Assembly (NCBI GenBank): GCA_016792585.1
Contig: JAEULB010000100.1
Coordinates: 1-64,000 of the forward strand
Reading direction: 5' to 3'
Source of the DNA: Rhodospirillaceae bacterium
Lineage (GTDB): Bacteria > Pseudomonadota > Alphaproteobacteria > SHVZ01
DNA length: 64,000 bases
Below, piece after piece: positions 1-64,000 of the stretch. Position 1 is the first letter of the stretch, and each line of letters begins with the position of its first letter. The notes under the pieces are model-generated. The model did no database searches. It was not told the origin of the DNA and saw only the letters and a program-made list of their open reading frames with translations. Both the position numbers and the translations under genes were made by a program.

Positions 1-1325
<1,325 letters not shown>

Positions 1326-1354
1326 GCGCTACCGCGCCGGCTCGGCGCGGCCCC

Positions 1355-1807
1355 TTAGGCGCGGTGGTAAGGGTGCCCGGCCCAGATCCGTTCGGCCCGG
1401 TAAAGCTGCTCGGCCAGGAGGCCGCGGACCAGCATGTGCGGCCAGGTCATGGCGCTTAAGGACAGCAGCAGGCGCGCGCGCTCGCGGAGAGTATCGGCGA
1501 GGCCGTCGGCCCCGCCGATGACGAAAGCGACATCGGCCGTTCCCTCGTCGCGCCATCGGGCGAGGGTCTTGGCGAAGACTTCGGAGGTGAGGGACTTGCC
1601 GCGCTCGTCGAGCGCGACCAGGACGGAACCGTCGGGAACGGATTTGAGGAGGAGCTCGGCTTCCCGGTCCTTAAGGCCGGGACCGGCCTTCTTCGACTCC
1701 ACCTCGACGAGGCGGATCTGCGTCGTCAGCCGGCCGGAGAACTCCTGCCACAGCACGAGTTCAGGCCCGGCGCGGGCGCGCCCGACGGCGACGACGTGAA
1801 ATCGCAC
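1355..1807 (-). CDS. rlmH: 23S rRNA pseudouridine-1915 N3-methyltransferase
   Basis: SPOUT-class methyltransferase that modifies pseudouridine 1915 in helix 69 of 23S rRNA using SAM. The protein is 150 aa, close to the usual ~155. It shows the family hallmarks LDERGK (mid-protein), the SAM-loop FVIGGADG and the C-terminal YRAERIWAGHPYHR. It lies 7 bases downstream of rsfS, the common pairing in Alphaproteobacteria, and ends the housekeeping run before the separate ahcY promoter. Confidence 0.96.
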   Translation of the reverse strand: MRFHVVAVGRARAGPELVLWQEFSGRLTTQIRLVEVESKKAGPGLKDREAELLLKSVPDGSVLVALDERGKSLTSEVFAKTLARWRDEGTADVAFVIGGADGLADTLRERARLLLSLSAMTWPHMLVRGLLAEQLYRAERIWAGHPYHRA

Positions 1808-1814
1808 GTCTAGA

Positions 1815-2156
1815 TCATGCTGTCGCGGCTAAGCCCGCAGCCGGCGGCACGTCCATCCCCCACATCTTCTCGAGGGCGTACTGCTTCCTGATCTCCGGGC
1901 GGAACAAATGGACGATGACGTCGCCGCCATCGATCAGCACCCAGTCGCCGAGCGACTTGCCCTCGACCCGCACCTTGGGCGAGCCGGCGGCCTTCATCTG
2001 CTCTTCGAGGTGCTGCGTCATCGCGCCCAGGTGCCGGGCGTTCCGGCCGGAGGCGATGACCATGTAGTCGGCGTAGGCAGCTTTGCCGTTGAGGTCGATG
2101 ACGATCGGCTCCATCGCCTGGTCGTCGTCGAGAACCGTCTCGACCGCCTTGAGCAT
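1815..2156 (-). CDS. rsfS: Ribosomal silencing factor RsfS
   Basis: RsfS binds ribosomal protein uL14 and blocks subunit joining during nutrient stress. The 113-aa product from the ATG at 2156 contains the family core (VIDLNGKAAYADYMVIASGR, then GDWVLIDGGDVIVHLF). The ATG has no good ribosome site. Thirteen codons upstream in frame, an ATA codon at 2193-2195 is preceded by GGAGGA at 7 bases and would add ARRKKALTATEQ, which looks like the usual N-terminus. Either translation begins at AUA or the base is an error. The gene lies between nadD and rlmH. Confidence 0.93.
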   Translation of the reverse strand: MLKAVETVLDDDQAMEPIVIDLNGKAAYADYMVIASGRNARHLGAMTQHLEEQMKAAGSPKVRVEGKSLGDWVLIDGGDVIVHLFRPEIRKQYALEKMWGMDVPPAAGLAATA

Positions 2157-2241
2157 CTGCTCGGTGGCGGTCAGGGCCTTCTTGCGTCGTGCTATGTCAG
2201 AGTCCTCCGTCGCATGACCGAGGCCGATCTGACTGCCTTTG

Positions 2242-2859
2242 CTAGGTTCGTCGTGACCCCCGGTCGTTGAACGCCCGCCCCTTCTTCTTCCCCTTCGCGC
2301 GTATCGCCGTGGCGGACGCAGTGTGAAGGGGCGTCGGAAGGAACGCCCAGGCCGGTGGGGCTTTCGAGGCCATGCGTCTCGCCCTGCCCGGGGTTACCCG
2401 GAAGCGGCGGAACCGCCTGGCGGCCTTACCGGCCAACGCCCGCATAACATAAGAACCCCGTGCGAACACCGCAATGGCAGTCAGGTGAAAGATCCGTGAC
2501 CACTGTCGCCAGCGGACGACCTGAGCCAGGTTGTCGGCGCCCATCAGCCAGACGAAGCTTGTTGCCGGGAAATGCCGGCGGAGTGCGGCCAGCGTGTCGA
2601 CCGTGTAGCGGGTGCCGAGCCGGGCCTCGATCGCGCTGACCCTGACCCGGGGATGGGCACGGGCGACCTCGTGGGCGGCACGCAACCGCTCGAAGAGCGG
2701 CGCCATGCCCTCGACCGGCTTCAGCGGGTTCTGCGGCGAGACCAGCCACCAGACGTAATCGAGGCCGAGGCGCTGGAGCGCCAGCTTGCTGATGTGAAGA
2801 TGCCCCGCATGCGCCGGGTTGAACGAGCCGCCGAGGAGCCCGATCCGGAGCCGGCGCAT
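2242..2859 (-). CDS. nadD: Nicotinate-nucleotide adenylyltransferase
   Basis: Adenylates nicotinate mononucleotide to deamido-NAD in NAD biosynthesis. The 205-aa protein begins [20 protein letters not shown], containing the nucleotidyltransferase GGSFNPxHxGH motif, with WLMGADN mid-protein and the C-terminal SATAIR motif. The ATG overlaps the proA stop codon by one base (TGATG), which fixes the start and implies translational coupling. A long open frame continues upstream of this ATG through proA but is out of frame with it and non-coding there. The last ~25 residues are very basic. Confidence 0.95.
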   Translation of the reverse strand: MRRLRIGLLGGSFNPAHAGHLHISKLALQRLGLDYVWWLVSPQNPLKPVEGMAPLFERLRAAHEVARAHPRVRVSAIEARLGTRYTVDTLAALRRHFPATSFVWLMGADNLAQVVRWRQWSRIFHLTAIAVFARGSYVMRALAGKAARRFRRFRVTPGRARRMASKAPPAWAFLPTPLHTASATAIRAKGKKKGRAFNDRGSRRT

Positions 2860-4139
2860 CAGGGCCTGGTGTGCCCTGAGCCGCGCACGACATATTTCCA
2901 GCTCGTCAGGTGCTCGGTGCCGACGGGGCCTCGGGCATGCAGCTTGCCGGTCGAGATGCCGATCTCGGCGCCGAATCCGAACTCGCCGCCGTCGGCGAAC
3001 TGGGTGGAGGCGTTCCACAGTACGATCGCCGAGTCGACCTGGGACAGGAAACGCTCGGCCGCAGCCTCGTCGGCCGTCACGATCGCGTCCGTGTGCTGGG
3101 AGCCGTAGCGGCGTATGTGCTCGATCGCCTCCTCGACGCCGCCGACGACGCGGACCGAGATGATCGCGTCCAGATACTCGGTCGACCAGTCGCCCTCGCT
3201 CGCCGGCTTGGCGCGCGGATCGAGCGCCCGGGTCTCGGCGCATCCCCTTACCTCGCAGCCTGCGGCGATCAGGTCGTCGAGGATCGGCTTCAGGTGCGTT
3301 GCCGCGCAACGGCGATCGATGAGCAATGTTTCGGTCGCGCCGCAGACGCCGGTCCGGCGCATCTTGGCGTTCAGCGTCACCTGCCGCGCCATCGCGAGAT
3401 CGGCCGCGCCGTCGACATAGGTGTGGCAGAGCCCGTCCAGATGCGCGATCACCGGCACGCGGCTTTCCTGCTGCACGCGGGCGATCAGCGACTTGCCGCC
3501 TCTGGGCACGATCACGTCGATGACGCCGGAAGCCGCCAGCATGTGGCCGACCGCGGCTCGATCCCTGGTCGGTACGAGCTGGATCGCCGCTTCCGGCAAG
3601 CCCGCGGCGCGCAGCCCCTCGGCGAGGCAGGCGGCGATCGCGGTCGAGGAGTGGAAGCTCTCGGAGCCGGCACGTAGGATCGCGGCGTTGCCCGACTTGA
3701 GGCAGAGCGCGCCGGCATCCGCGGTCACGTTCGGCCGCGACTCGAAGACGATGCCGATCACGCCCAGCGGCACGCGCACGCGGGCGAAGCGGAGCCCGTT
3801 CGGCTGGGTCCATTCCTTGTCGGCGCGGCCGATCGGATCGGGCAGCGCGGCCACGTCCTCGACGCTCTTCGCGATGCTTTCGATGCGCTTCGCATCGAGC
3901 GCCAGCCGGTCGAGGAAGGCCGGGGTGGCGCCGCCGGCTTTCGCCTCGGCGACGTCCTTGGCGTTGGCATCGAGGATCTTCGACGATGCGTCACGGATCG
4001 CGGCGGCGGCGGCGACCAGCGCACGGTTCTTGGCTTCCGACGAGGCGAGGGCGAGGATCGCGACCGCCGCACGTGCGTCGCGGCCGAGGCGCTGCATGGT
4101 CTCGGCGACGTCGTCGCGCTCGCTGCGTTTGGCGGTCAC
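2859..4139 (-). CDS. proA: Gamma-glutamyl phosphate reductase (glutamate-5-semialdehyde dehydrogenase)
   Basis: NADPH-dependent reduction of glutamyl-5-phosphate, the second step of proline synthesis. The 426-aa protein has the aldehyde-dehydrogenase fold with the catalytic cysteine in [13 protein letters not shown] and the segment [20 protein letters not shown]. The start chosen is GTG at 4139 ([10 protein letters not shown]), which overlaps the proB stop in a 4-base GTGA. The next ATG, 15 codons later, is possible but lacks this coupling. The kinase partner proB lies immediately upstream. Confidence 0.95.
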
Positions 4140-5257
4140 GCCTGCTCCAGCACCATGTCGTCGCGATGGATCATCTCGTCGCGTCCACGGTATCCGAGGA
4201 TGGTCTCGATGTCGCCGCTCTTGTGCCCCTTGATCCGCTTCGCATCGGCGGCCGAGTAGGCGGAGAGGCCGCGCGCCAGCACCGTGCCGTCGGCATCGCG
4301 CACCTCGATCGGATCGCCCCGCTCGAAGCGGCCGCCGATCTCGACGATGCCGGCCGGCAAGAGGCTCTTGCCGCGGCCGAGCGCGCGGGCGGCCCCGGCA
4401 TCGACCTTGACCCAGCCGACCGGCTTCACCGATCCGGCGATCCAGCGCTTGCGCGCCGTCTTCGGCTGGGTGTCGGGCTTGAACCAGGTACACCTGGCGC
4501 CGTCGGCCAGCGCCGCCAGCGGATGCATGATCTTGCCGTTGGCGATCGCCATCCGGCAGCCGGCGCCCTGCGCGATCTTGGCCGCGGCGATCTTGGTCAC
4601 CATGCCGCCCGAGGAGTATCCCGGCGGCGCCTCGCCGGCCATGCCTTCGATCTCGCCGTTGACGCGGCCGACCTCGGCGATGTGCGCGGCCTCCTTGTCC
4701 TTGCGCGGATCGGCGGTGTAGAGCCCGTCGATGTCGGAGAGCAGCACCAGCGTGTCGGCCGAGATCATCTGCGCCACGCGGGCGGCGAGGCGGTCGTTGT
4801 CGCCGAAGCGGATCTCCGAGGTGGCGACCGTGTCGTTCTCGTTGATCACCGGCACGGCCCCGAGAGAGAGCAGCGTCGCGATGGTCGCGCGCGCGTTGAG
4901 GTGCCGGCGGCGTTCCTCGGTGTCTTCCAGCGTCACCAATACCTGCGCGCAGGTGATCTGGTGGCGGGCGAGCGCCTCCTGCCAGGCATGCGCCAGCCGG
5001 ATCTGCCCGGTCGCGGCGGCTGCCTGCTTCTGCTCGAGAGCCAGGGCGCCCGAAGGCAGCCTGAGATGCCGCCTGCCCAGCGCGATCGCGCCGGAGGAGA
5101 CGATCACCAGCTCGACGCCCTCGGCCTTGAGCCGGGCCAGGTCCTCGGCCAGGGCTTCGAGCCAGGCGCGCTTCAGCGTGCCGGACTCCTGCTCCACCAG
5201 AAGCGCCGAGCCGATCTTGACGACGAGGCGCTTCGAGGTGGCGAGCGACCTGCTCAC
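4136..5257 (-). CDS. proB: Glutamate 5-kinase
   Basis: Phosphorylates glutamate on the gamma-carboxylate, the committed step of proline synthesis, and is usually feedback-inhibited by proline. The 373-aa protein has an N-terminal amino-acid-kinase domain ([40 protein letters not shown]) and a C-terminal PUA domain (about residues 280-365). It overlaps obgE by four bases upstream and proA by four bases downstream, so all three are co-translated. ObgE-ProB-ProA is a standard alphaproteobacterial order. Confidence 0.97.
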
Positions 5258-6300
5258 GCCGCGTCCTCCTCCTCGGGTGCGGCGCGCTTCGCCGCGATCT
5301 CGGTCCAGAGGGCTTCCAGCACCGCGTCGACGCCGATGCCGGCGGCACCCGACAGCGCGAGCACCTTGACCTTGGCGCCCTTGCGCCGGGCCGAACGCTT
5401 GAGCGCCGCGAGCTTCTCCTTGATCGCGTCCTCGTCGAGCGCGTCGATCTTGTTCAAGCCGACGATCTCCGGTTTCTCGGCGAGGCCCGCGCCGTAGGCC
5501 TTCAGCTCCTTCCGGATCAGCTTGTAGGCCGCGACCGGATCTTCCTGCGTGCCGTCGATGAGGTGCAGCACGACGTTGCAGCGCTCGACGTGGCCAAGGA
5601 AGCGATCGCCGAGGCCGGCACCTTCATGCGCGCCTTCGATCAGGCCCGGAAGATCGGCGACCACGAACTCGCGCGCGTCCTTGTCGCCGCCGAGGCGGAC
5701 GACGCCGAGCTGGGGCTTCAGCGTCGTGAACGGATAGTCGGCGATCTTCGGCCGGGCGCGGCTGACCGCGGCGAGGAAGGTCGACTTGCCGGCATTCGGC
5801 AGCCCGACGAGACCTGCATCGGCGATCAGCTTGAGGCGCAGCCACACCCAGCGCTCCTCGCCGGGCCAGCCCTGGTCGAAGCGGCGCGGCGCGCGGTTGG
5901 TCGAGGACTTGTAGTGGAGGTTGCCGAAGCCGCCGTCGCCGCCCTTGAGCAGGCGCTGGCGCTGGCCCGGCTTGATCATGTCGAGCAGCACCTCGCCCGA
6001 CTCGTCGTCGATCACCTGGGTTCCGGCCGGAACCTTGAGGACGACGTCCTCGCCATCGGCACCGGTCTTCTGCCGGCCCTCGCCGTGATTGCCCTTCCGG
6101 GCCTTGAAATGCTGCTGGTAGCGGTAGTCGATCAGCGTGTTGAGGCCGTCGACGCATTCGAAGACGATGTCGCCGCCGCGGCCGCCGTCGCCGCCGTCAG
6201 GGCCGCCGTACTCGATGAACTTCTCGCGCCGGAACGAGCAGGCGCCGGCGCCGCCGTCGCCGCTCCTCAGGTACACCTTGGCTTCGTCGAGAAACTTCAT
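5254..6300 (-). CDS. obgE: GTPase ObgE/CgtA
   Basis: Ribosome-associated GTPase needed for 50S assembly and linked to ppGpp signalling and growth control. The 348-aa protein has the glycine-rich Obg fold (residues 1-158, with [10 protein letters not shown]), then the G domain: G1 [10 protein letters not shown]3 [17 protein letters not shown]4 LNKID. There is no long acidic tail beyond a short Glu-rich end. It follows rplU-rpmA as in most bacteria, but a strong hairpin in the 93-base gap separates it from rpmA. Confidence 0.97.
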
Positions 6301-6339
6301 CGGAAAGCACGCCCTCGGAAAACACGCCCTGAAATGCGA

Positions 6340-6367
6340 ACGGGGGAATGGCGAACCATTCCCCCGT
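6340..6367 (-). terminator. UUCG-capped hairpin between rpmA and obgE
   Basis: An 11-bp perfect stem (CGGGGGAATGG with CCATTCCCCCG) closed by a TTCG tetraloop on the minus strand, the read-through direction from rpmA to obgE. It is followed by only a short, broken T tract. It may be a partial terminator that lowers obgE expression relative to L21/L27, or an RNA-processing or stability element. Stem and loop are directly visible; the role is inferred. Confidence 0.65.
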
Positions 6368-6393
6368 CGAATTCAAGGAATGGTCCGGTCGGG

Positions 6394-6654
6394 TCAGGCG
6401 CTCGGCGGCACCACGGAGATGTAGGTGCGGCCCTTGGCCTTCTCCTCGAACTTCACGTGACCGTCGGCGAGCGCGAACAGCGTGTGGTCGCGGCCCATGC
6501 CGACATTGGTGCCCGGGTGGTAGGTGGTGCCGCGCTGGCGGACCAGGATGTTGCCGCCGACGACGGCCTCGCCACCGAACTTCTTCACGCCGAGGCGGCG
6601 GCCTTCGGAGTCGCGACCGTTGCGCGAGCTGCCGCCTGCTTTCTTGTGTGCCAT
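6394..6654 (-). CDS. rpmA: 50S ribosomal protein L27
   Basis: Ribosomal protein bL27, whose N-terminal tail reaches the peptidyl-transferase centre. The 86-aa product begins [16 protein letters not shown] and includes the conserved [11 protein letters not shown] and [16 protein letters not shown]. The N-terminus carries no cleavable Firmicutes-type extension. It lies 14 bases downstream of rplU in the same transcript. Confidence 0.98.
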
Positions 6655-6668
6655 GTGTCTCTAGCTCC

Positions 6669-6983
6669 TTAGGCGGCGACGATGTCGGTGATCTTGACCA
6701 CCGTCAGGTCCTGACGGTGACCGTTCTTGCGGCGCGAGTTCTTGCGGCGGCGCTTCTTGAAGACGATCAGCTTCTCGCCACGGGTCTGCTTGACCACCTC
6801 GGCGACGACCTTGGCACCGGCGACGACCGGCTTGCCGACCTTCACGTCGGCGCCCGCGCCGACCGCGAGCACCTGGTCGAACTCGACCTTGGCGCCGGCA
6901 GCACCCTCGAGCTTCTCGATGGTGAGGGTCTCGTCCTTGGCGACCTTGTACTGCTTGCCGCCGGTCTTGATCACTGCGTACAT
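6669..6983 (-). CDS. rplU: 50S ribosomal protein L21
   Basis: Ribosomal protein bL21, a 23S rRNA-binding assembly protein. It is 104 aa from the ATG at 6983 ([14 protein letters not shown]), with the conserved basic block [17 protein letters not shown] near the C-terminus. The frame stays open about 85 codons upstream, but that part crosses the promoter and tRNA gene and is not coding. It is the first gene of the L21-L27-obgE-proBA-nadD-rsfS-rlmH run. Confidence 0.98.
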
Positions 6984-7068
6984 GAGCTTCGTCCTGCCTG
7001 GGCCGGGGCCGATGCCCCACGCCAATAACTCTCCGCTCGCGGACGGACCCCGCCCGCGCGGCCGGCGG

Positions 7069-7096
7069 ATAATAGCGACGGCCGCTCTCAAGTCAA
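7069..7096 (-). promoter_or_regulatory. Sigma-70 promoter of the rplU operon
   Basis: On the minus strand TTGACT (7091-7096) and TATTAT (7069-7074) are separated by 16 bases, a near-consensus housekeeping promoter. The -10 lies about 85 bases upstream of the rplU start, leaving a GC-rich leader that could carry L21-related control. No other promoter of this quality was seen before rlmH. Confidence 0.75.
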
Positions 7097-7157
7097 CGAC
7101 AGCCACCGGGAGCCCGTAAGGCACTGAATTGACTTGTATTTCAGCGCCTAGGGGTGG

Positions 7158-7247
<90 letters not shown>

Positions 7248-7372
7248 GTCGGGAGCGGCGGTTTACCCCGTCCTAAGACCCCGAAGCAAGGTGTACTTGG
7301 GAGCAGGCGGCGGAATTTCGGCCGTTTCCCCTCGTGCCGCGACAGGCCCGGGCTTCGACCTATGATCGCTTC

Positions 7373-8593
7373 ATGACCGACACGTCGCTTTCGCCCCAGG
7401 GCACCCTCGTTCCGTGGGGCGACCTGCGCATGGCGTCGTCCGGCCGGCTTGGCCAGGCGCTGACCTTCGCCGATCTCCGCCTGATGGCGAAGGCGCGGCT
7501 GCCGAAGCCGATCTTCGACTATGTCGACGGCGGCGGCGAAAGCGAGCTCACGCTGGAGTGGAACCGGAGCGCGTTCGACGAGCTCGCCTTCCGGCCGCGC
7601 ACCGTGGCGGCGATCGCCGACCGGTCGACGGCGACCTCGTTCTTCGGCCGCGGCAGCGCGGCGCCGTTCGGGATCTGCCCGATGGGGGGCTTGGGCATGC
7701 TGTGGCCGAAGGCCGACCTCATCAACGCCCGCCTCGCCGCCCGCGCCGGCATCCCTTTCGTGCTGGCGAGCGGCGCCGGCTCGTCGATCGAGGAGGTGGC
7801 GGAAGCCGCGCCCGACGGGCGGCGCTGGTTCCAGCTCTATGTCTTCACCGATCTCGCGCTGAACAAGCGCCTGCTCGGCCGCGCCCAGACGGCGGGCTTC
7901 GAAGCCCTGGTCGTCACCACCGACACCCAGATCAATCCCAAGCGCATCCGCGACATCCGCAACGGCTTCGCGCTGCCGATGAAGCTGACACCGAAGAACG
8001 TGCTCGAGTTCGCGAGCCGGCCACGCTGGCTCTGGAACATCGCCCGCGATCCCCGGTCGGCGCTGATGGGCAACCTGGTGCAGGAGCTGGGCGCCGATCC
8101 GTCGGCCCGCAACGCCTTCGACTTCTTCCGCGCCAACCGCAAGCGCAGTGTCGGCTGGGAAGACCTGAAGCCGCTCCGCGACGCCTGGCGTGGCCCGATG
8201 CTGCTGAAGGGGATCGTCACGGCCGAGGAGACGGCGAAGGCGCTGGCGCTCGGCGTCGACGGCGTCGTCGTCTCCAATCACGGCGGCCGCAATCTCGACG
8301 GCACTTTGCCGGCGATCGAGGCGTTGCCTGATGTGGTATCCGCGGCCGGCGGGCGGATCCCGGTCTTCCTCGACAGCGGCATCCGGCGCGGCGCCGACAT
8401 CGCCAAGGCGCTGGCCCTGGGTGCGCGCGCCGCGTTCATCGGCCGCCCGGTCGCCTTCGCGTTGGCCGCGTCCGGCGAGGCAGGGGTCGAGCACGTGCTG
8501 GCGATGTTCCACGACGAGGTCGACCGCGTGCTGGGCTTCCTCGGCTGCACGCGGGTCGACCAGCTCGATCCCAGCTACGTCGTGCGGCGGTAA
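7373..8593 (+). CDS. FMN-dependent alpha-hydroxy-acid dehydrogenase (lactate/mandelate dehydrogenase family)
   Basis: Oxidises an L-2-hydroxy acid to the 2-keto acid with FMN; probably cytoplasmic or peripheral to the membrane and passing electrons to the chain. Family segments are FDYVDGGGESE near the N-terminus, the Tyr in WFQLYVF, the catalytic His-Arg segment SNHGGRNLDG and the FMN-phosphate loop DSGIRRGADIAKALALGARA. The start is uncertain: ATG 7373 is used here (406 aa); ATG 7430 would match family N-termini better. The substrate cannot be told from sequence. It converges on the next gene, and its TAA merges into a shared terminator. Confidence 0.88.
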   Translation: MTDTSLSPQGTLVPWGDLRMASSGRLGQALTFADLRLMAKARLPKPIFDYVDGGGESELTLEWNRSAFDELAFRPRTVAAIADRSTATSFFGRGSAAPFGICPMGGLGMLWPKADLINARLAARAGIPFVLASGAGSSIEEVAEAAPDGRRWFQLYVFTDLALNKRLLGRAQTAGFEALVVTTDTQINPKRIRDIRNGFALPMKLTPKNVLEFASRPRWLWNIARDPRSALMGNLVQELGADPSARNAFDFFRANRKRSVGWEDLKPLRDAWRGPMLLKGIVTAEETAKALALGVDGVVVSNHGGRNLDGTLPAIEALPDVVSAAGGRIPVFLDSGIRRGADIAKALALGARAAFIGRPVAFALAASGEAGVEHVLAMFHDEVDRVLGFLGCTRVDQLDPSYVVRR

Positions 8594-8620
8594 AAAGAAG
8601 GCGGCCGATAGGCCGCCTTC
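8592..8620 (-). terminator. Rho-independent terminator for the 84-aa gene, possibly shared by the convergent pair
   Basis: A 10-bp perfect GC-rich stem (GAAGGCGGCC, loop 4, GGCCGCCTTC; 8597-8620) is followed on the minus strand by TTTTT (8592-8596). That makes a textbook terminator for the leftward small gene. On the plus strand there is no T run, so it is only a weak terminator for the dehydrogenase. Confidence 0.88.
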
Positions 8621-8642
8621 GCACAAGAGACGCTTCGCAGCT

Positions 8643-8897
8643 TTACGGCACGACGTAGACCGGACGCTCGCGCACGATTACCCGGCGCGGCCGTTCGCGG
8701 ACGACCACATGGCGATTGCCGTAGCGATCGTAATAGACGTGGCGCACGACCCGCTTCGGCTTCTTGCGGACGACGACGACGCGCTCGGCGACGGGCGCCG
8801 TGCGGATGATGGTGTCGGCCGAGGCCGGCTTGGCCGTGGTGGCGACCGGCACGGCGAGGATGCCGCCGATGGCGAGCGCGAGAATCGTTTTACGCAT
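8643..8897 (-). CDS. Small basic exported protein, unknown function
   Basis: The 84-aa product has a signal peptide (MRKTILALAIGGILAVPVAT, cleavage probably after ASA near residue 27). The mature part is dominated by Val and Arg with repeated RxVxVR/VRERP segments and tyrosines (YYDRYGN). No family was recognised; similar Val/Arg-rich periplasmic proteins are common in Alphaproteobacteria and often unannotated. AGGAGA 7 bases before the ATG is a good ribosome site. An EcfG-like promoter lies about 90 bases upstream and a strong terminator follows, so this is a monocistronic, probably stress-induced gene. Confidence 0.8.
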   Translation of the reverse strand: MRKTILALAIGGILAVPVATTAKPASADTIIRTAPVAERVVVVRKKPKRVVRHVYYDRYGNRHVVVRERPRRVIVRERPVYVVP

Positions 8898-8985
8898 TGC
8901 GAGATCTCCTCATCGCTGCGGCCTCCCATCGGCCGCCGATACCGCGCCCCGCGGAGACGCTTCCGCGAGACGGCGTGCCCGGTCC

Positions 8986-9011
8986 AACGGCCCGGTTTCG
9001 GACGGGGTTCC
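8986..9011 (-). promoter_or_regulatory. EcfG-type general-stress promoter
   Basis: On the minus strand GGAAC (9007-9011) and CGTT (8986-8989) are separated by 17 bases. This matches the GGAAC-N16/17-CGTT consensus of the alphaproteobacterial general-stress sigma factor EcfG. It points at the 84-aa exported protein with a leader of about 80 bases. A second copy with the same spacing precedes the SH3-like protein at 22.36 kb. Confidence 0.65.
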
Positions 9012-9071
9012 GGTCACGGAAAAGCGCGCAGCATTGTCACGCGCAACGGTAGCGGGATGCCGCCCCCCGCG

Positions 9072-9202
9072 TTGAGAGCGGCAGGCGCCGACACCATCTA
9101 TTTGGGTGTCCCCTCCAGTCGCGTCGGTCCGCTCGCGCGGATCGTGCGAAACGCGGGACGACTCCTCGCCCGCTCCGATCCCGGTTGGAGCGGGCTTTTT
9201 TT
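9072..9202 (+). ncRNA. Candidate small RNA ending in an orphan terminator
   Basis: The 376-base stretch 8898-9273 has no plausible gene, yet on the plus strand it holds a strong intrinsic terminator: stem GCCCGCTCC/GGAGCGGGC (9168-9176, 9187-9195) followed by seven T. No plus-strand gene upstream needs it, since the dehydrogenase ended 570 bases earlier. A weak promoter-like TTGAGA at 9072 followed by an AT-rich CATCTATTT would give an RNA of about 95 bases. No known RNA family was recognised. The terminator is certain; the RNA and its 5' end are inferred. Confidence 0.4.
9168..9202 (+). terminator. Intrinsic terminator in a gene-free gap
   Basis: A 9-bp GC-rich stem with a 10-base loop is followed immediately by TTTTTTT. 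It lies 70 bases before the receiver-protein gene on the same strand, so it insulates that gene or ends a short RNA. Confidence 0.85.
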
Positions 9203-9273
9203 GTGCCCACTTTTTGCTTCCGAGGCGGAGCCGTGCGAAGCTCGCTCACTCGCATAAACCGAGGCGAAGGCGC

Positions 9274-9651
9274 ATGGCGAAGATCCTGGTCATCGACGAT
9301 GACAGGCCGACCTGCACCGTGCTGGGGCTGGTGCTGAGTGGCGCCGGTCATGAGGTCGCCCTGTTCGAGAGCGGCAAGCTGGCCATCGAGAGCGTCGACG
9401 GCGGCGCCACGTTCGATCTCGTGGTCACCGACATCCTGATGCCGGAGATGGACGGTATCGAGGTGATCAAGCGGCTCAGGGCGCATGGCGCGCCGCCGCT
9501 GATCCTAGCCGTCTCCGGCGCCACGGTGAACGCGGGCGTCGACGTGCTGAAGGCGGCGCTCAACCTCGGCGCCGAAGGGGCGCTCCGCAAGCCCTTCACC
9601 AACGAGGCCTTCCTCGCGACCATCGCCGAGATCCTCAGCCGGCGAGGCTGA
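9274..9651 (+). CDS. Single-domain response regulator (CheY-like receiver)
   Basis: The 125-aa product is a stand-alone REC domain: acidic pair IDDD at residues 7-10, phospho-acceptor Asp in VVTDILMPEMDG, the Ser switch in AVSGA and the Lys in LRKPF. There is no output domain, so it should act by protein contact or as a phosphorelay intermediate. Start ATG 9274 has a GAGGCGAAGG ribosome site. No kinase gene is adjacent; its partner is unknown. Confidence 0.9.
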   Translation: MAKILVIDDDRPTCTVLGLVLSGAGHEVALFESGKLAIESVDGGATFDLVVTDILMPEMDGIEVIKRLRAHGAPPLILAVSGATVNAGVDVLKAALNLGAEGALRKPFTNEAFLATIAEILSRRG

Positions 9652-9677
9652 TCGCCCGCCTTCGGTGTTTTGTCGCC

Positions 9678-10145
9678 ATGGACCAGGAAAAGCACACCGT
9701 CCCCCGGCGGCCGGTCTGGGCCTGGCTCACCTTCGGCGGCGGGGTCACCCTGATCGCGTTGGTCGGGGTGAGCGTCGTGGCCCTGTCGCAGCGGCCGTTC
9801 CCCGATCACTCGCCCGACCGGCGGGACCACACCGAAGTGCTGGCTCCTTCCGCGCCGGCGCCGGACGAACAGCTCGCGATCACGCCGCCCCCGCCGCCGG
9901 TCGTGCCGCCCACGACGGAAGACTCGGTACCTCCTGCCATGGGACCGCCCGGCTCGCCACCTCCGGGACCGGCGCCGTCGGGGCCGCCCGTCTGGCCGCC
10001 GACGCATCCGCCATCGGACATGCGCGGCGCCGGCGTCGGCGTGCCGGGTCCGTCCCAGGCAACCCGGCCCGCGCCGGGGCCCATCCCGCGAAGACTCGCG
10101 CCGGTTCCGTCGACGAGCGCGCCGCGCGGAGGCCGCGACGGCTGA
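9678..10145 (+). CDS. Pro-rich single-pass membrane protein, unknown function
   Basis: The 155-aa product has a short cytoplasmic N-terminus, one membrane helix (about residues 15-36, WLTFGGGVTLIALVGVSVVAL) and a low-complexity Pro/Gly/Ala-rich remainder (PPPPPVVPPTTE, PPGSPPPGPAPSGPP). This resembles periplasm-spanning linker regions such as those of TonB, but no folded C-terminal domain is present. It lies 26 bases after the receiver gene and may be co-transcribed with it. Coding status is supported by the helix and the ATG; the function is unknown. Confidence 0.6.
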   Translation: MDQEKHTVPRRPVWAWLTFGGGVTLIALVGVSVVALSQRPFPDHSPDRRDHTEVLAPSAPAPDEQLAITPPPPPVVPPTTEDSVPPAMGPPGSPPPGPAPSGPPVWPPTHPPSDMRGAGVGVPGPSQATRPAPGPIPRRLAPVPSTSAPRGGRDG

Positions 10146-10148
10146 TCC

Positions 10149-11306
10149 TCAGCCGCAGGCGCGCCGATCGGTCGGTGGAGGCTCCGCGCTCAAGGACTCC
10201 AGAAAGGCGACCAGGTCGTCGATCTCCGCATCGTCGAGCCCGAGCGGCTTCAGGATCGCCTCGCCGTCTCCGTGCAGGCGCTCGGGATCGAAGCGGGCGT
10301 AGTGGCGGACGACATCGGCGAGAGTGGCGAGGCTGCCATTGTGCATGTAGGGCGCCGACCGCGCCGCCATGCGGAGCGAGGGGACGCGGAATTCGCCGAA
10401 GTTCCGGTGCTGCGGATCGACGTGGCGGGTCGCGATCCCGTCGGCGCGCACGGGATCGTCGTTCCAGGATCCGAGCAGCGTGAGACGGCTCTCTCGCAGG
10501 GTGCGGATCCCGGAATGACGGCCGCCATCGGCGCCGCCGGCAACGAAGAACGGAATCCCGATGCTGTGGAACTCGCCGTTGGTGAAGGCGGGTCCCAAGT
10601 GGCAGAAGGCGCAGTTGCCGCGACCGACGAACAGACGCACGCCACGCTGGGCGGCGACCGGCAGCTTCGCCGCCTCGGCCTTGTCGCCGCGGGCGAGCGC
10701 ATCGCGGAAATCGTCGAACGGCGTGCGCGGGCTTGTCAGCGTTTCCTGGAACGCCGCCAGCGCCTTCGCCGCGTCGATCGCCAGCGCTTCCGCCTCCACG
10801 GCGCCCGGCTCGCGGCCGAAGGCGCGCGCATAACAGGCGGAGAGATTGCGATCGGTGCGGACCAGATCGGCGATACCGGCGGTGCTGCCGCCGATCTCGC
10901 GCGCATCCAGGATCGGACGGAGGCTCATGGACCACAGATTGTCGTGACCGCCGTCCCAGCCGAACCAGCGCCGTTGGCGGACGTCGAGCAGGCTCGGCGC
11001 GTTCCGAGGCAACGCCGTGCGGCCCATGCTCGTGGCCCGGCCGTCGCTCCATGCCTTGTCAGGGTCGTGGCAGGAGACGCAGGCGAAAGCCTTGTCGGGA
11101 GAGAGCCGGGCATCGAAGAACAGCGCACGCCCGAGCCCGATTGCATCCTGCTTTCCGGAGACGCGGTTGCTGGGGTCGGCGGCGACGGTCGGCGGCCAGG
11201 GGCCGTGACGGACGATCCGGGCGATCTCGTCGGCCGAAAAATCGAGAAGCTCGGCGCGTGGTGCGGCGGCGGCAAGCAACACGAGCAGCGCTGCGAGCCA
11301 GCGCAT
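10149..11306 (-). CDS. Di-haem cytochrome c peroxidase / MauG-family protein
   Basis: Periplasmic di-haem c enzyme that reduces peroxide or, in MauG relatives, oxidises a partner. The 385-aa protein has a signal peptide (residues 1-18) and two CxxCH haem sites, CVSCH at residues 76-80 and CAFCH near 233, followed by the C-terminal segment RVPSLRMAARSAPYMHNGS with the distal haem Met/His ligands. The ATG at 11306 shares one base with the upstream stop (TGATG). It is the last gene of a three-gene exported-protein operon. The physiological substrate cannot be read from sequence. Confidence 0.9.
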   Translation of the reverse strand: MRWLAALLVLLAAAAPRAELLDFSADEIARIVRHGPWPPTVAADPSNRVSGKQDAIGLGRALFFDARLSPDKAFACVSCHDPDKAWSDGRATSMGRTALPRNAPSLLDVRQRRWFGWDGGHDNLWSMSLRPILDAREIGGSTAGIADLVRTDRNLSACYARAFGREPGAVEAEALAIDAAKALAAFQETLTSPRTPFDDFRDALARGDKAEAAKLPVAAQRGVRLFVGRGNCAFCHLGPAFTNGEFHSIGIPFFVAGGADGGRHSGIRTLRESRLTLLGSWNDDPVRADGIATRHVDPQHRNFGEFRVPSLRMAARSAPYMHNGSLATLADVVRHYARFDPERLHGDGEAILKPLGLDDAEIDDLVAFLESLSAEPPPTDRRACG

Positions 11307-11692
11307 CAGTCGATGTCGTGGGTGGCGGTCAGCCGCTCGCCCGCGACCTCGAATACGAACTCCCAGCGGCCGGGCATATGGAGGAGGAGACCGTCGGCGC
11401 GGAACAGGCCTTTCCGCGTTTCGGTCAGGCTTGGCCGGTAGTTCATGCCGTGGCGGTGCGCCGGCATCCACGCATCGACCTTCGGTGTCGCCACCGCCGA
11501 CCCGTCCTTGGCGCAGACCGCGATGTCGAGGGCGAAGCTGGCGTTCAGCGGCAACGGTGTCGGCGCGCTGCGGAACAGCACGACATGCTTCGCCCCGTCG
11601 ATCCGCCGCGCCGGCTCCAGCGACGGCGGCTCGCAGGCGATCGCATGAGACGACGCCAGCAGCAGGACGAGGCTAGTCGCGGCGGAACGCAT
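11306..11692 (-). CDS. Small exported YtkA/FixH-like protein
   Basis: The 128-aa product has a signal peptide (MRSAATSLVLLLASSHAIA) and an immunoglobulin-like beta domain. The segment DAWMPAHRHGMNYRP is the hallmark of YtkA-like domains, often found with copper or haem proteins. His and Met in that motif could bind metal. It overlaps the amidohydrolase gene by 20 bases and the peroxidase gene by one, so the three are translationally coupled. It may be an accessory of the di-haem enzyme. Confidence 0.75.
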   Translation of the reverse strand: MRSAATSLVLLLASSHAIACEPPSLEPARRIDGAKHVVLFRSAPTPLPLNASFALDIAVCAKDGSAVATPKVDAWMPAHRHGMNYRPSLTETRKGLFRADGLLLHMPGRWEFVFEVAGERLTATHDID

Positions 11693-12497
11693 CGGCGAAC
11701 AGGGCCTCGCCGTTGCGGTAGGCAATGCGCTCGGCGACCTCGCGCGGCAGGTCCTCGAGCCAGGCACGGGCCGAGGACGCATGCTCGACGACATAGTGCC
11801 AGCGCTCCGGCACGAAGGTGTCGGTGCCGAGCATGAAGCGCGTCGGATGCGCCATGAACAGAGTCCGCCATGCCGGGTCGACCTTGCCGCCGCTGGCATG
11901 GTCGGTGCGGAAGGCGAGATCGGCCCAGAGCTTCGGATGCCTCTCCAGCATCGCGCGTACGTTCTCCGGCCGATCGAAGCCGGAATGGGCCCAGAGGATG
12001 CGCGCATCCGGGTCCTGCTTGATCACGCGCTCGACCGCATCGGCGTCGCCGTGCAGATGCAGGAACAGGTTCCGTTCCTTCGCCATCTGCACCATGCGGC
12101 GGACCACCGGCAGGTCGGCATCGGCCCCATAGACGTGGAACTCGCCGATCGCGGCATAGCGATGCCTGGCGAGCCGCTCGGCGAGGTAGGTCAGCACGGT
12201 CTCGTCGCGGACCCAGGTCGAGACGTCGCCGCGCTTGCGATAGGGGCGCAGCACCGGGATCACGATGTCGGGCGCCAGCGCGTAGAGCTTCTGCGTGCCC
12301 TCGTCGTCGGAGCTCGAGATCATCGCGCGGCGGAGGCCGGCCTGGCGCAGGATCGCGACCGCACGCTCGGGCGGCACCGGATCCCAGGCATCGTGGCTGT
12401 AGTGCAGATGCGCGTCGAAGACCGGCATCAGGTCGGCCGCGCGTGCAGCACCTCCGCTCGCCAGAAGAGCTGCCAGGACCAACAGGGCTCGCCGCAT
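11673..12497 (-). CDS. Exported amidohydrolase-family (amidohydrolase_2-like) protein
   Basis: The 274-aa product has a signal peptide (MRRALLVLAALLASGGAARA) and a TIM-barrel hydrolase domain. Metal-site candidates are DAHLHY after the signal, GEFHVYG, LHLHGD, WAHSG and the Asp in MLGTDTF. Most relatives in this family are cytoplasmic, so export is noteworthy. It heads the operon with the YtkA-like protein and di-haem peroxidase. The substrate is unknown. Confidence 0.82.
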   Translation of the reverse strand: MRRALLVLAALLASGGAARAADLMPVFDAHLHYSHDAWDPVPPERAVAILRQAGLRRAMISSSDDEGTQKLYALAPDIVIPVLRPYRKRGDVSTWVRDETVLTYLAERLARHRYAAIGEFHVYGADADLPVVRRMVQMAKERNLFLHLHGDADAVERVIKQDPDARILWAHSGFDRPENVRAMLERHPKLWADLAFRTDHASGGKVDPAWRTLFMAHPTRFMLGTDTFVPERWHYVVEHASSARAWLEDLPREVAERIAYRNGEALFADAFRRD

Positions 12498-12566
12498 CGT
12501 CGCCTCCCGTTGGCACCGATCTTAGCCCGTGTTGGCGACGGGCGCCCATCACGATAGCCTCAGCGC

Positions 12567-14225
12567 ATGCCCGAGACCTTCGATGCCGCCGTCGTCGGCA
12601 GCGGCCTTGCCGGACTGGTCGCCGCCTGCGAGCTCGCCGATGCCGGCAAGCGTGTCGCGATCCTCGATCAGGAAGGCGAGCAGTCGCTCGGCGGCCAGGC
12701 CTTCTGGTCCCTGGGCGGGCTCCTCATGGTCGACACGCCCGAACAGCGTCGTCTCCGCATCAAGGACAGCCGCGAGCTGGCGCTCTCGGACTGGCTCGGC
12801 TCGGCCGGCTTCGACCGGCCCGAGGATTACTGGCCGCGTCGCGTCGCCGAGGCCTATGTCGACTTCGCCGCCGGGCCGATGCGGCCCTGGCTGCACGGGC
12901 TCGGGCTCCGCTGGTTCCCGGTCGTGGGCTGGGCCGAGCGTGGCGGGGCGGCGGCGCATGGCCACGGCAATTCGGTGCCGCGCTTCCATATCACCTGGGG
13001 CACCGGCCCGGGCGTGGTTGCTCCTTTCGAGGCTCGGGTGCGCGCGCATGTCGCTGCCGGCCGCATCCAGCTCCGCTTCCGCCACCGGGTGACGCGGCTG
13101 ATCCGGGCAGGCATTGCCGTCACCGGTGTCGCCGGCGAGGTCCTCGAGCCGACGTCGGTCGCGCGCGGCGAGTCCTCCAGCCGCACGGTCGTCGGCGACT
13201 TCGAGATCGCGGCGCTGGTCGTGATCGTGGCCTCGGGCGGCATCGGCGGCGATCCCGACCGGGTACGACGGCACTGGCCGGTAGATCGCCTGGGGCCAGC
13301 GCCGAAGTCGATGGTCTCCGGCGTGCCCGCCCATGTCGACGGCCGCATGCTCGATGTTGCCGGCGATGCGGGGGCGGCGATCGTCAATGCCGACCGCATG
13401 TGGCACTACACCGAAGGCGTGAAGAACTGGGCCCCGATCTGGCCCAGCCACGGTATCCGCATCCTGCCCGGGCCGTCGTCGCTATGGTTCGACGCCAAGG
13501 GCGAGCGCCTGGAAGCGCCGTGCCTGCCGGGCTTCGACACGCTGCGCACGCTGAAGCGGATCCTTTCGACCGGCCACGAGCATTCGTGGTTCGTGCTGAC
13601 CCAGTCGATCATCGCGAAGGAGTTCGCGCTGTCGGGCTCCGAGCAGAATCCGGACATGACGGCGAAAAGCTGGCTCGGCGTGATCCGCAGCCGCCGCGGC
13701 ACCCGTGCGCCGCTGCCGGTCGAAGCCTTCAAGGAGAAGGGCGAGGACTTCATCGTCCGCAACGATCTCGCGGCGCTGGTCCAGGGCATGAACGCGCTTG
13801 CCGGCGCGCCGTTGATCGACCTCGAGCGGATGCGCCGGCAGATCGAGGCGCGCGACCTCGAGATCGACAATCCTTACGCCAAGGACGCGCAGGTCGTCGC
13901 GATCAACGGCAGCCGCCGCTATATCGGCGACAAGCTGATCCGCACCGCCGCGCCGCACAAGATCCTCGATTCCCGGCACGGGCCGCTGATCGCCGTCCGC
14001 CTTCACGTGTTGACGCGGAAGACGCTCGGCGGGCTCCACACGAACCTCGATGCCCAGGTCCTCGATTCGGCCGGCGAGCCGGTTCCCGGTCTCTATGCGG
14101 CCGGAGAGGTCTCGGGCTTCGGCGGCGGCGGATATCACGGATACAACGCGCTGGAGGGCACTTTCCTCGGCGGCTGCCTGTTCTCAGGGCTTCGGGCCGG
14201 ACGCCACGCCGCATCGATGCTATAG
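12567..14225 (+). CDS. FAD-binding dehydrogenase (3-ketosteroid dehydrogenase/fumarate reductase-like)
   Basis: The 552-aa flavoprotein begins with the dinucleotide-binding motif VVGSGLAGLVAACELADAG and has the FAD-domain C-terminus GLYAAGEVSGFGGGGYHG typical of the FAD_binding_2 family. HGHGNSVPRFHITWGTGPG sits in the region that binds substrate in relatives. It is divergent from the amidohydrolase operon, with a 69-base gap. Close relatives are annotated only as FAD-binding dehydrogenases; the substrate is unknown. Confidence 0.85.
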   Translation: MPETFDAAVVGSGLAGLVAACELADAGKRVAILDQEGEQSLGGQAFWSLGGLLMVDTPEQRRLRIKDSRELALSDWLGSAGFDRPEDYWPRRVAEAYVDFAAGPMRPWLHGLGLRWFPVVGWAERGGAAAHGHGNSVPRFHITWGTGPGVVAPFEARVRAHVAAGRIQLRFRHRVTRLIRAGIAVTGVAGEVLEPTSVARGESSSRTVVGDFEIAALVVIVASGGIGGDPDRVRRHWPVDRLGPAPKSMVSGVPAHVDGRMLDVAGDAGAAIVNADRMWHYTEGVKNWAPIWPSHGIRILPGPSSLWFDAKGERLEAPCLPGFDTLRTLKRILSTGHEHSWFVLTQSIIAKEFALSGSEQNPDMTAKSWLGVIRSRRGTRAPLPVEAFKEKGEDFIVRNDLAALVQGMNALAGAPLIDLERMRRQIEARDLEIDNPYAKDAQVVAINGSRRYIGDKLIRTAAPHKILDSRHGPLIAVRLHVLTRKTLGGLHTNLDAQVLDSAGEPVPGLYAAGEVSGFGGGGYHGYNALEGTFLGGCLFSGLRAGRHAASML

Positions 14226-14232
14226 AGCGGCG

Positions 14233-14397
14233 ATGCTTCGCCTCGCAGCCCTCCTGCTCGTCGCCGTCTCGCTTTCCGGCTGCGGCCTCGCCGCCGCGCC
14301 ATGCCGCGTGGTCTCGGCGGTGGTGAAGGCGGTGCCCTTCGTCGGCCACCAGGCCGCAGCACCCACGGACGCCTGCGCCTTCGCGATCGACCCGTGA
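14233..14397 (+). CDS. Small lipoprotein (DUF6726-like)
   Basis: The 54-aa product has a lipoprotein signal with lipobox LSGC (Cys at residue 17) and a short mature part, GLAAAPCRVVSAVVKAVPFVGH, ending DACAFAIDP. The sequence closely resembles my memory of a small conserved lipoprotein family (DUF6726). The ATG lies 7 bases after the flavoprotein gene, and its TGA overlaps the GTG start of the next gene by four bases. It is easily missed because of its length. Confidence 0.75.
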   Translation: MLRLAALLLVAVSLSGCGLAAAPCRVVSAVVKAVPFVGHQAAAPTDACAFAIDP

Positions 14398-15590
14398 GGG
14401 TCGCCGTCGTCGGCGGCGGCCCGGCCGGGCTGATGGCTGCCGAGATCCTGTCGGCATCGGGCGCATCCGTCACCGTGTACGAGAAGATGGCGACGCCCGG
14501 GCGCAAGCTGCTGATGGCCGGCCGCGGCGGCCTCAACCTCACGCACTCCGAACCGATCGAGCCGTTCCTCGCCCGCTACGGCGCCGCCGCCGGGTGGATG
14601 CGTGCGATCCTCGACGGGTTTCCGCCATCGGCGCTGATCGCCTGGGCCGAGAGTCTGGGGCAGCCGACCTTTGTCGGTTCCAGCGGCCGCGTGTTTCCGA
14701 AGGCGCTCAAGGCCTCGCCGCTGCTGCGCGGGTGGCTCGCAAGACTGGAGAGACAGGGCGTCGAGCTCCGCCTGCGACACGACTGGCGCGGCTGGAACGC
14801 GGCCGGCGATCTCGTCTTCCGCATCGGTGATCGCGAGGCCGTGGTGCCGCGCCCCGATGCGACGATCCTGGCCTTGGGCGGCGCCAGCTGGCCGAAGCTC
14901 GGATCGACCGGCGAATGGGCCGAGGTGCTGGCGCGGCACGGGATCGCGCTGAACCGGTTCCGTCCGGCCAATTGCGGCTTCCGGATCGGCTGGAGCGAGA
15001 ACTTCCGCGAGCGCTTCGCCGGCAGCCCGCTCAAGCCTGCCACATTCTCCTTCGGCGGCCGGGCGATCCGCGGCGAGGCGATGATCACCGCCTACGGCAT
15101 CGAAGGCGGGGCGATCTACGCGCTCTCGGCGGCGCTTCGCGATGCGATCGAGGCGTCGGGTCATGCCGTGCTCACGATCGATCTGGCGCCGGACCTCGCG
15201 GCCGACCGGCTGGCGGCGAAGCTCGATCGGCCGTCGCGCGGCCAGTCGCTGTCGACCTTCCTGCGCAAGGCCGCCAATCTCTCGCCGGTCGCGATCAACC
15301 TGCTGCGCGAAGCGCAGGGAGCGGCCCTCGCGCGTTCTTCGTCCGCGCTCGCCGCGCAGATCAAGGCGGTGCCGCTCCGGCTCGAGGGCACTCAGGCGAT
15401 CGAGCGCGCGATCTCGACCGCGGGCGGCATCGATCTCGCCGCGGTCGACGCCGGGCTCAGGCTCCGAGCGATGGCGGACGTCCATGTCGCCGGCGAGATG
15501 CTGGACTGGGAGGCGCCGACCGGCGGCTATCTGCTGCAGGCAACATTGGCGACCGGCGTCGCTGCGGCGAGGGCGGTGCTGCTGCGCTAG
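14394..15590 (+). CDS. HI0933-like flavoprotein (BaiN/YhiN family, TIGR03862 type)
   Basis: The 398-aa FAD protein starts VRVAVVGGGPAGLMAAEIL. Family signatures are KLLMAGRGGLNLTHSE, the glycine-rich SGRVFPKALKASPLL, and the C-terminal ETGGYLLQ-like ending APTGGYLLQATLATG. Members include BaiN bile-acid reductases, but most have no assigned substrate. The GTG start at 14394 overlaps the lipoprotein stop in GTGA. It ends in a CTAG shared with the convergent GlcG-like gene. Confidence 0.88.
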   Translation: MRVAVVGGGPAGLMAAEILSASGASVTVYEKMATPGRKLLMAGRGGLNLTHSEPIEPFLARYGAAAGWMRAILDGFPPSALIAWAESLGQPTFVGSSGRVFPKALKASPLLRGWLARLERQGVELRLRHDWRGWNAAGDLVFRIGDREAVVPRPDATILALGGASWPKLGSTGEWAEVLARHGIALNRFRPANCGFRIGWSENFRERFAGSPLKPATFSFGGRAIRGEAMITAYGIEGGAIYALSAALRDAIEASGHAVLTIDLAPDLAADRLAAKLDRPSRGQSLSTFLRKAANLSPVAINLLREAQGAALARSSSALAAQIKAVPLRLEGTQAIERAISTAGGIDLAAVDAGLRLRAMADVHVAGEMLDWEAPTGGYLLQATLATGVAAARAVLLR

Positions 15591-16045
15591 GCCGGGTCGC
15601 CGGTGTCGGGCACGAGACCGACCTTCCTGATCGCGGCGACGGCGCAGGTCTCGTCGTTCTCGGAGGTATCGCCGGTGACGCCGATCGCGCCGACGATCTG
15701 GCCGGCGGCGTTGCGGATCAGGAGACCGCCCTGGGCCGGCACGATGCGGCCGTCGCTAGCGGCCATCAGCGCGTTCATGAAGGCCGGCGCCTTGGCGGCG
15801 CGGCGGGCGAACTCGCGGCCGCCGAAGCCCATGCCGAGCGTGCCCCAGGCCTTGCCGAAGGCGATGTCGAGGCGGAGCAGGCTGGTGCCGTCGCTGGCGA
15901 GATAGGCCTTCAGCGCGCCTCTGTTGTCGAGCACCGCGACCGCGAGCGGATTCATCTTCTGGGCGCGGCCATGCGCCAGCGTCTCCTTCGCGATCTCGAG
16001 CGCGGCATCCAGCGTGATGGTTTCAGTGGGCAAGGTCAGCGCCAT
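15587..16045 (-). CDS. GlcG/HbpS-family haem-binding-like protein
   Basis: The 152-aa product belongs to the GlcG/HbpS fold (PF03928): VLDNRGALKAYLASDGTSLLR, KAWGTLGMG and the C-terminal GAIGVTGDTSENDETCAVAAI. Such proteins accompany glycolate and other catabolic operons and sometimes bind haem; their exact role is often unclear. It is the last of seven leftward genes that include the TctCBA transporter, 24 bases after tctA. Confidence 0.85.
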   Translation of the reverse strand: MALTLPTETITLDAALEIAKETLAHGRAQKMNPLAVAVLDNRGALKAYLASDGTSLLRLDIAFGKAWGTLGMGFGGREFARRAAKAPAFMNALMAASDGRIVPAQGGLLIRNAAGQIVGAIGVTGDTSENDETCAVAAIRKVGLVPDTGDPA

Positions 16046-16069
16046 GTCTAAGGACTCCGGGAGGGAAGG

Positions 16070-17572
16070 TCAGGCGGGGCGAGCACGCAGGCGCCGCCAA
16101 GCATAGCCGATCAGCGGCGCCACCAGGACGATGGCCGAGGTCGCGAGGATGGTGGCCGAGAGCGGCCGGTCGACGAACACCCACCAGTCGCCGCGCGAGC
16201 CGATCAGCGCGCGCCGGAATTCCTTCTCCAGCAGCGGGCCGAGGACGAGGCCCAGGATCACCGGCGCCAGCGGATACTTGTAGCGACGCAGCAGAAAACC
16301 GAGCACGCCGATGCCGAACATGATGTAGAGGTCGGCGACGTTGCGGCTGAGGCTGTAGACCCCGAGCACGCTGAAGGCGAGGATCATCGGGTAGAGCAAC
16401 GCCTCCGGCACCTTGAGCAGCTTCACCCAGAGGCCGACCAGCGGCAGGTTCAGCACCAGCAGCATGATGTTGCCGATGTAGAGGCTGGCGATCAGGCCCC
16501 AGACCAGCTCCGGATGCTTCTGCAGCAGCAGAGGCCCGGTGTTGATGCCGTAGCCCTGGAGCGCGGCCAGCATCACCGCCGCCGTCGCCGACCCGGGAAT
16601 GCCGAGGGTCAGCAGCGGCACCAGCGAGCCTCCGGCCGAGCCGTTGTTGGCGGCCTCGGGCCCGGCGACGCCCTCGATCGCGCCTTTGCCGAACTCCTCG
16701 GGGCGCTTCGCGGCCCGCTTCTCGACGCCGTAGGAGAGGAAGGTCGCGATGGTGGCGCCGGCGCCCGGAAGCACGCCGATGACGAAGCCGATCGCCGATC
16801 CGCGGAGCCAGGGCGCGGCCGATCGCTTCCACTCCTCCCTGGTCATCATCAGCGAACCGGTGTCCATGAAGCGCGCCTGCTTCTGGCCGCGGAGATTCCC
16901 GAGGCCCACCAGCACCTCGCCGACGGCGAAGAGGCCGATCGCGGCGACCACCACGCCGACGCCGTCGAACAGGGTCGGGATGCCGAAGGTGAAACGGATC
17001 GCGCCCGAGGTGATGTCGATGCCGACCATGCCGAGCACCAGCCCCAGCAGCGTGCAGAGCGCCGCCTTCATCGGCTGGCCGCCGCCGATGCCGGTGACCG
17101 AGCACAGCGCCAGCACCATGACCGCGAAGTACTCGGCCGGGCCGAACCTGAGCGCCATGTCGACCAGCGGCTGCGCCAGCACCATCATCAGGAAGGTCGC
17201 GATCGTGCCGGCAACGAAGGAGCCGATCGCCGATGTCGCGAGCGCGGCGCCGGCGCGGCCCTTCCGCGCCATCTGGTAGCCGTCGATCGCGGTGATCACC
17301 GACGAGCTCTCGCCCGGCGTGTTGATCAGGATCGAGGTGGTCGAGCCGCCATACATGGCGCCGTAGAAGATGCCGCCGAACAGGATGAAGGCGCCGACCG
17401 GGTCGACCAGCTGGTAGGTGAAGGGCAGCAGCAGCGAGATCGCCAGCGACGGGCCGATGCCGGGGAGCACGCCGATCGCGGTCCCGATCGCCGTGCCGAC
17501 CAGCGCCCACATCAGGTAGTAGGGCTGAAGCGCGATCGCGAAGCCGGAAAGGATGCCGGAGAAGCTTTCCAC
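16070..17572 (-). CDS. tctA: Tripartite tricarboxylate transporter large permease (TctA)
   Basis: The 500-aa inner-membrane protein has about twelve helices and the TctA hallmarks [16 protein letters not shown] near the N-terminus, [18 protein letters not shown] and a second [13 protein letters not shown] loop. It forms the ion-coupled channel of a TTT carrier with TctB, fed by the periplasmic TctC. TTT systems carry citrate and many other carboxylates. It lies 15 bases after tctB. Confidence 0.95.
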
Positions 17573-17587
17573 GAGTGTCGGCCTCGC

Positions 17588-18124
17588 TCAGAACAGGGGC
17601 GCGAGAATGCCGTTGGGCAACGGCTGCAGCAGCACCTGGGTGAACAGATAATAGAAGAAGAGCGAGAAGCAGAGCGAGGTGACGAGATTCCGGAGCCAGT
17701 GGCCGGGGCTGAAGAAGCTCGAAAGCCCGAACAGGAAGAGCGCGAAGGTAAGGACGAAGCCGAGAGGCTCCAGCATCACGATCAGCGCCAGGAAGGATCC
17801 GAGCACGGCCCAGACCGCCGGCCAGTCGCGGATTCCGGTGTCGTCGTCGTCGAGGGGAACCACGGTCATCTCGCCGACCCCGCGGCCGAACAGGCGGGGA
17901 GCGACCTCGCGGAGCCGTTTCCAGGCGAGCGCGATCGAGACGCCGAGCATGATCGTGCCGACGATGATCGGGAAGGTGCCGGAGCCGACCGAGATGTTGC
18001 GCGGCGGCTCCGGGATCTTCGTCGACTGCCAGATGAACAGGATCGAGAAGACGACGAAGAAGATGGCGAGGGCCGTTTCGACCTTGGCGTCGATCGGCCC
18101 CCGCCCCGAGGACTCCTCGCTCAC
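17588..18124 (-). CDS. tctB: Tripartite tricarboxylate transporter small permease (TctB)
   Basis: The 178-aa membrane protein has about four helices (first at residues 14-34, ALAIFFVVFSILFIWQS; the last pair near the C-terminus). A charged loop containing PLDDDDTGIRDW lies in the middle. The GTG start at 18124 overlaps the tctC stop in GTGA. An upstream in-frame ATG would run inside tctC and is rejected. Confidence 0.9.
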   Translation of the reverse strand: MSEESSGRGPIDAKVETALAIFFVVFSILFIWQSTKIPEPPRNISVGSGTFPIIVGTIMLGVSIALAWKRLREVAPRLFGRGVGEMTVVPLDDDDTGIRDWPAVWAVLGSFLALIVMLEPLGFVLTFALFLFGLSSFFSPGHWLRNLVTSLCFSLFFYYLFTQVLLQPLPNGILAPLF

Positions 18125-19107
18125 TTGAGGAGCCCGAGCTGGCCCAGGAGCTTCTTGGAGGAATCGTATTCCCTGTCGAGGGATGCCACGAAGGTGTCGG
18201 TCTCGAGCGAGTTGGACCACTGGTTCTTCTCGAGCTCGGCCTTCCACGATTTGGTCTCGACCATCTTGGTGAAGGCGTCGCGCCAGTACTTCACCACCTC
18301 GGCCGACATGCCGGGAGGCCCGAAGATGCCGCGCCAGTTCTGATTGACGACGTCGTAGCCCTGCTCGACGAAGGTCGGAATGTCCTTGAAGTCGCCGCCC
18401 AGGCGCTTGTCGGAGCTGATCGCCAGCGCCCGCATCTTGCCGGCCTTGACCAGGTCCATCAGGTCGAGGCCGCCCATGCCGACATCGACATGGCCGCCGA
18501 GAATCGCCGGGTTCGACTCGCCGCCCGAATAGGCGATGTAGGTGACCTTGGTCGGATCGCCGCCGAGAAGCTGGGCGAACTTGGAGACGACGATGTGGTC
18601 GGAGTTGCCGAGGCTGGCGCCGCCGAAGCGCAGGCTGCCGATGTCCTTGCGGAGCGCCGCCTCGACGTCCTTCAGGCTCTTGATCGGCGACTCGGTGCGT
18701 ACGACCATCATCTGGTATTCGGAGAAGATCTTCGCGATCGGCGTCAGCGTCTTGTACGAGTTTGGCGTGCCCAGCGTCAGCGGCGTGTAGATCACGTGCA
18801 GCGCGAAGGCCGAGAGGCTGTGGTTGTCGTTCTTGCGCGGGCCCGCCATCTCCGCCATGCCGAGCTCGCCGCCGGCGCCCGGCTTGTTGAAGACCTGGAT
18901 GCGCTGGTTGACGATCTTCTCCTCGGTCAGGACCTTTGCGACGGTGCGCCCGAAGAGGTCGACGCCGCCGCCGGGCGCGAAGGCGACCATCAGCTCGATC
19001 GCCTTGGCCGGGTAATTCGCCTGCGCCGAAGCCGCCACCGGCGACATCAGTGCCGCAGCCATCGCCGCCGCGCTCAAGGCATTCCTCAGTATGCGTGACA
19101 TGCCCAT
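18121..19107 (-). CDS. tctC: Tripartite tricarboxylate transporter binding protein (TctC/Bug family)
   Basis: Periplasmic solute receptor of the TTT system. The 328-aa product has a signal peptide ending near ASAQA (residue 29), then the Bug-family opening YPAKAIELMVAFAPGGGVDLFGR. GGASLGNSDHIV and YSGGESNPAILGGHVD line the ligand cleft in relatives. It is followed directly by tctB and tctA, so the receptor is not an orphan. Neighbouring CoA transferase and dehydratase genes suggest a carboxylic acid that is activated to a CoA ester after uptake. Confidence 0.93.
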   Translation of the reverse strand: MGMSRILRNALSAAAMAAALMSPVAASAQANYPAKAIELMVAFAPGGGVDLFGRTVAKVLTEEKIVNQRIQVFNKPGAGGELGMAEMAGPRKNDNHSLSAFALHVIYTPLTLGTPNSYKTLTPIAKIFSEYQMMVVRTESPIKSLKDVEAALRKDIGSLRFGGASLGNSDHIVVSKFAQLLGGDPTKVTYIAYSGGESNPAILGGHVDVGMGGLDLMDLVKAGKMRALAISSDKRLGGDFKDIPTFVEQGYDVVNQNWRGIFGPPGMSAEVVKYWRDAFTKMVETKSWKAELEKNQWSNSLETDTFVASLDREYDSSKKLLGQLGLLK

Positions 19108-19132
19108 GGTTCCCTCCGTTTTCGTATTGTCG

Positions 19133-20311
19133 CTAGATCACGCCATCGGCCTTCAGCTTCTCCAGCTTCGCGCCGTATCCGAGCTTCTCGAGAATTTCCG
19201 CGGTGTGCTCGCCGAGCAGCGGCGCCGGGGTCTCGATCGCACCCGGTGTCTCCGAGAGCTTCACCGGCACGCCCATGACGCGGAGCTTGCCTGCGGTCGG
19301 GTGCTCCTGCTCGACGATCATGCCGCGGGCGATCACCTGGTCGTCCCTGGTCATGCGGCCGACGTCGTTGACCGGCGAGGCGGGAACGCCCGCCTTCAGC
19401 ATGACCTCGACCCAGTGGTCGGCCGGCTTGGTGATGAAGATCGCATCCAGGATGCCGTGCAGCTCCTTGGCGTTCGAGGTCCGCTTCTCGCGGGAGACGA
19501 AGCGCGGGTCCTGGGCCAGGTGCTGCAGGCCCATCGCCTCGACGAAGCGGTCCCAGAGGGCCGGGTAGCTGGCGAAGATCGAGACGTAGGTCTGGTCCGA
19601 GCAGAGGAAGAACCCGGACGGCGCGTTGCCGTCGTGCCGGTTGGCCTTCGTCCCGCCCTTGACGTGGTCATAGGCCGCGAGTGGGCTGTACATCAGCGAA
19701 AGCCCGGCCTCCAGCAGCGACATGTCGACTTCCTGACCCTTGCCCGTCTTCAGGCGCCGCGAGTAGGCGGCCATGATGCCGTAGGCGGTCCACATCGAGC
19801 CGACCACGTCGCAGAGCGCGTACCCCATCGGCACCGGCGGCCGCCCGTCCATGATCGTGGTCGAGGCGAGACCGCTGGCGGCGAGCGCGATCATGTTGAC
19901 GCCGGGATAGTCGGCCTTCGGCCCGGTGTTGCCGTAGCCCGAGAGCGAGGCGTAGATCAGCGCCGGGTTGATCTGCTTCAGCGCCTCGTAGGTCAGGCCC
20001 AGCTTCGCCATCGTGCCCGGGCGGAAGTTCTGGATCAGGATGTCGGAAGTGCGGACGAGGTCGAAAAAGATGTCCTTGCCCGCCTTCTGCTTGAGGTCGA
20101 GCGTCACGCTCTTCTTGTTGCGATGGAGCATCATGAAGATGACGCTCTCGCCGCCGACATAAGGATAGCCGCCGCGCGCCTCCTTCTCCTGGCGCGGGCT
20201 TTCGATCTTCAGCACCTCGGCGCCCATGTCGCCCAGCATCATGCCGCAATAGGGGCCGGCCCAGGCGTGGGTCAGCTCGAGAACGCGCACGCCTTCGAGA
20301 GGACCGCTCAC
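19133..20311 (-). CDS. CaiB/BaiF-family CoA transferase
   Basis: Class III CoA transferase that moves CoA between carboxylates. The 392-aa protein starts VSGPLEGVRVLELTHAWAGPYCG with GTG at 20311, overlapping the upstream dehydratase stop in GTGA. It contains GDMGAEVLKIESP, NFRPGTMAKLGL, SLSGYGNTGP and GYALCDVVGS, whose Asp aligns with the catalytic aspartate of formyl-CoA transferase. It is coupled to two MaoC-like genes and the TctCBA transporter, suggesting it activates the imported acid. Confidence 0.92.
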   Translation of the reverse strand: MSGPLEGVRVLELTHAWAGPYCGMMLGDMGAEVLKIESPRQEKEARGGYPYVGGESVIFMMLHRNKKSVTLDLKQKAGKDIFFDLVRTSDILIQNFRPGTMAKLGLTYEALKQINPALIYASLSGYGNTGPKADYPGVNMIALAASGLASTTIMDGRPPVPMGYALCDVVGSMWTAYGIMAAYSRRLKTGKGQEVDMSLLEAGLSLMYSPLAAYDHVKGGTKANRHDGNAPSGFFLCSDQTYVSIFASYPALWDRFVEAMGLQHLAQDPRFVSREKRTSNAKELHGILDAIFITKPADHWVEVMLKAGVPASPVNDVGRMTRDDQVIARGMIVEQEHPTAGKLRVMGVPVKLSETPGAIETPAPLLGEHTAEILEKLGYGAKLEKLKADGVI

Positions 20312-20757
20312 GCCTTGCCTCCTTCGATCCAGCTTCGCTCGTCGGACGGCTGGCCAGCCCAGGCGGTGCCGACCGAGCTCTTGGTGCCGTCCTGCTTCTC
20401 GACCCACAGCTTCACGGTGACGAGCGGCTTGCCGTCTACCTCCGCCACTTCGGTGACCTCGCCATGGGGCGTCAGCTTGTCGCCGGGATAGACCGGGTGG
20501 ATGTAGCGGGCCGAGATCCTGCCGCCATAGACCCAGGCGTCGCCGAAATTGCGCTCCAGCAGCTCGTGATAGAAGGCCATCTGGTTCTGGCCCGAGGCGA
20601 TCACCTTCGACATGCCGTCGCGCTTGGCGGCCTCCGGATCGCTGTGCGAGTTCGAGCCGCGATCCCAGACCACGCGCTCGAACAGGATCATCTTCTGCTC
20701 TTCGATCTCGCGCGTGAAGCTGGCGAGCCTGTCGCCGACCTTGAGCGGGGCGGCCAT
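20308..20757 (-). CDS. MaoC-like hot-dog dehydratase subunit
   Basis: The 149-aa hot-dog-fold protein has SGQNQMAFYHELLERNFGDAWVYGG and the C-terminal beta segments LVTVKLWVEKQDGTKSSVGTA in the MaoC style. The start ATG 20757 overlaps the stop of the preceding gene (TGATG) behind GGGAGAAG; an ATG five codons earlier is possible. With its neighbour it probably forms a two-chain enoyl-CoA hydratase/dehydratase. The typical MaoC Asp-His pair is not obvious here, so the catalytic half is uncertain. Confidence 0.8.
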   Translation of the reverse strand: MAAPLKVGDRLASFTREIEEQKMILFERVVWDRGSNSHSDPEAAKRDGMSKVIASGQNQMAFYHELLERNFGDAWVYGGRISARYIHPVYPGDKLTPHGEVTEVAEVDGKPLVTVKLWVEKQDGTKSSVGTAWAGQPSDERSWIEGGKA

Positions 20758-21197
20758 CACTTCTTCTCCCACTTCTTCGCGACGTCGGCGAGCGCCGGGC
20801 GCGTGGTCGGGCGGGCGAGGCCGACCAGCCGGCTGATCTCGATCAGGCGGCCGTCCTCGTCGGTCGCGGTCGCCTCGATGATCAGGTAGGTCTTCTCGCG
20901 GCGGATGTACTTGTCGGTCACCGTCGCCTTCACGAAGATCCGCTTGCCGGCGATCGGCGGATTGAAGAACTGGGAGTCGTGGCCGGTGTTGGGCACGCGC
21001 ATCACGCTCCGGTACTTCCGGTAGAAGAGGTTCGCCGGATGGCGCGCGGCCACGGTCGGATAGGCTGCGGTCGGGTTGCCGACCACCTCGCGGTAGTCGG
21101 CGATCATCTTCTCGGTCATCACGTAGTCCATGACGCCGAGATCGTCCCCGACGGGGATCGACTCCCAGACCGAGTTGTCCTGGCTGACTTCGCTCAC
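20757..21197 (-). CDS. MaoC-like dehydratase, N-terminal (FAS1-like) type
   Basis: The 146-aa product from GTG 21197 (VSEVSQDNSVW) has the FAS1-like dehydratase layout: MTEKMIADYREVVGNPTAAYP, HPANLFYRKYRSVMRVPNTGHDSQF and the final beta strands. The frame is open further upstream, but that part is Arg/Pro-rich and lacks family similarity. It is the first gene of the seven-gene CoA-transferase/TctCBA operon and couples to the next MaoC-like gene by a one-base overlap. Pairs like this hydrate or dehydrate CoA esters. Confidence 0.8.
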   Translation of the reverse strand: MSEVSQDNSVWESIPVGDDLGVMDYVMTEKMIADYREVVGNPTAAYPTVAARHPANLFYRKYRSVMRVPNTGHDSQFFNPPIAGKRIFVKATVTDKYIRREKTYLIIEATATDEDGRLIEISRLVGLARPTTRPALADVAKKWEKK

Positions 21198-21218
21198 CGG
21201 ATCGGCCCTCCTGGCCCG

Positions 21219-21232
21219 ATGAAACCTTTCAT
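21219..21232. promoter_or_regulatory. Palindrome in the leader of the CoA-transferase operon
   Basis: ATGAAA-CC-TTTCAT is a perfect 14-base inverted repeat 22 bases upstream of the first operon gene. A half-site ATGAAAC recurs at 21281, near an AT-rich TTATAT that could be a -10 of the leftward promoter. It could be an operator for a regulator outside the window. Only the repeat is certain. The rest of the 255-base gap 21198-21452 shows a weak plus-strand TTGACC at 21337 and nothing else. Confidence 0.35.
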
Positions 21233-21452
21233 TCCATTCTGGCAAAGGCAAGCCGGGAGGAGAGCGCCAGCGGGCCCGGGATGAAACGCTTAGAACGAAT
21301 ATAAGGCGGCCGCCTGGGCCCTTGCGAATCCTGGAGTTGACCCTTGCCGGTCCGGGGCGCGGTACTAGGCAACCCCGCACCCCCTCGGAGCGTTGTTCGG
21401 AGGTCTATGTTCCCCCGCGGCCGGCTCGCGGCCGCGTCCAATGGAGATTCCC

Positions 21453-21683
21453 ATGGCGAAGAACGGGCTGACGATGATCGGCGCGATCCTGGCGGTGCTC
21501 GGCCTGATCGGCCTCGCAGTTCCCTATTTCACGACCCAGGAGACCAAGGAGGTCGCGCGCATCGGTGACCTCAAGCTCCAGGCGACCGAGCAGAAGACCT
21601 ACTCGATCCCGCCGCTCGTCGCCGGCGGCGCGCTGCTCGTCGGCGTGGTCCTGATTGGCGCCAGCGTCTACCGCCGCGGCTGA
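21453..21683 (+). CDS. Small two-helix membrane protein
   Basis: The 76-aa product has two membrane helices (about residues 6-27 and 53-72) joined by a polar stretch TQETKEVARIGDLKLQATEQKTYSIPP. GGAG seven bases upstream supports ATG 21453 over an in-frame ATG four codons earlier. The layout resembles small inner-membrane proteins of unknown function common in Proteobacteria. It stands alone between divergent and convergent neighbours. Confidence 0.7.
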   Translation: MAKNGLTMIGAILAVLGLIGLAVPYFTTQETKEVARIGDLKLQATEQKTYSIPPLVAGGALLVGVVLIGASVYRRG

Positions 21684-21722
21684 CCGGAAGCCGCCGGAGT
21701 CCCGCTCCGGCGGCGTCCGCCT

Positions 21723-22355
21723 TCAGCGATAGACGTAGACGATGCGGTTGGTCGCAGGCTCGACCAGCACGGTGCGGCCGTTCACGACCGCATAGCGGTA
21801 TTCGTAGCGCGGAACCTCGTAGACGGTGGTGGTCTTCGGCAGCGTCGCGCCGACCACGACCTCGCCCTGCAGGTAGATCGGCTCGATCTTGTTGGTGGTG
21901 ACGTAGGTGCGGACCTCGGTCGGCGGCTCGACGATGGATCCCACCTTCAGCGTGCCGAGAGACTGGTCGGCCGGGATGATCGTCTCGTCGACGATCACCG
22001 GCGCTTTCGGGACGACCGTCGAGGCCCGCTGCTCCTGGTAGACCACGGTCGGAACCTGCGTCGTGGTCGTCGTCTCCCGGATCGCGACGATCCTCCCCTG
22101 GGCCTCCTGCCCGAGATAGGCGGAAAAGGTCCAGCCGGTGACGCCGTTGTGGGTCACCCGGCACCAGGCGCCGCCGTCGACGCAGCCGTCCAGCTCGACG
22201 ATGCTCTGGCGGTCGATGCTGGCGATGATCGGATGCGCCGGGCCCGGGCCGGCGCGGAGAGCCAGGTCGGTCATCACGACCGCCGGCATCGCGAATGCCG
22301 CGCTGCTGAGAGCCAGCGTCGCTGCGGCCGCCGATAGCGCGAATTTCGCGTGCAT
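21723..22355 (-). CDS. Exported SH3-domain protein with DUF1236-like C-terminus
   Basis: The 210-aa product has a signal peptide (MHAKFALSAAAATLALSSAAFA), a bacterial SH3 domain (about residues 25-85; DLALRAGPGPAHPIIASI, GAWCRVTHNGVTGWTFSAYL) and a Thr/Val/Pro-rich tail. The tail contains two VPRYEYRYAVVNGRTVLVEP-type segments as seen in DUF1236 proteins. SH3b domains bind cell-wall or surface ligands. An EcfG-like promoter 28-53 bases upstream of the start suggests general-stress control. Confidence 0.85.
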   Translation of the reverse strand: MHAKFALSAAAATLALSSAAFAMPAVVMTDLALRAGPGPAHPIIASIDRQSIVELDGCVDGGAWCRVTHNGVTGWTFSAYLGQEAQGRIVAIRETTTTTQVPTVVYQEQRASTVVPKAPVIVDETIIPADQSLGTLKVGSIVEPPTEVRTYVTTNKIEPIYLQGEVVVGATLPKTTTVYEVPRYEYRYAVVNGRTVLVEPATNRIVYVYR

Positions 22356-22382
22356 CAATCCTCCTTTTCGCCGACGAAGGGA

Positions 22383-22408
22383 AACGGCGGGCGGCGGAGG
22401 TTCGTTCC
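22383..22408 (-). promoter_or_regulatory. EcfG-type promoter of the SH3-domain gene
   Basis: On the minus strand GGAAC (22404-22408) and CGTT (22383-22386) are 17 bases apart, identical in layout to the motif at 8986-9011. The -10 is about 28 bases before the ATG, giving a short leader. The motif lies just downstream of the terminator of the previous leftward gene, as expected for a new transcription unit. Confidence 0.7.
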
Positions 22409-22416
22409 GCCAACAA

Positions 22417-22441
22417 AAAAGCCGCCCGGCGGCGGCTTTTT
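22417..22441 (-). terminator. Rho-independent terminator after the isomerase-like gene
   Basis: Stem GCCGCC/GGCGGC with a CGGC loop is extended by A4/T4 pairing and bounded by six A on one side and five T on the other. It would terminate in either direction but serves the leftward gene ending at 22460. It insulates that gene from the EcfG-like promoter beyond. Confidence 0.88.
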
Positions 22442-22459
22442 CGTCGCGTTGCGCCGCTC

Positions 22460-23461
22460 TCAGGCGGCGGCCTTCTGCAGCGTGTCCTTCCAGAGCTGCC
22501 GCATCCACTTTGCGCACTCGATGTTCTGCTCGAGGATCGAGTACTTGGCGCCGCCGCCGTAGTCGGGCGGGGGGATGAACTCGCAGGAGATGAATCCGAG
22601 CGGGCTCTTCGGATTGGTCGCATGGTGGGTGAGCAGGTTGCGCACCACCTGCTTCCACGGCTCGAGCTTCTTCTCGTCCCACTCCGAATGCCATTCGCCG
22701 GGCTTCGGCTTGATGAACGGGTACTGGATGCCGCGGCCGACGCGTCCGTCCGGGTGCTTGCCCCAGATGTTGATCGGGTTGTTCGGCACCGCGGCGCGCG
22801 CGTGCATCAGCTTGACGTAGTTGTTGTCGATCCAGGCGGAGGTGACGTTGCCGGGCTTGTCCGGATGCAGCTCGAGGATGCCGGCGTCGATGTCGGCCTT
22901 CATGTTCTGGACCGCCTGCTCGCGCGGATTGTCGATCTTGAAGATCACGTGGGAGTGGTCGAGCGTCATGTAGAAGGGGATGCCGCGCTTCTTGACCAGC
23001 TGCGCCACCTTCTCGACGCGGCCGACATGCTCCGACCACATGTTGACGTGGACCTCGAGGCAGGGCGTGACACCCATCTTGGCGCCGAAGTCGACGATCT
23101 TGCAGTAGAAGTCGGCGACCTCCTGGTCGGTGACCGGTCGGCCGTCGACGTTGTTGGTCATGACCTGGGTGTTGTGGACGACAGAACCCAGCTCGCGCGC
23201 GAAGTAGAGGTTGCGCTCGGCCAGCTTCTCGTCGCGTCCGAGGGTGTAGAACCAGCCGCAGGAGAGGATCGGCAGGCCGAACTCCTGGCTCGCCTTGGCG
23301 TACTCCTCGAGTTCCTCCAGCGGCGGCGTCTTGTCGATGTAGTCGAAGACGCCCGCCTCCGCGACCATCTTCACCTTCTCGCGCGGCGGCGGCATGTAGG
23401 TGTCCTGGTGGATGGCGCCGCCGCCGGTGCAGCCGAACTTGATGTCATCGACCTTGCGCAT
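22460..23461 (-). CDS. Sugar-phosphate isomerase/epimerase-like TIM-barrel protein
   Basis: The 333-aa product resembles the xylose-isomerase-like TIM-barrel family (PF01261). Candidate metal ligands are CLEVHVNMWSEH and MTLDHSHVIF in the barrel core. No signal peptide is present. Distinctive segments (DDIKFGCTGGGAIHQDTYMPP, CGWFYTLGRDE) are not from a family I can name precisely. It lies downstream of the C45-like gene on the same strand with a 50-base gap and probably shares its transcript. The reaction is unknown. Confidence 0.75.
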   Translation of the reverse strand: MRKVDDIKFGCTGGGAIHQDTYMPPPREKVKMVAEAGVFDYIDKTPPLEELEEYAKASQEFGLPILSCGWFYTLGRDEKLAERNLYFARELGSVVHNTQVMTNNVDGRPVTDQEVADFYCKIVDFGAKMGVTPCLEVHVNMWSEHVGRVEKVAQLVKKRGIPFYMTLDHSHVIFKIDNPREQAVQNMKADIDAGILELHPDKPGNVTSAWIDNNYVKLMHARAAVPNNPINIWGKHPDGRVGRGIQYPFIKPKPGEWHSEWDEKKLEPWKQVVRNLLTHHATNPKSPLGFISCEFIPPPDYGGGAKYSILEQNIECAKWMRQLWKDTLQKAAA

Positions 23462-23511
23462 GAACGTCTCCTCCAGGGCTTATGCAACCGACTGTCGCAT
23501 CGTCCGCGATC

Positions 23512-24645
23512 TCAGGGGCGGAATTCCCGGAACTCCGTGGAACAGGGTGGACCGGCCGCCAAATGCAGCACCGGCTCGGCCGAATGCTCGTAGACCATGC
23601 AGCCGACCGTGTAGCCGATCGGGTTGCTTCCGGCGGTGCCGCCGGTGCGCGAGATCGGTGCCGCGGGGTCCTTCTGGCGCAGCGCCTCCTTGATCTCGTC
23701 GACGCCGAGCGGGCCGTTCGCCGTCGCGACCGAGCGCTTGAGCCCGTCGTAGCGGCCTTCGGTGGTCGAGCTCGGCCGGCCTCCGTTCCTGCCGGCGGAC
23801 ATCTCGGTGAACATCTGCGTGTCGTGGCTGGCGAGCGGATGGTTGGTATGCAGGAGCGGCCCGCCGGCGCCGTGCTCGCCTTTCCATTCGATCGCGTTCG
23901 ACCCTGAGCATTCGTACGAGGCGAGGCGGCCCGGTGCGCCGAGCAGGTAGTTCTGGCCGGAGGCGTGCTCGACGCCGCGGAGGATGCCGTGCGCATCCTC
24001 GAAGCTCTTCTGCTGGAGCACGCGGCGGCCGACATAGGCCATAGGCAGGCCGGTCGCGCACGGGTCCAGCTCGATCACGGTGTTGCAGCAATAGCCGATG
24101 CCGGCGGCATTCAAGCCGTTGAGGCCGATGGAGCCGGCATAGCTGAACACCAGCTGCGCCGGCGCGACGCCATCAGCCTCGATATGCAGCAGCACCTGGT
24201 TGCCCTCGATCCAGGTGCCGATGTCCATGTTCTGCCCCGCATAGGCCGTCGCGGCGCCGCGCACCTGGCCCATCGCGCTGCAGCGTTCGGGGATATCGGC
24301 ATGCTCGCGCCAGGGTGCCTTGCCGGCCTTGCGGTAGAGCGTGAACCACCAGATCTCGTCGAGCAGCTGGATGCCCTGGATCTTCCACAGCGGCTGGTTC
24401 GACCCCTCGGCGATGCCCAGGACCTCCTCCCAGAGATCCGGCGCCCAGCGCTGGATCGCGCGGTCGAAGCGCGTCTCCTTCAGGATGTCGTCGACCAAAG
24501 CCTTGGCCGAATTGCCGCCGTCGACCTGCGCTTCCCAGCGCGGCACAAGGTCAGCGATCCGTGACCTCTGCGATTCCCCATGCTGGCGGCCTCGGGCTCG
24601 GCCCGGACCGCTCAACCTGACGACGGGCATATCGCTGGTGCGCAT
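23512..24645 (-). CDS. C45-family autoproteolytic acyltransferase/hydrolase
   Basis: The 377-aa product resembles acyl-CoA:6-aminopenicillanate acyltransferase relatives (MEROPS C45, Ntn hydrolases). The likely nucleophile is the Cys in ERCSAMG (about residue 122), where relatives cleave themselves to expose it. GQNMD and the region NGLNAAGIGYCCN fit the fold. ATG 24645 or the ATG at 24630 could be the start. Bacterial members cleave amides of various acyl-amino compounds; the substrate is unknown. It is divergent from the idonate-dehydrogenase-like gene. Confidence 0.82.
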   Translation of the reverse strand: MRTSDMPVVRLSGPGRARGRQHGESQRSRIADLVPRWEAQVDGGNSAKALVDDILKETRFDRAIQRWAPDLWEEVLGIAEGSNQPLWKIQGIQLLDEIWWFTLYRKAGKAPWREHADIPERCSAMGQVRGAATAYAGQNMDIGTWIEGNQVLLHIEADGVAPAQLVFSYAGSIGLNGLNAAGIGYCCNTVIELDPCATGLPMAYVGRRVLQQKSFEDAHGILRGVEHASGQNYLLGAPGRLASYECSGSNAIEWKGEHGAGGPLLHTNHPLASHDTQMFTEMSAGRNGGRPSSTTEGRYDGLKRSVATANGPLGVDEIKEALRQKDPAAPISRTGGTAGSNPIGYTVGCMVYEHSAEPVLHLAAGPPCSTEFREFRP

Positions 24646-24721
24646 CGCTTGGATCTCCTTGCGAAGTCAGTCTGGACCCGCCGCATGAGGCTGGACAAGG
24701 GGCGGCCGCCGTCCGAAAACA

Positions 24722-24735
24722 GGACACCGCTGTCC
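24722..24735. promoter_or_regulatory. Inverted repeat between divergent C45 and IdnD-like genes
   Basis: GGACA-CCGC-TGTCC is a short perfect inverted repeat 12 bases before the IdnD-like ATG. Related TGGAC/GTCCG words recur at 24672, 24692 and 24711 in the same 100-base divergent gap. This could be an operator cluster, but each unit is short and GC-rich, so chance is possible. Confidence 0.3.
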
Positions 24736-24746
24736 GGAGCCGCCCG

Positions 24747-25778
24747 ATGAAAGCCTGTGTCCTCCACGCGCCCAAGGATCTCCGCTTCGAGGAGATCCCG
24801 GACGAAGTCCTCGGCCCCGGCCAGGTGCGCATCGATGTTGCCGCGGGCGGCATCTGCGGCTCGGACATGCACTACTATTTCCATGGCGGCTTCGGTACGG
24901 TCAGGGTCAAGCAGCCGATGATCCTCGGCCACGAGGTCTCGGGCACGATCGCCGCGCTGGGATCGGGCGTCAGCGGCATCGAGGTCGGCCAGCTGGTCGC
25001 GATCGAGCCCGGCATCGCCTGCGGCACCTGCCGCTACTGCGCCGAGGGGTTGCAGAACCAGTGCCTCGACATGCGCTTCTTCGGCAGCGCGATGCGTTTC
25101 CCCCATGTCCAGGGCGCCTTCCGGCAGAGCATCACGGTCGACGCGTCCCAGGCGCACAAGGTGGCGCCGACGGTTTCGGCGGCGCGGGCGGCCTTCGCCG
25201 AGCCGCTGGCGGTCGCACTCCATGGCATGACGCGCGCCGGCGCCCTGCTCGGAAAGAAGGTGCTGGTGACCGGCGCGGGACCGATCGGCGCGCTGACCGT
25301 TGCGGCGGCACGCATGTGCGGTGCCGCCGAGATCGTCGCGGTCGACGTGGCGAAGGCGCCGCTGGCGGCGGCGGCGAAGATGGGCGCCGATCACGCGATC
25401 GACGCCTCGGCCGATCCCGACTGGGCGAGCCGCTACGAAGCGAGCAAGGGCACCTTCGACGTCGCCTTCGAGGCATCCGGCAACGAACGCGCGCTCCGGT
25501 CGGCGATCGCTGCCGTGCGGGCGCGCGGCACCATCGTCGTGCTCGGCATGGGCGGCGACATGACTCTCCCGATGGGCATGGTGGTGCCGAAGGAGATCGA
25601 GCTGCGCGGCTCGTTCCGCTTCTTCGAGGAGTTCGCCTGGGCGGTCGACTGTATTTCCTCGGGCCGGATCGACGTGCTGCCGATCCTCACCGACTCGATC
25701 GCCGCCAACGATGCCGACCGCGCTTTCGCGCTGGCGTCAGATCGTTCGAAGGCGATGAAAGTCCACCTGACTTTCTAG
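24747..25778 (+). CDS. L-idonate 5-dehydrogenase-like zinc alcohol dehydrogenase
   Basis: Medium-chain dehydrogenase that would oxidise a sugar acid or polyol with NAD(P). The 343-aa protein has the catalytic-zinc Cys in GICGSDMHYYFHGGFGTVRV (characteristic of IdnD), LGHEVSG, the structural-zinc cysteines in CGTCRYCAEGLQNQC and the Rossmann loop VTGAGPIGAL. Its stop shares a CTAG with the convergent dioxygenase gene. No other idonate-pathway gene is nearby, so the real substrate may differ. Confidence 0.87.
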   Translation: MKACVLHAPKDLRFEEIPDEVLGPGQVRIDVAAGGICGSDMHYYFHGGFGTVRVKQPMILGHEVSGTIAALGSGVSGIEVGQLVAIEPGIACGTCRYCAEGLQNQCLDMRFFGSAMRFPHVQGAFRQSITVDASQAHKVAPTVSAARAAFAEPLAVALHGMTRAGALLGKKVLVTGAGPIGALTVAAARMCGAAEIVAVDVAKAPLAAAAKMGADHAIDASADPDWASRYEASKGTFDVAFEASGNERALRSAIAAVRARGTIVVLGMGGDMTLPMGMVVPKEIELRGSFRFFEEFAWAVDCISSGRIDVLPILTDSIAANDADRAFALASDRSKAMKVHLTF

Positions 25779-26599
25779 GCCGCCTTCGTGTTCCGCATGG
25801 TGATCGACTTGCGGCGCTCGATGAATTCCTTGTGCACGGCGAGCGCTTCGTCGGTGAAATCGCCGACCGCCCTCGGCTGCAGGTCGAAATTGCCGTAGCG
25901 GTTCTCGCCACGCACCAGCGCTGCGGTGTCGCGCATGCCGGTCGTCTGCCTCACATGCGCCGGCACGTAGCGGATCACCAGGCCGATGCGGCGGTCGTCG
26001 GTCTCGTTGGGGCCGGAGCCATGCGCGATCTTCACGTGATGCAGCGACATCTGGCCGGGCGCGAGCGGCATGTCGACGCAGCGCGCCGGGTCGACCGCGA
26101 CCTCCATCTCCTGGCCGCGCGAGAGCATGTTGTCCTTGCCGAAGGTGTCGCGGTGCGGCGACAGCTCGCCGATATGAGAGCCGGTCATCACCGACATGCA
26201 GCCGCTCGCCTTGGTCGCCGGGCTCAGCGCCACCCAGGCGGTCAGCACCTCGTAGGGCTCCAGGCCCCAGTACTTGGCGTCCTGGTGCCAGGAGAAGAAC
26301 GACTTCGCATGCGGCTCCTTGGTCAGGAACGCGCATTCCCAGCAGAGGATGTCGGGGCCGAGCAGGCTTTCCACGCGATCCAGGATCTTCGGCGACCTGA
26401 TGATCTCGTCGACGAAGGGCGCGTAGAGGTTCGGCATCGCGATCAGCGAGCGCGGCAGCGGGCCGCCGAGCTTCGCCTCGAAGGCCTCGAGCTTCTTGCG
26501 CGCGGCCGCGACCTCGGCCGGCGTCAGCACGTCGAATGGAAAGAGGTAGCCATCGCGGTTGTAGCGCTCGACCTCGGCTTTCGTCAGATGATCGGCCAT
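25775..26599 (-). CDS. PhyH-family Fe(II)/2-oxoglutarate dioxygenase
   Basis: The 274-aa product is a phytanoyl-CoA-dioxygenase-family oxygenase. Iron ligands are His and Asp in SWHQDAKYW and a distal His in HHVKIAHGSGPN; the Arg in DDRRIGLVIRYVP probably binds 2-oxoglutarate. Bacterial relatives hydroxylate small molecules, including phosphonates, betaines and secondary metabolites. It lies 64 bases downstream of an Fbp-type ABC transporter on the same strand, with a TauD-type oxygenase at the other end of the cluster. Confidence 0.87.
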   Translation of the reverse strand: MADHLTKAEVERYNRDGYLFPFDVLTPAEVAAARKKLEAFEAKLGGPLPRSLIAMPNLYAPFVDEIIRSPKILDRVESLLGPDILCWECAFLTKEPHAKSFFSWHQDAKYWGLEPYEVLTAWVALSPATKASGCMSVMTGSHIGELSPHRDTFGKDNMLSRGQEMEVAVDPARCVDMPLAPGQMSLHHVKIAHGSGPNETDDRRIGLVIRYVPAHVRQTTGMRDTAALVRGENRYGNFDLQPRAVGDFTDEALAVHKEFIERRKSITMRNTKAA

Positions 26600-26663
26600 G
26601 GGAGCCTCCGCTGCTCAGTCGCGAGTCTCGCGCCGCCATCGGATGGGGGCAAGCCGGATGGCT

Positions 26664-27710
26664 TCAGCGCGGAATGACCCAGCCGTCGCGAATGTCGATC
26701 CTGAGTTCCTCGCCATCGGCGATCGTGCCGGCCGGGACCGAGGTCCGGAGGCGTTGGCCGGCGCAGGCGAGATCGAGCGCCACGGTGGCACCCTGGTATG
26801 CCCGCTGGGTCACGAAGGCGGCGACGCCGTCGCCGGAGACGAAGAGGTCTTCGGAGCGAAGGCATGCCTCGGCCGGCCCGGGCCGCTGCCCCGGCGCCGC
26901 GCGCAGCATCCGCGTGAGACCCAGCAGCTTCACCGGTACCTGGCCCGCGGTGACGGGGCCGAGCACCTCGGCCGGCACCACCGCCCCGCCACCGACGAAG
27001 GCCGCGACCGCGGCCGAGGCCGGCTCGCGGTAGAGCGTCGCGGGTGGCGCCACCTGCAGCAGGCGTCCGTGGTCGAGGACCGCGACGCGGTCGGCGATCG
27101 CCAGCGCCTCGGCCTGGTCGTGGGTGACGTAGAGCATCGTCGCCCCGGTCGAGCCGTGGAAGGCGACGAACTCCTGGCGAAGGCTCGCGCGGAGATCGAC
27201 GTCGAGGCTGGCGAGCGGCTCGTCGAGCAGCACGACGGCCGGGTCCATCACCAGGCAGCGGGCGAGGGCGACACGCTGGCGTTGGCCGCCGGAAAGCGCC
27301 TGCGGCTTGCGCGCGCCGAACTCGGAGAGCCCGACCGCTGCCAGCGCCTTGTCGACGCGGCCTGAATAGTCGGCGCCTTTGATGCCCCGCGCTTCCAGCG
27401 GATATCCCACGTTGCGGCGCACATCCATGTGCGGCCAGAGCGCATAGGACTGGAACACCATTCCGATCCGCCGCTTCTCCGGCGGCACGAAGCGGCCGTT
27501 GCCCGCGACCGACTCAGTCCCGATCTTGATTTCGCCGGCATCGGGCCGCTCGAATCCTGCGATCAACCGAAGCAAGGTCGTCTTGCCCGAACCGGAGCGG
27601 CCAAGCACGGCGAGCAGCTCGCCATGGCGAAGCTCGAGGCTGACATCGTCGACGGCGACATGTGCGTCGTCGAAGCGGCGCGTCACACGGTCGAGGATCA
27701 CGCCCGCCAT
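26664..27710 (-). CDS. ABC transporter ATP-binding protein (FbpC/PotA type)
   Basis: The 348-aa ATPase has Walker A GRSGSGKTT, Q-loop GMVFQSYALWPHMD, signature LSGGQRQR, Walker B VVLLDEPLASLD and the switch His in YVTHDQAEA. A C-terminal TOBE-like domain (about residues 240-348) follows. Start ATG 27710 lies 13 bases inside the end of the permease gene. It forms a complete importer with the two upstream genes. Fbp-type systems carry ferric iron, polyamines, thiamine or 2-aminoethylphosphonate. Confidence 0.93.
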   Translation of the reverse strand: MAGVILDRVTRRFDDAHVAVDDVSLELRHGELLAVLGRSGSGKTTLLRLIAGFERPDAGEIKIGTESVAGNGRFVPPEKRRIGMVFQSYALWPHMDVRRNVGYPLEARGIKGADYSGRVDKALAAVGLSEFGARKPQALSGGQRQRVALARCLVMDPAVVLLDEPLASLDVDLRASLRQEFVAFHGSTGATMLYVTHDQAEALAIADRVAVLDHGRLLQVAPPATLYREPASAAVAAFVGGGAVVPAEVLGPVTAGQVPVKLLGLTRMLRAAPGQRPGPAEACLRSEDLFVSGDGVAAFVTQRAYQGATVALDLACAGQRLRTSVPAGTIADGEELRIDIRDGWVIPR

Positions 27711-29422
27711 GGCAGCACCCCCGGCGGCAGGCGATTTGAGAAGAACGATCCGATCAGCATCAGGCCGAGGGTCGCGGCCACGGTCAGTACCGCGACCGCG
27801 GCGGCGGCGGTGGACTCGCCCGCCTGCTCGAGGCCGAAGACGACGACCCCGAGCGTTTCGCGGCCCGACGACCACAGGAGGGCGGATACGGTCAGCTCGT
27901 TGAACGCGGTCAGGAACACGATGATGCCGCCGGCCGCCATCGCCGGAGCCAGCATCGGGTAGGCGATGGTGCGAAGGCGGAAGACGAAGCCGGCGCCGGA
28001 AGCCTGCGCCGCCTCGTCCAGGCCCCGGTCGACCTGCGCCATGCCGGCCGCGACCGGACGCCAGGCCAGCGTCAGGAACCGCGCGAGATACGCCACCAGG
28101 ATGATCCAGACGGTGTTGTAGAGGCCGATGCCGATGATCGGCACGGGCCTGAGGAATGCCAGGATGATGCCGATCGCCAGAACCACGCCGGGAAGCGCGT
28201 AGGGAAGTTCGGCCAGGACCGAGAGCCACTGCGCGATCCGGCTCCGCCGCCAGTCGGCGAGAACCGCCAGCGGGACGGCGACCGCCATCAGGATCAGCGC
28301 GGCCGTGCCGGCGAGCAGCAAGCTGTTGGCGAAGGCGCGTCTGGTCGCCCCGTGGTCGAACAGCACGTAGAGATAATGGGAAAGCGTCGCGGTCGCCGTC
28401 GTCAGCTTCACGCCATGCGCCGGCACCAGCGACGTGGCGATCAGCGCCAGCAGCGGCATCAGCACGATCAGCGCCAGCATGGCCCAGAGCGCGATCTCAA
28501 CCGGCAGCCGCCAGCGCGCCAGCGGCCACGACGAGACTGTGGCCGAGAGCGTCGTCGTCCGCGCATCGTCGCGGCGCATCCGGCGCAGCTGGAAGAGAAG
28601 CCCGATCGCGGCAAGCGCGACGAGCGCGATCGCGATCGCCGCGACCTCCGGCAGCACGCGCGGGCCGAAGCCGGAGAGCCGCTGATAGATGAGCGTGACG
28701 AGCACCGTGTAGCCGGCCGGAATTCCAAGGAAGGCGGGGATGCCGAAATTGCCGATCGAGGAGACGAAGGCGAGGCCGGCGCCGGCCGTCAGCGCCGGGG
28801 CCAGCAGCGGCAGCACGACGGTGCGGACGACCCGGAGGGGCGAGGCGCCGGCGGCGGACGCTGCCTCTACCAGCTCGCGCGGCAGGCTCCGGAGCCCGGC
28901 GCGGACAGCGAGGAACACCAGCGGCGCATGGTGCAGGCCTAGCAGCAGGATGATGCCGCCGGCGCCGTAGAGCGGATGCGGCGTGCCCGGCGCGGGCGCG
29001 ATCCCGAGGAACCGAAGCAGCGCGCTGCCCGGGCCGAAGGCCTGGATCCAGGCGAGCGCGGTCACCTGCGGGGCGATCATCAGCGGCAGCATGAAGGCGA
29101 AGACCAGCAGGGCCTTGGCGCGGACGTCGGTCAGCGTCACCAGCAGCGCCACGCCGGTGCCGAGCACGAGCGAGGTCGCGGTGCCGCCGAGCGCGGTCAG
29201 CAGCGTCCGTCCCAGCGCGCGCTGCGTCGCCGCGCGCGACCAAGCCTCGTTCATCACCGAGAGATCGAGGTCGCCGCCGGGGGCCAGGCCCGCCATCAGC
29301 AGGCGCGCGACCGGCAGGACCGCGACGAGGCAGGCGAAGACGACGAGCAGGATCAGGACGATCCGCTCGCCCCCATCCGCACCCGAGGAGTCTCCTCCCG
29401 CTCGCGCCCCCGCGATCGCCAT
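27698..29422 (-). CDS. ABC transporter permease, fused two-domain (FbpB type)
   Basis: The 574-aa inner-membrane protein carries two permease domains of about six helices each. The EAA-type coupling loops are seen as LVEAASAAGASPLRVVRTVVLP in the first half and GLDEAAQASGAGFVFRLRTIA in the second. It overlaps the binding-protein stop by one base and the ATPase start by 13. Such fused permeases occur in Fbp iron importers and in 2-aminoethylphosphonate systems. Confidence 0.92.
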   Translation of the reverse strand: MAIAGARAGGDSSGADGGERIVLILLVVFACLVAVLPVARLLMAGLAPGGDLDLSVMNEAWSRAATQRALGRTLLTALGGTATSLVLGTGVALLVTLTDVRAKALLVFAFMLPLMIAPQVTALAWIQAFGPGSALLRFLGIAPAPGTPHPLYGAGGIILLLGLHHAPLVFLAVRAGLRSLPRELVEAASAAGASPLRVVRTVVLPLLAPALTAGAGLAFVSSIGNFGIPAFLGIPAGYTVLVTLIYQRLSGFGPRVLPEVAAIAIALVALAAIGLLFQLRRMRRDDARTTTLSATVSSWPLARWRLPVEIALWAMLALIVLMPLLALIATSLVPAHGVKLTTATATLSHYLYVLFDHGATRRAFANSLLLAGTAALILMAVAVPLAVLADWRRSRIAQWLSVLAELPYALPGVVLAIGIILAFLRPVPIIGIGLYNTVWIILVAYLARFLTLAWRPVAAGMAQVDRGLDEAAQASGAGFVFRLRTIAYPMLAPAMAAGGIIVFLTAFNELTVSALLWSSGRETLGVVVFGLEQAGESTAAAAVAVLTVAATLGLMLIGSFFSNRLPPGVLPWRA

Positions 29423-30399
29423 CAGCCGCCGAACAGGTCGGCGAAGGCCTTCTTGTTGGCGTCGTCGGCCTTGATCGCTGCCGGCACGTCGATCGGGATC
29501 AGCTTGACGTCGGCGATGCCGGGGAAGCCCTCGGGCGGCTTCACGTCGCGGCGCGCCGGCAGGTAGCCCTGGGCGACGGCCAGCTCCTGGCCTTCCTTCG
29601 ACAGGATGAAGTCGATGAAGGCGCGCGCGGCCGCCGGGTTCTTCGCCGTCTTCAGCGCCGCGACCGGCTCCGTCACCGCCGAGACGCCTTCGTCGGGGAA
29701 GACGAAGGTGACGGGCGAGCCCTTCTTTTGGGCGTTCAGCGCCATGAACTCGACGATGAAGCCGTACATCTTCTCGCCGCCGGCGACCTGGCTCACGACC
29801 GCGCCGTTGCCGCGCACCGCGACCGCGCCGTTCTTCGACAGGCTCTCGTAGTACTTCGGTCCCAGCGCCGGGATCGCCGAGAGCGCCGCCATGTGGATCG
29901 CCGCCGCACCGGAATAGAGCGGGCTCGGCAGCGACACCTGGCCCTTGGCCTCCGGCTTCAGCAGGTCGGCCCAGGACTTCGGCACGAACGCCGCCTTGTT
30001 GTTGACGATGATGCCGGTGGTGATCAGCTTCGAGCCGAAATAGGTCTTGTCCTTGTCGTGCGCCTCGGCCGGGAACTGCGAGACGTCAGCGGCAGTATGC
30101 GCGAGCAGGCGGCCGTCGGCCTTCAGCTTCTCCATCGAGACGGCGTCGGCGATGAACAGCACGTCGGCGCGCGGGTCGCCGGCGGCGAACTCGGCCTGCA
30201 GCTTGTTCATCACCTCGGTCGTGCCGGAGCGGAAGATCTCGACCTCGACGCCGGGATGACGCTTCTTGAAGGCCTCGACGGTCTGGGCCGCGTCGCGGTC
30301 CGGCTGCGAGGTGTAGAGGCTGAGCTTGCCGGTCACCTGCGCCTCGGCGGGCGCAATCAGACCGAGGGCGACGGCAGCGGCGGCAATCAGGCGAAGCAT
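29422..30399 (-). CDS. ABC transporter periplasmic binding protein (FbpA-like)
   Basis: The 325-aa product has a signal peptide (MLRLIAAAAVALGLIAPAEA) and the class-II binding-protein opening KLSLYTSQPDRDAAQTVEAF. FRSGTTEVMNKLQAEFAAGDPRADV follows. The paired tyrosines used by true ferric-binding proteins are not clearly present, so iron is not the obvious ligand. The gene is first of the three transporter genes and lies 92 bases downstream of the TauD-like gene; a 7-bp hairpin (30419-30441) sits in that gap. Confidence 0.9.
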   Translation of the reverse strand: MLRLIAAAAVALGLIAPAEAQVTGKLSLYTSQPDRDAAQTVEAFKKRHPGVEVEIFRSGTTEVMNKLQAEFAAGDPRADVLFIADAVSMEKLKADGRLLAHTAADVSQFPAEAHDKDKTYFGSKLITTGIIVNNKAAFVPKSWADLLKPEAKGQVSLPSPLYSGAAAIHMAALSAIPALGPKYYESLSKNGAVAVRGNGAVVSQVAGGEKMYGFIVEFMALNAQKKGSPVTFVFPDEGVSAVTEPVAALKTAKNPAAARAFIDFILSKEGQELAVAQGYLPARRDVKPPEGFPGIADVKLIPIDVPAAIKADDANKKAFADLFGG

Positions 30400-30491
30400 G
30401 GCGCAATCCTCCCGGGGGTTCCGGCGCCACCTGTGCCGGAATTCGAAGACGCTCTTATTGCAGACTTGAGTCGGTTCGGTGAAGGGGCGAC

Positions 30492-31568
30492 TTACTCGGC
30501 CGCCACCTGGCCGATCCCGCCGCGGTTGGCGCCCGGCTCGATCGACCGCCACAGGACCTCGTGCCCCTTCGGCAGGGCGCGGCTGTTGGGCAGCGCCAGC
30601 CAGATGCGCAGCAGCAGCCGGTCCTGACCGGAGGACGCATCGTCCTCGAACGGCGTCCGGCCATGATAGATCACGTGATTGTTGAGGAGCTGCATGTCGC
30701 CAGGCGCGAAGCGCATCTCGAACGACAACTCCTGGGCGAGATCCATCAGCATGTCGATGCCGGCCTTCTGCGCCTCGGTCAGCCTCGGCACCTCGCCCAT
30801 CTTCTGGGCCGCCTCGATGTATGTGAGCGAGTAATGGCTGGTGAAGCGGCCGTCGCGCTGGCCGAAGATCGGCAGCGGGTAGGCCAGCTTCTCGCCGCCC
30901 GGCTCCTCGCCGAAGCGGCTCCGCCAGATGTCCTCGTAGAGCGCGGCGCAGAGGTCGGGCCGGCGCTCCAGCATCGTGTTGTGGACCATGGCCGAGCTCG
31001 CGAGCTTGCTGACGCCGCCGGCCTTGGCCTGGCGGACGCAGAGGAGCCCGACCGCATCGCAGCGGTCGGTGTGGAAGCGGAGCTGGCCGTTGGTCAGCGT
31101 TCGCGCGTACGACGAAAGGAAGGTCTTGCCCTGGCCATCGTCGATCTGGCCGTAGCGCTGGCCGGCGAGCGCGGTCCCGCCCTCGTCGCGGATCGCCCGC
31201 ATCAGCTCGCCCGACTTGTTCTGGTTGAGGGGCGTGCCGAGATTGGCGCCGATGCCGAACCAGATCCGGCGGAGATCGTCCTCGGCGTACCGCGCGACGG
31301 GCAGTCCGCGAAGCTGAATCATGCCGGAGCCGTTTTCCAGCTCGTCCCTGACGTCGTCGAAGAGCGCCGTCATCCCGGTCAGCGGGAAGTTCGCGCGGTT
31401 GACGTCCCGCCACGCGACGTTCCGGCGCTTCGCTTCGGCCAGCACGCGATCGATCTCCTCGATCGCCGCGTCGGGCAGGTGGCGGATCCAGCGCTCGGAC
31501 CTCGCGATGTCCTTGCCGAGCCAGGCACAGGCGCCGGCGATCGGGCGGGGAAGGGCGGTCGTGCTCAT
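30492..31568 (-). CDS. TauD/TfdA-family Fe(II)/2-oxoglutarate dioxygenase
   Basis: The 358-aa product carries the iron triad HTD in LRFHTDRCD and a distal His in NNHVIYHGRTPF; the Arg in LLLRIWLALPN fits 2-oxoglutarate binding. GQIDDGQGKTFLSSYA and the C-terminal NSRALP are like large bacterial TauD relatives of unknown substrate. It starts the leftward cluster TauD-SBP-permease-ATPase-PhyH, which looks like an uptake-and-oxidation unit. Confidence 0.88.
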   Translation of the reverse strand: MSTTALPRPIAGACAWLGKDIARSERWIRHLPDAAIEEIDRVLAEAKRRNVAWRDVNRANFPLTGMTALFDDVRDELENGSGMIQLRGLPVARYAEDDLRRIWFGIGANLGTPLNQNKSGELMRAIRDEGGTALAGQRYGQIDDGQGKTFLSSYARTLTNGQLRFHTDRCDAVGLLCVRQAKAGGVSKLASSAMVHNTMLERRPDLCAALYEDIWRSRFGEEPGGEKLAYPLPIFGQRDGRFTSHYSLTYIEAAQKMGEVPRLTEAQKAGIDMLMDLAQELSFEMRFAPGDMQLLNNHVIYHGRTPFEDDASSGQDRLLLRIWLALPNSRALPKGHEVLWRSIEPGANRGGIGQVAAE

Positions 31569-31669
31569 TGGCGTTTCCCGAAAGACCTCGCCAAAGGATA
31601 GCGCGGGCGTACAGCCTCAGGCAAAGTGGAAGCCCCCAAGCCCGCCTACGAATTCCCCCGGAGCCGTCC

Positions 31670-32968
31670 CTGGCCCACCCGTTCATCGACCTCGTGCAGG
31701 ACCCGCCGACCCGCCGGGTCTGGGCCGGATTGAGTTTCCAGAGCATCGCCGACGAGCTGATGCGGATGGCGATGATCTGGCTCGCCATCGACATGGTCGG
31801 CGCGGCCGCGAGCTTCCTGCTGTTCGGCAACCTCCTCGCCGCCTTCGTCGTCAGCATCCTCGCCGGCGCCGTCGCCGACCGCTTCTCCGCGCGCGGCACC
31901 ATGATCTTCTGCAACCTGGGGCGCGCCGGTCTGGTGTTCACCCCGGTGGCGCTTTCCTTTGCGGGATACCTGACCTTTCCGACGCTGATGATCGCCGCGA
32001 TCGCGATCGCCTCGCTGCGCGGCGTCTACGATCCGGCGCTGCAGTCGAGCGTGCCGAGGCTGGCGCCGACTCAAGACCACATCCAGGCGGTCAACGGGTT
32101 GTTCGACTCGACGCATCGTCTGGCCCGCCTGATCGGCCCGTCGATCGGCGGCCTGCTCTCGCTGCTGCTGCCGGTGATCCACTTCCTGACCGTCTCGGCC
32201 GGCGCCTATGCGCTGGGCGCGCTGGTCATGCGCCGGCTCGGCCGCGGCCTCGACGAGCCGCATGGGACAAGGCACGGCGCCGGCATCCGCGGCGCGATCG
32301 AGCGGATGCTGCTCGGGTTCGCGATCGCCAGGCGCGATCGGCCGATCGCGCGCATCCTCGCCGCCAACACGATCTGCCTGATCGGATGGGTCCTCGGCAT
32401 CACGCTCGGGATTCCGATGCTGATGGCGAACCATCCGCCGTCCGGGTTCGAGCACCAGCCACTGGTCGCCTTGAGCTGCGTGCTCGCGGCCTATGGCGTC
32501 GGCGACTTCCTCTCGAACGTCTGGGTGGCCAACCGGCGTCCGGCCGATCGCTGGCGGTTCATGTTCACGGGATACTTCCTTCTCGGATTCGGGGTCGGCT
32601 CGCTGCCGCTGCCGCTCCTGCTCGGGATGGGCATCTTCGAGCTGCCGGCGATCATGGCGATCGCGTTCATCGCCGGATCGGGCGGACCTATCTTCTTCCT
32701 GCCGATGCTGACGACGCTGCAGACGCGGGTCTCGGGCGCCGACATCGCGGCGATCTTCCGGCTTCGGATCGCGCTGACCTCGGGCTCGATGGCGTTGGCG
32801 GCGCTCGCGGGATCCTGGATGTTCGAATGGCCGGGAACGATCGCGACCGTGATCATCTCCGGCGGCCTGATGGCGACGACGGGCTTCGTCGGCATGATGA
32901 GCCGTCCGCCGGAAATGGAACGGGCGCCGCCGGAGGTTCCGACGGCGCCCGGTTCAGGACACCACTAG
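31670..32968 (+). CDS. MFS transporter (EntS-like exporter family)
   Basis: Inner-membrane carrier with about twelve helices. It resembles the MFS_3/EntS group (DELMRMAMIWLAIDMVGAAA; the loop AGAVADRFSARGT is the conserved motif A region). No ATG lies near the expected N-terminus. A CTG at 31670 sits six bases after GGAG and would give (M)AHPFIDLVQDPPTRRVW; a TTG at 31568 opens the same frame but its 34 extra residues look non-coding. The substrate is unknown. It ends in a CTAG shared with the convergent gamma-glutamyltransferase gene. Confidence 0.8.
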   Translation: MAHPFIDLVQDPPTRRVWAGLSFQSIADELMRMAMIWLAIDMVGAAASFLLFGNLLAAFVVSILAGAVADRFSARGTMIFCNLGRAGLVFTPVALSFAGYLTFPTLMIAAIAIASLRGVYDPALQSSVPRLAPTQDHIQAVNGLFDSTHRLARLIGPSIGGLLSLLLPVIHFLTVSAGAYALGALVMRRLGRGLDEPHGTRHGAGIRGAIERMLLGFAIARRDRPIARILAANTICLIGWVLGITLGIPMLMANHPPSGFEHQPLVALSCVLAAYGVGDFLSNVWVANRRPADRWRFMFTGYFLLGFGVGSLPLPLLLGMGIFELPAIMAIAFIAGSGGPIFFLPMLTTLQTRVSGADIAAIFRLRIALTSGSMALAALAGSWMFEWPGTIATVIISGGLMATTGFVGMMSRPPEMERAPPEVPTAPGSGHH

Positions 32969-34566
32969 GCCGTCGCGACGTAGCCGTCGCGACGCGGATC
33001 GCAGCCACCGGTCATAGCGCCGGAGGACGGGTCGATCGTGATGCCGTGCATGCCGCCGACCGACATGGTCCACGGCACATAGTGCTCGGCGTCGTGGCCG
33101 CGGGCCTTCAGCGCGTCGACCACCTCCGGCCGGACGCGACCTTCGACCTGGACGCGCTTGCCGTCCCATAGACGCGCGCGCGGCGCCTCGATCGCGTCCT
33201 GGATCGGCAGGCCGAAATCGACGAGCTGCACCATCGTCTGGGTCTGGGTCTGGCAGATGCCGTAGCTGCCGGGCGTGCCGAGCGCCAGCACCGGCTTGCC
33301 CTTGCGGAGGCCTACCGACGGCGCCATCGGCAGCGCCAGCGGGCCGCCCGGGCGCATGTAGTTGGTGCCCTTCGGGTTGATCTCGCCCCAGTAGAGGAAG
33401 TTGTTGGAGCAGACGCCGGTGCCGGGGATCACCACGCCGCCGCCGAAGCCAGCGCCGAGGCTCTGGGTGATGCAGACGACGTTGCCATCGCGATCGGCGG
33501 CGGAGAACGAGGTCGTGTGCTCCTTCCTTTCGTCGATCGGCTTCGGCTCGACCCACTGCTCGGTCGGCGCGTCGATCGGCTTGCCGTCGGCGACCCGCTT
33601 CCTGAGCTTGGCGACGAACCCGTCGGACAGCAGCTCCTTCAGCTTCTTCGGGCTCGGGTTGTTGTGCTCGATGCGCGCTGCGGCGGCCAGGCGGATCGCG
33701 CGATAGACGATGTCGAGATGCTCGACGCCGTTGCGCTCGAGGCGGCCGAGATCGAAGCCGTCGAGGATGCGCAAGGTCAGCAGGTATTGGAAGCCTTCGC
33801 AGGGCGGGGGCAGCGTGTAGACGGTCATGCCGCGATAGTCGGCGCCGACCGGCTCCAGCCATTCGGGCTTCACCGCATCGAAGTCGGCCTGGGTCAGCAC
33901 GCCGCCCAGCTTCTTCATGTGCGCGAGGAACGCCTTGCCGAGCGCGCCCTTGTAGAGATGGTCGGGCCCGTCCTTGACGATCGCCTCGTAGGTCTTGGCG
34001 AGGTCGGTCTGCTTCAGCACCTGGCCGGCCTTCACCTTGCCCTTGCCGAAGGCGTAGTTCTTGTTCCAGTCGTCGTAGAACGCCTTGTATTTCTTTAGCT
34101 CGCGGGCCCCTTCCATGAACTTGTCTTCATTGAAGTCGGTCAGCACGATGCCGTCGCGGGCGAGTTCGATCGCCGGGCGGAAAACGTCCTTCAGCGGCTT
34201 CGTGCCGTAGGTCTTCACCAGCGTGCACCAGCCGGCGAGGTTGCCCGGCGTCGAGCAGGCGAGCGGCCCGCGGGCGAGGTCGTCGCGCTCCTTGAAGCGC
34301 TCGACCGGCAGCTTGAACGGCACCTTGGTGATGAAGTCGAGCGTGCGGACGCGCTTCTCCTTGGCGACGTACATCGTCGCCATGCCCATGCCGGCCAGGC
34401 CCGACATGAACGGCTCGCCGACATTGAGCGCGGCGGCGGTGGCGGCGATGGCATCGAAGGCGTTGCCGCCCTCGCGCAGGATGCGGGCGCCCGCCTGGGC
34501 GGCCATCGGGTGCGCGGCGGCGACGACGCCGTGGACTGAGGCGACTGGTGGGCGTTTTCCGTTCAT
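32965..34566 (-). CDS. Gamma-glutamyltransferase family protein (Ntn hydrolase)
   Basis: The 533-aa product belongs to the GGT family, which self-cleaves to expose a threonine and then transfers or hydrolyses gamma-glutamyl groups or related amides. The cleavage Thr is in KEHTTSFSAAD (about residue 354); the small-subunit features GAGFGGGVVIPGTGV and GTPGSYGICQTQTQ follow. No signal peptide is visible, unlike classic periplasmic GGT, so it may act on a cytoplasmic substrate such as an acyl-amide. Start ATG 34566 is preceded by an SD that can be hidden in a hairpin. Confidence 0.87.
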   Translation of the reverse strand: MNGKRPPVASVHGVVAAAHPMAAQAGARILREGGNAFDAIAATAAALNVGEPFMSGLAGMGMATMYVAKEKRVRTLDFITKVPFKLPVERFKERDDLARGPLACSTPGNLAGWCTLVKTYGTKPLKDVFRPAIELARDGIVLTDFNEDKFMEGARELKKYKAFYDDWNKNYAFGKGKVKAGQVLKQTDLAKTYEAIVKDGPDHLYKGALGKAFLAHMKKLGGVLTQADFDAVKPEWLEPVGADYRGMTVYTLPPPCEGFQYLLTLRILDGFDLGRLERNGVEHLDIVYRAIRLAAAARIEHNNPSPKKLKELLSDGFVAKLRKRVADGKPIDAPTEQWVEPKPIDERKEHTTSFSAADRDGNVVCITQSLGAGFGGGVVIPGTGVCSNNFLYWGEINPKGTNYMRPGGPLALPMAPSVGLRKGKPVLALGTPGSYGICQTQTQTMVQLVDFGLPIQDAIEAPRARLWDGKRVQVEGRVRPEVVDALKARGHDAEHYVPWTMSVGGMHGITIDPSSGAMTGGCDPRRDGYVATA

Positions 34567-34573
34567 GCTTCCC

Positions 34574-34612
34574 CCTCGTTTCGAGCCGGCTCCCGGCTTT
34601 TCGGAAACGAGG
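34574..34612 (-). promoter_or_regulatory. Leader hairpin overlapping the GGT ribosome-binding site
   Basis: On the minus strand the leader reads CCTCGTTTC (34604-34612), a 21-base loop containing a nested AGCCG/CGGCT hairpin, then GAAACGAGG (34574-34582). The ribosome site AGGGGGAA begins within the 3' arm, 7 bases before the ATG. A 9-bp perfect stem covering part of the SD could limit translation. No known riboswitch or thermometer class was recognised. Confidence 0.5.
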
Positions 34613-34696
34613 CTAGGCCAGTCAGGCGATCCGTTCCGTATTTCTTTGCGGCAAGCGAAACCGGCGTGACGCCTTCCCGGGGCGCTGGTAGCGTCG

Positions 34697-35191
34697 ATGT
34701 CCATGGGCATGAACACGCCGAGCAGGATCTACCAGCGCCTCGCCGACGAGCGCGCGGTCCTCACGATCGTCGACGGATTCAGGGCGAAAACCCTGCCGTC
34801 CGCGCGCTGGACCCACCAGGCTCACCTTGCCGTCGGCCTCTGGCACGTCCGCCGATTCGGCGAGGAAGAGTCCCGCGCGCTGCTGCGCGACGGCATCCGT
34901 GCCTACAACGAGGCCTCCGGCACGCCGAACTCGGACACCCGCGGGTATCACGAGACGGTGACGATGTACTACGTCTGGTCGGCGGCGCGCTTCCTCGAGA
35001 CGGCGCGGGCGACGAGGCTGGTCGACCTGGTCAACACCTACGTCGACAGCCGGCACGGGTCGAAGGACGGGATCTTCGTCTTCTGGAGCCGCGACCTGCT
35101 GCTCTCGACCCCCGCCAGGCGCGACTGGATCGAGCCGGACCTGGCGCCGCTTTCGCTCGAAGCGCTGCTGGCTGCCGAACCAGTCAGCTGA
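34697..35191 (+). CDS. Conserved hypothetical protein with WTHxAHL and WSRDLLLS motifs
   Basis: The 164-aa soluble, mostly helical protein has no signal peptide. Notable segments are SARWTHQAHLAVGLWHVRRFG, GTPNSDTRGYHETVTMYYVW and the ending FWSRDLLLSTPARRDWIEPDLAPL. Clustered His and Trp suggest a functional pocket. I recall similar unannotated proteins across bacteria but cannot name the family. Three in-frame ATGs (34697, 34703, 34709) could start it. It is divergent from the GGT gene. Confidence 0.7.
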   Translation: MSMGMNTPSRIYQRLADERAVLTIVDGFRAKTLPSARWTHQAHLAVGLWHVRRFGEEESRALLRDGIRAYNEASGTPNSDTRGYHETVTMYYVWSAARFLETARATRLVDLVNTYVDSRHGSKDGIFVFWSRDLLLSTPARRDWIEPDLAPLSLEALLAAEPVS

Positions 35192-35296
35192 GATTTGATC
35201 GGCGGGGCGCTACCGCCGATCCCCGGGCGGCGATAGAGTCCCCGTCTTCGGTCGGGAGCTTCGGTGGGCGGCCCCCTTCCGGCCTTGGGGATTTCC

Positions 35297-38200
35297 ATGA
35301 AGCGCCTCTTCTGGCTCGTGATGATGCTCGCGATGGGAGCCGTCCTCCCGTCCCTGGCACATGAACCGCGCCCCACCGGCCCGTCGCCCTGGGTCTACAC
35401 GCCGAGCACGGCGCAGCTGACATCGGATGGCGGCCTGTTCCTCACTCCCGCCGGCGACGCCTCGCTTTCCCGGATTCAGACCAGGGCGGACGGCCTGCCG
35501 CCGGAAGTCGCAAGGCGCCGGGTGGTGCAGACCGATCCGGTCTATCTCGAGACCAGGATCCTGCCGCGCATCGCCGCCGGGGACGGGAACCAGCCCAAGC
35601 GGGTCGAGATGAGCGCCGACGCGGTGCGCCTCAATCTGTTCCCCGACGTCGTGGTCGATGCGGCCAGGACCAAGTACCAGCACACGCTCTCGGGCGACTT
35701 CATCTGGGAGGGCAGGCCTGCCAGCGGCGCCGAAGGGACGGTCAACCTGGTGATCGCGAAGGGCCGGATCACCGGCGCGGTCACGGTCGGCGGCATCACC
35801 TACTCGATCTATCCTGACAAGCAGGGCAACACGGTGATCGAGCAGCTGGATCCGCGCGGCTTCCCCAAGGTCGGCCCGCACCCGGTCCCGGAGATCCCGA
35901 AGACCGACAAGCGCGGCGACCTGCCGTTCTGGCGGGCGCCGGCCGATGGCCCGAGCGTCGTCGGCGATCCGAACAGCCAGACGATCGTCACGCTGCTTGC
36001 GGCCTATACCGAGGCGGCCGCGGCGGAGTCCGCCGATATCGTCAGCGAGATCAACCTCGCGGTGTCGATGGCGAACACGGCCTACGCCAATTCCGGCGTC
36101 AACATCACGCTGCAGCTGACCGGCACGATTGCCGCGACATACACCGAGAGCAGCAAGGACGCGTCGACCGTGATCACCGACGCGCGCCTCGGCATGGCGG
36201 GCTCCGGCGATCTTTCAGAGCTCCAGGCCGCCAGGATCGCCTACGGCGCCGACCTGGTCGCGCTGATCGTCAGGAACTACAGCACGTTCCAGGCCTGCGG
36301 CATCGGCTACATGCCGCTCAATCCGACCACCGCCTACGCCCCCTACGGCGTTTCGGCGACGATGCGCGGCACCTGCCTCGCCGGCCAGACGCTCTCGCAC
36401 GAGACCGGCCACAACATGGGCCTCGCGCACGACCGCTACGCGGTGCGCAAGTACAACGAAGGTCCCTGGTACGGCACCTTGCCGCAGGACTACGACTATT
36501 TCGGCTACGTCAGCACGACGGCGCGCGAGATGGACGTGATGTCCTACTACGACCTGTGCAACGACAACGGCGTCAACTGCACGCGCGCCACGCGCTTCAG
36601 CAACCCGAGCCGCACCTTCAGCAACGGCTCGGCCTCGGGTATCGCGCTCGGCAGCACCGATCCCGCCGACAACGCCCGCGTGCTGAACATCAACAAGGAC
36701 GTGGTCTCGCAGTGGCGGCCGGCGACCGCCAGCGGGCTCGTGCTCACGGTGACGAAGAGCGGCACCGGCTCCGGCACCGTCACCAGCAGCCCGTCGGGCA
36801 TCAGCTGCGGCAGCACCTGCAGCGCCTCGTTCGCCTCGGGCCAGGTGGTCACGCTGACCGCGGCCGCTGACAGCGGCTCGACCTTCGCCGGCTGGTCGAG
36901 CTCGTGCTCCGGCACCGCCTCGACCGCCAGCATCACGATGACGGCGAGTGCCGCCTGCATCGCCACGTTCACCGGCAGCACCTCCGGCACTCCGGCCAAC
37001 GACGCCTTCGCCTCGGCCACCTCGCTCTCGGGCAGCAGCGGCTCGACGACGGGTTCCAACGTCAATGCGACAAAGGAGACCGGCGAGAGCAGCCATGCCG
37101 GCAATTCGGGCGGCAAGTCGGTGTGGTGGACTTGGACGCCGTCTTCCGGCGGCAGCACGACGATCACCACGATCGGCAGCAGCTTCGACACCCTGCTCGC
37201 GGTGTACACGGGATCGAGCGTGTCGGCGGTGAGCGCGATCGCCTCGAACGACGATACCTCCAGCTCGCTGCAGAGCTCGGTGACCTTCACCGCGACTGCC
37301 GGCACGACCTATCGGATCGCTGTCGACGGTTACGGCAGCGCCTCCGGCTCCATCGTGCTGACCTGGAACCAGACCGGCACGACCTCGGGGCCGGCGAACG
37401 ACGCCTTCTCGAGCGCGATCGCGCTGACGTCGCCCTCCGGCACGACCAGCGGCACCAACGTCTCGGCGAGCAAGGAGAGCGGCGAGCCGAGCCACGCCGG
37501 AAACTCCGGCGGCACCTCGGTCTGGTGGAAGATCACGCCGACCGCCAGCGGGCAGGTGACCGTGAGCACGGCCGGCAGCAGCTTCGACACGCTGCTCGCC
37601 GTCTATACCGGCTCGGCGGTGGGGTCGCTGACCAGCGTCGCCTCGAACGACGATACCGGCGCCACGCTGCAGAGCGCGGTCTCGTTCAACGGCACCGCCG
37701 GCACGACCTATTACGTCGCGGTCGACGGTTACAGCGGTTCTACCGGCTCGATCGTGCTCAGCTACACCGGCGGGCCGAGCTCGACCTTCACCGTGCAGAC
37801 CGGCTGGTGGTGGTCGTCGTCGCTGCCGGGCACCGGCTTCGGCATCGAGCAGTCGGGATCGAACCTGTTCATCGGCGCCTATCTCTACGACACCGACGGG
37901 ACGGCGGTCTGGTACACCAGCATCGGCACGATCAGCGGCAACGTCTTCTCCGGCAACCTGGTCGAGTACCAGAGCGGCCAGACGCTGAGCGGCACCTACC
38001 GCGCGCCCGAGGTGCGCCGCACGATCGGCACCGTGTCGATCACCTTCTCCAGCTCGACCGCCGGCACGCTCACCTGGCCGGGCGGGACGATCGCGATCGA
38101 GCGCTTCGACATCGTGTCGGGCGGCGTCGTGGCCGGAAGCGCCAGCGGCGATCCGGAGAAGGGATGGTGGTGGAGCTCGTCGGAAAGCGGCCGCGGCTAC

Positions 38201-38503
38201 TTCATCGAGACCCAGGGATCGAGCCGCGCCATCTTCATGGCGGCCTATATGTACGACACCGACAACACGGCGGTCTGGTACGCGGCCGGCGGCGGCGTCC
38301 TCGCGAGCTCGCTGCTGGTCGGCAACTCGTTCACCGGCACGCTTTCCGAATACGGCAACGGCCAGACCCTCGGCGGCGCGTGGCAGGCGCCGACGATCAC
38401 TTCGATCAAAGGATCGATCACGATCGACTTCACCAGCTCGACCCAGGCGGTATTGACGCTGCCGTCGGGCGCCCAGGTGAGCCTGACGCGCTTCACGTTC
38501 TGA
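35297..38503 (+). CDS. Secreted metzincin metalloprotease with repeated C-terminal modules
   Basis: The 1068-aa product has a signal peptide (MKRLFWLVMMLAMGAVLPSLA). A propeptide-like region and a metzincin domain follow. The zinc site HETGHNMGLAHD lies at residues 368-379 and the Met-turn in MSYYD near 415, as in reprolysin-type M12B relatives. Next come an InlB-B-like repeat (about 478-560; SGTGSGTVTSSPSG), two PPC-like beta domains (about 566-694 and 699-826), and two C-terminal WWWSS modules (about 834-945 and 955-1068). Start ATG 35297 is preferred over a GTG 33 bases upstream. It is probably exported across both membranes or surface-attached. Confidence 0.88.
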   Translation: MKRLFWLVMMLAMGAVLPSLAHEPRPTGPSPWVYTPSTAQLTSDGGLFLTPAGDASLSRIQTRADGLPPEVARRRVVQTDPVYLETRILPRIAAGDGNQPKRVEMSADAVRLNLFPDVVVDAARTKYQHTLSGDFIWEGRPASGAEGTVNLVIAKGRITGAVTVGGITYSIYPDKQGNTVIEQLDPRGFPKVGPHPVPEIPKTDKRGDLPFWRAPADGPSVVGDPNSQTIVTLLAAYTEAAAAESADIVSEINLAVSMANTAYANSGVNITLQLTGTIAATYTESSKDASTVITDARLGMAGSGDLSELQAARIAYGADLVALIVRNYSTFQACGIGYMPLNPTTAYAPYGVSATMRGTCLAGQTLSHETGHNMGLAHDRYAVRKYNEGPWYGTLPQDYDYFGYVSTTAREMDVMSYYDLCNDNGVNCTRATRFSNPSRTFSNGSASGIALGSTDPADNARVLNINKDVVSQWRPATASGLVLTVTKSGTGSGTVTSSPSGISCGSTCSASFASGQVVTLTAAADSGSTFAGWSSSCSGTASTASITMTASAACIATFTGSTSGTPANDAFASATSLSGSSGSTTGSNVNATKETGESSHAGNSGGKSVWWTWTPSSGGSTTITTIGSSFDTLLAVYTGSSVSAVSAIASNDDTSSSLQSSVTFTATAGTTYRIAVDGYGSASGSIVLTWNQTGTTSGPANDAFSSAIALTSPSGTTSGTNVSASKESGEPSHAGNSGGTSVWWKITPTASGQVTVSTAGSSFDTLLAVYTGSAVGSLTSVASNDDTGATLQSAVSFNGTAGTTYYVAVDGYSGSTGSIVLSYTGGPSSTFTVQTGWWWSSSLPGTGFGIEQSGSNLFIGAYLYDTDGTAVWYTSIGTISGNVFSGNLVEYQSGQTLSGTYRAPEVRRTIGTVSITFSSSTAGTLTWPGGTIAIERFDIVSGGVVAGSASGDPEKGWWWSSSESGRGYFIETQGSSRAIFMAAYMYDTDNTAVWYAAGGGVLASSLLVGNSFTGTLSEYGNGQTLGGAWQAPTITSIKGSITIDFTSSTQAVLTLPSGAQVSLTRFTF
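36993..37773 (+). repeat. Two tandem PPC-like domain repeats inside the metalloprotease gene
   Basis: Units at about 36993-37380 and 37393-37773 both begin PANDAFxSAxxL and share SHAGNSGGxSVWW, GSSFDTLLAVYTGS, ASNDDT and GTTYxxAVDGY. The underlying DNA is also similar over the GSSFDTLLAVYT stretch, so the duplication may be fairly recent or homogenised. These domains are usually removed or aid export in secreted peptidases. Confidence 0.85.
37797..38503 (+). repeat. Two tandem WWWSS/YDTDxTAVWY modules at the protease C-terminus
   Basis: Copies at about 37797-38131 and 38160-38503 share GWWWSSS, GxGxxIExxGS, the metal-like YDTDxTAVWY, GQTLxGxxxAP and a final IxxFTSST-type strand. Such modules recur at the ends of secreted bacterial proteins and may bind surface polymer or direct secretion; no assigned function is known to me. 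Confidence 0.8.
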
Positions 38504-38572
38504 CGACCGCCGATCCGGGTTGACACTCGCGTCGTCCTAACGCGCCATGGACGCTTCTCAACGGGGGCGCCC

Positions 38573-39595
38573 ATGGACTATCGCCGTCTCGGCCGCACCG
38601 GCCTCAAGGTCTCGGAGATCTGCCTCGGCACCATGACCTTCGGTCATGGCGCCGACCAGGCCGAGTCCGAGCGCATCCTCGCGGCCTGCTTCGATGCCGG
38701 CGTCAACTTCGTCGACACGGCAAATGCCTACAACGGCGGTATCTCCGAGACGATGCTGGGGAAGGCGCTGGGGCAAAAGCGCAAGCAGACGATCGTCGCC
38801 AGCAAGGTGTTCAATCCGATGGGGACGGGGCCGAACGATTCCGGCATGTCTCGCGCACACATCATGGAGGCGGCCGAGGCCAGCCTGAAACGGCTCGGCA
38901 CCGACTACCTCGATCTCTACTACATCCATCACGTCGACATCGAGACGCCGCTGGACGAGATGCTGCGCGCCTTCGACGACCTCGTGCGCGAGGGCAAGGT
39001 CCGCTACATCGCCTGCAGCAACTACGAGTGCTGGCGGCTGATGAAGTCGCTGTGGATCTCCGACAGCAGGGGCTGGGAGCGCTTCGCCGCGCACCAGCCG
39101 CAATACAGCCTCGTCGTCCGCGACATCGAGGAGGAGATCGTGCCCGCCTGCGACCTCGAAGGCGTCGGCATCGTCTGCTGGTCGCCGCTGGCCGGGGGAT
39201 ATCTCGGCGGCAGGTACAAGCCCGGCGAGGCCAAGGTCGCCGGCACGCGCTCGGCCGAAGGCTGGGCCTATCCGTCCAAGTACTTCGCGGCCAGCGCCGA
39301 AAGGACGCTGGCGACGCTGCTCGAGGCCGCGAGGGAACTCGGCCGAAGCCCGGCCGAGGTGGCGCTCCGCTGGGTGCTCGACCGTCCGTTCATGACCAGC
39401 GCGATCGTCGGCGCGCGTAGCGCCGCACAGGCCGCCGAGTCGATGAAGGCAGGCGGCTGGAAGCTGCCGAAGGAGATCGACATGCGCCTCGACGAGGTCT
39501 CGGCGCCGCCGCCCCGGTACCCGCGCTCGATGGAAACCGGGATGGACCAGCGCCGCGCCAATGCCGTCAAGATGCCGGGGATGAAATCCGCATGA
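38573..39595 (+). CDS. Aldo/keto reductase
   Basis: NADPH-dependent carbonyl reductase of the AKR TIM-barrel superfamily, 340 aa. Catalytic residues are Asp and Tyr in FVDTANAYNGG, Lys in IVASKVF and His in YYIHHVD. The start MDYRRLGRTGLKVSEICLGTM is typical of the AKR11/12-type group. It overlaps the next gene in ATGA, so the two are co-translated. The substrate is unknown. Confidence 0.93.
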   Translation: MDYRRLGRTGLKVSEICLGTMTFGHGADQAESERILAACFDAGVNFVDTANAYNGGISETMLGKALGQKRKQTIVASKVFNPMGTGPNDSGMSRAHIMEAAEASLKRLGTDYLDLYYIHHVDIETPLDEMLRAFDDLVREGKVRYIACSNYECWRLMKSLWISDSRGWERFAAHQPQYSLVVRDIEEEIVPACDLEGVGIVCWSPLAGGYLGGRYKPGEAKVAGTRSAEGWAYPSKYFAASAERTLATLLEAARELGRSPAEVALRWVLDRPFMTSAIVGARSAAQAAESMKAGGWKLPKEIDMRLDEVSAPPPRYPRSMETGMDQRRANAVKMPGMKSA

Positions 39596-40458
39596 CCTCG
39601 CCCGCAGACAGGTTGCGCAAGCTCATCAGGCGCGGCGGCATGACGGTGCCCAGCTGCTACGACGCGCTCGGGTTCCGGATGATCCATCAGGCTGGGTTTC
39701 CGGCGGCCTTCCTCTCAGGATTCTCGGTCTCGGCGGCGAAGCTCGGCGTGCCGGATGCCGGGCTTCTCTCCTATGGCGAGATGGCCGCGCAGGCGCGCGA
39801 CGTCGCCGCCTCGGCGCCGATGCCGCTGCTGGTCGACGCCGATACCGGCTTCGGCAATGCGCAGAACGTGCAGCGGACGGTGCGCGGCCTGGCCTCGGCC
39901 GGCGCTGCCTGCCTGATGCTCGAGGACCAGGAGAGCCCGAAGCGCGACTTCGGCGCGCCGGGCCGGGTGGTCTCGCGCGAGGATGCTCTCCGGCGCGTGA
40001 AGGCGGCGGTGCAGGCGCGCGAGGCCGGGGCCGACATCCTGATCATCGGCCGCACCGACGCCCGCAATGCTGCCGGACCCGACTCGGGCCTCGACGAGGC
40101 GCTGTGGCGGGCCAAGGCCTTCGCCGATCTCGGCGCCGACATCCTGTTCGTGACAGGGCCGCACGACCGGCGCGAGCTGAAGAGGATCGCAGCATCGACG
40201 AAGCTGCCGCTGATGATCCAGGTCGACGAGCCGGGGCGCCCGGCGTGGAAACCGTCGGACGTCCACAAGATGGGCTTCACGATCGCGCTCTACGGCGTGA
40301 CCCTGGTCTTCGCTGCGGCCGGTGCGATCCGCGACGCGATCAAGGACATGAAGGCCGGTCGCTCCGTGCCGAAGGAACGCGTCGTCTCCTGGAGCGAGAT
40401 GAGCGAGATCGTCGGCGTGCCCGCCTACCTCAAGGTCGACCGCGACCTGAAGAGATAG
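39592..40458 (+). CDS. Isocitrate lyase/PEP mutase-family protein
   Basis: The 288-aa protein belongs to the ICL/PEPM superfamily that makes or breaks C-C (or C-P) bonds next to a carboxylate. It has SGFSVSAAKLGVPDAGLLSY, the Mg-binding DADTGFG and LMLEDQESPKRDFGAPG. The lyase-type KKCGH loop is absent and replaced by KRDFGAPG, so it is not a standard isocitrate or methylisocitrate lyase. GRTDARNAAGPDSGLDEALWRA is conserved in oxaloacetate/dimethylmalate-type members. It is coupled to the aldo/keto reductase. Confidence 0.87.
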   Translation: MTSPADRLRKLIRRGGMTVPSCYDALGFRMIHQAGFPAAFLSGFSVSAAKLGVPDAGLLSYGEMAAQARDVAASAPMPLLVDADTGFGNAQNVQRTVRGLASAGAACLMLEDQESPKRDFGAPGRVVSREDALRRVKAAVQAREAGADILIIGRTDARNAAGPDSGLDEALWRAKAFADLGADILFVTGPHDRRELKRIAASTKLPLMIQVDEPGRPAWKPSDVHKMGFTIALYGVTLVFAAAGAIRDAIKDMKAGRSVPKERVVSWSEMSEIVGVPAYLKVDRDLKR

Positions 40459-40485
40459 GCGCATCGGCTGCTTGAGACCAAAAGT

Positions 40486-40498
40486 GTTATAGTATAAC
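40486..40498. promoter_or_regulatory. Zur box
   Basis: GTTATA-G-TATAAC is a perfect 13-base palindrome. It matches the proteobacterial Zur operator core (GTTATAnTATAAC type). It overlaps TATAAC (40493-40498), a probable -10 with TTGAGA (40472-40477) as -35 at 15 bases. Zinc-loaded Zur bound here would block transcription of the zinc-uptake genes that follow. The Zur gene itself is not in the window. Confidence 0.85.
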
Positions 40499-40507
40499 GT
40501 CCGACAT

Positions 40508-40789
40508 ATGCGCCGTCCTGCGCTCCTCCTGTCGCTGTTGCTGATTCTGGGCCAGTTCGCGCTTGGCCTGCATCAGATCGAGCATCGCTTCGAGCCCGCC
40601 GCGCCGGATCAGGGGGCCTGTGGGCTCTGCGCGGTTGCCGACCACATGGACGGCGCCCCGGGGCAGGTCGCGGTCCTGCCGAGCGACGCCTGGGCTCTTG
40701 CAACCTTCCATCCCATCGCCGATCCGCGGCCAAACCTCGCGCGGCCGGTCGAGATCCGCGCCCGCGCTCCTCCCGTCCTCATCGTCTGA
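40508..40789 (+). CDS. Small exported DUF2946-like protein, first gene of the zinc operon
   Basis: The 93-aa product has an N-terminal hydrophobic signal or anchor (MRRPALLLSLLLILGQFALG), then HQIEHRF and a CGLC motif (ACGLCAVADHM), the His/Cys layout seen in DUF2946 proteins near metal transporters. These residues could bind zinc. There is no recognisable ribosome site, and the ATG lies about 10 bases after the probable -10, so the mRNA may be leaderless. It is under the Zur box. Confidence 0.7.
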   Translation: MRRPALLLSLLLILGQFALGLHQIEHRFEPAAPDQGACGLCAVADHMDGAPGQVAVLPSDAWALATFHPIADPRPNLARPVEIRARAPPVLIV

Positions 40790-40859
40790 CACGTCGAACC
40801 CGCTGGACGCGCCCATGAGCGGCGCATCCGTTCGTGTGCTCTCGCGATGGAGATGAGCG

Positions 40860-42164
40860 ATGACCCGTTCGTGGATGATCGGTGCTGCGGCGCTGGCCTT
40901 GATGCTGCCCGCCCCGACAATGGCCGCCACCGATGAAGAGATGCAGCAGATCAAGTCGGCGATCCGCGAGCTCGAGCAGCGACGCGCCGAAGACCAGGCG
41001 CGGATCGCCGATCTCGAGCGGCGCCTGAAACAGGCCGAGGACAAGACACAGACGGTCGCGGTCCCGCCAACCGCGCCGGCCCCGGGTACGGCCCGATCGT
41101 CGAACGGCTTCAACCCGGCGATCGGCCTGACGCTCAACGGCACCTATGGCCGGATGACCAAGGACCCCGGTGCCGCAACCGTGCCGGGCTTCGCGCTCGG
41201 AGAGGAAGCCGGCATCGGCGACCGCGGATTCTCTCTCGGTGAGTCGGAAGTGAACTTCGCGGCCAACATCGACCACCTGCTCTATGGCGAGCTGACGGTG
41301 GCGCTGTCGCGCGAGAACGAGGTCGAGATCGAGGAAGCCTTCATCCAGACGACGGCGCTGCCCTGGGGCTTCACCGCCAAGGCCGGACGCTTCTTTTCCG
41401 GTATCGGCTACCTCAACGACCAGCACGCCCATGTCTGGGATTTCGTCGACCCGCCGCTGCCCTACCGCGCGATGCTCGGCAACCAGTATGGCGACGACGG
41501 GTTGCAGGTGAAGTGGCTGGCCCCGACCGATCGCTTCATCGAGCTGGGGATCGAGGGCTTCCGCGGCGACCGTTTCCCGGCGACTTCGACCAATCGTGGC
41601 AATGGCGCCTTCGCCTCGTACCTGCATGTCGGAGGCGACCTCGGCCTCAGCCACAGCTGGCTCGCCGGCCTGTCGTGGCTGCACGCGGAAGCCGAGGATC
41701 GCGCGACCGGGGCGGACCTCTTCACCGGCCGCAGCAACCTCGGGATCGCCAGCCTGGTGTGGAAATGGGCGCCGGGCGGCAACCCCACCCAGCAGAACCT
41801 CAAGCTCCAGGCCGAGTACTTCCATCGGCGCGAGAACGGCCTCTTCAACGGCCTCGACTATCGCGGCCGGCAGAGCGGCTGGTATGCGCAGGCGGTCTAC
41901 CAGTTCATGCCGCAATGGAAAGTCGGGGCGCGCTACGACCAGGTGAGCGCCGGCGACCTCGATCCCGCGACCTTTTCCGGATCGACGCTCGACAATCTCG
42001 GCATGACGTCGCGGCGGTGGAGCGCATTGGGCGAATACGGCACCAGCGAGTTCGGCCGCTTCCGGCTCCAGTACAATCGCGATCACGCGGCACCGCAGGT
42101 CAACCACGAACTCTTCCTCAACTACGTCGTCTCGCTGGGCGCCCATGGCGCCCACAAGTTCTGA
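40860..42164 (+). CDS. Outer-membrane porin-like protein of the zinc operon
   Basis: The 434-aa product has a signal peptide (ending near MAATDEE), a short coiled coil (about residues 27-62, MQQIKSAIRELEQRRAEDQ) and a beta-barrel-like remainder of alternating amphipathic strands ending with a C-terminal aromatic (GAHGAHKF). NDQHAHVWDFVDPPLPYRA and HAEAEDRATG are His-containing. The N-terminal coiled coil with a C-terminal barrel resembles OprP/OprO-type porins. Position between a Zur box and ZnuA/ZnuB-like genes implies outer-membrane entry of zinc or a zinc complex. It has GGAGATGAG before its ATG. Confidence 0.8.
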   Translation: MTRSWMIGAAALALMLPAPTMAATDEEMQQIKSAIRELEQRRAEDQARIADLERRLKQAEDKTQTVAVPPTAPAPGTARSSNGFNPAIGLTLNGTYGRMTKDPGAATVPGFALGEEAGIGDRGFSLGESEVNFAANIDHLLYGELTVALSRENEVEIEEAFIQTTALPWGFTAKAGRFFSGIGYLNDQHAHVWDFVDPPLPYRAMLGNQYGDDGLQVKWLAPTDRFIELGIEGFRGDRFPATSTNRGNGAFASYLHVGGDLGLSHSWLAGLSWLHAEAEDRATGADLFTGRSNLGIASLVWKWAPGGNPTQQNLKLQAEYFHRRENGLFNGLDYRGRQSGWYAQAVYQFMPQWKVGARYDQVSAGDLDPATFSGSTLDNLGMTSRRWSALGEYGTSEFGRFRLQYNRDHAAPQVNHELFLNYVVSLGAHGAHKF

Positions 42165-42175
42165 GGGAGGCGGCG

Positions 42176-43072
42176 ATGGTCAGATTGCTCGCGGTTCTGC
42201 TCGTTCTCTTCGCCGTGCATCGCGCCGAGGCCGCGATCAACGTCTTCGCCTGCGAGCCCGAATGGGGGGCGCTGGCGGAGGAGATCGGCGGCGAAGCGGT
42301 ATCGGTCTACGTCGCCACGTCGGCGAAGCAGGACCCGCACCAGCTCCAGGCTCGGCCTAGCCTGATCGCCAAGGCTCGGAGCGCCGATCTCGTCGTCTGT
42401 ACAGGTGCCGAGCTGGAGATCGGCTGGATGCCGGTGATCCTGCGCCAGGCCGCCAACGGCAAGATCCAGCCCGGCACGCCGGGCTACTTCGAGGCGGCGG
42501 CGCAGGTGCGGCTCAAGGACGTGCCGACGGTGCTGGACCGCTCGCAGGGTGATGTGCACGCCCAGGGCAATCCGCACATCCAGACCGACCCGCGCACCCT
42601 CGTGCCGGTTGCCGCCGCGCTCGCCGAACGACTGATGCAGATCGATCCGGGCAATGCCGCCCGATACCGCGAGCGGCACCAGGCGTTCACGCAGCGCTGG
42701 AGCCAGGCGCTGCAACGCTGGCAGATGGAGGCGGCGTCGCTCAAGGGGACCAAGGTCGCAGTCCAGCATAAGAACTGGACCTACCTGATCGACTGGCTTG
42801 GCCTCGTCGAGGTGACGACGCTGGAGCCGAAGCCGGGCGTTCCGCCGAGCAGCGGACACTTGGCCGAGGTGCTGGCAAAGGTCACCGCTGATCCGGTGCG
42901 GCTGGTGATCCGCGCGGCCTACGAAGACGGGCGCCCATCGGTGTGGCTCGCCGAGCGCGCGAGGGTGCCGGCGGTCGAGCTGCCCTTCACCGTGGGCGGC
43001 AACGACCAGGCGACCGACCTGACGCGGCTCTACGACGACACGCTCCGCCGTCTCAAGGACGCCGTCCGATGA
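42176..43072 (+). CDS. Zinc ABC transporter binding protein (ZnuA-like)
   Basis: Periplasmic metal receptor of the cluster 9 family. The 298-aa protein has a signal peptide (MVRLLAVLLVLFAVHRAEA). Metal-ligand candidates are His in AKQDPHQLQARPS, His in QGNPHIQTDP and His in VAVQHKNWTYLIDWLG. The usual fourth ligand region reads RAAYEDGRPSVWLAERARV instead of the standard Glu/Asp pair. The His-rich loop of classical ZnuA is absent. GGGAGG precedes ATG 42176. Its stop overlaps the permease start in ATGA. Confidence 0.87.
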   Translation: MVRLLAVLLVLFAVHRAEAAINVFACEPEWGALAEEIGGEAVSVYVATSAKQDPHQLQARPSLIAKARSADLVVCTGAELEIGWMPVILRQAANGKIQPGTPGYFEAAAQVRLKDVPTVLDRSQGDVHAQGNPHIQTDPRTLVPVAAALAERLMQIDPGNAARYRERHQAFTQRWSQALQRWQMEAASLKGTKVAVQHKNWTYLIDWLGLVEVTTLEPKPGVPPSSGHLAEVLAKVTADPVRLVIRAAYEDGRPSVWLAERARVPAVELPFTVGGNDQATDLTRLYDDTLRRLKDAVR

Positions 43073-43833
43073 GCGTCGACATCCTGCTGCCGGCGTTCCT
43101 TGCAGGATTGCTGGTGCTCGCCACGCACGTGCCGCTGGGCCAGCAGGTGCTGGCACGCGGCATCGTGTTCATCGACCTCGCGATCGCGCAGGTCGCGGGG
43201 CTCGGCGTCGTCGCCGCCGATGTCGTGCTCGGTTGGGAGCCGCAGGGCTGGCGAGCGCAGATCGCGGCATCCGCCGCCGCCCTCGCCGGCGCGCTGCTGC
43301 TGACTTGGACGGAGAAGCGCTGGATCCAGGTGCAGGAGGCGCTGATCGGCGTGCTGTTCGTCGCCGCGGCCAGCGCCGAGATCCTGCTGCTTGCGCACGA
43401 TCCGCATGGCGGTGAGCATCTGAAGGACCTGCTGGTCGGCCAGATCCTCTGGGTCTCGCCGACCGACCTGCTGCCGGTGGCCCTGCTTTACGGCGCGGTG
43501 CTGACGCTGTGGTTCCGGCTCGGCGAGCGTCTCGGACGGCTCGGCTTCTACCTGCTGTTCGCCGCGACGGTGACGGCCTCGGTGCAGCTGGTCGGAATCT
43601 ATCTCGTCTTCGGCAGCCTGATCGTGCCGGCGCTGGCGGCGCGCGCTTTCGCCGATCGCCATCGCCTGGTCGCGGGGTATGCCACCGGCATCCTCGGCTA
43701 TGCCGGCGGCTTGGTCCTGTCGGCGCTTTCCGATCTGCCGACCGGACCGGCGATTGCTTGTGTGTTGGCCGCGATGATGCCCCCAATCGCTGCGATCGGC
43801 GGCTGGCGGCGGGCCGTCAGCGGCAACGCTTGA
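43069..43833 (+). CDS. Zinc ABC transporter permease (ZnuB-like)
   Basis: The 254-aa inner-membrane protein of the ABC-3 metal permease family has about eight helices (MSVDILLPAFLAGLLVLATHVPLG; IVFIDLAIAQVAGLGVVAADVVL; QLVGIYLVFGSLIVPALAARA). It is coupled to the ZnuA-like gene by ATGA. No ATP-binding subunit gene follows: the next genes are on the other strand. The ATPase must come from elsewhere. Its last 17 bases overlap the convergent neighbour. Confidence 0.87.
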   Translation: MSVDILLPAFLAGLLVLATHVPLGQQVLARGIVFIDLAIAQVAGLGVVAADVVLGWEPQGWRAQIAASAAALAGALLLTWTEKRWIQVQEALIGVLFVAAASAEILLLAHDPHGGEHLKDLLVGQILWVSPTDLLPVALLYGAVLTLWFRLGERLGRLGFYLLFAATVTASVQLVGIYLVFGSLIVPALAARAFADRHRLVAGYATGILGYAGGLVLSALSDLPTGPAIACVLAAMMPPIAAIGGWRRAVSGNA

Positions 43834-44182
43834 AGACCGGGGTCGGGTTTCCGTCGCGGATCCCGTCCTTGACGGCATCGCCGTGTTGCCACGGCTGGAT
43901 CGTCTGATCGCCCTTCTTCCAGACCATCGGCGGCGAGCCGTCCTGGAAATCGATGGTAAGGGACTGGGCGTCCTCGGAGACGAATTTCGGCTGGGCGAAG
44001 TCGCTGCTGCCTGCCGAGTTGGTGAAATAGGCCACGAGGCCACCGTCCTGCGCCAGACGGTAGCCGATGCGGGCACCTGCGCAGTCGCCGGCGGTCCACT
44101 CGCCGACGATGGAGGGTTGCGCCGGCTGCGCGAGAGCCGGCGCCATTCCGATCAAGGTCGCAAGGACGAGGTGCTTCAGCAT
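43817..44182 (-). CDS. Small exported hypothetical protein
   Basis: The 121-aa product has a signal peptide (MLKHLVLATLIGMAPALA). The mature part looks like a small beta-barrel or lipocalin-like fold: SIVGEWTAGDCAGARIGYRL, repeated aromatic strands, and a C-terminal Cys that could pair with the first (CAG near residue 34, KRC at the end). No family was recognised. It lies 6 bases downstream of the serine-hydrolase gene and overlaps the 3' end of the znuB-like gene by 17 bases on the other strand. Confidence 0.7.
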   Translation of the reverse strand: MLKHLVLATLIGMAPALAQPAQPSIVGEWTAGDCAGARIGYRLAQDGGLVAYFTNSAGSSDFAQPKFVSEDAQSLTIDFQDGSPPMVWKKGDQTIQPWQHGDAVKDGIRDGNPTPVFKRCR

Positions 44183-44188
44183 GTCGTG

Positions 44189-45550
44189 TTACTCGTAGCG
44201 GCCCTTGATCTCCTTGATCGCCTCGGCCTCGGGCTTGAGGCGCGAACCGGTCGCGTAGACTTCCGCGACGCGGCGGCGCTTGCGGACGAGTCGGACCTCC
44301 TCGCCGAAGCTGGCGAAGCCGCCGGCCTCGGTGACGCGGCCCTTGTCGCGGCCGCCGACCGTGATCTCGCTCGCATCCATGAACGGATCGAACAGACCCG
44401 GGGTTGCGACCATCACCTTCTCGCCCATCGGCACCAGGTCGAAGCAACCCCAGAGGCTCCACCAGCGCCCGGTCCAATCGGCGGTCTTCCGCGCCGGGGC
44501 GCCGTTCTGATGGAAGCGCCTGAGGATGTGCATCGTGCCGTCGAGCCACTGGTGCGACCACCCGTCGGCGGCGTTGGTCAGGATAGAGATCGTGATGTCG
44601 TGGGCCGGGATCGTCGCGGTGCGGGTGATGAAGCCCGGGAAGCCGCCGGAATGTCCGAAGTGATCCCAGCCGGCGAGCGTGCCCGAGATCGTGCCGAGCC
44701 CGTACCAGCGCTCGATCTGCGAATGCGGCACCTTCCAGTGGCGCCGCGCCATCTCGCGCCGGCTGGCGACCGAGAGGATGCTCTTCTTCGCCACCGGCGA
44801 GAGCTGGCCGAAGAACAGCGCCAGGTCGTGCGCGGTCGAGATGAAGCCGGTCGCCGAGGCGAGGCCGTGGGTCGAGGTGTCGCTCGGGAGGGTGATGCGG
44901 TGGCCGAGCGGCCATTTCGAGGAGTGGCCCTTGGCGAGCGGGCCGCCCTTGGGCGACGGCACGTCGGGCCGCGTCTCCTCGAGGCCCGCGGCCTCCACCA
45001 CCTCGCGCTGGATCCACTTGTTGTAGGCCTCGCCCGTCACCGCCTCGATCACCTGGCCGGCAAGGCCGAAGCCGTGGTTCGAGTACTTCATGCGGAGGTT
45101 GGGCTCGATCGGCTGTGGCTCGGTGAGCTCCTTCAGGAACTCCTCGGCACTGAGGAAGGGACGGCGATGCGTCCACTGCCCGGTGTCCTTGCCGTCGCGG
45201 ATGATGCCGGCGGTATGCGAGAGCAGCTGCGCCACCGTCGCCTTGGCCACGCCCGGGTGCAGGCCCTTCACGTACTTGCCGGCCGGGTCGTCGAGCTGGA
45301 GCTTGCCCCTCTCGCGCAGCTTCAGGATGCCGGCGGCGGTGAAGCTCTTCGAGTGAGAGGCGACGCGGTGGCGATGCCTCGGCGTCAGCTCCTGCCCGCG
45401 CGGCTGGTTGGCATAGCCCCACGCCTGCTCGAACACGACCTTGCCCTTGTGCGCGATCGCCATCGCGCAGCCGGGCTGCTCGCTGATCCGCATCTGGAAG
45501 CCGATCCATTCCGGCACGTAGTCGAGGGCGGCAGCGAGCCATTTGTCCAT
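44189..45550 (-). CDS. Serine hydrolase, beta-lactamase/class C family
   Basis: The 453-aa protein of the penicillin-binding/beta-lactamase fold shows SHSK (the SxxK nucleophile motif, near residue 63), YSN (YxN motif) in MKYSNHGFGLAG and HSGG near residue 305 replacing the KTG box. These features fit esterases or D-aminopeptidase-like hydrolases rather than resistance enzymes. No signal peptide is visible from ATG 45550 (MDKWLAAALDY), so it may be cytoplasmic. The C-terminal third is extra to the catalytic domain. Confidence 0.88.
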   Translation of the reverse strand: MDKWLAAALDYVPEWIGFQMRISEQPGCAMAIAHKGKVVFEQAWGYANQPRGQELTPRHRHRVASHSKSFTAAGILKLRERGKLQLDDPAGKYVKGLHPGVAKATVAQLLSHTAGIIRDGKDTGQWTHRRPFLSAEEFLKELTEPQPIEPNLRMKYSNHGFGLAGQVIEAVTGEAYNKWIQREVVEAAGLEETRPDVPSPKGGPLAKGHSSKWPLGHRITLPSDTSTHGLASATGFISTAHDLALFFGQLSPVAKKSILSVASRREMARRHWKVPHSQIERWYGLGTISGTLAGWDHFGHSGGFPGFITRTATIPAHDITISILTNAADGWSHQWLDGTMHILRRFHQNGAPARKTADWTGRWWSLWGCFDLVPMGEKVMVATPGLFDPFMDASEITVGGRDKGRVTEAGGFASFGEEVRLVRKRRRVAEVYATGSRLKPEAEAIKEIKGRYE

Positions 45551-45681
45551 GTTAGGATTCTCGAGATCTGGTGAGGAGGGAGCGGGAGGATAGCGAGAGA
45601 AAGGGCGCAGCAGCAAACGCTTGTACGACGTCCCTTCGAATCCGGGCTCGACGCCCAACGACGCCTGCGGGATATGAGCCG

Positions 45682-46509
45682 CTACCTGGCGAGGTTCACG
45701 TCGAGATACTCCTTAAGGATTCGTTGCGACGCCTCGGTCGCTTCTCGGCTATAGAGCATCACGTTGCCGACTCCATCGTCAGTGGCGCGCGTTGCTTTGG
45801 CGGAGTCCCAGGCGTGGTGAGCGTCAGGAAGGATCTTGAAGGTCACTCCGGGCCTGCCAGCCATCGCGGCGCAGCTCGTACGAAATCCCGGTGCCTCCTT
45901 CTCGCCGATAAGGATCAGCCAGGGATATCTGGGATCGCCACCCGGGTAGAGGGCGGGACGGTCAGGAGCTCCTTTGGAACAGTGGCCGTAGAAGCTCACG
46001 AGCGCTTTGAACGTCAATCCTTCCGGTGTCTTGAGATCGAGATTCGATAGATATGCGACCATGATCCCGCCGTAGGAAAACCCCATCAACGCCACGCGCT
46101 GTGAGTCGACGTATGAAAGAGAGGCGAGGTAGCGGAGGGCGCCGTGGGGGTCTCCGGCAGTGATGCGTCTGTTGGCGCCGTTCGGTCCAGCCAGAAGATG
46201 AACCGGCTTGAGACAGTTGGTCTGGCCGCGAGGCCCAAAGCTGTCGAGGGTGAGCGTGACGTAGCCGAGACCCGTCAGGTACTCAGGCCAGAACGTCAAC
46301 ACATGCTCTTGGACGCCTGCACAGGTGTGCCACAGGACGACCGCAGGGAATTTTCCGTTGCCTTCCGGTTTCGCGAGCAAGCCCCGAAGGCTTGCGGGCG
46401 GGGTTTCTGGGAAGACCTGCACGTTGTCGAAGGAGACCGGCTGCGTGGTGAATCCGGAAAGCCCGAGAGCGCAGACAATCAAACCGAGGGCCTTGAAAAG
46501 CTGCGGCAT
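45682..46509 (-). CDS. Exported dienelactone-hydrolase-family protein, atypical base composition
   Basis: The 275-aa alpha/beta hydrolase has a hydrophobic signal (MPQLFKALGLIVCALGLSGF). The nucleophile is Ser in GFSYGG rather than the Cys of true dienelactone hydrolase; the catalytic His is in LPDAHHAWD, and LWHTCAGVQEHV marks the family. GC is visibly lower than the surroundings: one 60-base line at 46021 is about 48%, against 65-75% nearby, and codons are less GC-biased. This suggests recent acquisition. It stands alone, with about 130 gene-free bases on both sides. ATG 46509 is preferred over an ATG 17 codons upstream. Confidence 0.8.
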   Translation of the reverse strand: MPQLFKALGLIVCALGLSGFTTQPVSFDNVQVFPETPPASLRGLLAKPEGNGKFPAVVLWHTCAGVQEHVLTFWPEYLTGLGYVTLTLDSFGPRGQTNCLKPVHLLAGPNGANRRITAGDPHGALRYLASLSYVDSQRVALMGFSYGGIMVAYLSNLDLKTPEGLTFKALVSFYGHCSKGAPDRPALYPGGDPRYPWLILIGEKEAPGFRTSCAAMAGRPGVTFKILPDAHHAWDSAKATRATDDGVGNVMLYSREATEASQRILKEYLDVNLAR

Positions 46510-46639
46510 AGGGATTCGCTCCGATGGCCCTTTCTTCCTTTGTGTCAGATACGATGTCATTTCGCCGATATCTTTTGGACCGCGGCGTCGAGCAACGAGG
46601 CGCGCTGAATCGGCACCTCCCTCCTCGACATCCGAGTGC

Positions 46640-48217
46640 TCACTCCTTGGCGATGTTCCAGAAGACCAGAAGCCCGGTCGGCAGCACGCCGGTCACGCTC
46701 TTCCGCCAGACATAAGGCTGGTCGTACTGGCCGTTGAGGATGTAGGGCGGGCCCGCCTCCCACATCCGCTTCTGCAGAGCCTCGGCGGCGGCGACCTGGG
46801 CCGGCCGGTCGGGCGCGCGCAACACGGCGTCGCGGAGCTTCGCCGCCTGCTCGTCGCAGGGCCATCCGGCCCAGTTGGTGCCGCCGCAGGTCATGTTGGC
46901 GCCGAGATTGGTCAACGGATGGTGCCAGGTCGAGCCCGAGCCGAAGGCGTGGAACAGGTGCCAGCCGCCCTGCTCCGGCGGGTTCTTGGCGTTCCAGCGC
47001 GAGATGAAGCTGCCGCCGTCCATGCTGAGGACCTCGACATTGACACCGATCTTCCTCAAGCGCTCGGCGGTCACCAGGGTCACTGCATTGACCGAGGGAA
47101 TGTCGGTCGCGTTGATCAGCACGACCTTCTCGCCCTTGTAGCCGGCCTCGGCCATCAGTGCCTTCGCCTTGTCGAGGTCGGGTTTGCGGATCGCGTTCGA
47201 CGCCTCCTGGCCGTAGGGCGTGCCGCAGACGAAGAAGGAGAAGCACTCGCGATACCACTTCTCCTGGCCGATCGAGGCCTGCAGGTATTCCTTCTGATCG
47301 GCCATGTAGGCGAGCGCCTCGCGTGCCTTGGGGTGATTGAAGGGCGGGAAGAGCGTGTTGGGCCGCAGGAAGAAGAACCACGGCAGCGGCTGCACCTTCT
47401 GCACGGTGAGGTTGGGATTCCTCTCCAGCGTCGGGATCAGGTCGATCGGCGGCGTGTCCCAGAAGTCGACCTCGTCCTTGCCGATGGCGGCCGATACCGT
47501 CGCCGAGTCAGGGATCACCACCAGCTCGAGCCGGTCGACCTTGACCACGTGCCCGCCGGCAAGGCCCGAGGGCGGCTCGGCGCGCGGCACGTAGTCGGTG
47601 TTCTTGACGTAGGCGACCTTCGATCCCGGCACGTAGTCGGCCGCGACGAACTTGAAGGGACCTGAGCCGATATTGGTGCCGACCGGCTTGAACGGATCGG
47701 TCGTCGCATCCTCCGCCCGCATGATCACCGGGATGACACCGCCGGAGGATCCGAGGGAATACTCGACGAAGCCGTAGGGTTCCTTCAGCCTCAGCACGAA
47801 GGTGCGGTCGTCGGTCGCCTCGAACGCGGCCGTCATCTCGTTCAGCTTCTGGCCTATCAGGTCGCGCACCATCCAGCGCTTGATCGAGGGGATCACGTCG
47901 GCGGTGGTGACCGGCTTGCCGTCGTGGAACCTGAGGCCGGGGCGGAGCGTGAAGGTCCAGGTCAGCTTGTCCTGCGACTGGCTGTAGTCGCCGACCATCT
48001 GCGGCTTCGGAATCAGCTGCTCGTCCCAGGCAAGCAGCGTGTCCCAGACCATTAGGCCGTGCATACGCGTGATCAACGCCGCCGTCTGGATGGGATCGAC
48101 GATCTTCAGGTCCGCGTGCGGAACCACCCGGAGCGTCTTCTGCTGGGCGACGGCGGGCGAGGCGGCGAGGCCGATGGCGGCGATCGCCGCGAGGCCGAGC
48201 ACTAGGATACGCTTCAT
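46640..48217 (-). CDS. ABC transporter binding protein, peptide/nickel family 5, no partner genes
   Basis: The 525-aa periplasmic solute receptor has a signal peptide (MKRILVLGLAAIAAIGLAASPAVA) and the family-5 (DppA/OppA/NikA-like) layout: LRVVPHADLKIVDPIQTAALIT, FTLRPGLRFHDGKPVTTADV and IGSGPFKFVAADYVPGS. Normally such receptors work with two permeases and two ATPases; none lies within the window. It may serve a distant transporter. Ligands include peptides and small metal complexes; none is indicated. Confidence 0.88.
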   Translation of the reverse strand: MKRILVLGLAAIAAIGLAASPAVAQQKTLRVVPHADLKIVDPIQTAALITRMHGLMVWDTLLAWDEQLIPKPQMVGDYSQSQDKLTWTFTLRPGLRFHDGKPVTTADVIPSIKRWMVRDLIGQKLNEMTAAFEATDDRTFVLRLKEPYGFVEYSLGSSGGVIPVIMRAEDATTDPFKPVGTNIGSGPFKFVAADYVPGSKVAYVKNTDYVPRAEPPSGLAGGHVVKVDRLELVVIPDSATVSAAIGKDEVDFWDTPPIDLIPTLERNPNLTVQKVQPLPWFFFLRPNTLFPPFNHPKAREALAYMADQKEYLQASIGQEKWYRECFSFFVCGTPYGQEASNAIRKPDLDKAKALMAEAGYKGEKVVLINATDIPSVNAVTLVTAERLRKIGVNVEVLSMDGGSFISRWNAKNPPEQGGWHLFHAFGSGSTWHHPLTNLGANMTCGGTNWAGWPCDEQAAKLRDAVLRAPDRPAQVAAAEALQKRMWEAGPPYILNGQYDQPYVWRKSVTGVLPTGLLVFWNIAKE

Positions 48218-48288
48218 GGCGCACTCTCCCTTGGGTCAGCTGCCGGCATTAGATCCCGCCGGCACCGGTTTGACCAGGGGCCCGCGGC

Positions 48289-48945
48289 TCAGCCGCGCAC
48301 GTATCTGAGGATCGTGTCGACGACGATCGCCCGCCGCTTGGCCAAGGCCCTCGCCGAGTCCATGTCGCGCTCGAAGATCAGCGAGAAGGTGGCGCGGTTC
48401 GAGACGTTGAAGAAGCAGAGCGCGCTGATCGACATGTGGATGTCGATCGGGTCGATCCCCTTGCGGAACACGCCCGCAGCGACGCCTCTCTGATAGAGGC
48501 CTTTGATCTTGTCGATGACGGTGGCGTTGACGTCGTGGATCGCCCGCGACTTCTTGAGGTGCTCGCCGTGATGGATGTTCTCGACCATCACCAGGCGGAT
48601 GAAGTCCTGGTTCTCGTTCTGATAGTCGAAGGTGAATCCGACCAGCGCCTTCAGCGCCTCCTCGGGCTCCAGGTGCTCGAGGTCGAGCGTGTTCTCGATC
48701 GTGCGGATCCGCCGATAGGCCTCCTCGAGGACGGCGAGGTACAGGCCCTCCTTGTCGCGGAAGTAGTAGTAGATCATCCGCTTCGAGGTGTTGGTGCGCG
48801 CGGCGATCTCGTCTATCCGGCCGCCGGAATAGCCCTTGCCCGCGAACTCCTCGGTCGCGACGTCGAGGATGTTGCGCCTGGTGCCTTCGGCATCCTGCGT
48901 CCGGGTCGGTCCCGGCCGGCCGGCGACGTCGCGGTCCTCACGCAT
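48289..48945 (-). CDS. TetR-family regulator of the quinate/shikimate operon
   Basis: The 218-aa DNA-binding repressor has the TetR helix-turn-helix (RRNILDVATEEFAGKGYSGG, IAARTNTSKRMIYYYFRDKEGLY) at about residues 23-70. The C-terminal ligand domain is all-helical. It is divergent from the operon for quinate/shikimate use, with a 14-bp palindrome between the two genes. The likely effector is quinate, shikimate or a pathway intermediate, by analogy with substrate-induced catabolic operons. Confidence 0.88.
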   Translation of the reverse strand: MREDRDVAGRPGPTRTQDAEGTRRNILDVATEEFAGKGYSGGRIDEIAARTNTSKRMIYYYFRDKEGLYLAVLEEAYRRIRTIENTLDLEHLEPEEALKALVGFTFDYQNENQDFIRLVMVENIHHGEHLKKSRAIHDVNATVIDKIKGLYQRGVAAGVFRKGIDPIDIHMSISALCFFNVSNRATFSLIFERDMDSARALAKRRAIVVDTILRYVRG

Positions 48946-49016
48946 TCCTTTGGGTCAACTCCCGTGTGAACGGCGGCGCCACTATACAGGCGAGGCCGGG
49001 CGGGCCGAGGGCGTCC

Positions 49017-49043
49017 TTGACTGAACTAACTAGTTCGTACATT
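49017..49043 (+). promoter_or_regulatory. Promoter and palindromic operator of the quinate/shikimate operon
   Basis: TTGACT (49017-49022) is a good -35. TACATT (49038-49043), 15 bases on, is the best -10. Between them GAACTA-AC-TAGTTC (49023-49036) is a perfect 14-base palindrome. Its length and position fit a TetR dimer site that blocks RNA polymerase, and it lies 77 bases from the divergent tetR start, so self-regulation is possible. A TATAGT -10 candidate for tetR lies at 48981-48986. Confidence 0.65.
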
Positions 49044-49107
49044 GCTAGGCGCAAGAAGACAATGCCGCGCCGGCTCGAGGCGGGACGCGGCGTTACGGGA
49101 AGGAACG

Positions 49108-50058
49108 ATGAGGGCGAAGATGCTGGCCGAGCGGGCGCTGTCGGCGCCGGCGGATGCTCCCGGATGGGAGGCGTCGCCGCGTTCGGTGCTCGTCGGCCTG
49201 ATCGGTTCCGGCATCCAGGCCTCCAAGTCGCCAGCGCTGCACGAGCGCGAGGGCGAGGCCCAGGGGCTTCGCTATCTCTATCGGCTCGTCGATCTCGACA
49301 GGCTCGGAATCGGCGTCGAGGCGATCGGCGAGCTGCTCGCCGCGGCGCCGCGCCTCGGCTTTGCCGGGTTCAACATCACGCACCCGGCCAAGCAGGCGGT
49401 GATCCCGCTCCTGGACGATCTGTCGCCGGAAGCGGAAGCGATCGGCGCCGTCAACACCGTGGTCTTCGACGGCGGGCGCCGGATCGGCCACAACACCGAT
49501 GCCTACGGCTTCGGCGAGAGCCTGCGCCGCTTCCTGCCTGATGCGCGTCTGGATCGGGTCGTGCAGATCGGCGCCGGCGGTGCCGGTGCCGCGGTCGCCC
49601 ATGCGATTCTCGCGCGCGGCGCCGGCGCGCTCACGCTGGTCGACCTCGATGCCAGCCGCGCCATCGCGCTGGCCAAGACGCTCCGCCAGCGTTTCGGCGA
49701 CCGCGTCGCCGTCGCCGTCGACCCGCCGTCGCTCGCAGGAACCGACGGTCTGATCAACGCATCGCCGGTCGGCATGGCGCGATACCCGGGAATGCCGGTG
49801 CCGGAGCCTCTGCTGCACTCGAGGCTCTGGGTCGCCGACATCGTCTACACGCCGCTCGAGACCGAGCTTCTCCGCGCCGCTCGCCGCCTGGGATGCCGCA
49901 CGCTCGCCGGCGGCGGCATGGCCGTGTTCCAGGCCGTCGAGGCCTTCCGTCTTTTCACCGGCATCGCCCCCGATGCCGCCCGCATGCTCCGGCATTTCGA
50001 CTCGATGAATGCCGGGGCCGATCTTTCGTCGACCAACCACACCGCAAAGGGAGGATGA
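49108..50058 (+). CDS. Quinate/shikimate dehydrogenase
   Basis: NAD(P)-dependent oxidation of quinate to 3-dehydroquinate or shikimate to 3-dehydroshikimate. The 316-aa protein resembles catabolic quinate/shikimate dehydrogenases such as the Corynebacterium QsuD type. Features are SGIQASKSPALHEREGEAQG, the catalytic Lys in GFNITHPAKQAVIPLL, GAVNTVVF, GHNTDAYGFG and the Rossmann loop QIGAGGAGAAVAHA. It is not the housekeeping AroE by context. ATG 49108 has GGAAGGAA upstream; the extra 22 upstream codons are non-coding. Confidence 0.88.
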   Translation: MRAKMLAERALSAPADAPGWEASPRSVLVGLIGSGIQASKSPALHEREGEAQGLRYLYRLVDLDRLGIGVEAIGELLAAAPRLGFAGFNITHPAKQAVIPLLDDLSPEAEAIGAVNTVVFDGGRRIGHNTDAYGFGESLRRFLPDARLDRVVQIGAGGAGAAVAHAILARGAGALTLVDLDASRAIALAKTLRQRFGDRVAVAVDPPSLAGTDGLINASPVGMARYPGMPVPEPLLHSRLWVADIVYTPLETELLRAARRLGCRTLAGGGMAVFQAVEAFRLFTGIAPDAARMLRHFDSMNAGADLSSTNHTAKGG

Positions 50059-50061
50059 CCA

Positions 50062-51048
50062 ATGGACTTCTCGGTTAGCCGCCGCACGCTTCTCAAGGCC
50101 GGCGCCGCCGTGGCCGCAGCCTCGGCCGTGCCCGCCTACGCCCAGGCCAAGCCGACTCTGCGCTTCGCCGCCGTGTTCTCCGACAAGGACATAAGGGCGA
50201 AGATGATCGAGATGCTGGCGAAGGACGTGGAAGGCGACTTCAAGATCGAGTCGCACCTCAACGGCTCGCTGTTCCGCCAGGGGACCGAGCTCGTGGCGCT
50301 CCAGCGCAACAACCTCGAGATGGGCAACATCGCCCCGCAGGACGTCTCGAACCAGATCCCGGCCTGGTCGATCGTGACCTCGGCCTATCTGTTCCGCGAC
50401 GCCAAGCACCTGCACGCCTTCTTCGCCAGCGCGCCGGGCGCCGAGATGACGAAGATGGTCGAGGACCAGCTCAAGGTGAAGATCCTCGGACCGACCTTCT
50501 TCGGCACGCGCCAGGTCGGCCTCAAGCCGACCAAGAAGATCACCACCCCGGCCGACATGGCCGGCATCAAGCTGCGCATGCCCGGCGGCGACGCCTGGCA
50601 GATGCTCGGACGCTCGCTCGGCGCCAACCCGGTGCCGGTCGCCTATGCCGAGGTCTACACGGCGCTGCAGACCGGCGCGATCGACGGCCAGGACAACCCG
50701 CTGCCGAACGTGCAGAACATGAAGTTCTACGAGGTCATGTCGCAGATGGTGATGACCAGCCATCTGATCGGCTTCGACCTCCTCACCATCTCGTCCAAGG
50801 CCTGGGGCGACATGTCGCCGGCGCAGCGCCAGAAGTTCCAGGCGGCGGCGACCAAGGCGATCCAGTGGAGCGCCGACGAGCACCAGAAGCAGGAGGCCGA
50901 GCTGGTCGAGTTCCTGAAGAAGCAGGGGCTCCAGGTCAATACGCCGGACATCAAGGCGTTCCGCGAGCATGCGCAGAAGATGTATCTCGCCTCCGACCAG
51001 GCGAAGACCTGGCCGGCCGGCATGCTCGACAAGATCAACGCGCTCTAG
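50062..51048 (+). CDS. dctP: TRAP transporter binding protein (DctP type)
   Basis: The 328-aa periplasmic receptor has a twin-arginine-like leader (SRRTLLKAGAAVAAASAVPAYA). DctP features are GTELVALQRNNLEMGNI, the conserved Arg in KLRMPGGDAWQMLGRSLGA that usually binds a carboxylate, and YTALQTGAIDGQDNPLPNVQ. With dctQ and dctM it makes a complete TRAP importer. Context points to quinate, shikimate or a related hydroaromatic acid as ligand. Confidence 0.92.
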   Translation: MDFSVSRRTLLKAGAAVAAASAVPAYAQAKPTLRFAAVFSDKDIRAKMIEMLAKDVEGDFKIESHLNGSLFRQGTELVALQRNNLEMGNIAPQDVSNQIPAWSIVTSAYLFRDAKHLHAFFASAPGAEMTKMVEDQLKVKILGPTFFGTRQVGLKPTKKITTPADMAGIKLRMPGGDAWQMLGRSLGANPVPVAYAEVYTALQTGAIDGQDNPLPNVQNMKFYEVMSQMVMTSHLIGFDLLTISSKAWGDMSPAQRQKFQAAATKAIQWSADEHQKQEAELVEFLKKQGLQVNTPDIKAFREHAQKMYLASDQAKTWPAGMLDKINAL

Positions 51049-51099
51049 CCGGCGCGTCACCGCCGCCGGTCGCCCTGGCCGGCGGCGAAGGGGAGGGGA

Positions 51100-51606
51100 A
51101 TGATCAGGATCAGGACCTGGCTCAGGCGTCGGGCCGAAGACGTGATCGTGCTTCTGCTCGCGGTCATGTTCGTCGCGTTCCTGATCCAGATCGTCTTCCG
51201 CTACCTGTTCAACTTCCCCATCGGCTGGACCTCGGAGCTGACGGTCGTCACCTGGCTCTGGCTGGTGCTGTGGGGCGCGGCTTTCGTCGTCACCGAGCGC
51301 GAGGAAATCCGCTTCGACCTGATCTACGCCGCGGTCGGCGACCGTACCCGCCGGGTCATGGCGATCGTGACCGGCCTCTCGCTCCTCGGCCTCTACGGGA
51401 TCTCGCTGCCGGCCGTCGCCGACTACGTCACCTTCATGAAGGTCCAGTCGACGGCCTATCTCAAGATCCGCTTCGACATCCTCTATTCGGTCTACCTCTT
51501 CTTCGTCGTGGCCGTGCTCGTCCGCTATGTCTGGCTGGTGGTCTCGGCGATCCGCGGCAAGGCGCCGGCCGCCTTCGACCCGACCCAGGCGAGCTCCGGC
51601 GTATGA
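51100..51606 (+). CDS. dctQ: TRAP transporter small permease (DctQ type)
   Basis: The 168-aa inner-membrane protein has four helices and the DctQ signature IQIVFRYLFNFPIGWTSELTV, followed by WLVLWGAAFVVTEREEIRFDL. Its stop codon overlaps the dctM start in ATGA. It assembles with DctM as the membrane part of a sodium-coupled importer. Confidence 0.92.
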   Translation: MIRIRTWLRRRAEDVIVLLLAVMFVAFLIQIVFRYLFNFPIGWTSELTVVTWLWLVLWGAAFVVTEREEIRFDLIYAAVGDRTRRVMAIVTGLSLLGLYGISLPAVADYVTFMKVQSTAYLKIRFDILYSVYLFFVVAVLVRYVWLVVSAIRGKAPAAFDPTQASSGV

Positions 51607-52898
51607 GCGCCTCGTTCTCGGCCTGCATCGCCGCGATCGTCGTCCTGAGCCTGCTCGGGCTTCCGATCGGGCACGCGATGATCGGCGGCTCGATCCTCTA
51701 CCTGCTGCTGGCCGGCCTCGACATGGGAACGGCGGCCGAGCAGCTGCTGAACGGCCTCTATACCGGTTTCATCCTGCTGGCGATCCCGCTGTTCATCCTC
51801 GCCGCCGAGTTCATGAACGCCGGCAGCATCACCGACCGGCTGCTCAGGTTCTGCAATGCGATCGTCGGCCGCTTCCGCGGCGGCCTCGCGCATGTGAACG
51901 TCGTGCAGAGCATCATCTTCGCCGGCATGTCGGGCTCGGCGATCGCGGACGCCGCCGGTAGCGGCAAGCTGATGCAGACGATGATGACTCAGGACGGGAA
52001 GTACCCGGCGAGCTTCGCCGCGGCGCTGACCGCCGTGACGGCGGTGATCGGCCCGATCATCCCGCCTTCGATCCCGATCGTGATCTACGCGCTCGTCGCC
52101 GACACTTCGATCGGCTACCTGTTCCTCGGCGGCATCGTCCCCGGCGTGCTGCTGGGCCTGGCGCAGATGGCGCTGATCGCGGCGGTGGCCAGGAAGCGCA
52201 ACTTCCCGGTCGAGGCGCCGGTGCCTCTCCGCGAGCTGCCGGCGATCACGATCCAGGCGCTACCGGCGATCGGCATGCCCGTGGTCCTGCTCGGCGGCAT
52301 CTACAGCGGCGTGTTCACCCCGACCGAGGCCGCCGCTGTGGCGGCCGCCTACGCGCTTCTGGTCTCGGCCGTGCTCTACCGCAACATGGGCTGGGGCGAC
52401 ATCTACCGCTCGCTGCTGTCGAGCGCGCGGGTTAGCGCCTCGATTGGCATGCTGATCGCCGGCGCGCTGGCCTTCAACTACGTGGTCACGATCGAGAGCA
52501 TCCCGAAGGCGCTCAGCATCTACCTCCAGACCTGGCAGCTCTCGCCGGTCACGTTCCTGATCCTGGTGAACGTCCTGCTGCTGGTCCTGGGTTGCCTGCT
52601 CGAAGGCACGACGATCCTGCTGATCGTGGTGCCGGTGCTGATCCCGACCGCGGAGGCGCTCGGCGTCGACATGGTGCATTTCGGCATCGTCGTCGTGGTC
52701 AACATCATGCTCGGCCTGGTGACGCCGCCCTATGGACTGCTGCTTTTCGTGATGACCAACATCACCGGCGTTTCCTTAAGCGCGCTGGTGCGCGAGGTGA
52801 TGCCGTTCCTCTGGGTCATGATCGCGGCCCTGGCGGCAATCACCTTCATCCCCGACCTCGTTCTCTTCCTTCCTCGCCTGATGGGCTACCAGGGCTGA
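51603..52898 (+). CDS. dctM: TRAP transporter large permease (DctM type)
   Basis: The 431-aa inner-membrane protein has about eleven to twelve helices. DctM hallmarks are GLYTGFILLAIPLFILAAEF, VNVVQSIIFAGMSGSAIADA, ALTAVTAVIGPIIPPSIPIV and the C-terminal GLVTPPYGLLLFV. Coupled to dctQ upstream, it is followed four bases later by the dehydroquinase gene, tying uptake to degradation. Confidence 0.94.
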   Translation: MSASFSACIAAIVVLSLLGLPIGHAMIGGSILYLLLAGLDMGTAAEQLLNGLYTGFILLAIPLFILAAEFMNAGSITDRLLRFCNAIVGRFRGGLAHVNVVQSIIFAGMSGSAIADAAGSGKLMQTMMTQDGKYPASFAAALTAVTAVIGPIIPPSIPIVIYALVADTSIGYLFLGGIVPGVLLGLAQMALIAAVARKRNFPVEAPVPLRELPAITIQALPAIGMPVVLLGGIYSGVFTPTEAAAVAAAYALLVSAVLYRNMGWGDIYRSLLSSARVSASIGMLIAGALAFNYVVTIESIPKALSIYLQTWQLSPVTFLILVNVLLLVLGCLLEGTTILLIVVPVLIPTAEALGVDMVHFGIVVVVNIMLGLVTPPYGLLLFVMTNITGVSLSALVREVMPFLWVMIAALAAITFIPDLVLFLPRLMGYQG

Positions 52899-52902
52899 CC
52901 CG

Positions 52903-53343
52903 ATGAATCCGATCTACGTGCTCAACGGCCCGAACCTGAACCGCCTCGGCAAGCGCGAGCCGGAAATCTATGGCACCACGACGCTCGCCGAGATCGAGGC
53001 GATGTGTCGGAGTGCTGCCGGCAGCCGCCCGGTCGAGTTCCGCCAGACCAATGCCGAATACCAGATGGTCGACTGGATCCACGAGGCGATCGACCGGCCG
53101 GCCGCCGGCATCGTGATCAACCCGGCCGGCCACACCTTCACCTCGATCCCGATCCTGGACGCGCTGAAGATGTTCCCCGGCCCGGTATTCGAGCTGCACA
53201 TCTCGAACATCCACAAGCGCGAGGCGATCTATCACAACTCGCTGGTCTCGAAGATCGCGACGGCGGTGATCGCCGGCCTCGGCCCCGACGGCTATCCGAC
53301 CGCGGTCGCAGCGCTGGTTCGCCTGCTGGACAAGAGAAAATAG
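52903..53343 (+). CDS. aroQ: 3-Dehydroquinate dehydratase, type II
   Basis: Converts 3-dehydroquinate to 3-dehydroshikimate; in this operon it works catabolically (QuiB/QsuC role). The 146-aa protein has LNGPNLNRLGKREPEIYG with the catalytic Arg and Tyr, INPAGHTFTSI and FELHISNIHKREAI. The usual F/W-R-H before Ser is replaced by IYHNS, a minor deviation. It sits directly between dctM and the dehydroshikimate dehydratase. Confidence 0.93.
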   Translation: MNPIYVLNGPNLNRLGKREPEIYGTTTLAEIEAMCRSAAGSRPVEFRQTNAEYQMVDWIHEAIDRPAAGIVINPAGHTFTSIPILDALKMFPGPVFELHISNIHKREAIYHNSLVSKIATAVIAGLGPDGYPTAVAALVRLLDKRK

Positions 53344-53344
53344 C

Positions 53345-55213
53345 GTGCTTCTTTCGATCGCCACCGTCTGCCTCTCCGGCACCCTCGACGAGAAGCTCGA
53401 GGCGATCGCCCAGGCCGGCTTCACCGGCGTCGAGATCTTCGAGAACGACCTGCTGACCTTCGACGGCTCGCCGGCCGATGTCCGCCGGATCGTCGCCGAC
53501 CTGGGCCTGAAGATCGTCACCTTCCAGCCGTTCCGCGACTTCGAAGGCATGCCCGAGCCGCAGCGCAGCCGCACCTTCGACCGCGCCGAGCGCAAGTTCG
53601 ACGTGATGCAGGAGCTCGGCTGCGACCTCCTGATGATCTGCAGCAACGTGGCGCCGGATTCCCTCGGCGGCATCGACCGCGCCGCGGAGGATTTCCGCGA
53701 GCTCGGCGGCCGCGCCGCCGCGCGCGGCTTCCGCGTCGCCTACGAGGCGCTGGCCTGGGGGCGCCACGTCAACGACTACCGGGATGCCTGGGAGATCGTG
53801 CGCCGCGCCGACCATCCGTCGGTCGGCCTCGTGCTCGACACCTTCCACACCTTCGCGCGCAAGACCGATCTGAAGCCGATCCGGGCGATCCCGAAGGACC
53901 GGATCTTCCTGGTCCAGGTCGCCGACGCGCCCCAACTCGACATGGACTATCTCTCCTGGAGCCGGCATTTCCGCTGCCTGCCGGGCCAGGGCGACTTCGC
54001 GCTCGGCGATTTCATGGCGTCGCTCCAGGCGACCGGCTTCGACGGGCTCCTGTCGCTCGAGATCTTCAACGATCGTTTCCGTGCCGGCTCGACCCGCGCC
54101 GTCGCGGTCGACGGCCACCGCTCGCTCCTCTTCATGCTGGACGAGCTCCGGCAGCGGACCGGGCAGGCGATCCCGGAGGTGCCGGTGCTGCCCGGGCGCG
54201 TCGCCTGCCGAGGCGTCGAGTTCGTCGAGTTCGCGGTCGACGATGCGTTCCAGCCGGGGTTCGAGACGCTGCTGCGCGGGCTTGGCTTCCGCCGATCCGG
54301 CGTGCATCGCTCCAAGGCCGTCACCCGCTGGAGCCAGGGGGGCATCAACTTCGTGCTCAATGCCGAGAAGGAAGGCTTCGCCCACTCCTTCGCGGTTGCC
54401 CATGGTCCGTCGGTCTGCGCGATGGCGCTCAGGGTCGATGACGCCGATGCGGCGATGACGCGGGCCGGCGCGCTGCTCGATCAGAGCTATCGCGGCCGCA
54501 TCGGCCCGGGCGAGCTCGAGATCCCGGCGCTCCGCGGCCTCGGCGGCAGCCTGCTCTACTTCGTCGACGAGAAGCGCGCATCGCTCTGGGAGACCGACTT
54601 CGCGCCTGCTGCCGACGATGCGCCGCCGGCCGGCCTCACCCGGATCGACCACGTGCAGCAGTCGATGCAGTACGAGGAGATGCTCACCTGGCTCCTCTTC
54701 TATGCTTCGCTGCTCGACGTGCACAAGTCGCCGGTCCAGGACGTGCTCGACCCCGGCGGCATCGTCCACAGCCAGGTGGTTCAGACGGCCGACGGCGCGC
54801 TCAGGCTGGTGCTGAACGCCTCGCAGAGCCAGCGCACGATGTCGGCCCGCTTCCTCGACGGCATCCTGGGCTCCGGCGTGCAGCACATCGCGCTCGCCAC
54901 CGACGACATCTTCGCGACCGTCGAGCGGCTCAAGGCGGGCGGCGTCGACCTGCTGCCGATCCCCGAGAACTACTACGAAGATCTTGAAGCCAAGGGCCTC
55001 GCGCTCGAAGAGATCGAGCGCATGCGCGGGGCGAACATCCTCTACGACCGCGACGGAAGCGCCGAATACTGGCAGGTCTATACGAAGAGCCTCGCAGACG
55101 GCTTCTTCTTCGAGATCGTCGAGCGCCTGGACTACCAGGGGTTCGGCGCGGCGAACGCCCCGATCCGGCTGGCCGCCCAGACCCGTTTCGCGCGCAAGCC
55201 GCAGCACCTTTGA
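53345..55213 (+). CDS. quiC: 3-Dehydroshikimate dehydratase, fused to an HPPD-like domain (QuiC type)
   Basis: Dehydrates 3-dehydroshikimate to protocatechuate. The 622-aa protein has an N-terminal TIM-barrel domain (about residues 1-270) with metal-site candidates GVEIFENDLLTF, YEALAWGRHVNDY, LVLDTFHTF and LLSLEIFND. The C-terminal part (about 290-610) has two vicinal-oxygen-chelate halves like hydroxyphenylpyruvate dioxygenase, with His in IDHVQQS and VQHIALA and Glu in FFFEIVER. This fusion matches QuiC1-type enzymes of Pseudomonas. GTG is the start, 1 base after the aroQ stop. The product feeds the beta-ketoadipate route, whose genes are not in the window. Confidence 0.9.
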   Translation: MLLSIATVCLSGTLDEKLEAIAQAGFTGVEIFENDLLTFDGSPADVRRIVADLGLKIVTFQPFRDFEGMPEPQRSRTFDRAERKFDVMQELGCDLLMICSNVAPDSLGGIDRAAEDFRELGGRAAARGFRVAYEALAWGRHVNDYRDAWEIVRRADHPSVGLVLDTFHTFARKTDLKPIRAIPKDRIFLVQVADAPQLDMDYLSWSRHFRCLPGQGDFALGDFMASLQATGFDGLLSLEIFNDRFRAGSTRAVAVDGHRSLLFMLDELRQRTGQAIPEVPVLPGRVACRGVEFVEFAVDDAFQPGFETLLRGLGFRRSGVHRSKAVTRWSQGGINFVLNAEKEGFAHSFAVAHGPSVCAMALRVDDADAAMTRAGALLDQSYRGRIGPGELEIPALRGLGGSLLYFVDEKRASLWETDFAPAADDAPPAGLTRIDHVQQSMQYEEMLTWLLFYASLLDVHKSPVQDVLDPGGIVHSQVVQTADGALRLVLNASQSQRTMSARFLDGILGSGVQHIALATDDIFATVERLKAGGVDLLPIPENYYEDLEAKGLALEEIERMRGANILYDRDGSAEYWQVYTKSLADGFFFEIVERLDYQGFGAANAPIRLAAQTRFARKPQHL

Positions 55214-55222
55214 GGGAGTGAC

Positions 55223-55246
55223 GATCGCGCCTATCATCGCGCGATC
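55223..55246 (+). terminator. Hairpin at the end of the quinate operon
   Basis: An 8-bp perfect inverted repeat (GATCGCGC, 8-base loop, GCGCGATC) starts 10 bases after the quiC stop. No T run follows, so it may be a Rho-dependent end or an mRNA-stabilising 3' structure. It lies before the next gamma-glutamyltransferase gene and suggests that gene is a separate unit. Confidence 0.45.
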
Positions 55247-55270
55247 CGGTCCCTCTCCAAAGGCAATCCC

Positions 55271-56857
55271 ATGCGCGTCCGCGACTTCTATGCCGGCCGG
55301 TCGGCGATCTATGCGGACCACGGCATCGTGGCTTCCGCCAGCCCGCGGGCGACGCTGGCCGGGCTCGACATGCTGCGCTCGGGCGGCAATGCGATCGACG
55401 CGGCGCTGACCACGATCGCGATGCTCTGCGTGATCGAGCAGGGCTCGACCGGCATCGGCGGCGACTGCTTCGTCCTCTATTCGCCGAAGGCGGGAAAGCC
55501 GATCGGGCTCAACGGCTCGGGCCGGGCGCCGAAGGCGGCGACGCCGGAATGGTACGCGGCGAAGGGCATCAAGAAGATAGAGATGCAGACGCCGCATGCG
55601 GTGACGGTCCCGGGTGCGATCGACGCCTGGTGCCGGCTGCATGCCGACCACGGTACGAGGCCGCTCGAAGAGATCTTCGCGCCGGCGATCGAGGCGGCCG
55701 AGCAGGGCTTCCGGCTCACACCTCGGATCGGCACCGAGTGGAAGAAGCTGACCGCGAAGCTCTCGGTCGATCCGGACACCAGGCGGATCTACGTGCCGAA
55801 CGGTGCGGTGCCGGCGATCGGCGACACGCACAGGCTGCCGGAACTCGGCGCCACCTTGCGCAAGATCTCCAAGCAGGGCCGCGACGGCTTCTACAAGGGC
55901 GACGTTGCCAAGGACATTGTCGACAAGCTCCGAAGCGTCGGCGGTCTCCATACGATGGAGGATTTCGAGGCATCGAAGCCCGACTACGTGACGCCGATCT
56001 CGACCAAATACCGCGGCCATGACGTCTACGAGATCCCGCCGAACGGGCAGGGGATTACCGCGCTGATCATGATGAACGTGCTGCAGGGCTACGACTACGG
56101 CAGCGACAAATACAGCCAGGCCGACCGGCTGCACCTGCTGAGCGAGGCGGCGAAGCACGCCTACCGTCTTCGCAACAAGCACGTCGCCGACATGGCCTTC
56201 GCCGACGTGCCGGTCGACCGGATGCTCTCGACCCAGGAGGCGGAGTCGATCCGCGCCCAGATCGATATGGCCAAGGCCGGCGCCGTTACCAGGGACGACT
56301 TCATTCAGCACAAGGACACGACCTACCTCTGCGTCGTCGACAAGGACCGGAACGCGGTCTCGCTGATCAACTCGCTCTACTCGCACTACGGCTCGGGCAT
56401 CACCGCGCCGAAATCGGGCGTGATCCTGCAGAATCGCGGCGAGGGCTTCGTGCTGCGGGAAGGCCACCCCAACTGCATCGCGCCGGGCAAGCGGCCGATG
56501 CACACGATCATTCCGGCGATGATGGCGAAGGATGGCAAGACGGTGATGCCTTTCGGCGTCATGGGCGGCGACTTCCAGCCGATCGGCCACACCACGGTCG
56601 TGACCGGCATGCTCGATTTCGGCATGGACCCGCAGGATGCGATCGCCCAGCCGCGCGCCTTTCCTTACGAGGGCAAGGTCCAGCTCGAGCCGGCGATCCC
56701 GGAAAGCGTCGCCGAGGACCTCCGCAAGCGCGGCCACAAGGTCGAACGCACGGATTCGCCCCCCGGCGGCGGCCAGGCGATCTGGATCGACCATGACCGT
56801 GGCGTGCTGATCGGCGGCTCCGAACCCCGCAAGGACGGCTGCGCCTTCGGCTACTGA
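55271..56857 (+). CDS. Gamma-glutamyltransferase family protein (second copy)
   Basis: The 528-aa Ntn-hydrolase precursor has its self-cleavage Thr in HKDTTYLCVVDKDRNA (near residue 350). GSTGIGGDCFVLYS, GLNGSGRAPKAATPEW and YGSGITAPKSGVILQNRGEGF are conserved in the family, and the end GGGQAIWIDHDRGVLIGGSEPR is typical. No signal peptide is visible. It precedes hyuB/hyuA, genes for the next step if the cell handles gamma-glutamyl compounds via 5-oxoproline. It is only distantly similar to the GGT at 33-34.6 kb. Confidence 0.88.
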   Translation: MRVRDFYAGRSAIYADHGIVASASPRATLAGLDMLRSGGNAIDAALTTIAMLCVIEQGSTGIGGDCFVLYSPKAGKPIGLNGSGRAPKAATPEWYAAKGIKKIEMQTPHAVTVPGAIDAWCRLHADHGTRPLEEIFAPAIEAAEQGFRLTPRIGTEWKKLTAKLSVDPDTRRIYVPNGAVPAIGDTHRLPELGATLRKISKQGRDGFYKGDVAKDIVDKLRSVGGLHTMEDFEASKPDYVTPISTKYRGHDVYEIPPNGQGITALIMMNVLQGYDYGSDKYSQADRLHLLSEAAKHAYRLRNKHVADMAFADVPVDRMLSTQEAESIRAQIDMAKAGAVTRDDFIQHKDTTYLCVVDKDRNAVSLINSLYSHYGSGITAPKSGVILQNRGEGFVLREGHPNCIAPGKRPMHTIIPAMMAKDGKTVMPFGVMGGDFQPIGHTTVVTGMLDFGMDPQDAIAQPRAFPYEGKVQLEPAIPESVAEDLRKRGHKVERTDSPPGGGQAIWIDHDRGVLIGGSEPRKDGCAFGY

Positions 56858-56919
56858 CGCCTCGGCTTGCCAGGATCGGCGGATTCCAGCCTAATCGCGT
56901 CGCCCTTGGGGGAGGCAAG

Positions 56920-58617
56920 ATGACCGCCGCCGATCCGATCGTCGCCTCGGTGATCCAGCACCGTCTCTTCGCCATCGTCGAGGAGATGGGCGAGGCGATG
57001 CTGCGCACCTCGTACTCGCAGATCCTGAATTCGAGCCGCGACTTCTCGACCGGGCTCTGCGACCTGCAGGGGCGGCTCATCGCGCAGGCCGAGCACGTGC
57101 CGATCCATGTCGGCGCGCTGCCGTGGGCGGCAAAGGCGGTGACCGATTTCTTCGGTGCCGACATCAATCCCGGCGACGTGTTCCTGCTGAACGATCCCTA
57201 TCACGGCGGCAACCACCTGCCGGACCTGACCGCCTTCGTGCCGGTGTTCGAGAACGGCAAGCCGACCTTCTGGTCGATCAACCGCTCGCACCAGTCCGAC
57301 ATCGGCGGCGCCACGCACGGCGCCTACAACGCGGCGGCGACCGAGATCTGGCAGGAAGGCCTCAGGATCACGCCGCTCCGGCTCTACGACAAGGGCGAGC
57401 TTCGCCGCGACGTCTACGAGATGATCGTGACCAACGTCCGCCATCCGCGCGACTTCCGCGGCGACCTGGCGGCGATGATCGGCTCGGCCCGCATCGGCGA
57501 GCGCCGCATGCAGGCGCTGATCGACGAGTTCGGCTCCGAAGAGGCGCATGTCGCGATCGAGACGATCCTGGACTCGGCCGAGCGCCAGGCCCGTGCCGTG
57601 ATCGCGAGCTGGAAGGACGGCGTCTACAAGGGCGAGGCGATCCTCGACGATGACGGCCACATCTATCGCGACGTCCATATCCGCGCGACGGTGACCAAGA
57701 AGGGCAGCGATCTCACGATCGACCTGACGGATTCGCATCCGCAGGTGATCGGCTTCATCAACTCGTCATACCCGAACATGCGCTCGGCCGTGGCGATGGC
57801 GCTGGCCTATCTGATCGATCCGCACACGCCGAAGAACGACGGCACGTTCCGGCCGCTGACCGTGCTCGCCGAACCGGGCACGGTGGTCTGGGCCAATCCC
57901 GGCGCGCCGGTGACGCTGGCGACCAACCACTGCGCGCAAGAGATCATGGAGGCGATCATCAAGGCGTTGGCGCCGGCCTGCCCCGATCGCGTGATGGCAG
58001 GCTGGGGCCGTCGCTTCCGGATCGCGATCCAGGGCAAGGACCCGCGCCTCGGCCGGCCTTTCATCTGGCACCTGTTCCAGGCGCGGCCGGGCGGCGGCGG
58101 CTCCTCGGCCGGCGACGGCTGGCCCGGCGGCGGCGAATGGCAGGCGGCGGGCGGCATCAAGTTCGGCTCGCTCGAAGTGACCGAGGTCCGCTTCCCGCTG
58201 TTCTTCGAGCGCCACGAGTTCCGCGCCGACTCCGGCGGCGACGGCAAGTTCCGAGGCGGGCCGGGCTGCGTGCTCGACCTCCGGATGGAGATCGACGAGC
58301 CGGCCCTCGGCAATACCGCCGGCGACGGTGCGCGCTACGGTTCCTGCGGGCTGCTCGGCGGCAAGGACGGCCTGCCGCATCGCTATGTGCTGAAGTCGAA
58401 GCGCCGGCCCGATCGCGTGATCAAGACCAAGGAAGTCGGCATCGAGATCCGGCCGGGCGACGTCTTCCACATCCTGTCTGCGGGCGGCGGCGGCTGGGGA
58501 CCGGGCAAGGAACGTGCCGAAGGCGCCCGTGCGATCGACGTGGTGAACGGCTTCGTCTCGCGCAAGGCGAAGCCGAAGAAGAAGCCTGCGGCGAAGAAGA
58601 AGCGGCGGGCGTCATGA
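56920..58617 (+). CDS. hyuB: Hydantoinase B/5-oxoprolinase-family subunit with Lys-rich tail
   Basis: The 565-aa B subunit of an ATP-dependent amidase that opens 5-oxoproline or hydantoin rings. It begins DPIVASVIQHRLFAIVEEMG and has the family segments MLRTSYSQILNSSRDFSTGL and LLNDPYHGGNHLPDLT, and the glycine-rich RPGGGGSSAGDGWPGGGEW. The last ~20 residues (KAKPKKKPAAKKKRRAS) form an unusual lysine-rich, low-complexity tail. GGGGGAGG precedes the ATG. It overlaps hyuA by four bases. Substrate choice is not readable from sequence. Confidence 0.9.
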   Translation: MTAADPIVASVIQHRLFAIVEEMGEAMLRTSYSQILNSSRDFSTGLCDLQGRLIAQAEHVPIHVGALPWAAKAVTDFFGADINPGDVFLLNDPYHGGNHLPDLTAFVPVFENGKPTFWSINRSHQSDIGGATHGAYNAAATEIWQEGLRITPLRLYDKGELRRDVYEMIVTNVRHPRDFRGDLAAMIGSARIGERRMQALIDEFGSEEAHVAIETILDSAERQARAVIASWKDGVYKGEAILDDDGHIYRDVHIRATVTKKGSDLTIDLTDSHPQVIGFINSSYPNMRSAVAMALAYLIDPHTPKNDGTFRPLTVLAEPGTVVWANPGAPVTLATNHCAQEIMEAIIKALAPACPDRVMAGWGRRFRIAIQGKDPRLGRPFIWHLFQARPGGGGSSAGDGWPGGGEWQAAGGIKFGSLEVTEVRFPLFFERHEFRADSGGDGKFRGGPGCVLDLRMEIDEPALGNTAGDGARYGSCGLLGGKDGLPHRYVLKSKRRPDRVIKTKEVGIEIRPGDVFHILSAGGGGWGPGKERAEGARAIDVVNGFVSRKAKPKKKPAAKKKRRAS

Positions 58618-60659
58618 TCCGGATCGGCATCGATGTCGGCGGCACCTTCACCGACCTGGTCGCGGTCGACGAGAGCGGCCGCTCGATCCTCGCCAAGGCG
58701 GCCTCGACGCCGTCAGACCCGTCGATCGGCGTGCTCGACGGCCTCGCGCGGTTGGCTGAGCTCTTGGAGACCGATCTCGCCGGCCTCTTCGCCAAGACCG
58801 ACCGCATCGTCCACGGCACCACGGTCGCGACCAACGCCCTGCTCGAGCGGAAGGGCGCCAAGGTCGGGCTGCTGACGACCGACGGCCATCGCGACGTGAT
58901 CGAGATGCGCGAAGGCCTCAAGGACGACCGCTACAATCTCCGCATGCCCGCACCCGAGCCGCTGGTGCCGAGAGCACTCCGTCTCGGCGTCAAGGAGCGC
59001 ATCCGCGCCGACGGCAGGGTCGGAACGCCGCTCGACCGCAAGTCGCTCGACCGCGCGGTGGCGACGCTGAAGAAGGAAGGCGTCGAGTCGGTCGCCGTCT
59101 GCTACCTGCACGCCTATCGCGATCCGCGCCACGAGAAGGCGACGGGCAAGGCGGTCCGGCGGGCGATGAAGGACGCCTATGTCTCGCTGTCGTCCGAGGT
59201 CTTCCCGCAGATCAAGGAGTTCCAGCGGGTCTCGACCACGGTCGTGAACGCCTATGTCGGCCCGATCCTGTCGCGCTACCTGACGCGGCTGGAGAAGCGG
59301 CTCAAGGACGCGGGCTATTCGGGCCCGGTGCTGATCATCCAATCCCATGGCGGCGTGACGCCGATCGACGAGGCGATCCGTCTCGCCGCCGGCTCGGTGC
59401 TGTCCGGTCCCGCCGGCGGCGTCGCCGGGTCGCGCTATGCCGCGAGCCTGATCGGCTCCGGCGACCTGATCCCCTTCGACATGGGCGGCACCTCGACCGA
59501 CATCTCGCTGATCGTGAACGGCGAGCCGTCGCTGGCGCCTGACCGAAGCGTCGGCGGCCAGAAGGTGGCGCTGAACAGTCTCGACATCGTCAGCCTCGGG
59601 GCCGGCGGCGGCTCGATCGGGCGCGTCGATGCCGGTGGGCTTCTCTATGTCGGGCCGGAAAGCGCCGGCGCACAGCCCGGCCCCGCCTGCTACGGCCGTG
59701 GCGGCACGCTCGCCACCGTGACGGATGCGAACCTGGCGCTGGGCTATCTCGATGCCGGCAACTTCCTCGGTGGCCGCGCCAAGCTCGACGTCGCCGCGGC
59801 CGAGGGCGCTCTCGACCGCCTGGCCAAGGAATTGAAGGTCGATCGCGTCGCCGCCGCTTCCGGCGTGCACCGGGTCGTCAACACCAACATGGCCGAGGGC
59901 ATACGCCTCGTCTCGGTCCGCCGCGGCGTCGATCCGCGCCGCTTCGCGCTGCTGTCCTTCGGCGGTGCCGCCGGACTGCATGCGACCGACGTGGCGCGAC
60001 AGCTCGACCTCACGCGGGTGATCGTGCCGCGTGTCGCCGCGGTTCTCTCCGCCTGGGGCATGCTGGCGACCGACCTCCGCTACGAGGTCGCGCGCACGCA
60101 TATCGGCGACGCCAAGCAGCTGAGCCCCGCCGCGTTGAAGAAGCTCTACGAGGAGATGGCGGCCGAAGGCCGCGCGCGCCTGCCGGCCACCTTCGACGGT
60201 CCGATCCGCATCCACTACGGCGCCGACATGCGCTATGGCGAGCAGATCTTCGAGGTCGCGGTGCCACTCGATGGCGTCGACTGGACTGCCGACGACCCGA
60301 TGCCCGAGATCGTCGAGCGCTTTCACCAGCGCCACACCGATCTCTTCACCTATGCGCTCCGCGACCAGGAGGTGGTGCTGGTCAATGCCCGCGTCGCGGT
60401 CGTCGGCGTGCTGCCCGACCTGCCGAAGGAGCCGACGCTGCCGGATCGCGTGACTTCGCAGCCGATGGCGCGCCGCCGCATCCATCTCGACCGGTGGATC
60501 GAGGCGCCGGTCTACGACTTCGACGCGGTCGCTCGCGGGCAAGTCATCGACGGACCGGCGATCGTCGAGTCGGCGACGACGACCGTGCTGCTGCGCAAGG
60601 GCGACCGTGCGACGGTCACGCCGGAAGGCTGGCTCGACATCGCCGTACCGCGACGCTGA
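58614..60659 (+). CDS. hyuA: Hydantoinase A/5-oxoprolinase-family subunit
   Basis: The 681-aa A subunit has the actin-like ATP-binding opening IGIDVGGTFTDLVAVDE. HGTTVATNALLERKGAKVGLL, GGTSTDISLIVNGEP and GAGGGSIGRVDAGGLLYVGP are conserved family segments. The start overlaps the hyuB stop in ATGA, so the two form a fixed-ratio complex. It is followed by a MetX-like hydrolase and a nitroreductase, which may share the transcript. Confidence 0.92.
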   Translation: MIRIGIDVGGTFTDLVAVDESGRSILAKAASTPSDPSIGVLDGLARLAELLETDLAGLFAKTDRIVHGTTVATNALLERKGAKVGLLTTDGHRDVIEMREGLKDDRYNLRMPAPEPLVPRALRLGVKERIRADGRVGTPLDRKSLDRAVATLKKEGVESVAVCYLHAYRDPRHEKATGKAVRRAMKDAYVSLSSEVFPQIKEFQRVSTTVVNAYVGPILSRYLTRLEKRLKDAGYSGPVLIIQSHGGVTPIDEAIRLAAGSVLSGPAGGVAGSRYAASLIGSGDLIPFDMGGTSTDISLIVNGEPSLAPDRSVGGQKVALNSLDIVSLGAGGGSIGRVDAGGLLYVGPESAGAQPGPACYGRGGTLATVTDANLALGYLDAGNFLGGRAKLDVAAAEGALDRLAKELKVDRVAAASGVHRVVNTNMAEGIRLVSVRRGVDPRRFALLSFGGAAGLHATDVARQLDLTRVIVPRVAAVLSAWGMLATDLRYEVARTHIGDAKQLSPAALKKLYEEMAAEGRARLPATFDGPIRIHYGADMRYGEQIFEVAVPLDGVDWTADDPMPEIVERFHQRHTDLFTYALRDQEVVLVNARVAVVGVLPDLPKEPTLPDRVTSQPMARRRIHLDRWIEAPVYDFDAVARGQVIDGPAIVESATTTVLLRKGDRATVTPEGWLDIAVPRR

Positions 60660-60668
60660 GAAGGAAGC

Positions 60669-61685
60669 ATGGCAAAGACACAAATCGCCCAGATCGGCGA
60701 CCTGCCGCTCAAGCTCGGCGGCATGCTGCCGAAGGCCGAGCTTGCCTATGTCACCTACGGCAAGCTGGCGCCGGACGGGAAGAACGCGATCCTCGTCACC
60801 CATGGCTACACGTCGAGCCACCTGTTCATCGACGGCGGCGCCGGGGCCTCGGAAGGTTCCTGGGGCGCGCTCGCCGGGCCGGGCAAGCCGATCGACACGG
60901 ACAAGTACTTCGTCGTCTCGTCGAACATGCTGGGCTCGGCGCACGGCTCGACCGCGCCGCGCAGCATCAATCCGATGACCGGCAAGCCCTACGGCCCGGA
61001 CTTCCCGACGCTGACGCTGCCGGACATCGTGGGCGCACAGAAGCGCCTGCTCGACCAGCTCGGCGTGAAAGGCCTGGTCGCGGTCGTCGGGCCTTCCTAT
61101 GGCGGCTTCCAGGCCTTCACCTGGGGTGTCGAGTATCCGGGCTTCATGAAGGGGCTGGTGCCGGTGGTGACCGGCATGCGCCGCCCGCATCAGGCCGATC
61201 CCGATGCGACGCTGCGGAAGCTCTCGGCCGATCCGAACTGGAACGGCGGCCACTACTACGACAAGGGCGGCATCCTGCCGACGATGATCAGGATCCGCGA
61301 GGACACGCTCCGGAGCTACGGCACCGACGAGGAGCTGAAGCCCAGGATGCCGAACAAGGCCGATCGCGATGCCGAGATCACGCGCCAGGCCCGATCCTGG
61401 GCCGAGGCCTTCGACGGCAACTCGATGCTGGCGCTCGGCCGCGCGATGGACAGCTACGACGTCTCGCCGGATCTCAAGAAGATCAAGGCCAAGGTGATGT
61501 TCGTGATCTCGCGAACCGATGCCTACTTCCCGCCGTCGCTGAAGGACGAGGTGATGCCGGCGCTCAAGGCTGCCGGCGTCGACGGCGAGTATGTCGAGAT
61601 CGACAGCGAGCACGGCCATCTCGCCTCCGGCACTGACGCCGCCAAATGGGCGCCGGCGCTCGACCGCTTCATCAAGTCGCTTTGA
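60669..61685 (+). CDS. Alpha/beta hydrolase, homoserine O-acetyltransferase (MetX)-like
   Basis: The 338-aa protein has the MetX-type layout: YVTYGKLAPDGKNAILVTHGYT, the nucleophile Ser in VVGPSYGGFQAFTWGVEYP, Asp in VISRTDAYFPP and His in EIDSEHGHLASG. Homoserine-acetyltransferase relatives often act as general hydrolases. It lies 9 bases after hyuA with GAGAAGGAAGC as ribosome site, hinting at a role with that operon rather than methionine synthesis. Confidence 0.82.
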   Translation: MAKTQIAQIGDLPLKLGGMLPKAELAYVTYGKLAPDGKNAILVTHGYTSSHLFIDGGAGASEGSWGALAGPGKPIDTDKYFVVSSNMLGSAHGSTAPRSINPMTGKPYGPDFPTLTLPDIVGAQKRLLDQLGVKGLVAVVGPSYGGFQAFTWGVEYPGFMKGLVPVVTGMRRPHQADPDATLRKLSADPNWNGGHYYDKGGILPTMIRIREDTLRSYGTDEELKPRMPNKADRDAEITRQARSWAEAFDGNSMLALGRAMDSYDVSPDLKKIKAKVMFVISRTDAYFPPSLKDEVMPALKAAGVDGEYVEIDSEHGHLASGTDAAKWAPALDRFIKSL

Positions 61686-61693
61686 GAGCTTTC

Positions 61694-62467
61694 ATGCCCG
61701 ATTCCCAGCCGACCTACGCCAGCGAGACAATCGAGCTTCTGCACAGGCGCGTCAGCGTGCGCCGCTACAAGCCCGACCCGGTACCGGAAGCGATGGTCGA
61801 GGCGATCCTAAAGGCGGCGTTCCGCGCACCGACCTCGTCCAACATCCAGTCCTACTCGGTGGTGGTGGTCCGCGACCGCGAGGTCTTGAGGAAGCTGGCG
61901 CCGATCACCAGCCACCAGAGGCATGTGCTTGAGGCGCCGGTGTTCCTGGCATTCTGCGCCGACCTCACGCGCATCGCCTTCGCGCTCGATCAGCGCGGGC
62001 ACTCGATCGTCGACAACAACATTGAGACCGGCCTGGTCTCCTCGATCGACGCGGCGCTGGTCGGCATGTCGGCGTCGCTCGCCGCCGAGTCGCTCGGCCT
62101 CCAGGGCGTCATGATCGGCGCGGTCCGCAACGATGCGTCGGCGAGCGCGAAGGTCTTGGGCTTGCCCGATCGCGTCTACTGCGTTTTCGGCATGTGCCTG
62201 GGCTTTCCGGACGAGGCGCCGGAGCGGAAGCCGCGCATGAGCTACGCCGGCATGGTCCATTACGACCAGTACGGCAATCAGCCCGGTGCCGGCGACCTGG
62301 CCTCGCACCTGGCCTCCTACGACGGCCAGCTCGCGACGCACTATCGTTCGACCGGGCGCGCCACCACCGACGACTCCTGGACCCACGACATGGACAAGAA
62401 GTTCCATCCGTGGCTCCGCGACAAGCTGCGCCAGCAGCTCAAGGAACGCGGCTTCGACTTCCGCTAG
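61694..62467 (+). CDS. Nitroreductase/NADPH-dependent FMN oxidoreductase (NfsA-like)
   Basis: The 257-aa FMN enzyme has ETIELLHRRVSVRRYKPDPVP with the FMN-binding Arg, FRAPTSSNIQSYSVVVV, SLGLQGVMIGAVRN and the C-terminal VFGMCLGFPDE. The longer C-terminus fits the NfsA/FRP group. It reduces nitro compounds, quinones or similar acceptors. Start ATG 61694 is 8 bases after the hydrolase gene. It ends in a CTAG shared with the kinase gene. Confidence 0.9.
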   Translation: MPDSQPTYASETIELLHRRVSVRRYKPDPVPEAMVEAILKAAFRAPTSSNIQSYSVVVVRDREVLRKLAPITSHQRHVLEAPVFLAFCADLTRIAFALDQRGHSIVDNNIETGLVSSIDAALVGMSASLAAESLGLQGVMIGAVRNDASASAKVLGLPDRVYCVFGMCLGFPDEAPERKPRMSYAGMVHYDQYGNQPGAGDLASHLASYDGQLATHYRSTGRATTDDSWTHDMDKKFHPWLRDKLRQQLKERGFDFR

Positions 62468-63912
62468 TCGAGCGGCAGGCTCAAGGTCACGCGGAAGCCG
62501 CCCTCGGTCCGGTTCTCGGCGACGGCGGAGCCGTTGAGCGCGGTCAGGTTGCGGCGGACCACCCAGAGGCCGAGGCCGAAACCGGCGCCGACCTCGGGCG
62601 GGCGGAACGACGACCCGCGCTCGAACAGGTGCGGCAGGCGATCGGGCGACACGCCCGGCCCGTCGTCCTCGACCACCAGGTTGGCGAGGTTCCTGTCGAC
62701 GGTCAGCGCGACGCGGATGGTGCCGCCCTTCGGCGAGAAGGTCAGCGCGTTGTCGAGCACTTGGTCGAGCGCTGCGGCGAGCAGGTTGCCGCCGCGCGGC
62801 AGGATGACGCCGGCATCTGCGACGACGCCGATCGCGATGTTGCGGGCGGCGGCGTCGGGCGTGATCCGCTCGGCCGCGGCTTCCATGATGGTGGCGATGT
62901 CGGTCGGCTCCTCCGACGGATCGAGGAGGGCGGCGGCGCTGTCGTCGAGGCGGCGCGCCTGCTCGACCATGCCGTCGAGACGGTCGAGCGCCTCTTCCAC
63001 GGCGGCGAGCGCGATCACGCCGCGGGCGTCGTTCGGATCGACGCGGCGGCGCAAGGGCTCGATCGCCTGTCGGATCGTGCCCAACGGCGTCTTGAACGCG
63101 TGCGCGGTCTCCTCGGCCGCGTCGCGGAGATGCGTCGCCGCCGCGCGCAGCCGCTCGACCATGCGGTCGAAGGCGGTCGCCACCGGATCCAGCTCGGGCA
63201 GCGGATTCGCATCGGCAAAGCGAGCGCGGGCGCGACCTGACGCGATGGTGCGGGCGGTGTGCGCGAACTGACGGATCGCGCCGCGGAGATCGAAGACGAT
63301 CAGCGCCACGATGATCGCGAAGGCCAGATAGAGGGCGGCGGCGATCTGTACCTCGCGCGACTGCCAGTAGGGCCGCCCGAGGCCGTTGCCGACTTCGGCC
63401 GCGACCACCAGCGCCCAGCATCCCCGCGGCGACTTGACCGGCACGATCGCGGTCGCGATCTCGGCCTGGCCGTCGCCGCGGTCGCGGCGGAGCGCCAGCG
63501 GGAAGTCGCCGGCACAGCTCTCGCCGAGCCGGTCCAGCACGCCGGTCTCCGCAAGCCGCGCCCGCACCAGCTCGGCCTCGGCCGGGGCGACCGCAGGCGC
63601 GGCGGCGACGAGGAGGAAGCCCGCTTCCGCCGGCTGTGCCGGCTTGAACAGCAGGCGGATCAGCAGGCTTTCCTGCTGGAAGGGTGTCAGCTCCTCGCTC
63701 AGGCGGAAGTTGGGCGTGGTCTCGGCGCGCGCCAGCCTCGGCGCGATCGCGCGGCCGACGGTGAGGCCCGTCGTCTGGATCGAGGTCAGCATCAGCTGCT
63801 GGCGCTGGTCGTCGGCGACCCGGAACACCTCGTAGAGGAGGACCGGAAGGGCGGCGAACAGGATGCCGAGAAGGATGCCGCGGGCGGCGAAGGAATGGAT
63901 CCAGCGCGCCAT
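62464..63912 (-). CDS. Sensor histidine kinase
   Basis: The 482-aa inner-membrane kinase has a first helix at about residues 9-30, a periplasmic sensor domain, a second helix near 185-206 (IAAALYLAFAIIVALIVFDL) and a HAMP-like linker. The phospho-accepting His is in AEETAHAFKTPLGTI. The ATP-binding boxes are LDNALTFS (N), VVEDDGPGVS (G1) and GAGFGLGLWVV (G2). It follows its response-regulator gene by one base, so the two form a two-component pair. The stimulus is unknown. Confidence 0.9.
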   Translation of the reverse strand: MARWIHSFAARGILLGILFAALPVLLYEVFRVADDQRQQLMLTSIQTTGLTVGRAIAPRLARAETTPNFRLSEELTPFQQESLLIRLLFKPAQPAEAGFLLVAAAPAVAPAEAELVRARLAETGVLDRLGESCAGDFPLALRRDRGDGQAEIATAIVPVKSPRGCWALVVAAEVGNGLGRPYWQSREVQIAAALYLAFAIIVALIVFDLRGAIRQFAHTARTIASGRARARFADANPLPELDPVATAFDRMVERLRAAATHLRDAAEETAHAFKTPLGTIRQAIEPLRRRVDPNDARGVIALAAVEEALDRLDGMVEQARRLDDSAAALLDPSEEPTDIATIMEAAAERITPDAAARNIAIGVVADAGVILPRGGNLLAAALDQVLDNALTFSPKGGTIRVALTVDRNLANLVVEDDGPGVSPDRLPHLFERGSSFRPPEVGAGFGLGLWVVRRNLTALNGSAVAENRTEGGFRVTLSLPLD

Positions 63913-63913
63913 C

Positions 63914-64000
63914 TCAGCTCCGCCAGCGATAGCCATAGCCGGGGTAGGCCTCGATCGCGTCGAATTCCTCGTCGATGTCGCGGAACTTCTGGCGGATGCG
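63914..64000 (-). CDS. Response regulator, OmpR/PhoB type, C-terminal fragment
   Basis: Only the last 28 codons are in the window, reading RIRQKFRDIDEEFDAIEAYP then GYGYRWRS and stop. This is the recognition-helix end and wing (GYGYRW) of an OmpR/PhoB winged-helix output domain. The gene continues past position 64000. It lies just upstream of the kinase gene on the same strand, indicating a co-transcribed pair. Confidence 0.85.
   Translation of the reverse strand, partial: RIRQKFRDIDEEFDAIEAYPGYGYRWRS

Follow-up and report, generated by a model that had tools for sequence, protein, structure and literature searches.

A candidate zinc-responsive arrest peptide ahead of an undescribed porin family in a Zur-linked znuA-znuB operon

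Arrest of the ribosome on the SecM nascent chain uncovers the Shine-Dalgarno sequence of the gene downstream. SecM, ApdA and ApdP carry a C-terminal RAPP or related motif and monitor protein export without a metal site (PMC7897499, PMC10951233). Ribosomes stop at RAPP because peptide-bond formation is blocked once RAP occupies the P-site (PMC10951233); proteomes strongly avoid RAPP-like motifs, which are enriched in arrest peptides (PMC12992588). Two DUF2946 proteins act as metal-sensing nascent chains. CruR (BP2923), encoded by an upstream open reading frame (uORF) of Bordetella pertussis, senses copper by a CXXC motif located 49 residues before its RAPP; it is encoded first in the operon of a TonB-dependent receptor, where Rho termination exerts control, and is a precedent for arrest of the metal-free chain as the ON state of an uptake operon (PMC9426467). 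CutF of Rhodobacter capsulatus is an exported protein with metal and proline motifs that serves copper detoxification; there, metal promotes stalling and a stem-loop sequesters the downstream Shine-Dalgarno sequence (PMC9973294). Not all DUF2946 uORFs are thought to be copper-specific, as nickel/cobalt contexts and CzcI have been named (PMC9973294), and Caulobacter possesses DUF2946 genes in Zur-affected operons, including the czrCBA-zntA efflux operon (PMC4176598). For zinc, the accessible text of the reports on ZnuD and OprD describes Zur-regulated outer-membrane entry, TonB-dependent in the case of ZnuD, with no uORF ahead of either gene (PMC2895646, PMC6103462), and the survey of RAPP motifs makes no mention of zinc in its main text (PMC12992588). 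Our literature search found no zinc porin, no zinc-linked CruR or uORF, and no uORF before znu genes. On the literature searched, metal-sensing DUF2946 uORFs are known for copper, and the zinc-uptake case proposed here would be new.

The window analyzed in this study is a stretch of 64,000 nucleotides from a Rhodospirillaceae bacterium, in which a Zur box, a uORF, a porin-like gene, znuA and znuB follow each other in this order (Table 1). Both open reading frames reported in the initial annotation were recovered at exactly the same coordinates, with znuA and znuB close behind. No ATPase gene lies beside the znuB of the window, and a family search of the genome revealed no clear ZnuC among 188 ABC ATPase matches. 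A sigma-70 promoter scan gave no match, a terminator scan found nothing in the intergenic region between uORF and porin gene, and Rfam had no match at the locus. We regard it as fairly probable, jointly with the arrest switch proposed below, that uORF, porin gene, znuA and znuB form one operon for zinc uptake, controlled at two levels.

Table 1 Coordinates of the features of the predicted zinc-uptake locus in the window
Feature	Position	Strand	Remarks
Zur box	40484-40500	.	perfect palindromic core GTTATAGTATAAC at 40486-40498
uORF	40508-40789	+	93 aa, DUF2946-type, signal-peptide-like N-terminus (judged by eye)
CGLC codons (C38-C41)	40619-40630	+	proposed metal site
RAPP codons (R86-P89)	40763-40774	+	proposed arrest site; first Pro codon (40769-40771) in the P-site
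Anti-Shine-Dalgarno arm	40771-40785	+	final codons of the uORF; would be covered by a ribosome stalled at RAPP
Intergenic region uORF/porin	40790-40859	+	70 nt
Porin Shine-Dalgarno region	40847-40857	+	GGAG at 40849-40852; predicted to pair with uORF 3' end
Porin-like outer-membrane protein	40860-42164	+	434 aa, predicted coiled coil at residues 25-63 and 16-strand barrel
Invariant H189-x-H191	41424-41432	+	strand 5-6 loop, where constriction loop L3 would lie
Invariant H429 and H432	42144-42155	+	C-terminal GAHGAHKF (HxxH)
znuA	42176-43072	+	zinc ABC transporter binding protein, PF01297, E 1e-39
znuB	43072-43833	+	ABC-3 permease, PF00950, E 5.8e-22

Like CruR, the window uORF is the small first ORF of a metal-uptake operon, with a signal-peptide-like N-terminus, a CXXC motif (CGLC), a C-terminal RAPP and an outer-membrane protein gene downstream, and its spacing of 48 residues between the first cysteine and the arginine of RAPP compares with 49 in CruR. 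RAPP, which was absent from the initial description of the protein, ends four residues before the stop codon (C-terminus RARAPPVLIV), and the two histidines of an LHQIEH stretch precede CGLC. The protein, initially annotated as DUF2946-like, matches the Pfam model PF11162 weakly, its score (16.2 bits) lying under the gathering cut-off of 23.7; 17 of 33 zinc-locus uORFs match this model at E values up to 1, the best being 2.4e-5. The window uORF probably works like the DUF2946/CruR type, to which it is assigned by motif only. It differs from CruR in the porin-znuAB operon that it heads, the Zur box, the locus-specific anti-Shine-Dalgarno sequence and the Pfam score below cut-off. The genome also encodes a copper-type DUF2946-like uORF with CQIC and RAPPILI (L080:3080-3433, minus strand), directly followed by an ORF with CopC and CopD domains (L080:963-3023, minus strand).

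The porin was detected in 41 of 385 genomes of the window's class and, at a stricter cut-off, in 40 of 398 genomes of the phylum, and in none of six other genomes of the same genus and family. A single-sequence search for related loci returned one relative, a Rhodospirillaceae metagenome-assembled genome; other named relatives were from Vibrio campbellii and Sulfurovum mangrovi. The regions around approximately 60 porin relatives were fetched. Contrary to the possibility, raised in the initial annotation, that homologues lie mainly outside zinc operons, the porin gene directly precedes a znuA homologue in 52 of these loci (window counted), and znuB is nearly always next. One locus (L057) has two tandem ZnuA-like ORFs between porin gene and znuB. 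More distant and mostly longer porin relatives (L063-L070) include several with His-rich C-termini (e.g., PDHAGHGH) and several with a ZnuA-like gene upstream, not downstream.

Upstream DNA was readable at 50 porin-znuA loci; at 40 of them, a uORF ending in RAPP, RGPP, RGSP or RDPP lies just before the porin gene, and ten have none. The 40 comprise 38 patterned uORFs, one recovered via pattern scan (L034) and one at a contig edge with only the RAPP end left (L032). In the 38 patterned loci the arrest motif is RAPP (29), RGPP (4), RGSP (4) or RDPP (1), and the first cysteine lies 45-50 residues before the arginine (48-50 in 33 loci). The uORF pattern occurred seven times elsewhere in 668 kb, one match being the L034 uORF, and once in the reversed sequence. 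The metal motif is CxxC in 21 of the 38 loci; the remaining 17 have a single cysteine, mostly with an upstream HxH, and with one exception belong to the window's own class. The window uORF lacks the HxH typical of most same-class members. The codons of the arrest motif vary synonymously among loci, and pS exceeded pN in all ten uORF pairs tested, and sequence change is usually quicker in the uORF than in the porin gene; in an alignment of 33 uORFs, only M1, C38, R86 and P89 are invariant. In one locus (L060, as fetched, plus strand) a further small ORF with CTLC and RAPP follows znuB (9514-9915), and behind it lies a secreted, probably barrel-forming ORF (9976-11082), so that this cluster possibly contains a second arrest-peptide uORF. 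The cassette is also found in Campylobacterota, on a plasmid of Sulfurovum mangrovi (L133:3312-3668), where the small ORF has CQVC, ends in HAPP and shows a spacing of 73 residues, and its motif is either degenerate or differently built.

The pairing between uORF and porin Shine-Dalgarno sequence was analyzed in the 34 loci whose uORF and porin gene lie no more than 160 nt apart, using porin start codons chosen by rule; related loci were treated as independent, and the p values of these tests are therefore optimistic. The porin Shine-Dalgarno sequence paired with the uORF at 0.51, compared to 0.29 for synonymous recodings (p = 6e-9), and the pairing partners peaked 0 to +18 nt from the codon expected in the P-site of a RAP|P arrest, which is the stretch that an arrested ribosome would cover. 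The duplex between this footprint and the Shine-Dalgarno sequence was more stable with a locus's own partner than with swapped partners (−12.9 versus −8.5 kcal/mol; permutation p = 5e-5, the lowest value that the test can give), whereas flanking windows at −42, −21 and +21 showed no difference and that at −63 a difference of about 1 kcal/mol. The complementary sequences differ by locus, for example CTCTCCTAG with CTAGGAGA and ATTCTTAT with ATAAGAA, which indicates that complementarity has been maintained through changes of the letters. Little or no footprint pairing was found in at least five of the 34 loci (L037, L040, L116, L117 and L118). The window's own duplex ranks fifth of 34, and its overall fold is unexceptional (z = −1.46). 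Most of the anti-Shine-Dalgarno arm is found in the codons that follow RAPP; the proline codons of RAPP themselves were rejected as anti-Shine-Dalgarno sequence, showing no significant excess over synonymous recoding (0.08 versus 0.04, p = 0.42). In 23 classical DUF2946 loci, whose motif spacing is 47-51, the same footprint excess was observed (−12.8 versus −9.5), with a smaller excess in the two preceding windows. The arrest site is predicted to be placed such that a stalled ribosome would disrupt the sequestration of the Shine-Dalgarno sequence, as in attenuators of the SecM type. Based on the RAPP or RGPP near the stop codon, the fixed cysteine spacing, the near-total divergence otherwise and the anti-Shine-Dalgarno sequence under the arrested ribosome, the small ORF is most likely a cis-acting arrest-peptide uORF and kin of the copper sensor CruR.

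The Zur box of the initial annotation was confirmed ahead of the small ORF. The perfect core had two matches in the window (one palindrome read on both strands) compared to 0.01 expected, and GTTATAGTATAAC is the only perfect Zur site in the 5.09 Mb genome. It resembles experimentally supported Zur sites of Caulobacter, such as GATGTTATATCATAACAAT (PMC4176598), and at another place the genome encodes a Zur homologue, a member of the Fur family that has Zur-like cysteines. By this predicted box at its promoter, the porin operon is a candidate member of the Zur regulon. At L078:2852-5513 of the same genome, genes for Zur, another ZnuA and a His-rich CobW-type GTPase are clustered, and no gene for a permease or an ATPase was recognised next to them. 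Since only about ten bases separate the Zur core from the uORF ATG in the window (40498-40508) and these contain no Shine-Dalgarno sequence, the uORF mRNA may be leaderless. Where a Zur box precedes the uORF in other loci, it starts 45-91 bases upstream of the uORF start. Across 48 loci (at most one mismatch, within 250 nt of the first gene), a Zur box precedes the first gene in 8 of 12 uORF-less loci but in only 6 of 36 uORF loci (Fisher p = 0.002; p = 0.00014 under a wider pattern), a comparison that treats related loci as independent and in which other operator sequences of some lineages may escape the pattern. By chance, 0.2 to 0.8 of the 48 loci would be expected to have a box. The window belongs to the minority (6 of 36) with both box and uORF. 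Vibrio campbellii (L132) and two further loci (L125, L127) lack the uORF, and one or two Zur boxes immediately precede their porin gene. The simplest reading of this distribution is that Zur and the uORF respond to the same signal, zinc, as if one control could replace the other.

The structure model of the porin-like protein (pLDDT 84) shows the coiled coil and beta-barrel proposed initially, the latter with 16 strands. The nearest solved folds were OprP, chitoporin and porins of the OmpT/OmpC type (Foldseek against OprP: E 1e-12, TM about 0.55), and in the model strands 5 and 6 are joined by a long loop, at the place where 16-strand porins have the constriction loop L3 folded inside the barrel. 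While the predicted fold is that of OprP/OprO and OmpC/OmpF-type porins, the protein shares only 12-13% identity and no family model with them and differs in its invariant HxH at the L3 position, its C-terminal HxxH and its N-terminal coiled coil. The porin alignment comprised 25 members; in a count over 45 sequences, E130, E158, H189, H191, H429 and H432 were invariant in all 45. H189 and H191 lie in the long loop at the L3 position and may line the pore. No Pfam or NCBIfam family covers the barrel, and kinship with FapF was rejected (NF058560 scored 25 bits versus 700, matching N-terminal residues 10-108 only). The initial proposal of a dedicated, TonB-independent pore, through which zinc would pass, gains support from the predicted porin fold, the linkage to znuA and the four invariant histidines. 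As the relatives are almost always located directly before znuA-znuB, our results support a non-TonB, porin-fold protein dedicated to zinc uptake, like ZnuD and OprD in its predicted Zur control and unlike ZnuD in its predicted independence of TonB (PMC2895646, PMC6103462). On the literature searched, the locus joins an undescribed porin family to a putative metal-sensing uORF of a known kind, in a new, zinc-linked form.

We propose the following mechanism, in which the uORF would itself serve as the sensor: when zinc runs short, its nascent chain would stall the ribosome translating it and thereby uncover the porin start. At plentiful zinc, Zur would block transcription of the operon. Without zinc at the CxxC/His site, which would be located near the tunnel exit, approximately 48 residues back from RAPP, the nascent chain would hold the ribosome arrested at RAPP; the arrested ribosome would cover the anti-Shine-Dalgarno arm, the porin start would be exposed and the porin would be made, a dedicated pore letting zinc reach ZnuA. 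Binding of the metal would relieve the arrest, the ribosome would leave, and the arm would pair again with the Shine-Dalgarno sequence and switch the porin off, to which Rho termination may add. In an uptake operon that Zur controls, one would expect the metal-free chain to arrest and the metal to release it, which is the sign of CruR. The sequences themselves show the gene order, the conserved motifs with their spacing, the locus-specific pairing at the footprint and the Zur box; the explanation built on them, with arrest, zinc as ligand, polarity and zinc passage through the pore taken together, we consider to be reasonably probable. With slightly less assurance, we favour the broader view that a zinc-responsive arrest peptide, able to stand in for Zur at many loci, uncovers the ribosome-binding site of a zinc porin, and that DUF2946 uORFs generally carry an anti-Shine-Dalgarno sequence at the arrest footprint.

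The same switch could respond to another signal, either copper, as in CruR, or the status of Sec export, as in SecM. CGLC with RAPP is the arrangement of CruR, the copper-type uORF before CopC/CopD occurs in the same genome, and the N-termini of the uORFs resemble signal peptides. However, the downstream genes are porin-znuA(-znuB) in 52 loci, Zur boxes accompany these loci and tend to take the place of the uORF, and most same-class members have HxH and one cysteine in place of CxxC; we therefore rate a non-zinc signal as unlikely. Argued from this context, the ligand is most likely zinc, the CGLC motif being one that copper sensors share and that cannot tell the two metals apart. The sign of the response could also be reversed, with metal promoting the arrest and turning the porin on. 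CutF, a member of the same family with its stem-loop over the downstream Shine-Dalgarno sequence, works in this manner for copper (PMC9973294), but in detoxification, and the opposite sign is expected for an uptake operon such as that of the window. An operon that imports zinc, the Zur box at six uORF loci including the window, where induction by zinc would oppose Zur, and the other sign of CruR, which likewise heads an uptake operon, all make such a polarity quite improbable.

Control by Rho termination only, as published for CruR, with the Shine-Dalgarno pairing being incidental, would agree with the excess of C over G at uORF 3' ends (0.10 versus −0.016 in the porin, p = 5e-11), which is compatible with Rho sites, expected of rut sites and also found in cruR. 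Yet this excess follows from a Pro/Ala-rich peptide as well, and termination by Rho would not give rise to pairing that is specific to each locus at the arrest footprint, so that we give this explanation little credence. The initial annotation had regarded the DUF2946-like protein as a periplasmic carrier that receives zinc from the porin. Its signal-peptide-like N-terminus and Cys/His residues would suit such a carrier, possibly as a second role after release; on the other hand, only four residues are invariant among the 33 aligned members, RAPP-like motifs are avoided by proteomes and enriched in arrest peptides (PMC12992588), the RNA pairing at the footprint requires no protein function, and CutF is degraded after export (PMC9973294). 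As the main role of the small protein we thus rejected zinc carriage, which we deem highly improbable, in favour of the cis-acting arrest peptide whose signatures the uORF bears.

If the proposed switch exists, the growing peptide would itself control zinc uptake at the level of translation, beside or in place of Zur, and metal-sensing arrest peptides would extend from copper to zinc. The DUF2946 family would gain a common RNA-level mechanism, testable by compensatory mutations. Moreover, a histidine-marked, TonB-independent porin family would be identified for the entry of zinc across the outer membrane, a route that is poorly known outside TonB-dependent receptors.

Follow-up and report, generated by a model that had tools for sequence, protein, structure and literature searches.

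The window, a 64,000-nucleotide stretch at the start of a Rhodospirillaceae bacterium contig (JAEULB010000100.1), encodes a TetR-family regulator (48289-48945) divergent from a tight six-gene operon (49108-55213) in the order SDH, DctP, DctQ, DctM, AroQ, QuiC. Most likely, this is a TetR-repressed operon for the uptake and catabolism of quinate that is derepressed by a hydroaromatic compound. The chemistry of the route from quinate to protocatechuate is already well known. What is new here, as judged by sequence comparison, is a separate clade of DctP proteins with linkage to the enzyme genes, and a conserved 18-bp palindrome between the regulator and the operon.

In the proposed working of the operon, DctP would capture quinate in the periplasm and DctQM would import it, TRAP permeases of this family being driven by a cation gradient. 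The SDH would then oxidize quinate to 3-dehydroquinate, and could also convert shikimate to 3-dehydroshikimate. The type II dehydroquinase would convert 3-dehydroquinate to 3-dehydroshikimate, which QuiC would dehydrate to protocatechuate, and PcaGH and PcaB, encoded elsewhere, would pass this into the beta-ketoadipate pathway. Without inducer, a TetR dimer would occupy the palindrome, which overlaps the presumed promoter, and a hydroaromatic inducer would release it.

Layout of the locus

All of the named genes are open reading frames with profile matches to the claimed families, including a full TRAP set (PF03480, PF04290, PF06808), and the gaps within the operon range from -4 to +51 bases (Table 1). 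The start of the SDH gene was set at the ATG preceded by GGAAGG, which resembles a ribosome site; the mechanically called reading frame begins further upstream. Of 106 other tabulated loci, 9 have the exact gene order and 21 combine TRAP genes with an SDH and a TetR divergent from it, counts in which a few loci duplicate the same DNA (L062 is the plasmid of L003; L011, L012, and L013 were counted as repeats of G274:C7, G289:C23, and G178:C51). Given this recurrence, the arrangement is not due to chance. Models of defence proteins gave no match to TetR or QuiC.

Table 1. Features of the predicted quinate operon and its control region, in positions of the window.
Feature	Position	Strand	Evidence
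TetR-family regulator, divergent	48289..48945	-	PF00440 2.7e-15 (TetR_N), PF17938 5e-49 (TetR_C_29)
TTGACT, -35-like element	49017..49022	+	sequence
Predicted TetR operator GAACTAACTAGTTCGTAC, 18-bp palindrome	49023..49040	.	15/16 to GTACnAACTAGTTnGTAC
TACATT, -10-like element, overlaps operator	49038..49043	+	sequence, inferred
Quinate/shikimate dehydrogenase (SDH), probably NAD type	49108..50058	+	NF009201 429.6 bits (cut-off 235)
DctP, TRAP solute-binding protein, Tat-type signal	50062..51048	+	PF03480 1.4e-58, PF10518 1.5e-5
DctQ, TRAP small permease	51100..51606	+	PF04290 4.8e-15
DctM, TRAP large permease	51603..52898	+	PF06808 8.8e-106; TIGR00786 above cut-off
Type II 3-dehydroquinate dehydratase (catabolic AroQ)	52903..53343	+	PF01220 9.5e-48; NF003806 above cut-off
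QuiC-type 3-dehydroshikimate dehydratase, TIM barrel + HPPD-like half	53345..55213	+	PF01261, PF14696
Hairpin after quiC	55207..55263 (inner stem 55223-55246)	+	dG -32.3 kcal/mol, z -5.0

Predicted catabolic enzymes

The route from quinate or shikimate to protocatechuate that had been read from the sequence is supported, in that all of its enzyme families are present by profile and PDB matches. The best PDB relatives of the SDH are 2nlo, a shikimate dehydrogenase, and 3jyo, a quinate/shikimate dehydrogenase, at 271 bits each. The protein scores above the cut-offs of both NF009201 and NF001319, consistent with a quinate (shikimate) dehydrogenase gene, and below that of NF010631, the model for the NAD+ quinate/shikimate enzyme (280 versus 515). 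Its cofactor motif, VDLD, carries Asp; in SDH-family enzymes Asp versus NRT marks the cofactor, and S-x-S marks the substrate. QuiC aligns with 5hmq at 635 bits across residues 3-614 of 622, and matches NF042435 with an E value of 3e-216, although the 720 bits fall below that model's cut-off of 1200. We take these PDB entries to come from the Corynebacterium glutamicum and Pseudomonas systems. The C. glutamicum qsu genes (QsuB, QsuD) and Pseudomonas QuiC1 resemble the window in their families of quinate/shikimate dehydrogenase and two-domain dehydratase; in these routes, MFS transporters take up the substrate and control is by LysR or other regulators.

A second AroQ is encoded in the same genome apart from the operon (G000:C204:74709-75119), in keeping with an operon enzyme distinct from the biosynthetic one, and class I dehydroquinase gave 0 matches. 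The sequence-only reading had called for a search for pca genes elsewhere and held that a genome lacking genes for protocatechuate degradation would count against it; pcaG, pcaH, and pcaB were found at G000:C17, above the curated cut-offs (TIGR02422, TIGR02423, TIGR02426).

Regulator, predicted operator, and presumed promoter

The regulator carries a TetR_N helix-turn-helix above the PF00440 cut-off, and homologs 50-83% identical are encoded divergently at other TRAP-quinate loci. The conserved palindrome at 49023-49040 is the predicted TetR operator. Its consensus, GTACnAACTAGTTnGTAC, was read off the sites of the window and L010; it is kept at homologous loci and is perfect in a genus relative (L181). 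Allowing up to one mismatch, the 13-base half AACTAGTTnGTAC occurs only at this site in the organism's own 5.09-Mb genome. Scores of at least 12/16 were obtained at 17 of 24 loci with a divergent TetR; the seven loci scoring below 12 have the same type of recognition helix. Four further loci with a minus-strand TetR scored 12 (L048), 13 (L055), 9 (L001), and 10 (L064) of 16. Random windows reached 12/16 in 33 of 3000 cases, a background that is, if anything, overestimated, since true sites of the loci could fall among these windows.

The recognition helix reads SKRMIYY in the divergent TetRs and TTR(A/G)xINYYF in 11 same-strand betaproteobacterial TetRs, and the 320 bases upstream of these 11 contained no such operator-like site (scores of 8-10/16). 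Across these loci the operator-like site goes with the type of recognition helix. The bases TTGA stand at the same place before the operator site in 16 of the 24 loci. The spacer of the presumed promoter (49017-49043) is short, at 15 nt, and a promoter scan requiring 16-18 nt did not list it. If the prediction holds, the repressor and operator are possible parts for a quinate biosensor.

The DctP branch and its genomic context

We examined the neighborhoods of 79 DctP loci, which are the nearest relatives because the best 80 of 399 matches were kept; some of the loci are short. At least one of AroQ, SDH, and QuiC was encoded within 8 kb at 72 of these nearest 79, and the count was unchanged with a reach of 6 kb. 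Individually, AroQ was found at 64, SDH at 53, and QuiC at 25. The first SDH and QuiC counts had taken in weak matches of about 28-30% identity, and we therefore recounted at 45% identity or above, which gave AroQ at 60, SDH at 36, QuiC at 15, and any of the three at 66 of the 79. None of the three was found within 8 kb at 7 loci (13 at the stricter threshold); one of the seven, L068, carries a dehydroquinase of type I in their place.

A further 40 control loci were hand-picked from the class search and read with roughly 6 kb of flanking DNA to either side. At least six of them (L151, L155, L163, L165, L167, and L172) are shorter owing to a contig end or the end chosen. Genes for AroQ, SDH, or QuiC were present at 6/6 controls with DctP 52-67% identical to that of the window, and at 0/20 with less than 40% identity; at 41-51% identity, 4/14 were clearly linked and 2 weakly. 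In the DctP tree a single clade (support 100/100) unites 34 rows, comprising 30 linked and 4 unlinked loci as labeled by hand from our locus readings; L010 and three rows of a sister branch fall outside the clade though linked. Sequences with a matched stretch shorter than 240 residues (L170, L173, and L174) were left out of the tree, and L013, which has an in-frame stop, out of alignment A2.

Residues R150, R172, and N212 of DctP are invariant in 49 sequences. By motif and inference they map to Arg127, Arg147, and Asn187 of SiaP, and probably represent the two arginines and one asparagine of the carboxylate site of TRAP solute-binding proteins, as that site is described in PMC3454389. Genes of the pca pathway flank the TRAP-AroQ set in Paracoccus. 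The window DctP belongs to a separate, widespread clade of predicted quinate binders, and the whole branch, mainly alpha- and betaproteobacterial to judge from record titles, thereby gains a specific predicted ligand.

Relation to known systems

The sequence-only reading held that characterised quinate uptake relies on MFS transporters, and treated quinate and shikimate as equal substrates. Neither statement is supported by comparison with Sinorhizobium meliloti SMb20036, reported in 2012 as a TRAP binding protein for D-quinate. In that report, the affinity of the protein is 5.9 nM for D-quinate and no better than 0.1 mM for shikimate, a preference for quinate of more than 15,000-fold; the protein is induced 8.7-fold by quinate, and its gene adjoins one annotated as shikimate 5-dehydrogenase (PMC3454389). 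The presence of AroQ at 64 of the nearest 79 loci (from the best 80 of 399 matches) likewise weighs against equal treatment.

We presume the SMb20034-37 locus to be that in NC_003078 (L010), a record without a gene table in which it was identified by its genes and their order. Its SDH and divergent TetR are 60% and 51% identical to those of the window, and it carries the same operator-like site at 14/16. Its DctP and DctM are just 28% and 37% identical, which places the two importers in different TRAP branches; the order, DctQ-DctM-DctP-SDH (DctQ by position), also differs from that of the window. No AroQ or QuiC match was obtained in the 22 kb read. The possibility that the window DctP is an SMb20036 ortholog was rejected on its 28% identity and remote position in the tree, where L010 forms a long branch, and its ligand therefore stays a prediction. 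The claim that a TRAP importer paired with a TetR would be a new variant is only partly right: the separate DctP clade is new, but the pairing itself has a likely precedent in S. meliloti, where a related TetR flanks the presumed locus. Apart from PMC3454389, none of the open-access titles listed concerned a TRAP-TetR quinate operon.

Plasmid pCO-6 of Chelatococcus sp. CO-6 has the identical order, TetR / SDH-DctP-DctQ-DctM-AroQ-QuiC, with proteins 56-73% identical, annotation at the family level only, and a diverged operator-like site (11/16). In Pseudomonas aeruginosa PA0242-PA0245, QuiC-like, SDH, and AroQ genes accompany a TetR gene (PA0243, Pip), as in the window, with an MFS protein and not a TRAP importer; the proximity of a TetR to genes of this kind therefore has a precedent. 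According to PMC9736018, PA0243 regulates pyocyanin genes positively.

Alternative ligands and roles

The frequent linkage to AroQ favors quinate, or 3-dehydroquinate, over shikimate. It leaves some room, though we think it improbable, for a transporter whose substrate is 3-dehydroquinate (or 3-dehydroshikimate), formed outside the inner membrane by a quinate dehydrogenase of the PQQ type, with AroQ acting next. Among the nearest 79 loci (best 80 of 399 matches), AroQ is the most frequent partner; it neighbors the TRAP genes in the same orientation at 58 of them, compared with 44 for SDH. In Alloyangia, the gene for a PQQ-dependent dehydrogenase of the glucose/quinate/shikimate family precedes the same DctPQM-AroQ set, with no SDH found in the stretch. 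The window operon, on the other hand, includes its own dehydrogenase; the genome (88.8% complete) has no PQQ membrane dehydrogenase above cut-off (best 19.4 bits), and even weak PQQ matches lie within 8 kb at only 2 of those 79 loci. Import of shikimate is less probable again. The SDH-family enzyme has an S-K-S motif as in AroE, and shikimate catabolism would need only SDH and QuiC; AroQ, useless for shikimate, is nonetheless the commonest partner among those 79. The weak binding of shikimate by SMb20036 (PMC3454389) argues the same way, as does the assignment of Rhizobium leguminosarum shikimate uptake to an MFS protein in PMC3333776. The same source reports a TRAP system for protocatechuate in R. 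leguminosarum; import of that acid by the window system would leave AroQ and SDH unexplained. The nearest solved relative of the window DctP is Roseobacter denitrificans RD1_0742 (PDB 4pf6; Z 34.2 against the AlphaFold model, sialic acid binders next), whose ligand we take to be KDO. Binding of another acid such as these two, with the quinate-gene linkage secondary, appears very unlikely: 4pf6 is just 38% identical, and the linkage is kept in the window's branch while mostly absent at 41-51% DctP identity.

Quinate remaining the preferred ligand, the operon need not be purely catabolic if its SDH also serves aromatic amino-acid biosynthesis, which we regard as doubtful. None of six genus genomes has a protein above the TIGR00507 cut-off for AroE, and below it there are only the operon SDH (5/6) and an SDH-like protein (6/6); chorismate synthase is present in 5/5 tested. 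The operon SDHs of the genus and family carry S-K/R-S like canonical AroE, most other clusters having S-x-T or S-L-S. The same cut-off, however, fails to pick up AroE in 5 of the 14 genomes used as controls, the genus assemblies are 77-97% complete, and clusters L057, L061, L070, L082, and L144 have S-R-S as well. The SDH cofactor motif is of the NAD type, the biosynthetic role could fall to the SDH-like protein, which has an NRT motif, and TetR control would starve the cell.

As a tentative extension, TetR and its 18-bp operator might act as a mobile quinate switch under which two or more unrelated TRAP importers have come, namely the proven SMb20036 type and the widespread AroQ-linked type of the window, the latter perhaps importing 3-dehydroquinate too. 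In the genus this switch would control the only SDH of the S-x-S type found, so that aromatic biosynthesis there could draw on quinate or shikimate that has been scavenged.

End of the operon

The sequence-only reading closed the operon with a hairpin. The fold after quiC is real by its free energy and z score (Table 1), but no T run follows it and a terminator scan did not include it among its terminators, so we consider it only a putative terminator. A similar hairpin is seen at locus L011.

Organization of the operon

The window operon is real and coherent, and its chemistry is largely ordinary. Six genes are tightly packed on the + strand, with a 4-base overlap of dctQ and dctM and all other gaps at most 51 bases. 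They encode a quinate/shikimate dehydrogenase (SDH), DctP, DctQ, and DctM of a TRAP importer, a type II dehydroquinase (AroQ), and a two-domain QuiC-type dehydratase; with the divergent tetR, this is the pathway gene set named by the sequence-only reading. Comparison with the PDB revealed as nearest relatives of the dehydrogenase 2nlo and 3jyo, both of which we take to be C. glutamicum proteins, and its cofactor motif holds the Asp that marks NAD-using enzymes. The structure 5hmq, presumably P. putida QuiC1, covers the window QuiC almost end to end in alignment.

The hairpin that had been proposed to close the operon does fold strongly (z -5.0 against shuffles, with equal folding in 1 of 200), but it has no T run and was absent from the terminator-scan list, and the terminator role is putative. 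It may hold a promoter for downstream genes. The gamma-glutamyltransferase gene that follows is present in the genus relative L011 and absent at the same place in two others, L012 and L013; the conserved unit therefore ends with quiC. The post-quiC hairpins of the window and L011 both have CTATCAT, a -10-like motif, in the loop.

Coordinates of the features discussed
Feature	Record	Position	Strand	Remark
tetR	window	48289-48945	-	divergent from the six-gene operon
Predicted TetR operator, GAACTAACTAGTTCGTAC	window	49023-49040		between tetR and the SDH gene, directly 3' of TTGACT
Post-quiC hairpin	window	55223-55246
Post-quiC hairpin	L011 (genus relative)	15201-15232
SDH-like protein	G000:C25 (own genome; loci L099, L105)	2587-3321
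Presumed quinate TRAP locus, with a TetR and operator-like site	L010 (presumed S. meliloti quinate locus)	15803-20606
Window-type cluster of TetR, SDH, DctPQM, and AroQ	L009 (S. meliloti MABNR56)	4353-11336

Linkage of the DctP branch to pathway genes

The best 80 of 399 matches in a DctP-family scan yielded 79 loci, with DctP 66-95% identical, mainly from alpha- and betaproteobacteria as judged by record title. Within 8 kb of dctP in these 79 loci, AroQ was found in 64, SDH in 53, QuiC in 25, and TetR in 28; one or more of AroQ, SDH, and QuiC were present in 72 and all three in 22. When recounted at 45% identity or above, the numbers were 60, 36, 15, and 20, respectively, with any of the enzymes in 66 and all three in 15. 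AroQ was a same-strand neighbour of the TRAP genes in 58 of the 79, and SDH in 44. Seven loci lacked all three enzymes, one of which (L068) has a type I dehydroquinase.

As a control, 40 places, some on short stretches, were chosen among DctP matches from 289 genomes of the class. Linkage was seen in 6/6 at 52-67% DctP identity and in 0/20 below 40%, while at 41-51% four of 14 were clearly linked to pathway genes and two more weakly. A tree of 65 DctPs placed the window protein in a clade of 34 rows (support 100/100), 30 linked and four unlinked.

The L011 DctP is 95% identical to that of the window, and its genome (G274) was placed in the window's genus; the contig carries the title Asaia bogorensis (MAG), a name that seems doubtful. 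The dctP of L013 (G178:C51) has an in-frame stop, either real or an assembly error. In L009, QuiC appears by eye to have been reduced to a short remnant, and a transposase-like ORF separates it from dctP.

Pathway genes elsewhere in the genome

The sequence-only reading had called for a search for pca genes elsewhere, and pcaH, pcaG, and pcaB were found on contig C17 of the window's own genome (G000), each over its curated cut-off and thus providing a predicted outlet for protocatechuate. The genome has a second AroQ besides the operon copy. Neither a class I dehydroquinase nor a PQQ membrane dehydrogenase over cut-off was found in this assembly, which is 88.8% complete.

No AroE over the TIGR00507 cut-off was found in any of six genomes of the genus, a strict cut-off for which 14/14 control genomes gave a match and 9/14 passed. 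The only matches in the genus were the operon dehydrogenase (5/6 genomes) and an SDH-like protein (6/6), and chorismate synthase was present in 5/5 genomes tested. Biosynthesis is served by the operon enzyme or by the SDH-like protein, unless an AroE escaped detection. In the window's genome, the SDH-like protein has an NRT cofactor motif and, by eye, VRG at the SxS position; the genes beside its own resemble, also by eye, those of SDR, BKACE, and GST proteins.

Predicted ligand and relation to the S. meliloti system

AroQ is required for use of quinate or 3-dehydroquinate, not of shikimate, and is the commonest partner of this DctP branch in the 79 loci from the best 80 of 399 matches. A PQQ-dependent dehydrogenase gene (glucose/quinate/shikimate family) adjoins DctPQM-AroQ in one relative, and pca genes lie beside the TRAP-AroQ set in others. 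The predicted DctP structure (pLDDT 82) best matched 4pf6 (Z 34.2, rmsd 2.4 over 289, 38% identity), whose ligand we take to be KDO; the positions we mapped onto the carboxylate site of SiaP show no variation. Quinate is the first predicted ligand, followed by 3-dehydroquinate and then shikimate. No report on the ligand of this branch was found in searches of open-access papers.

The pairing of a TRAP importer with TetR had been considered a new variant, which held only in part. TRAP-fed quinate uptake is already known, and a TetR beside such a locus exists in a model organism. In an excerpt of PMC3454389, the S. meliloti TRAP binding protein SMb20036 is induced 8.7-fold by D-quinate and binds it at 5.9 nM, with shikimate bound only at 0.1 mM; its gene adjoins one annotated shikimate 5-dehydrogenase. 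L010, a pSymB stretch without a gene table, was matched to this locus by its genes and their order. Its dehydrogenase and upstream TetR are 60% and 51% identical to those of the window, whereas its DctP and DctM are only 28% and 37% identical, and by sequence the window importer thus belongs to a different TRAP branch from the SMb20036 type. What is new in the window system is this branch and the pair of TetR and predicted operator. The L010 TetR has the window's operator-like site, and the excerpt of PMC3454389 makes no mention of a TetR. For R. leguminosarum, an excerpt of PMC3333776 names an MFS protein for shikimate and a TRAP system for protocatechuate.

TetR and its predicted operator

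Comparison of homologous regions gave the consensus palindrome GTACnAACTAGTTnGTAC, a perfect copy of which is found in the genus relative L181. Among 24 divergent-TetR loci, 17 scored at least 12 of 16 and seven scored lower, and 16 had TTGA at the same place before the palindrome; two of four further divergent-TetR loci reached 12, as did 33 of 3000 random windows, some being true sites. With at most one mismatch, the 13-base half-site occurred in the window's genome only at this site, on both strands, versus nine matches for a reversed control pattern. L010, the presumed quinate-induced locus, also has the site.

In the divergent TetRs, those with weak sites included, the recognition helix reads SKRMIYY(Y/H)F. 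Eleven same-strand betaproteobacterial TetRs have TTR(A/G)xINYYF, and the site was not found in the 320 bases scanned for each. The best reading is that the local TetR repressor would sit on the palindrome and block a presumed promoter; promoter, binding, and inducer are what we infer here. Regulators beside the same TRAP-AroQ set differ by lineage, with TetR, IclR (L025, L031), and GntR (L001, L004, L005, L009) among the loci retrieved.
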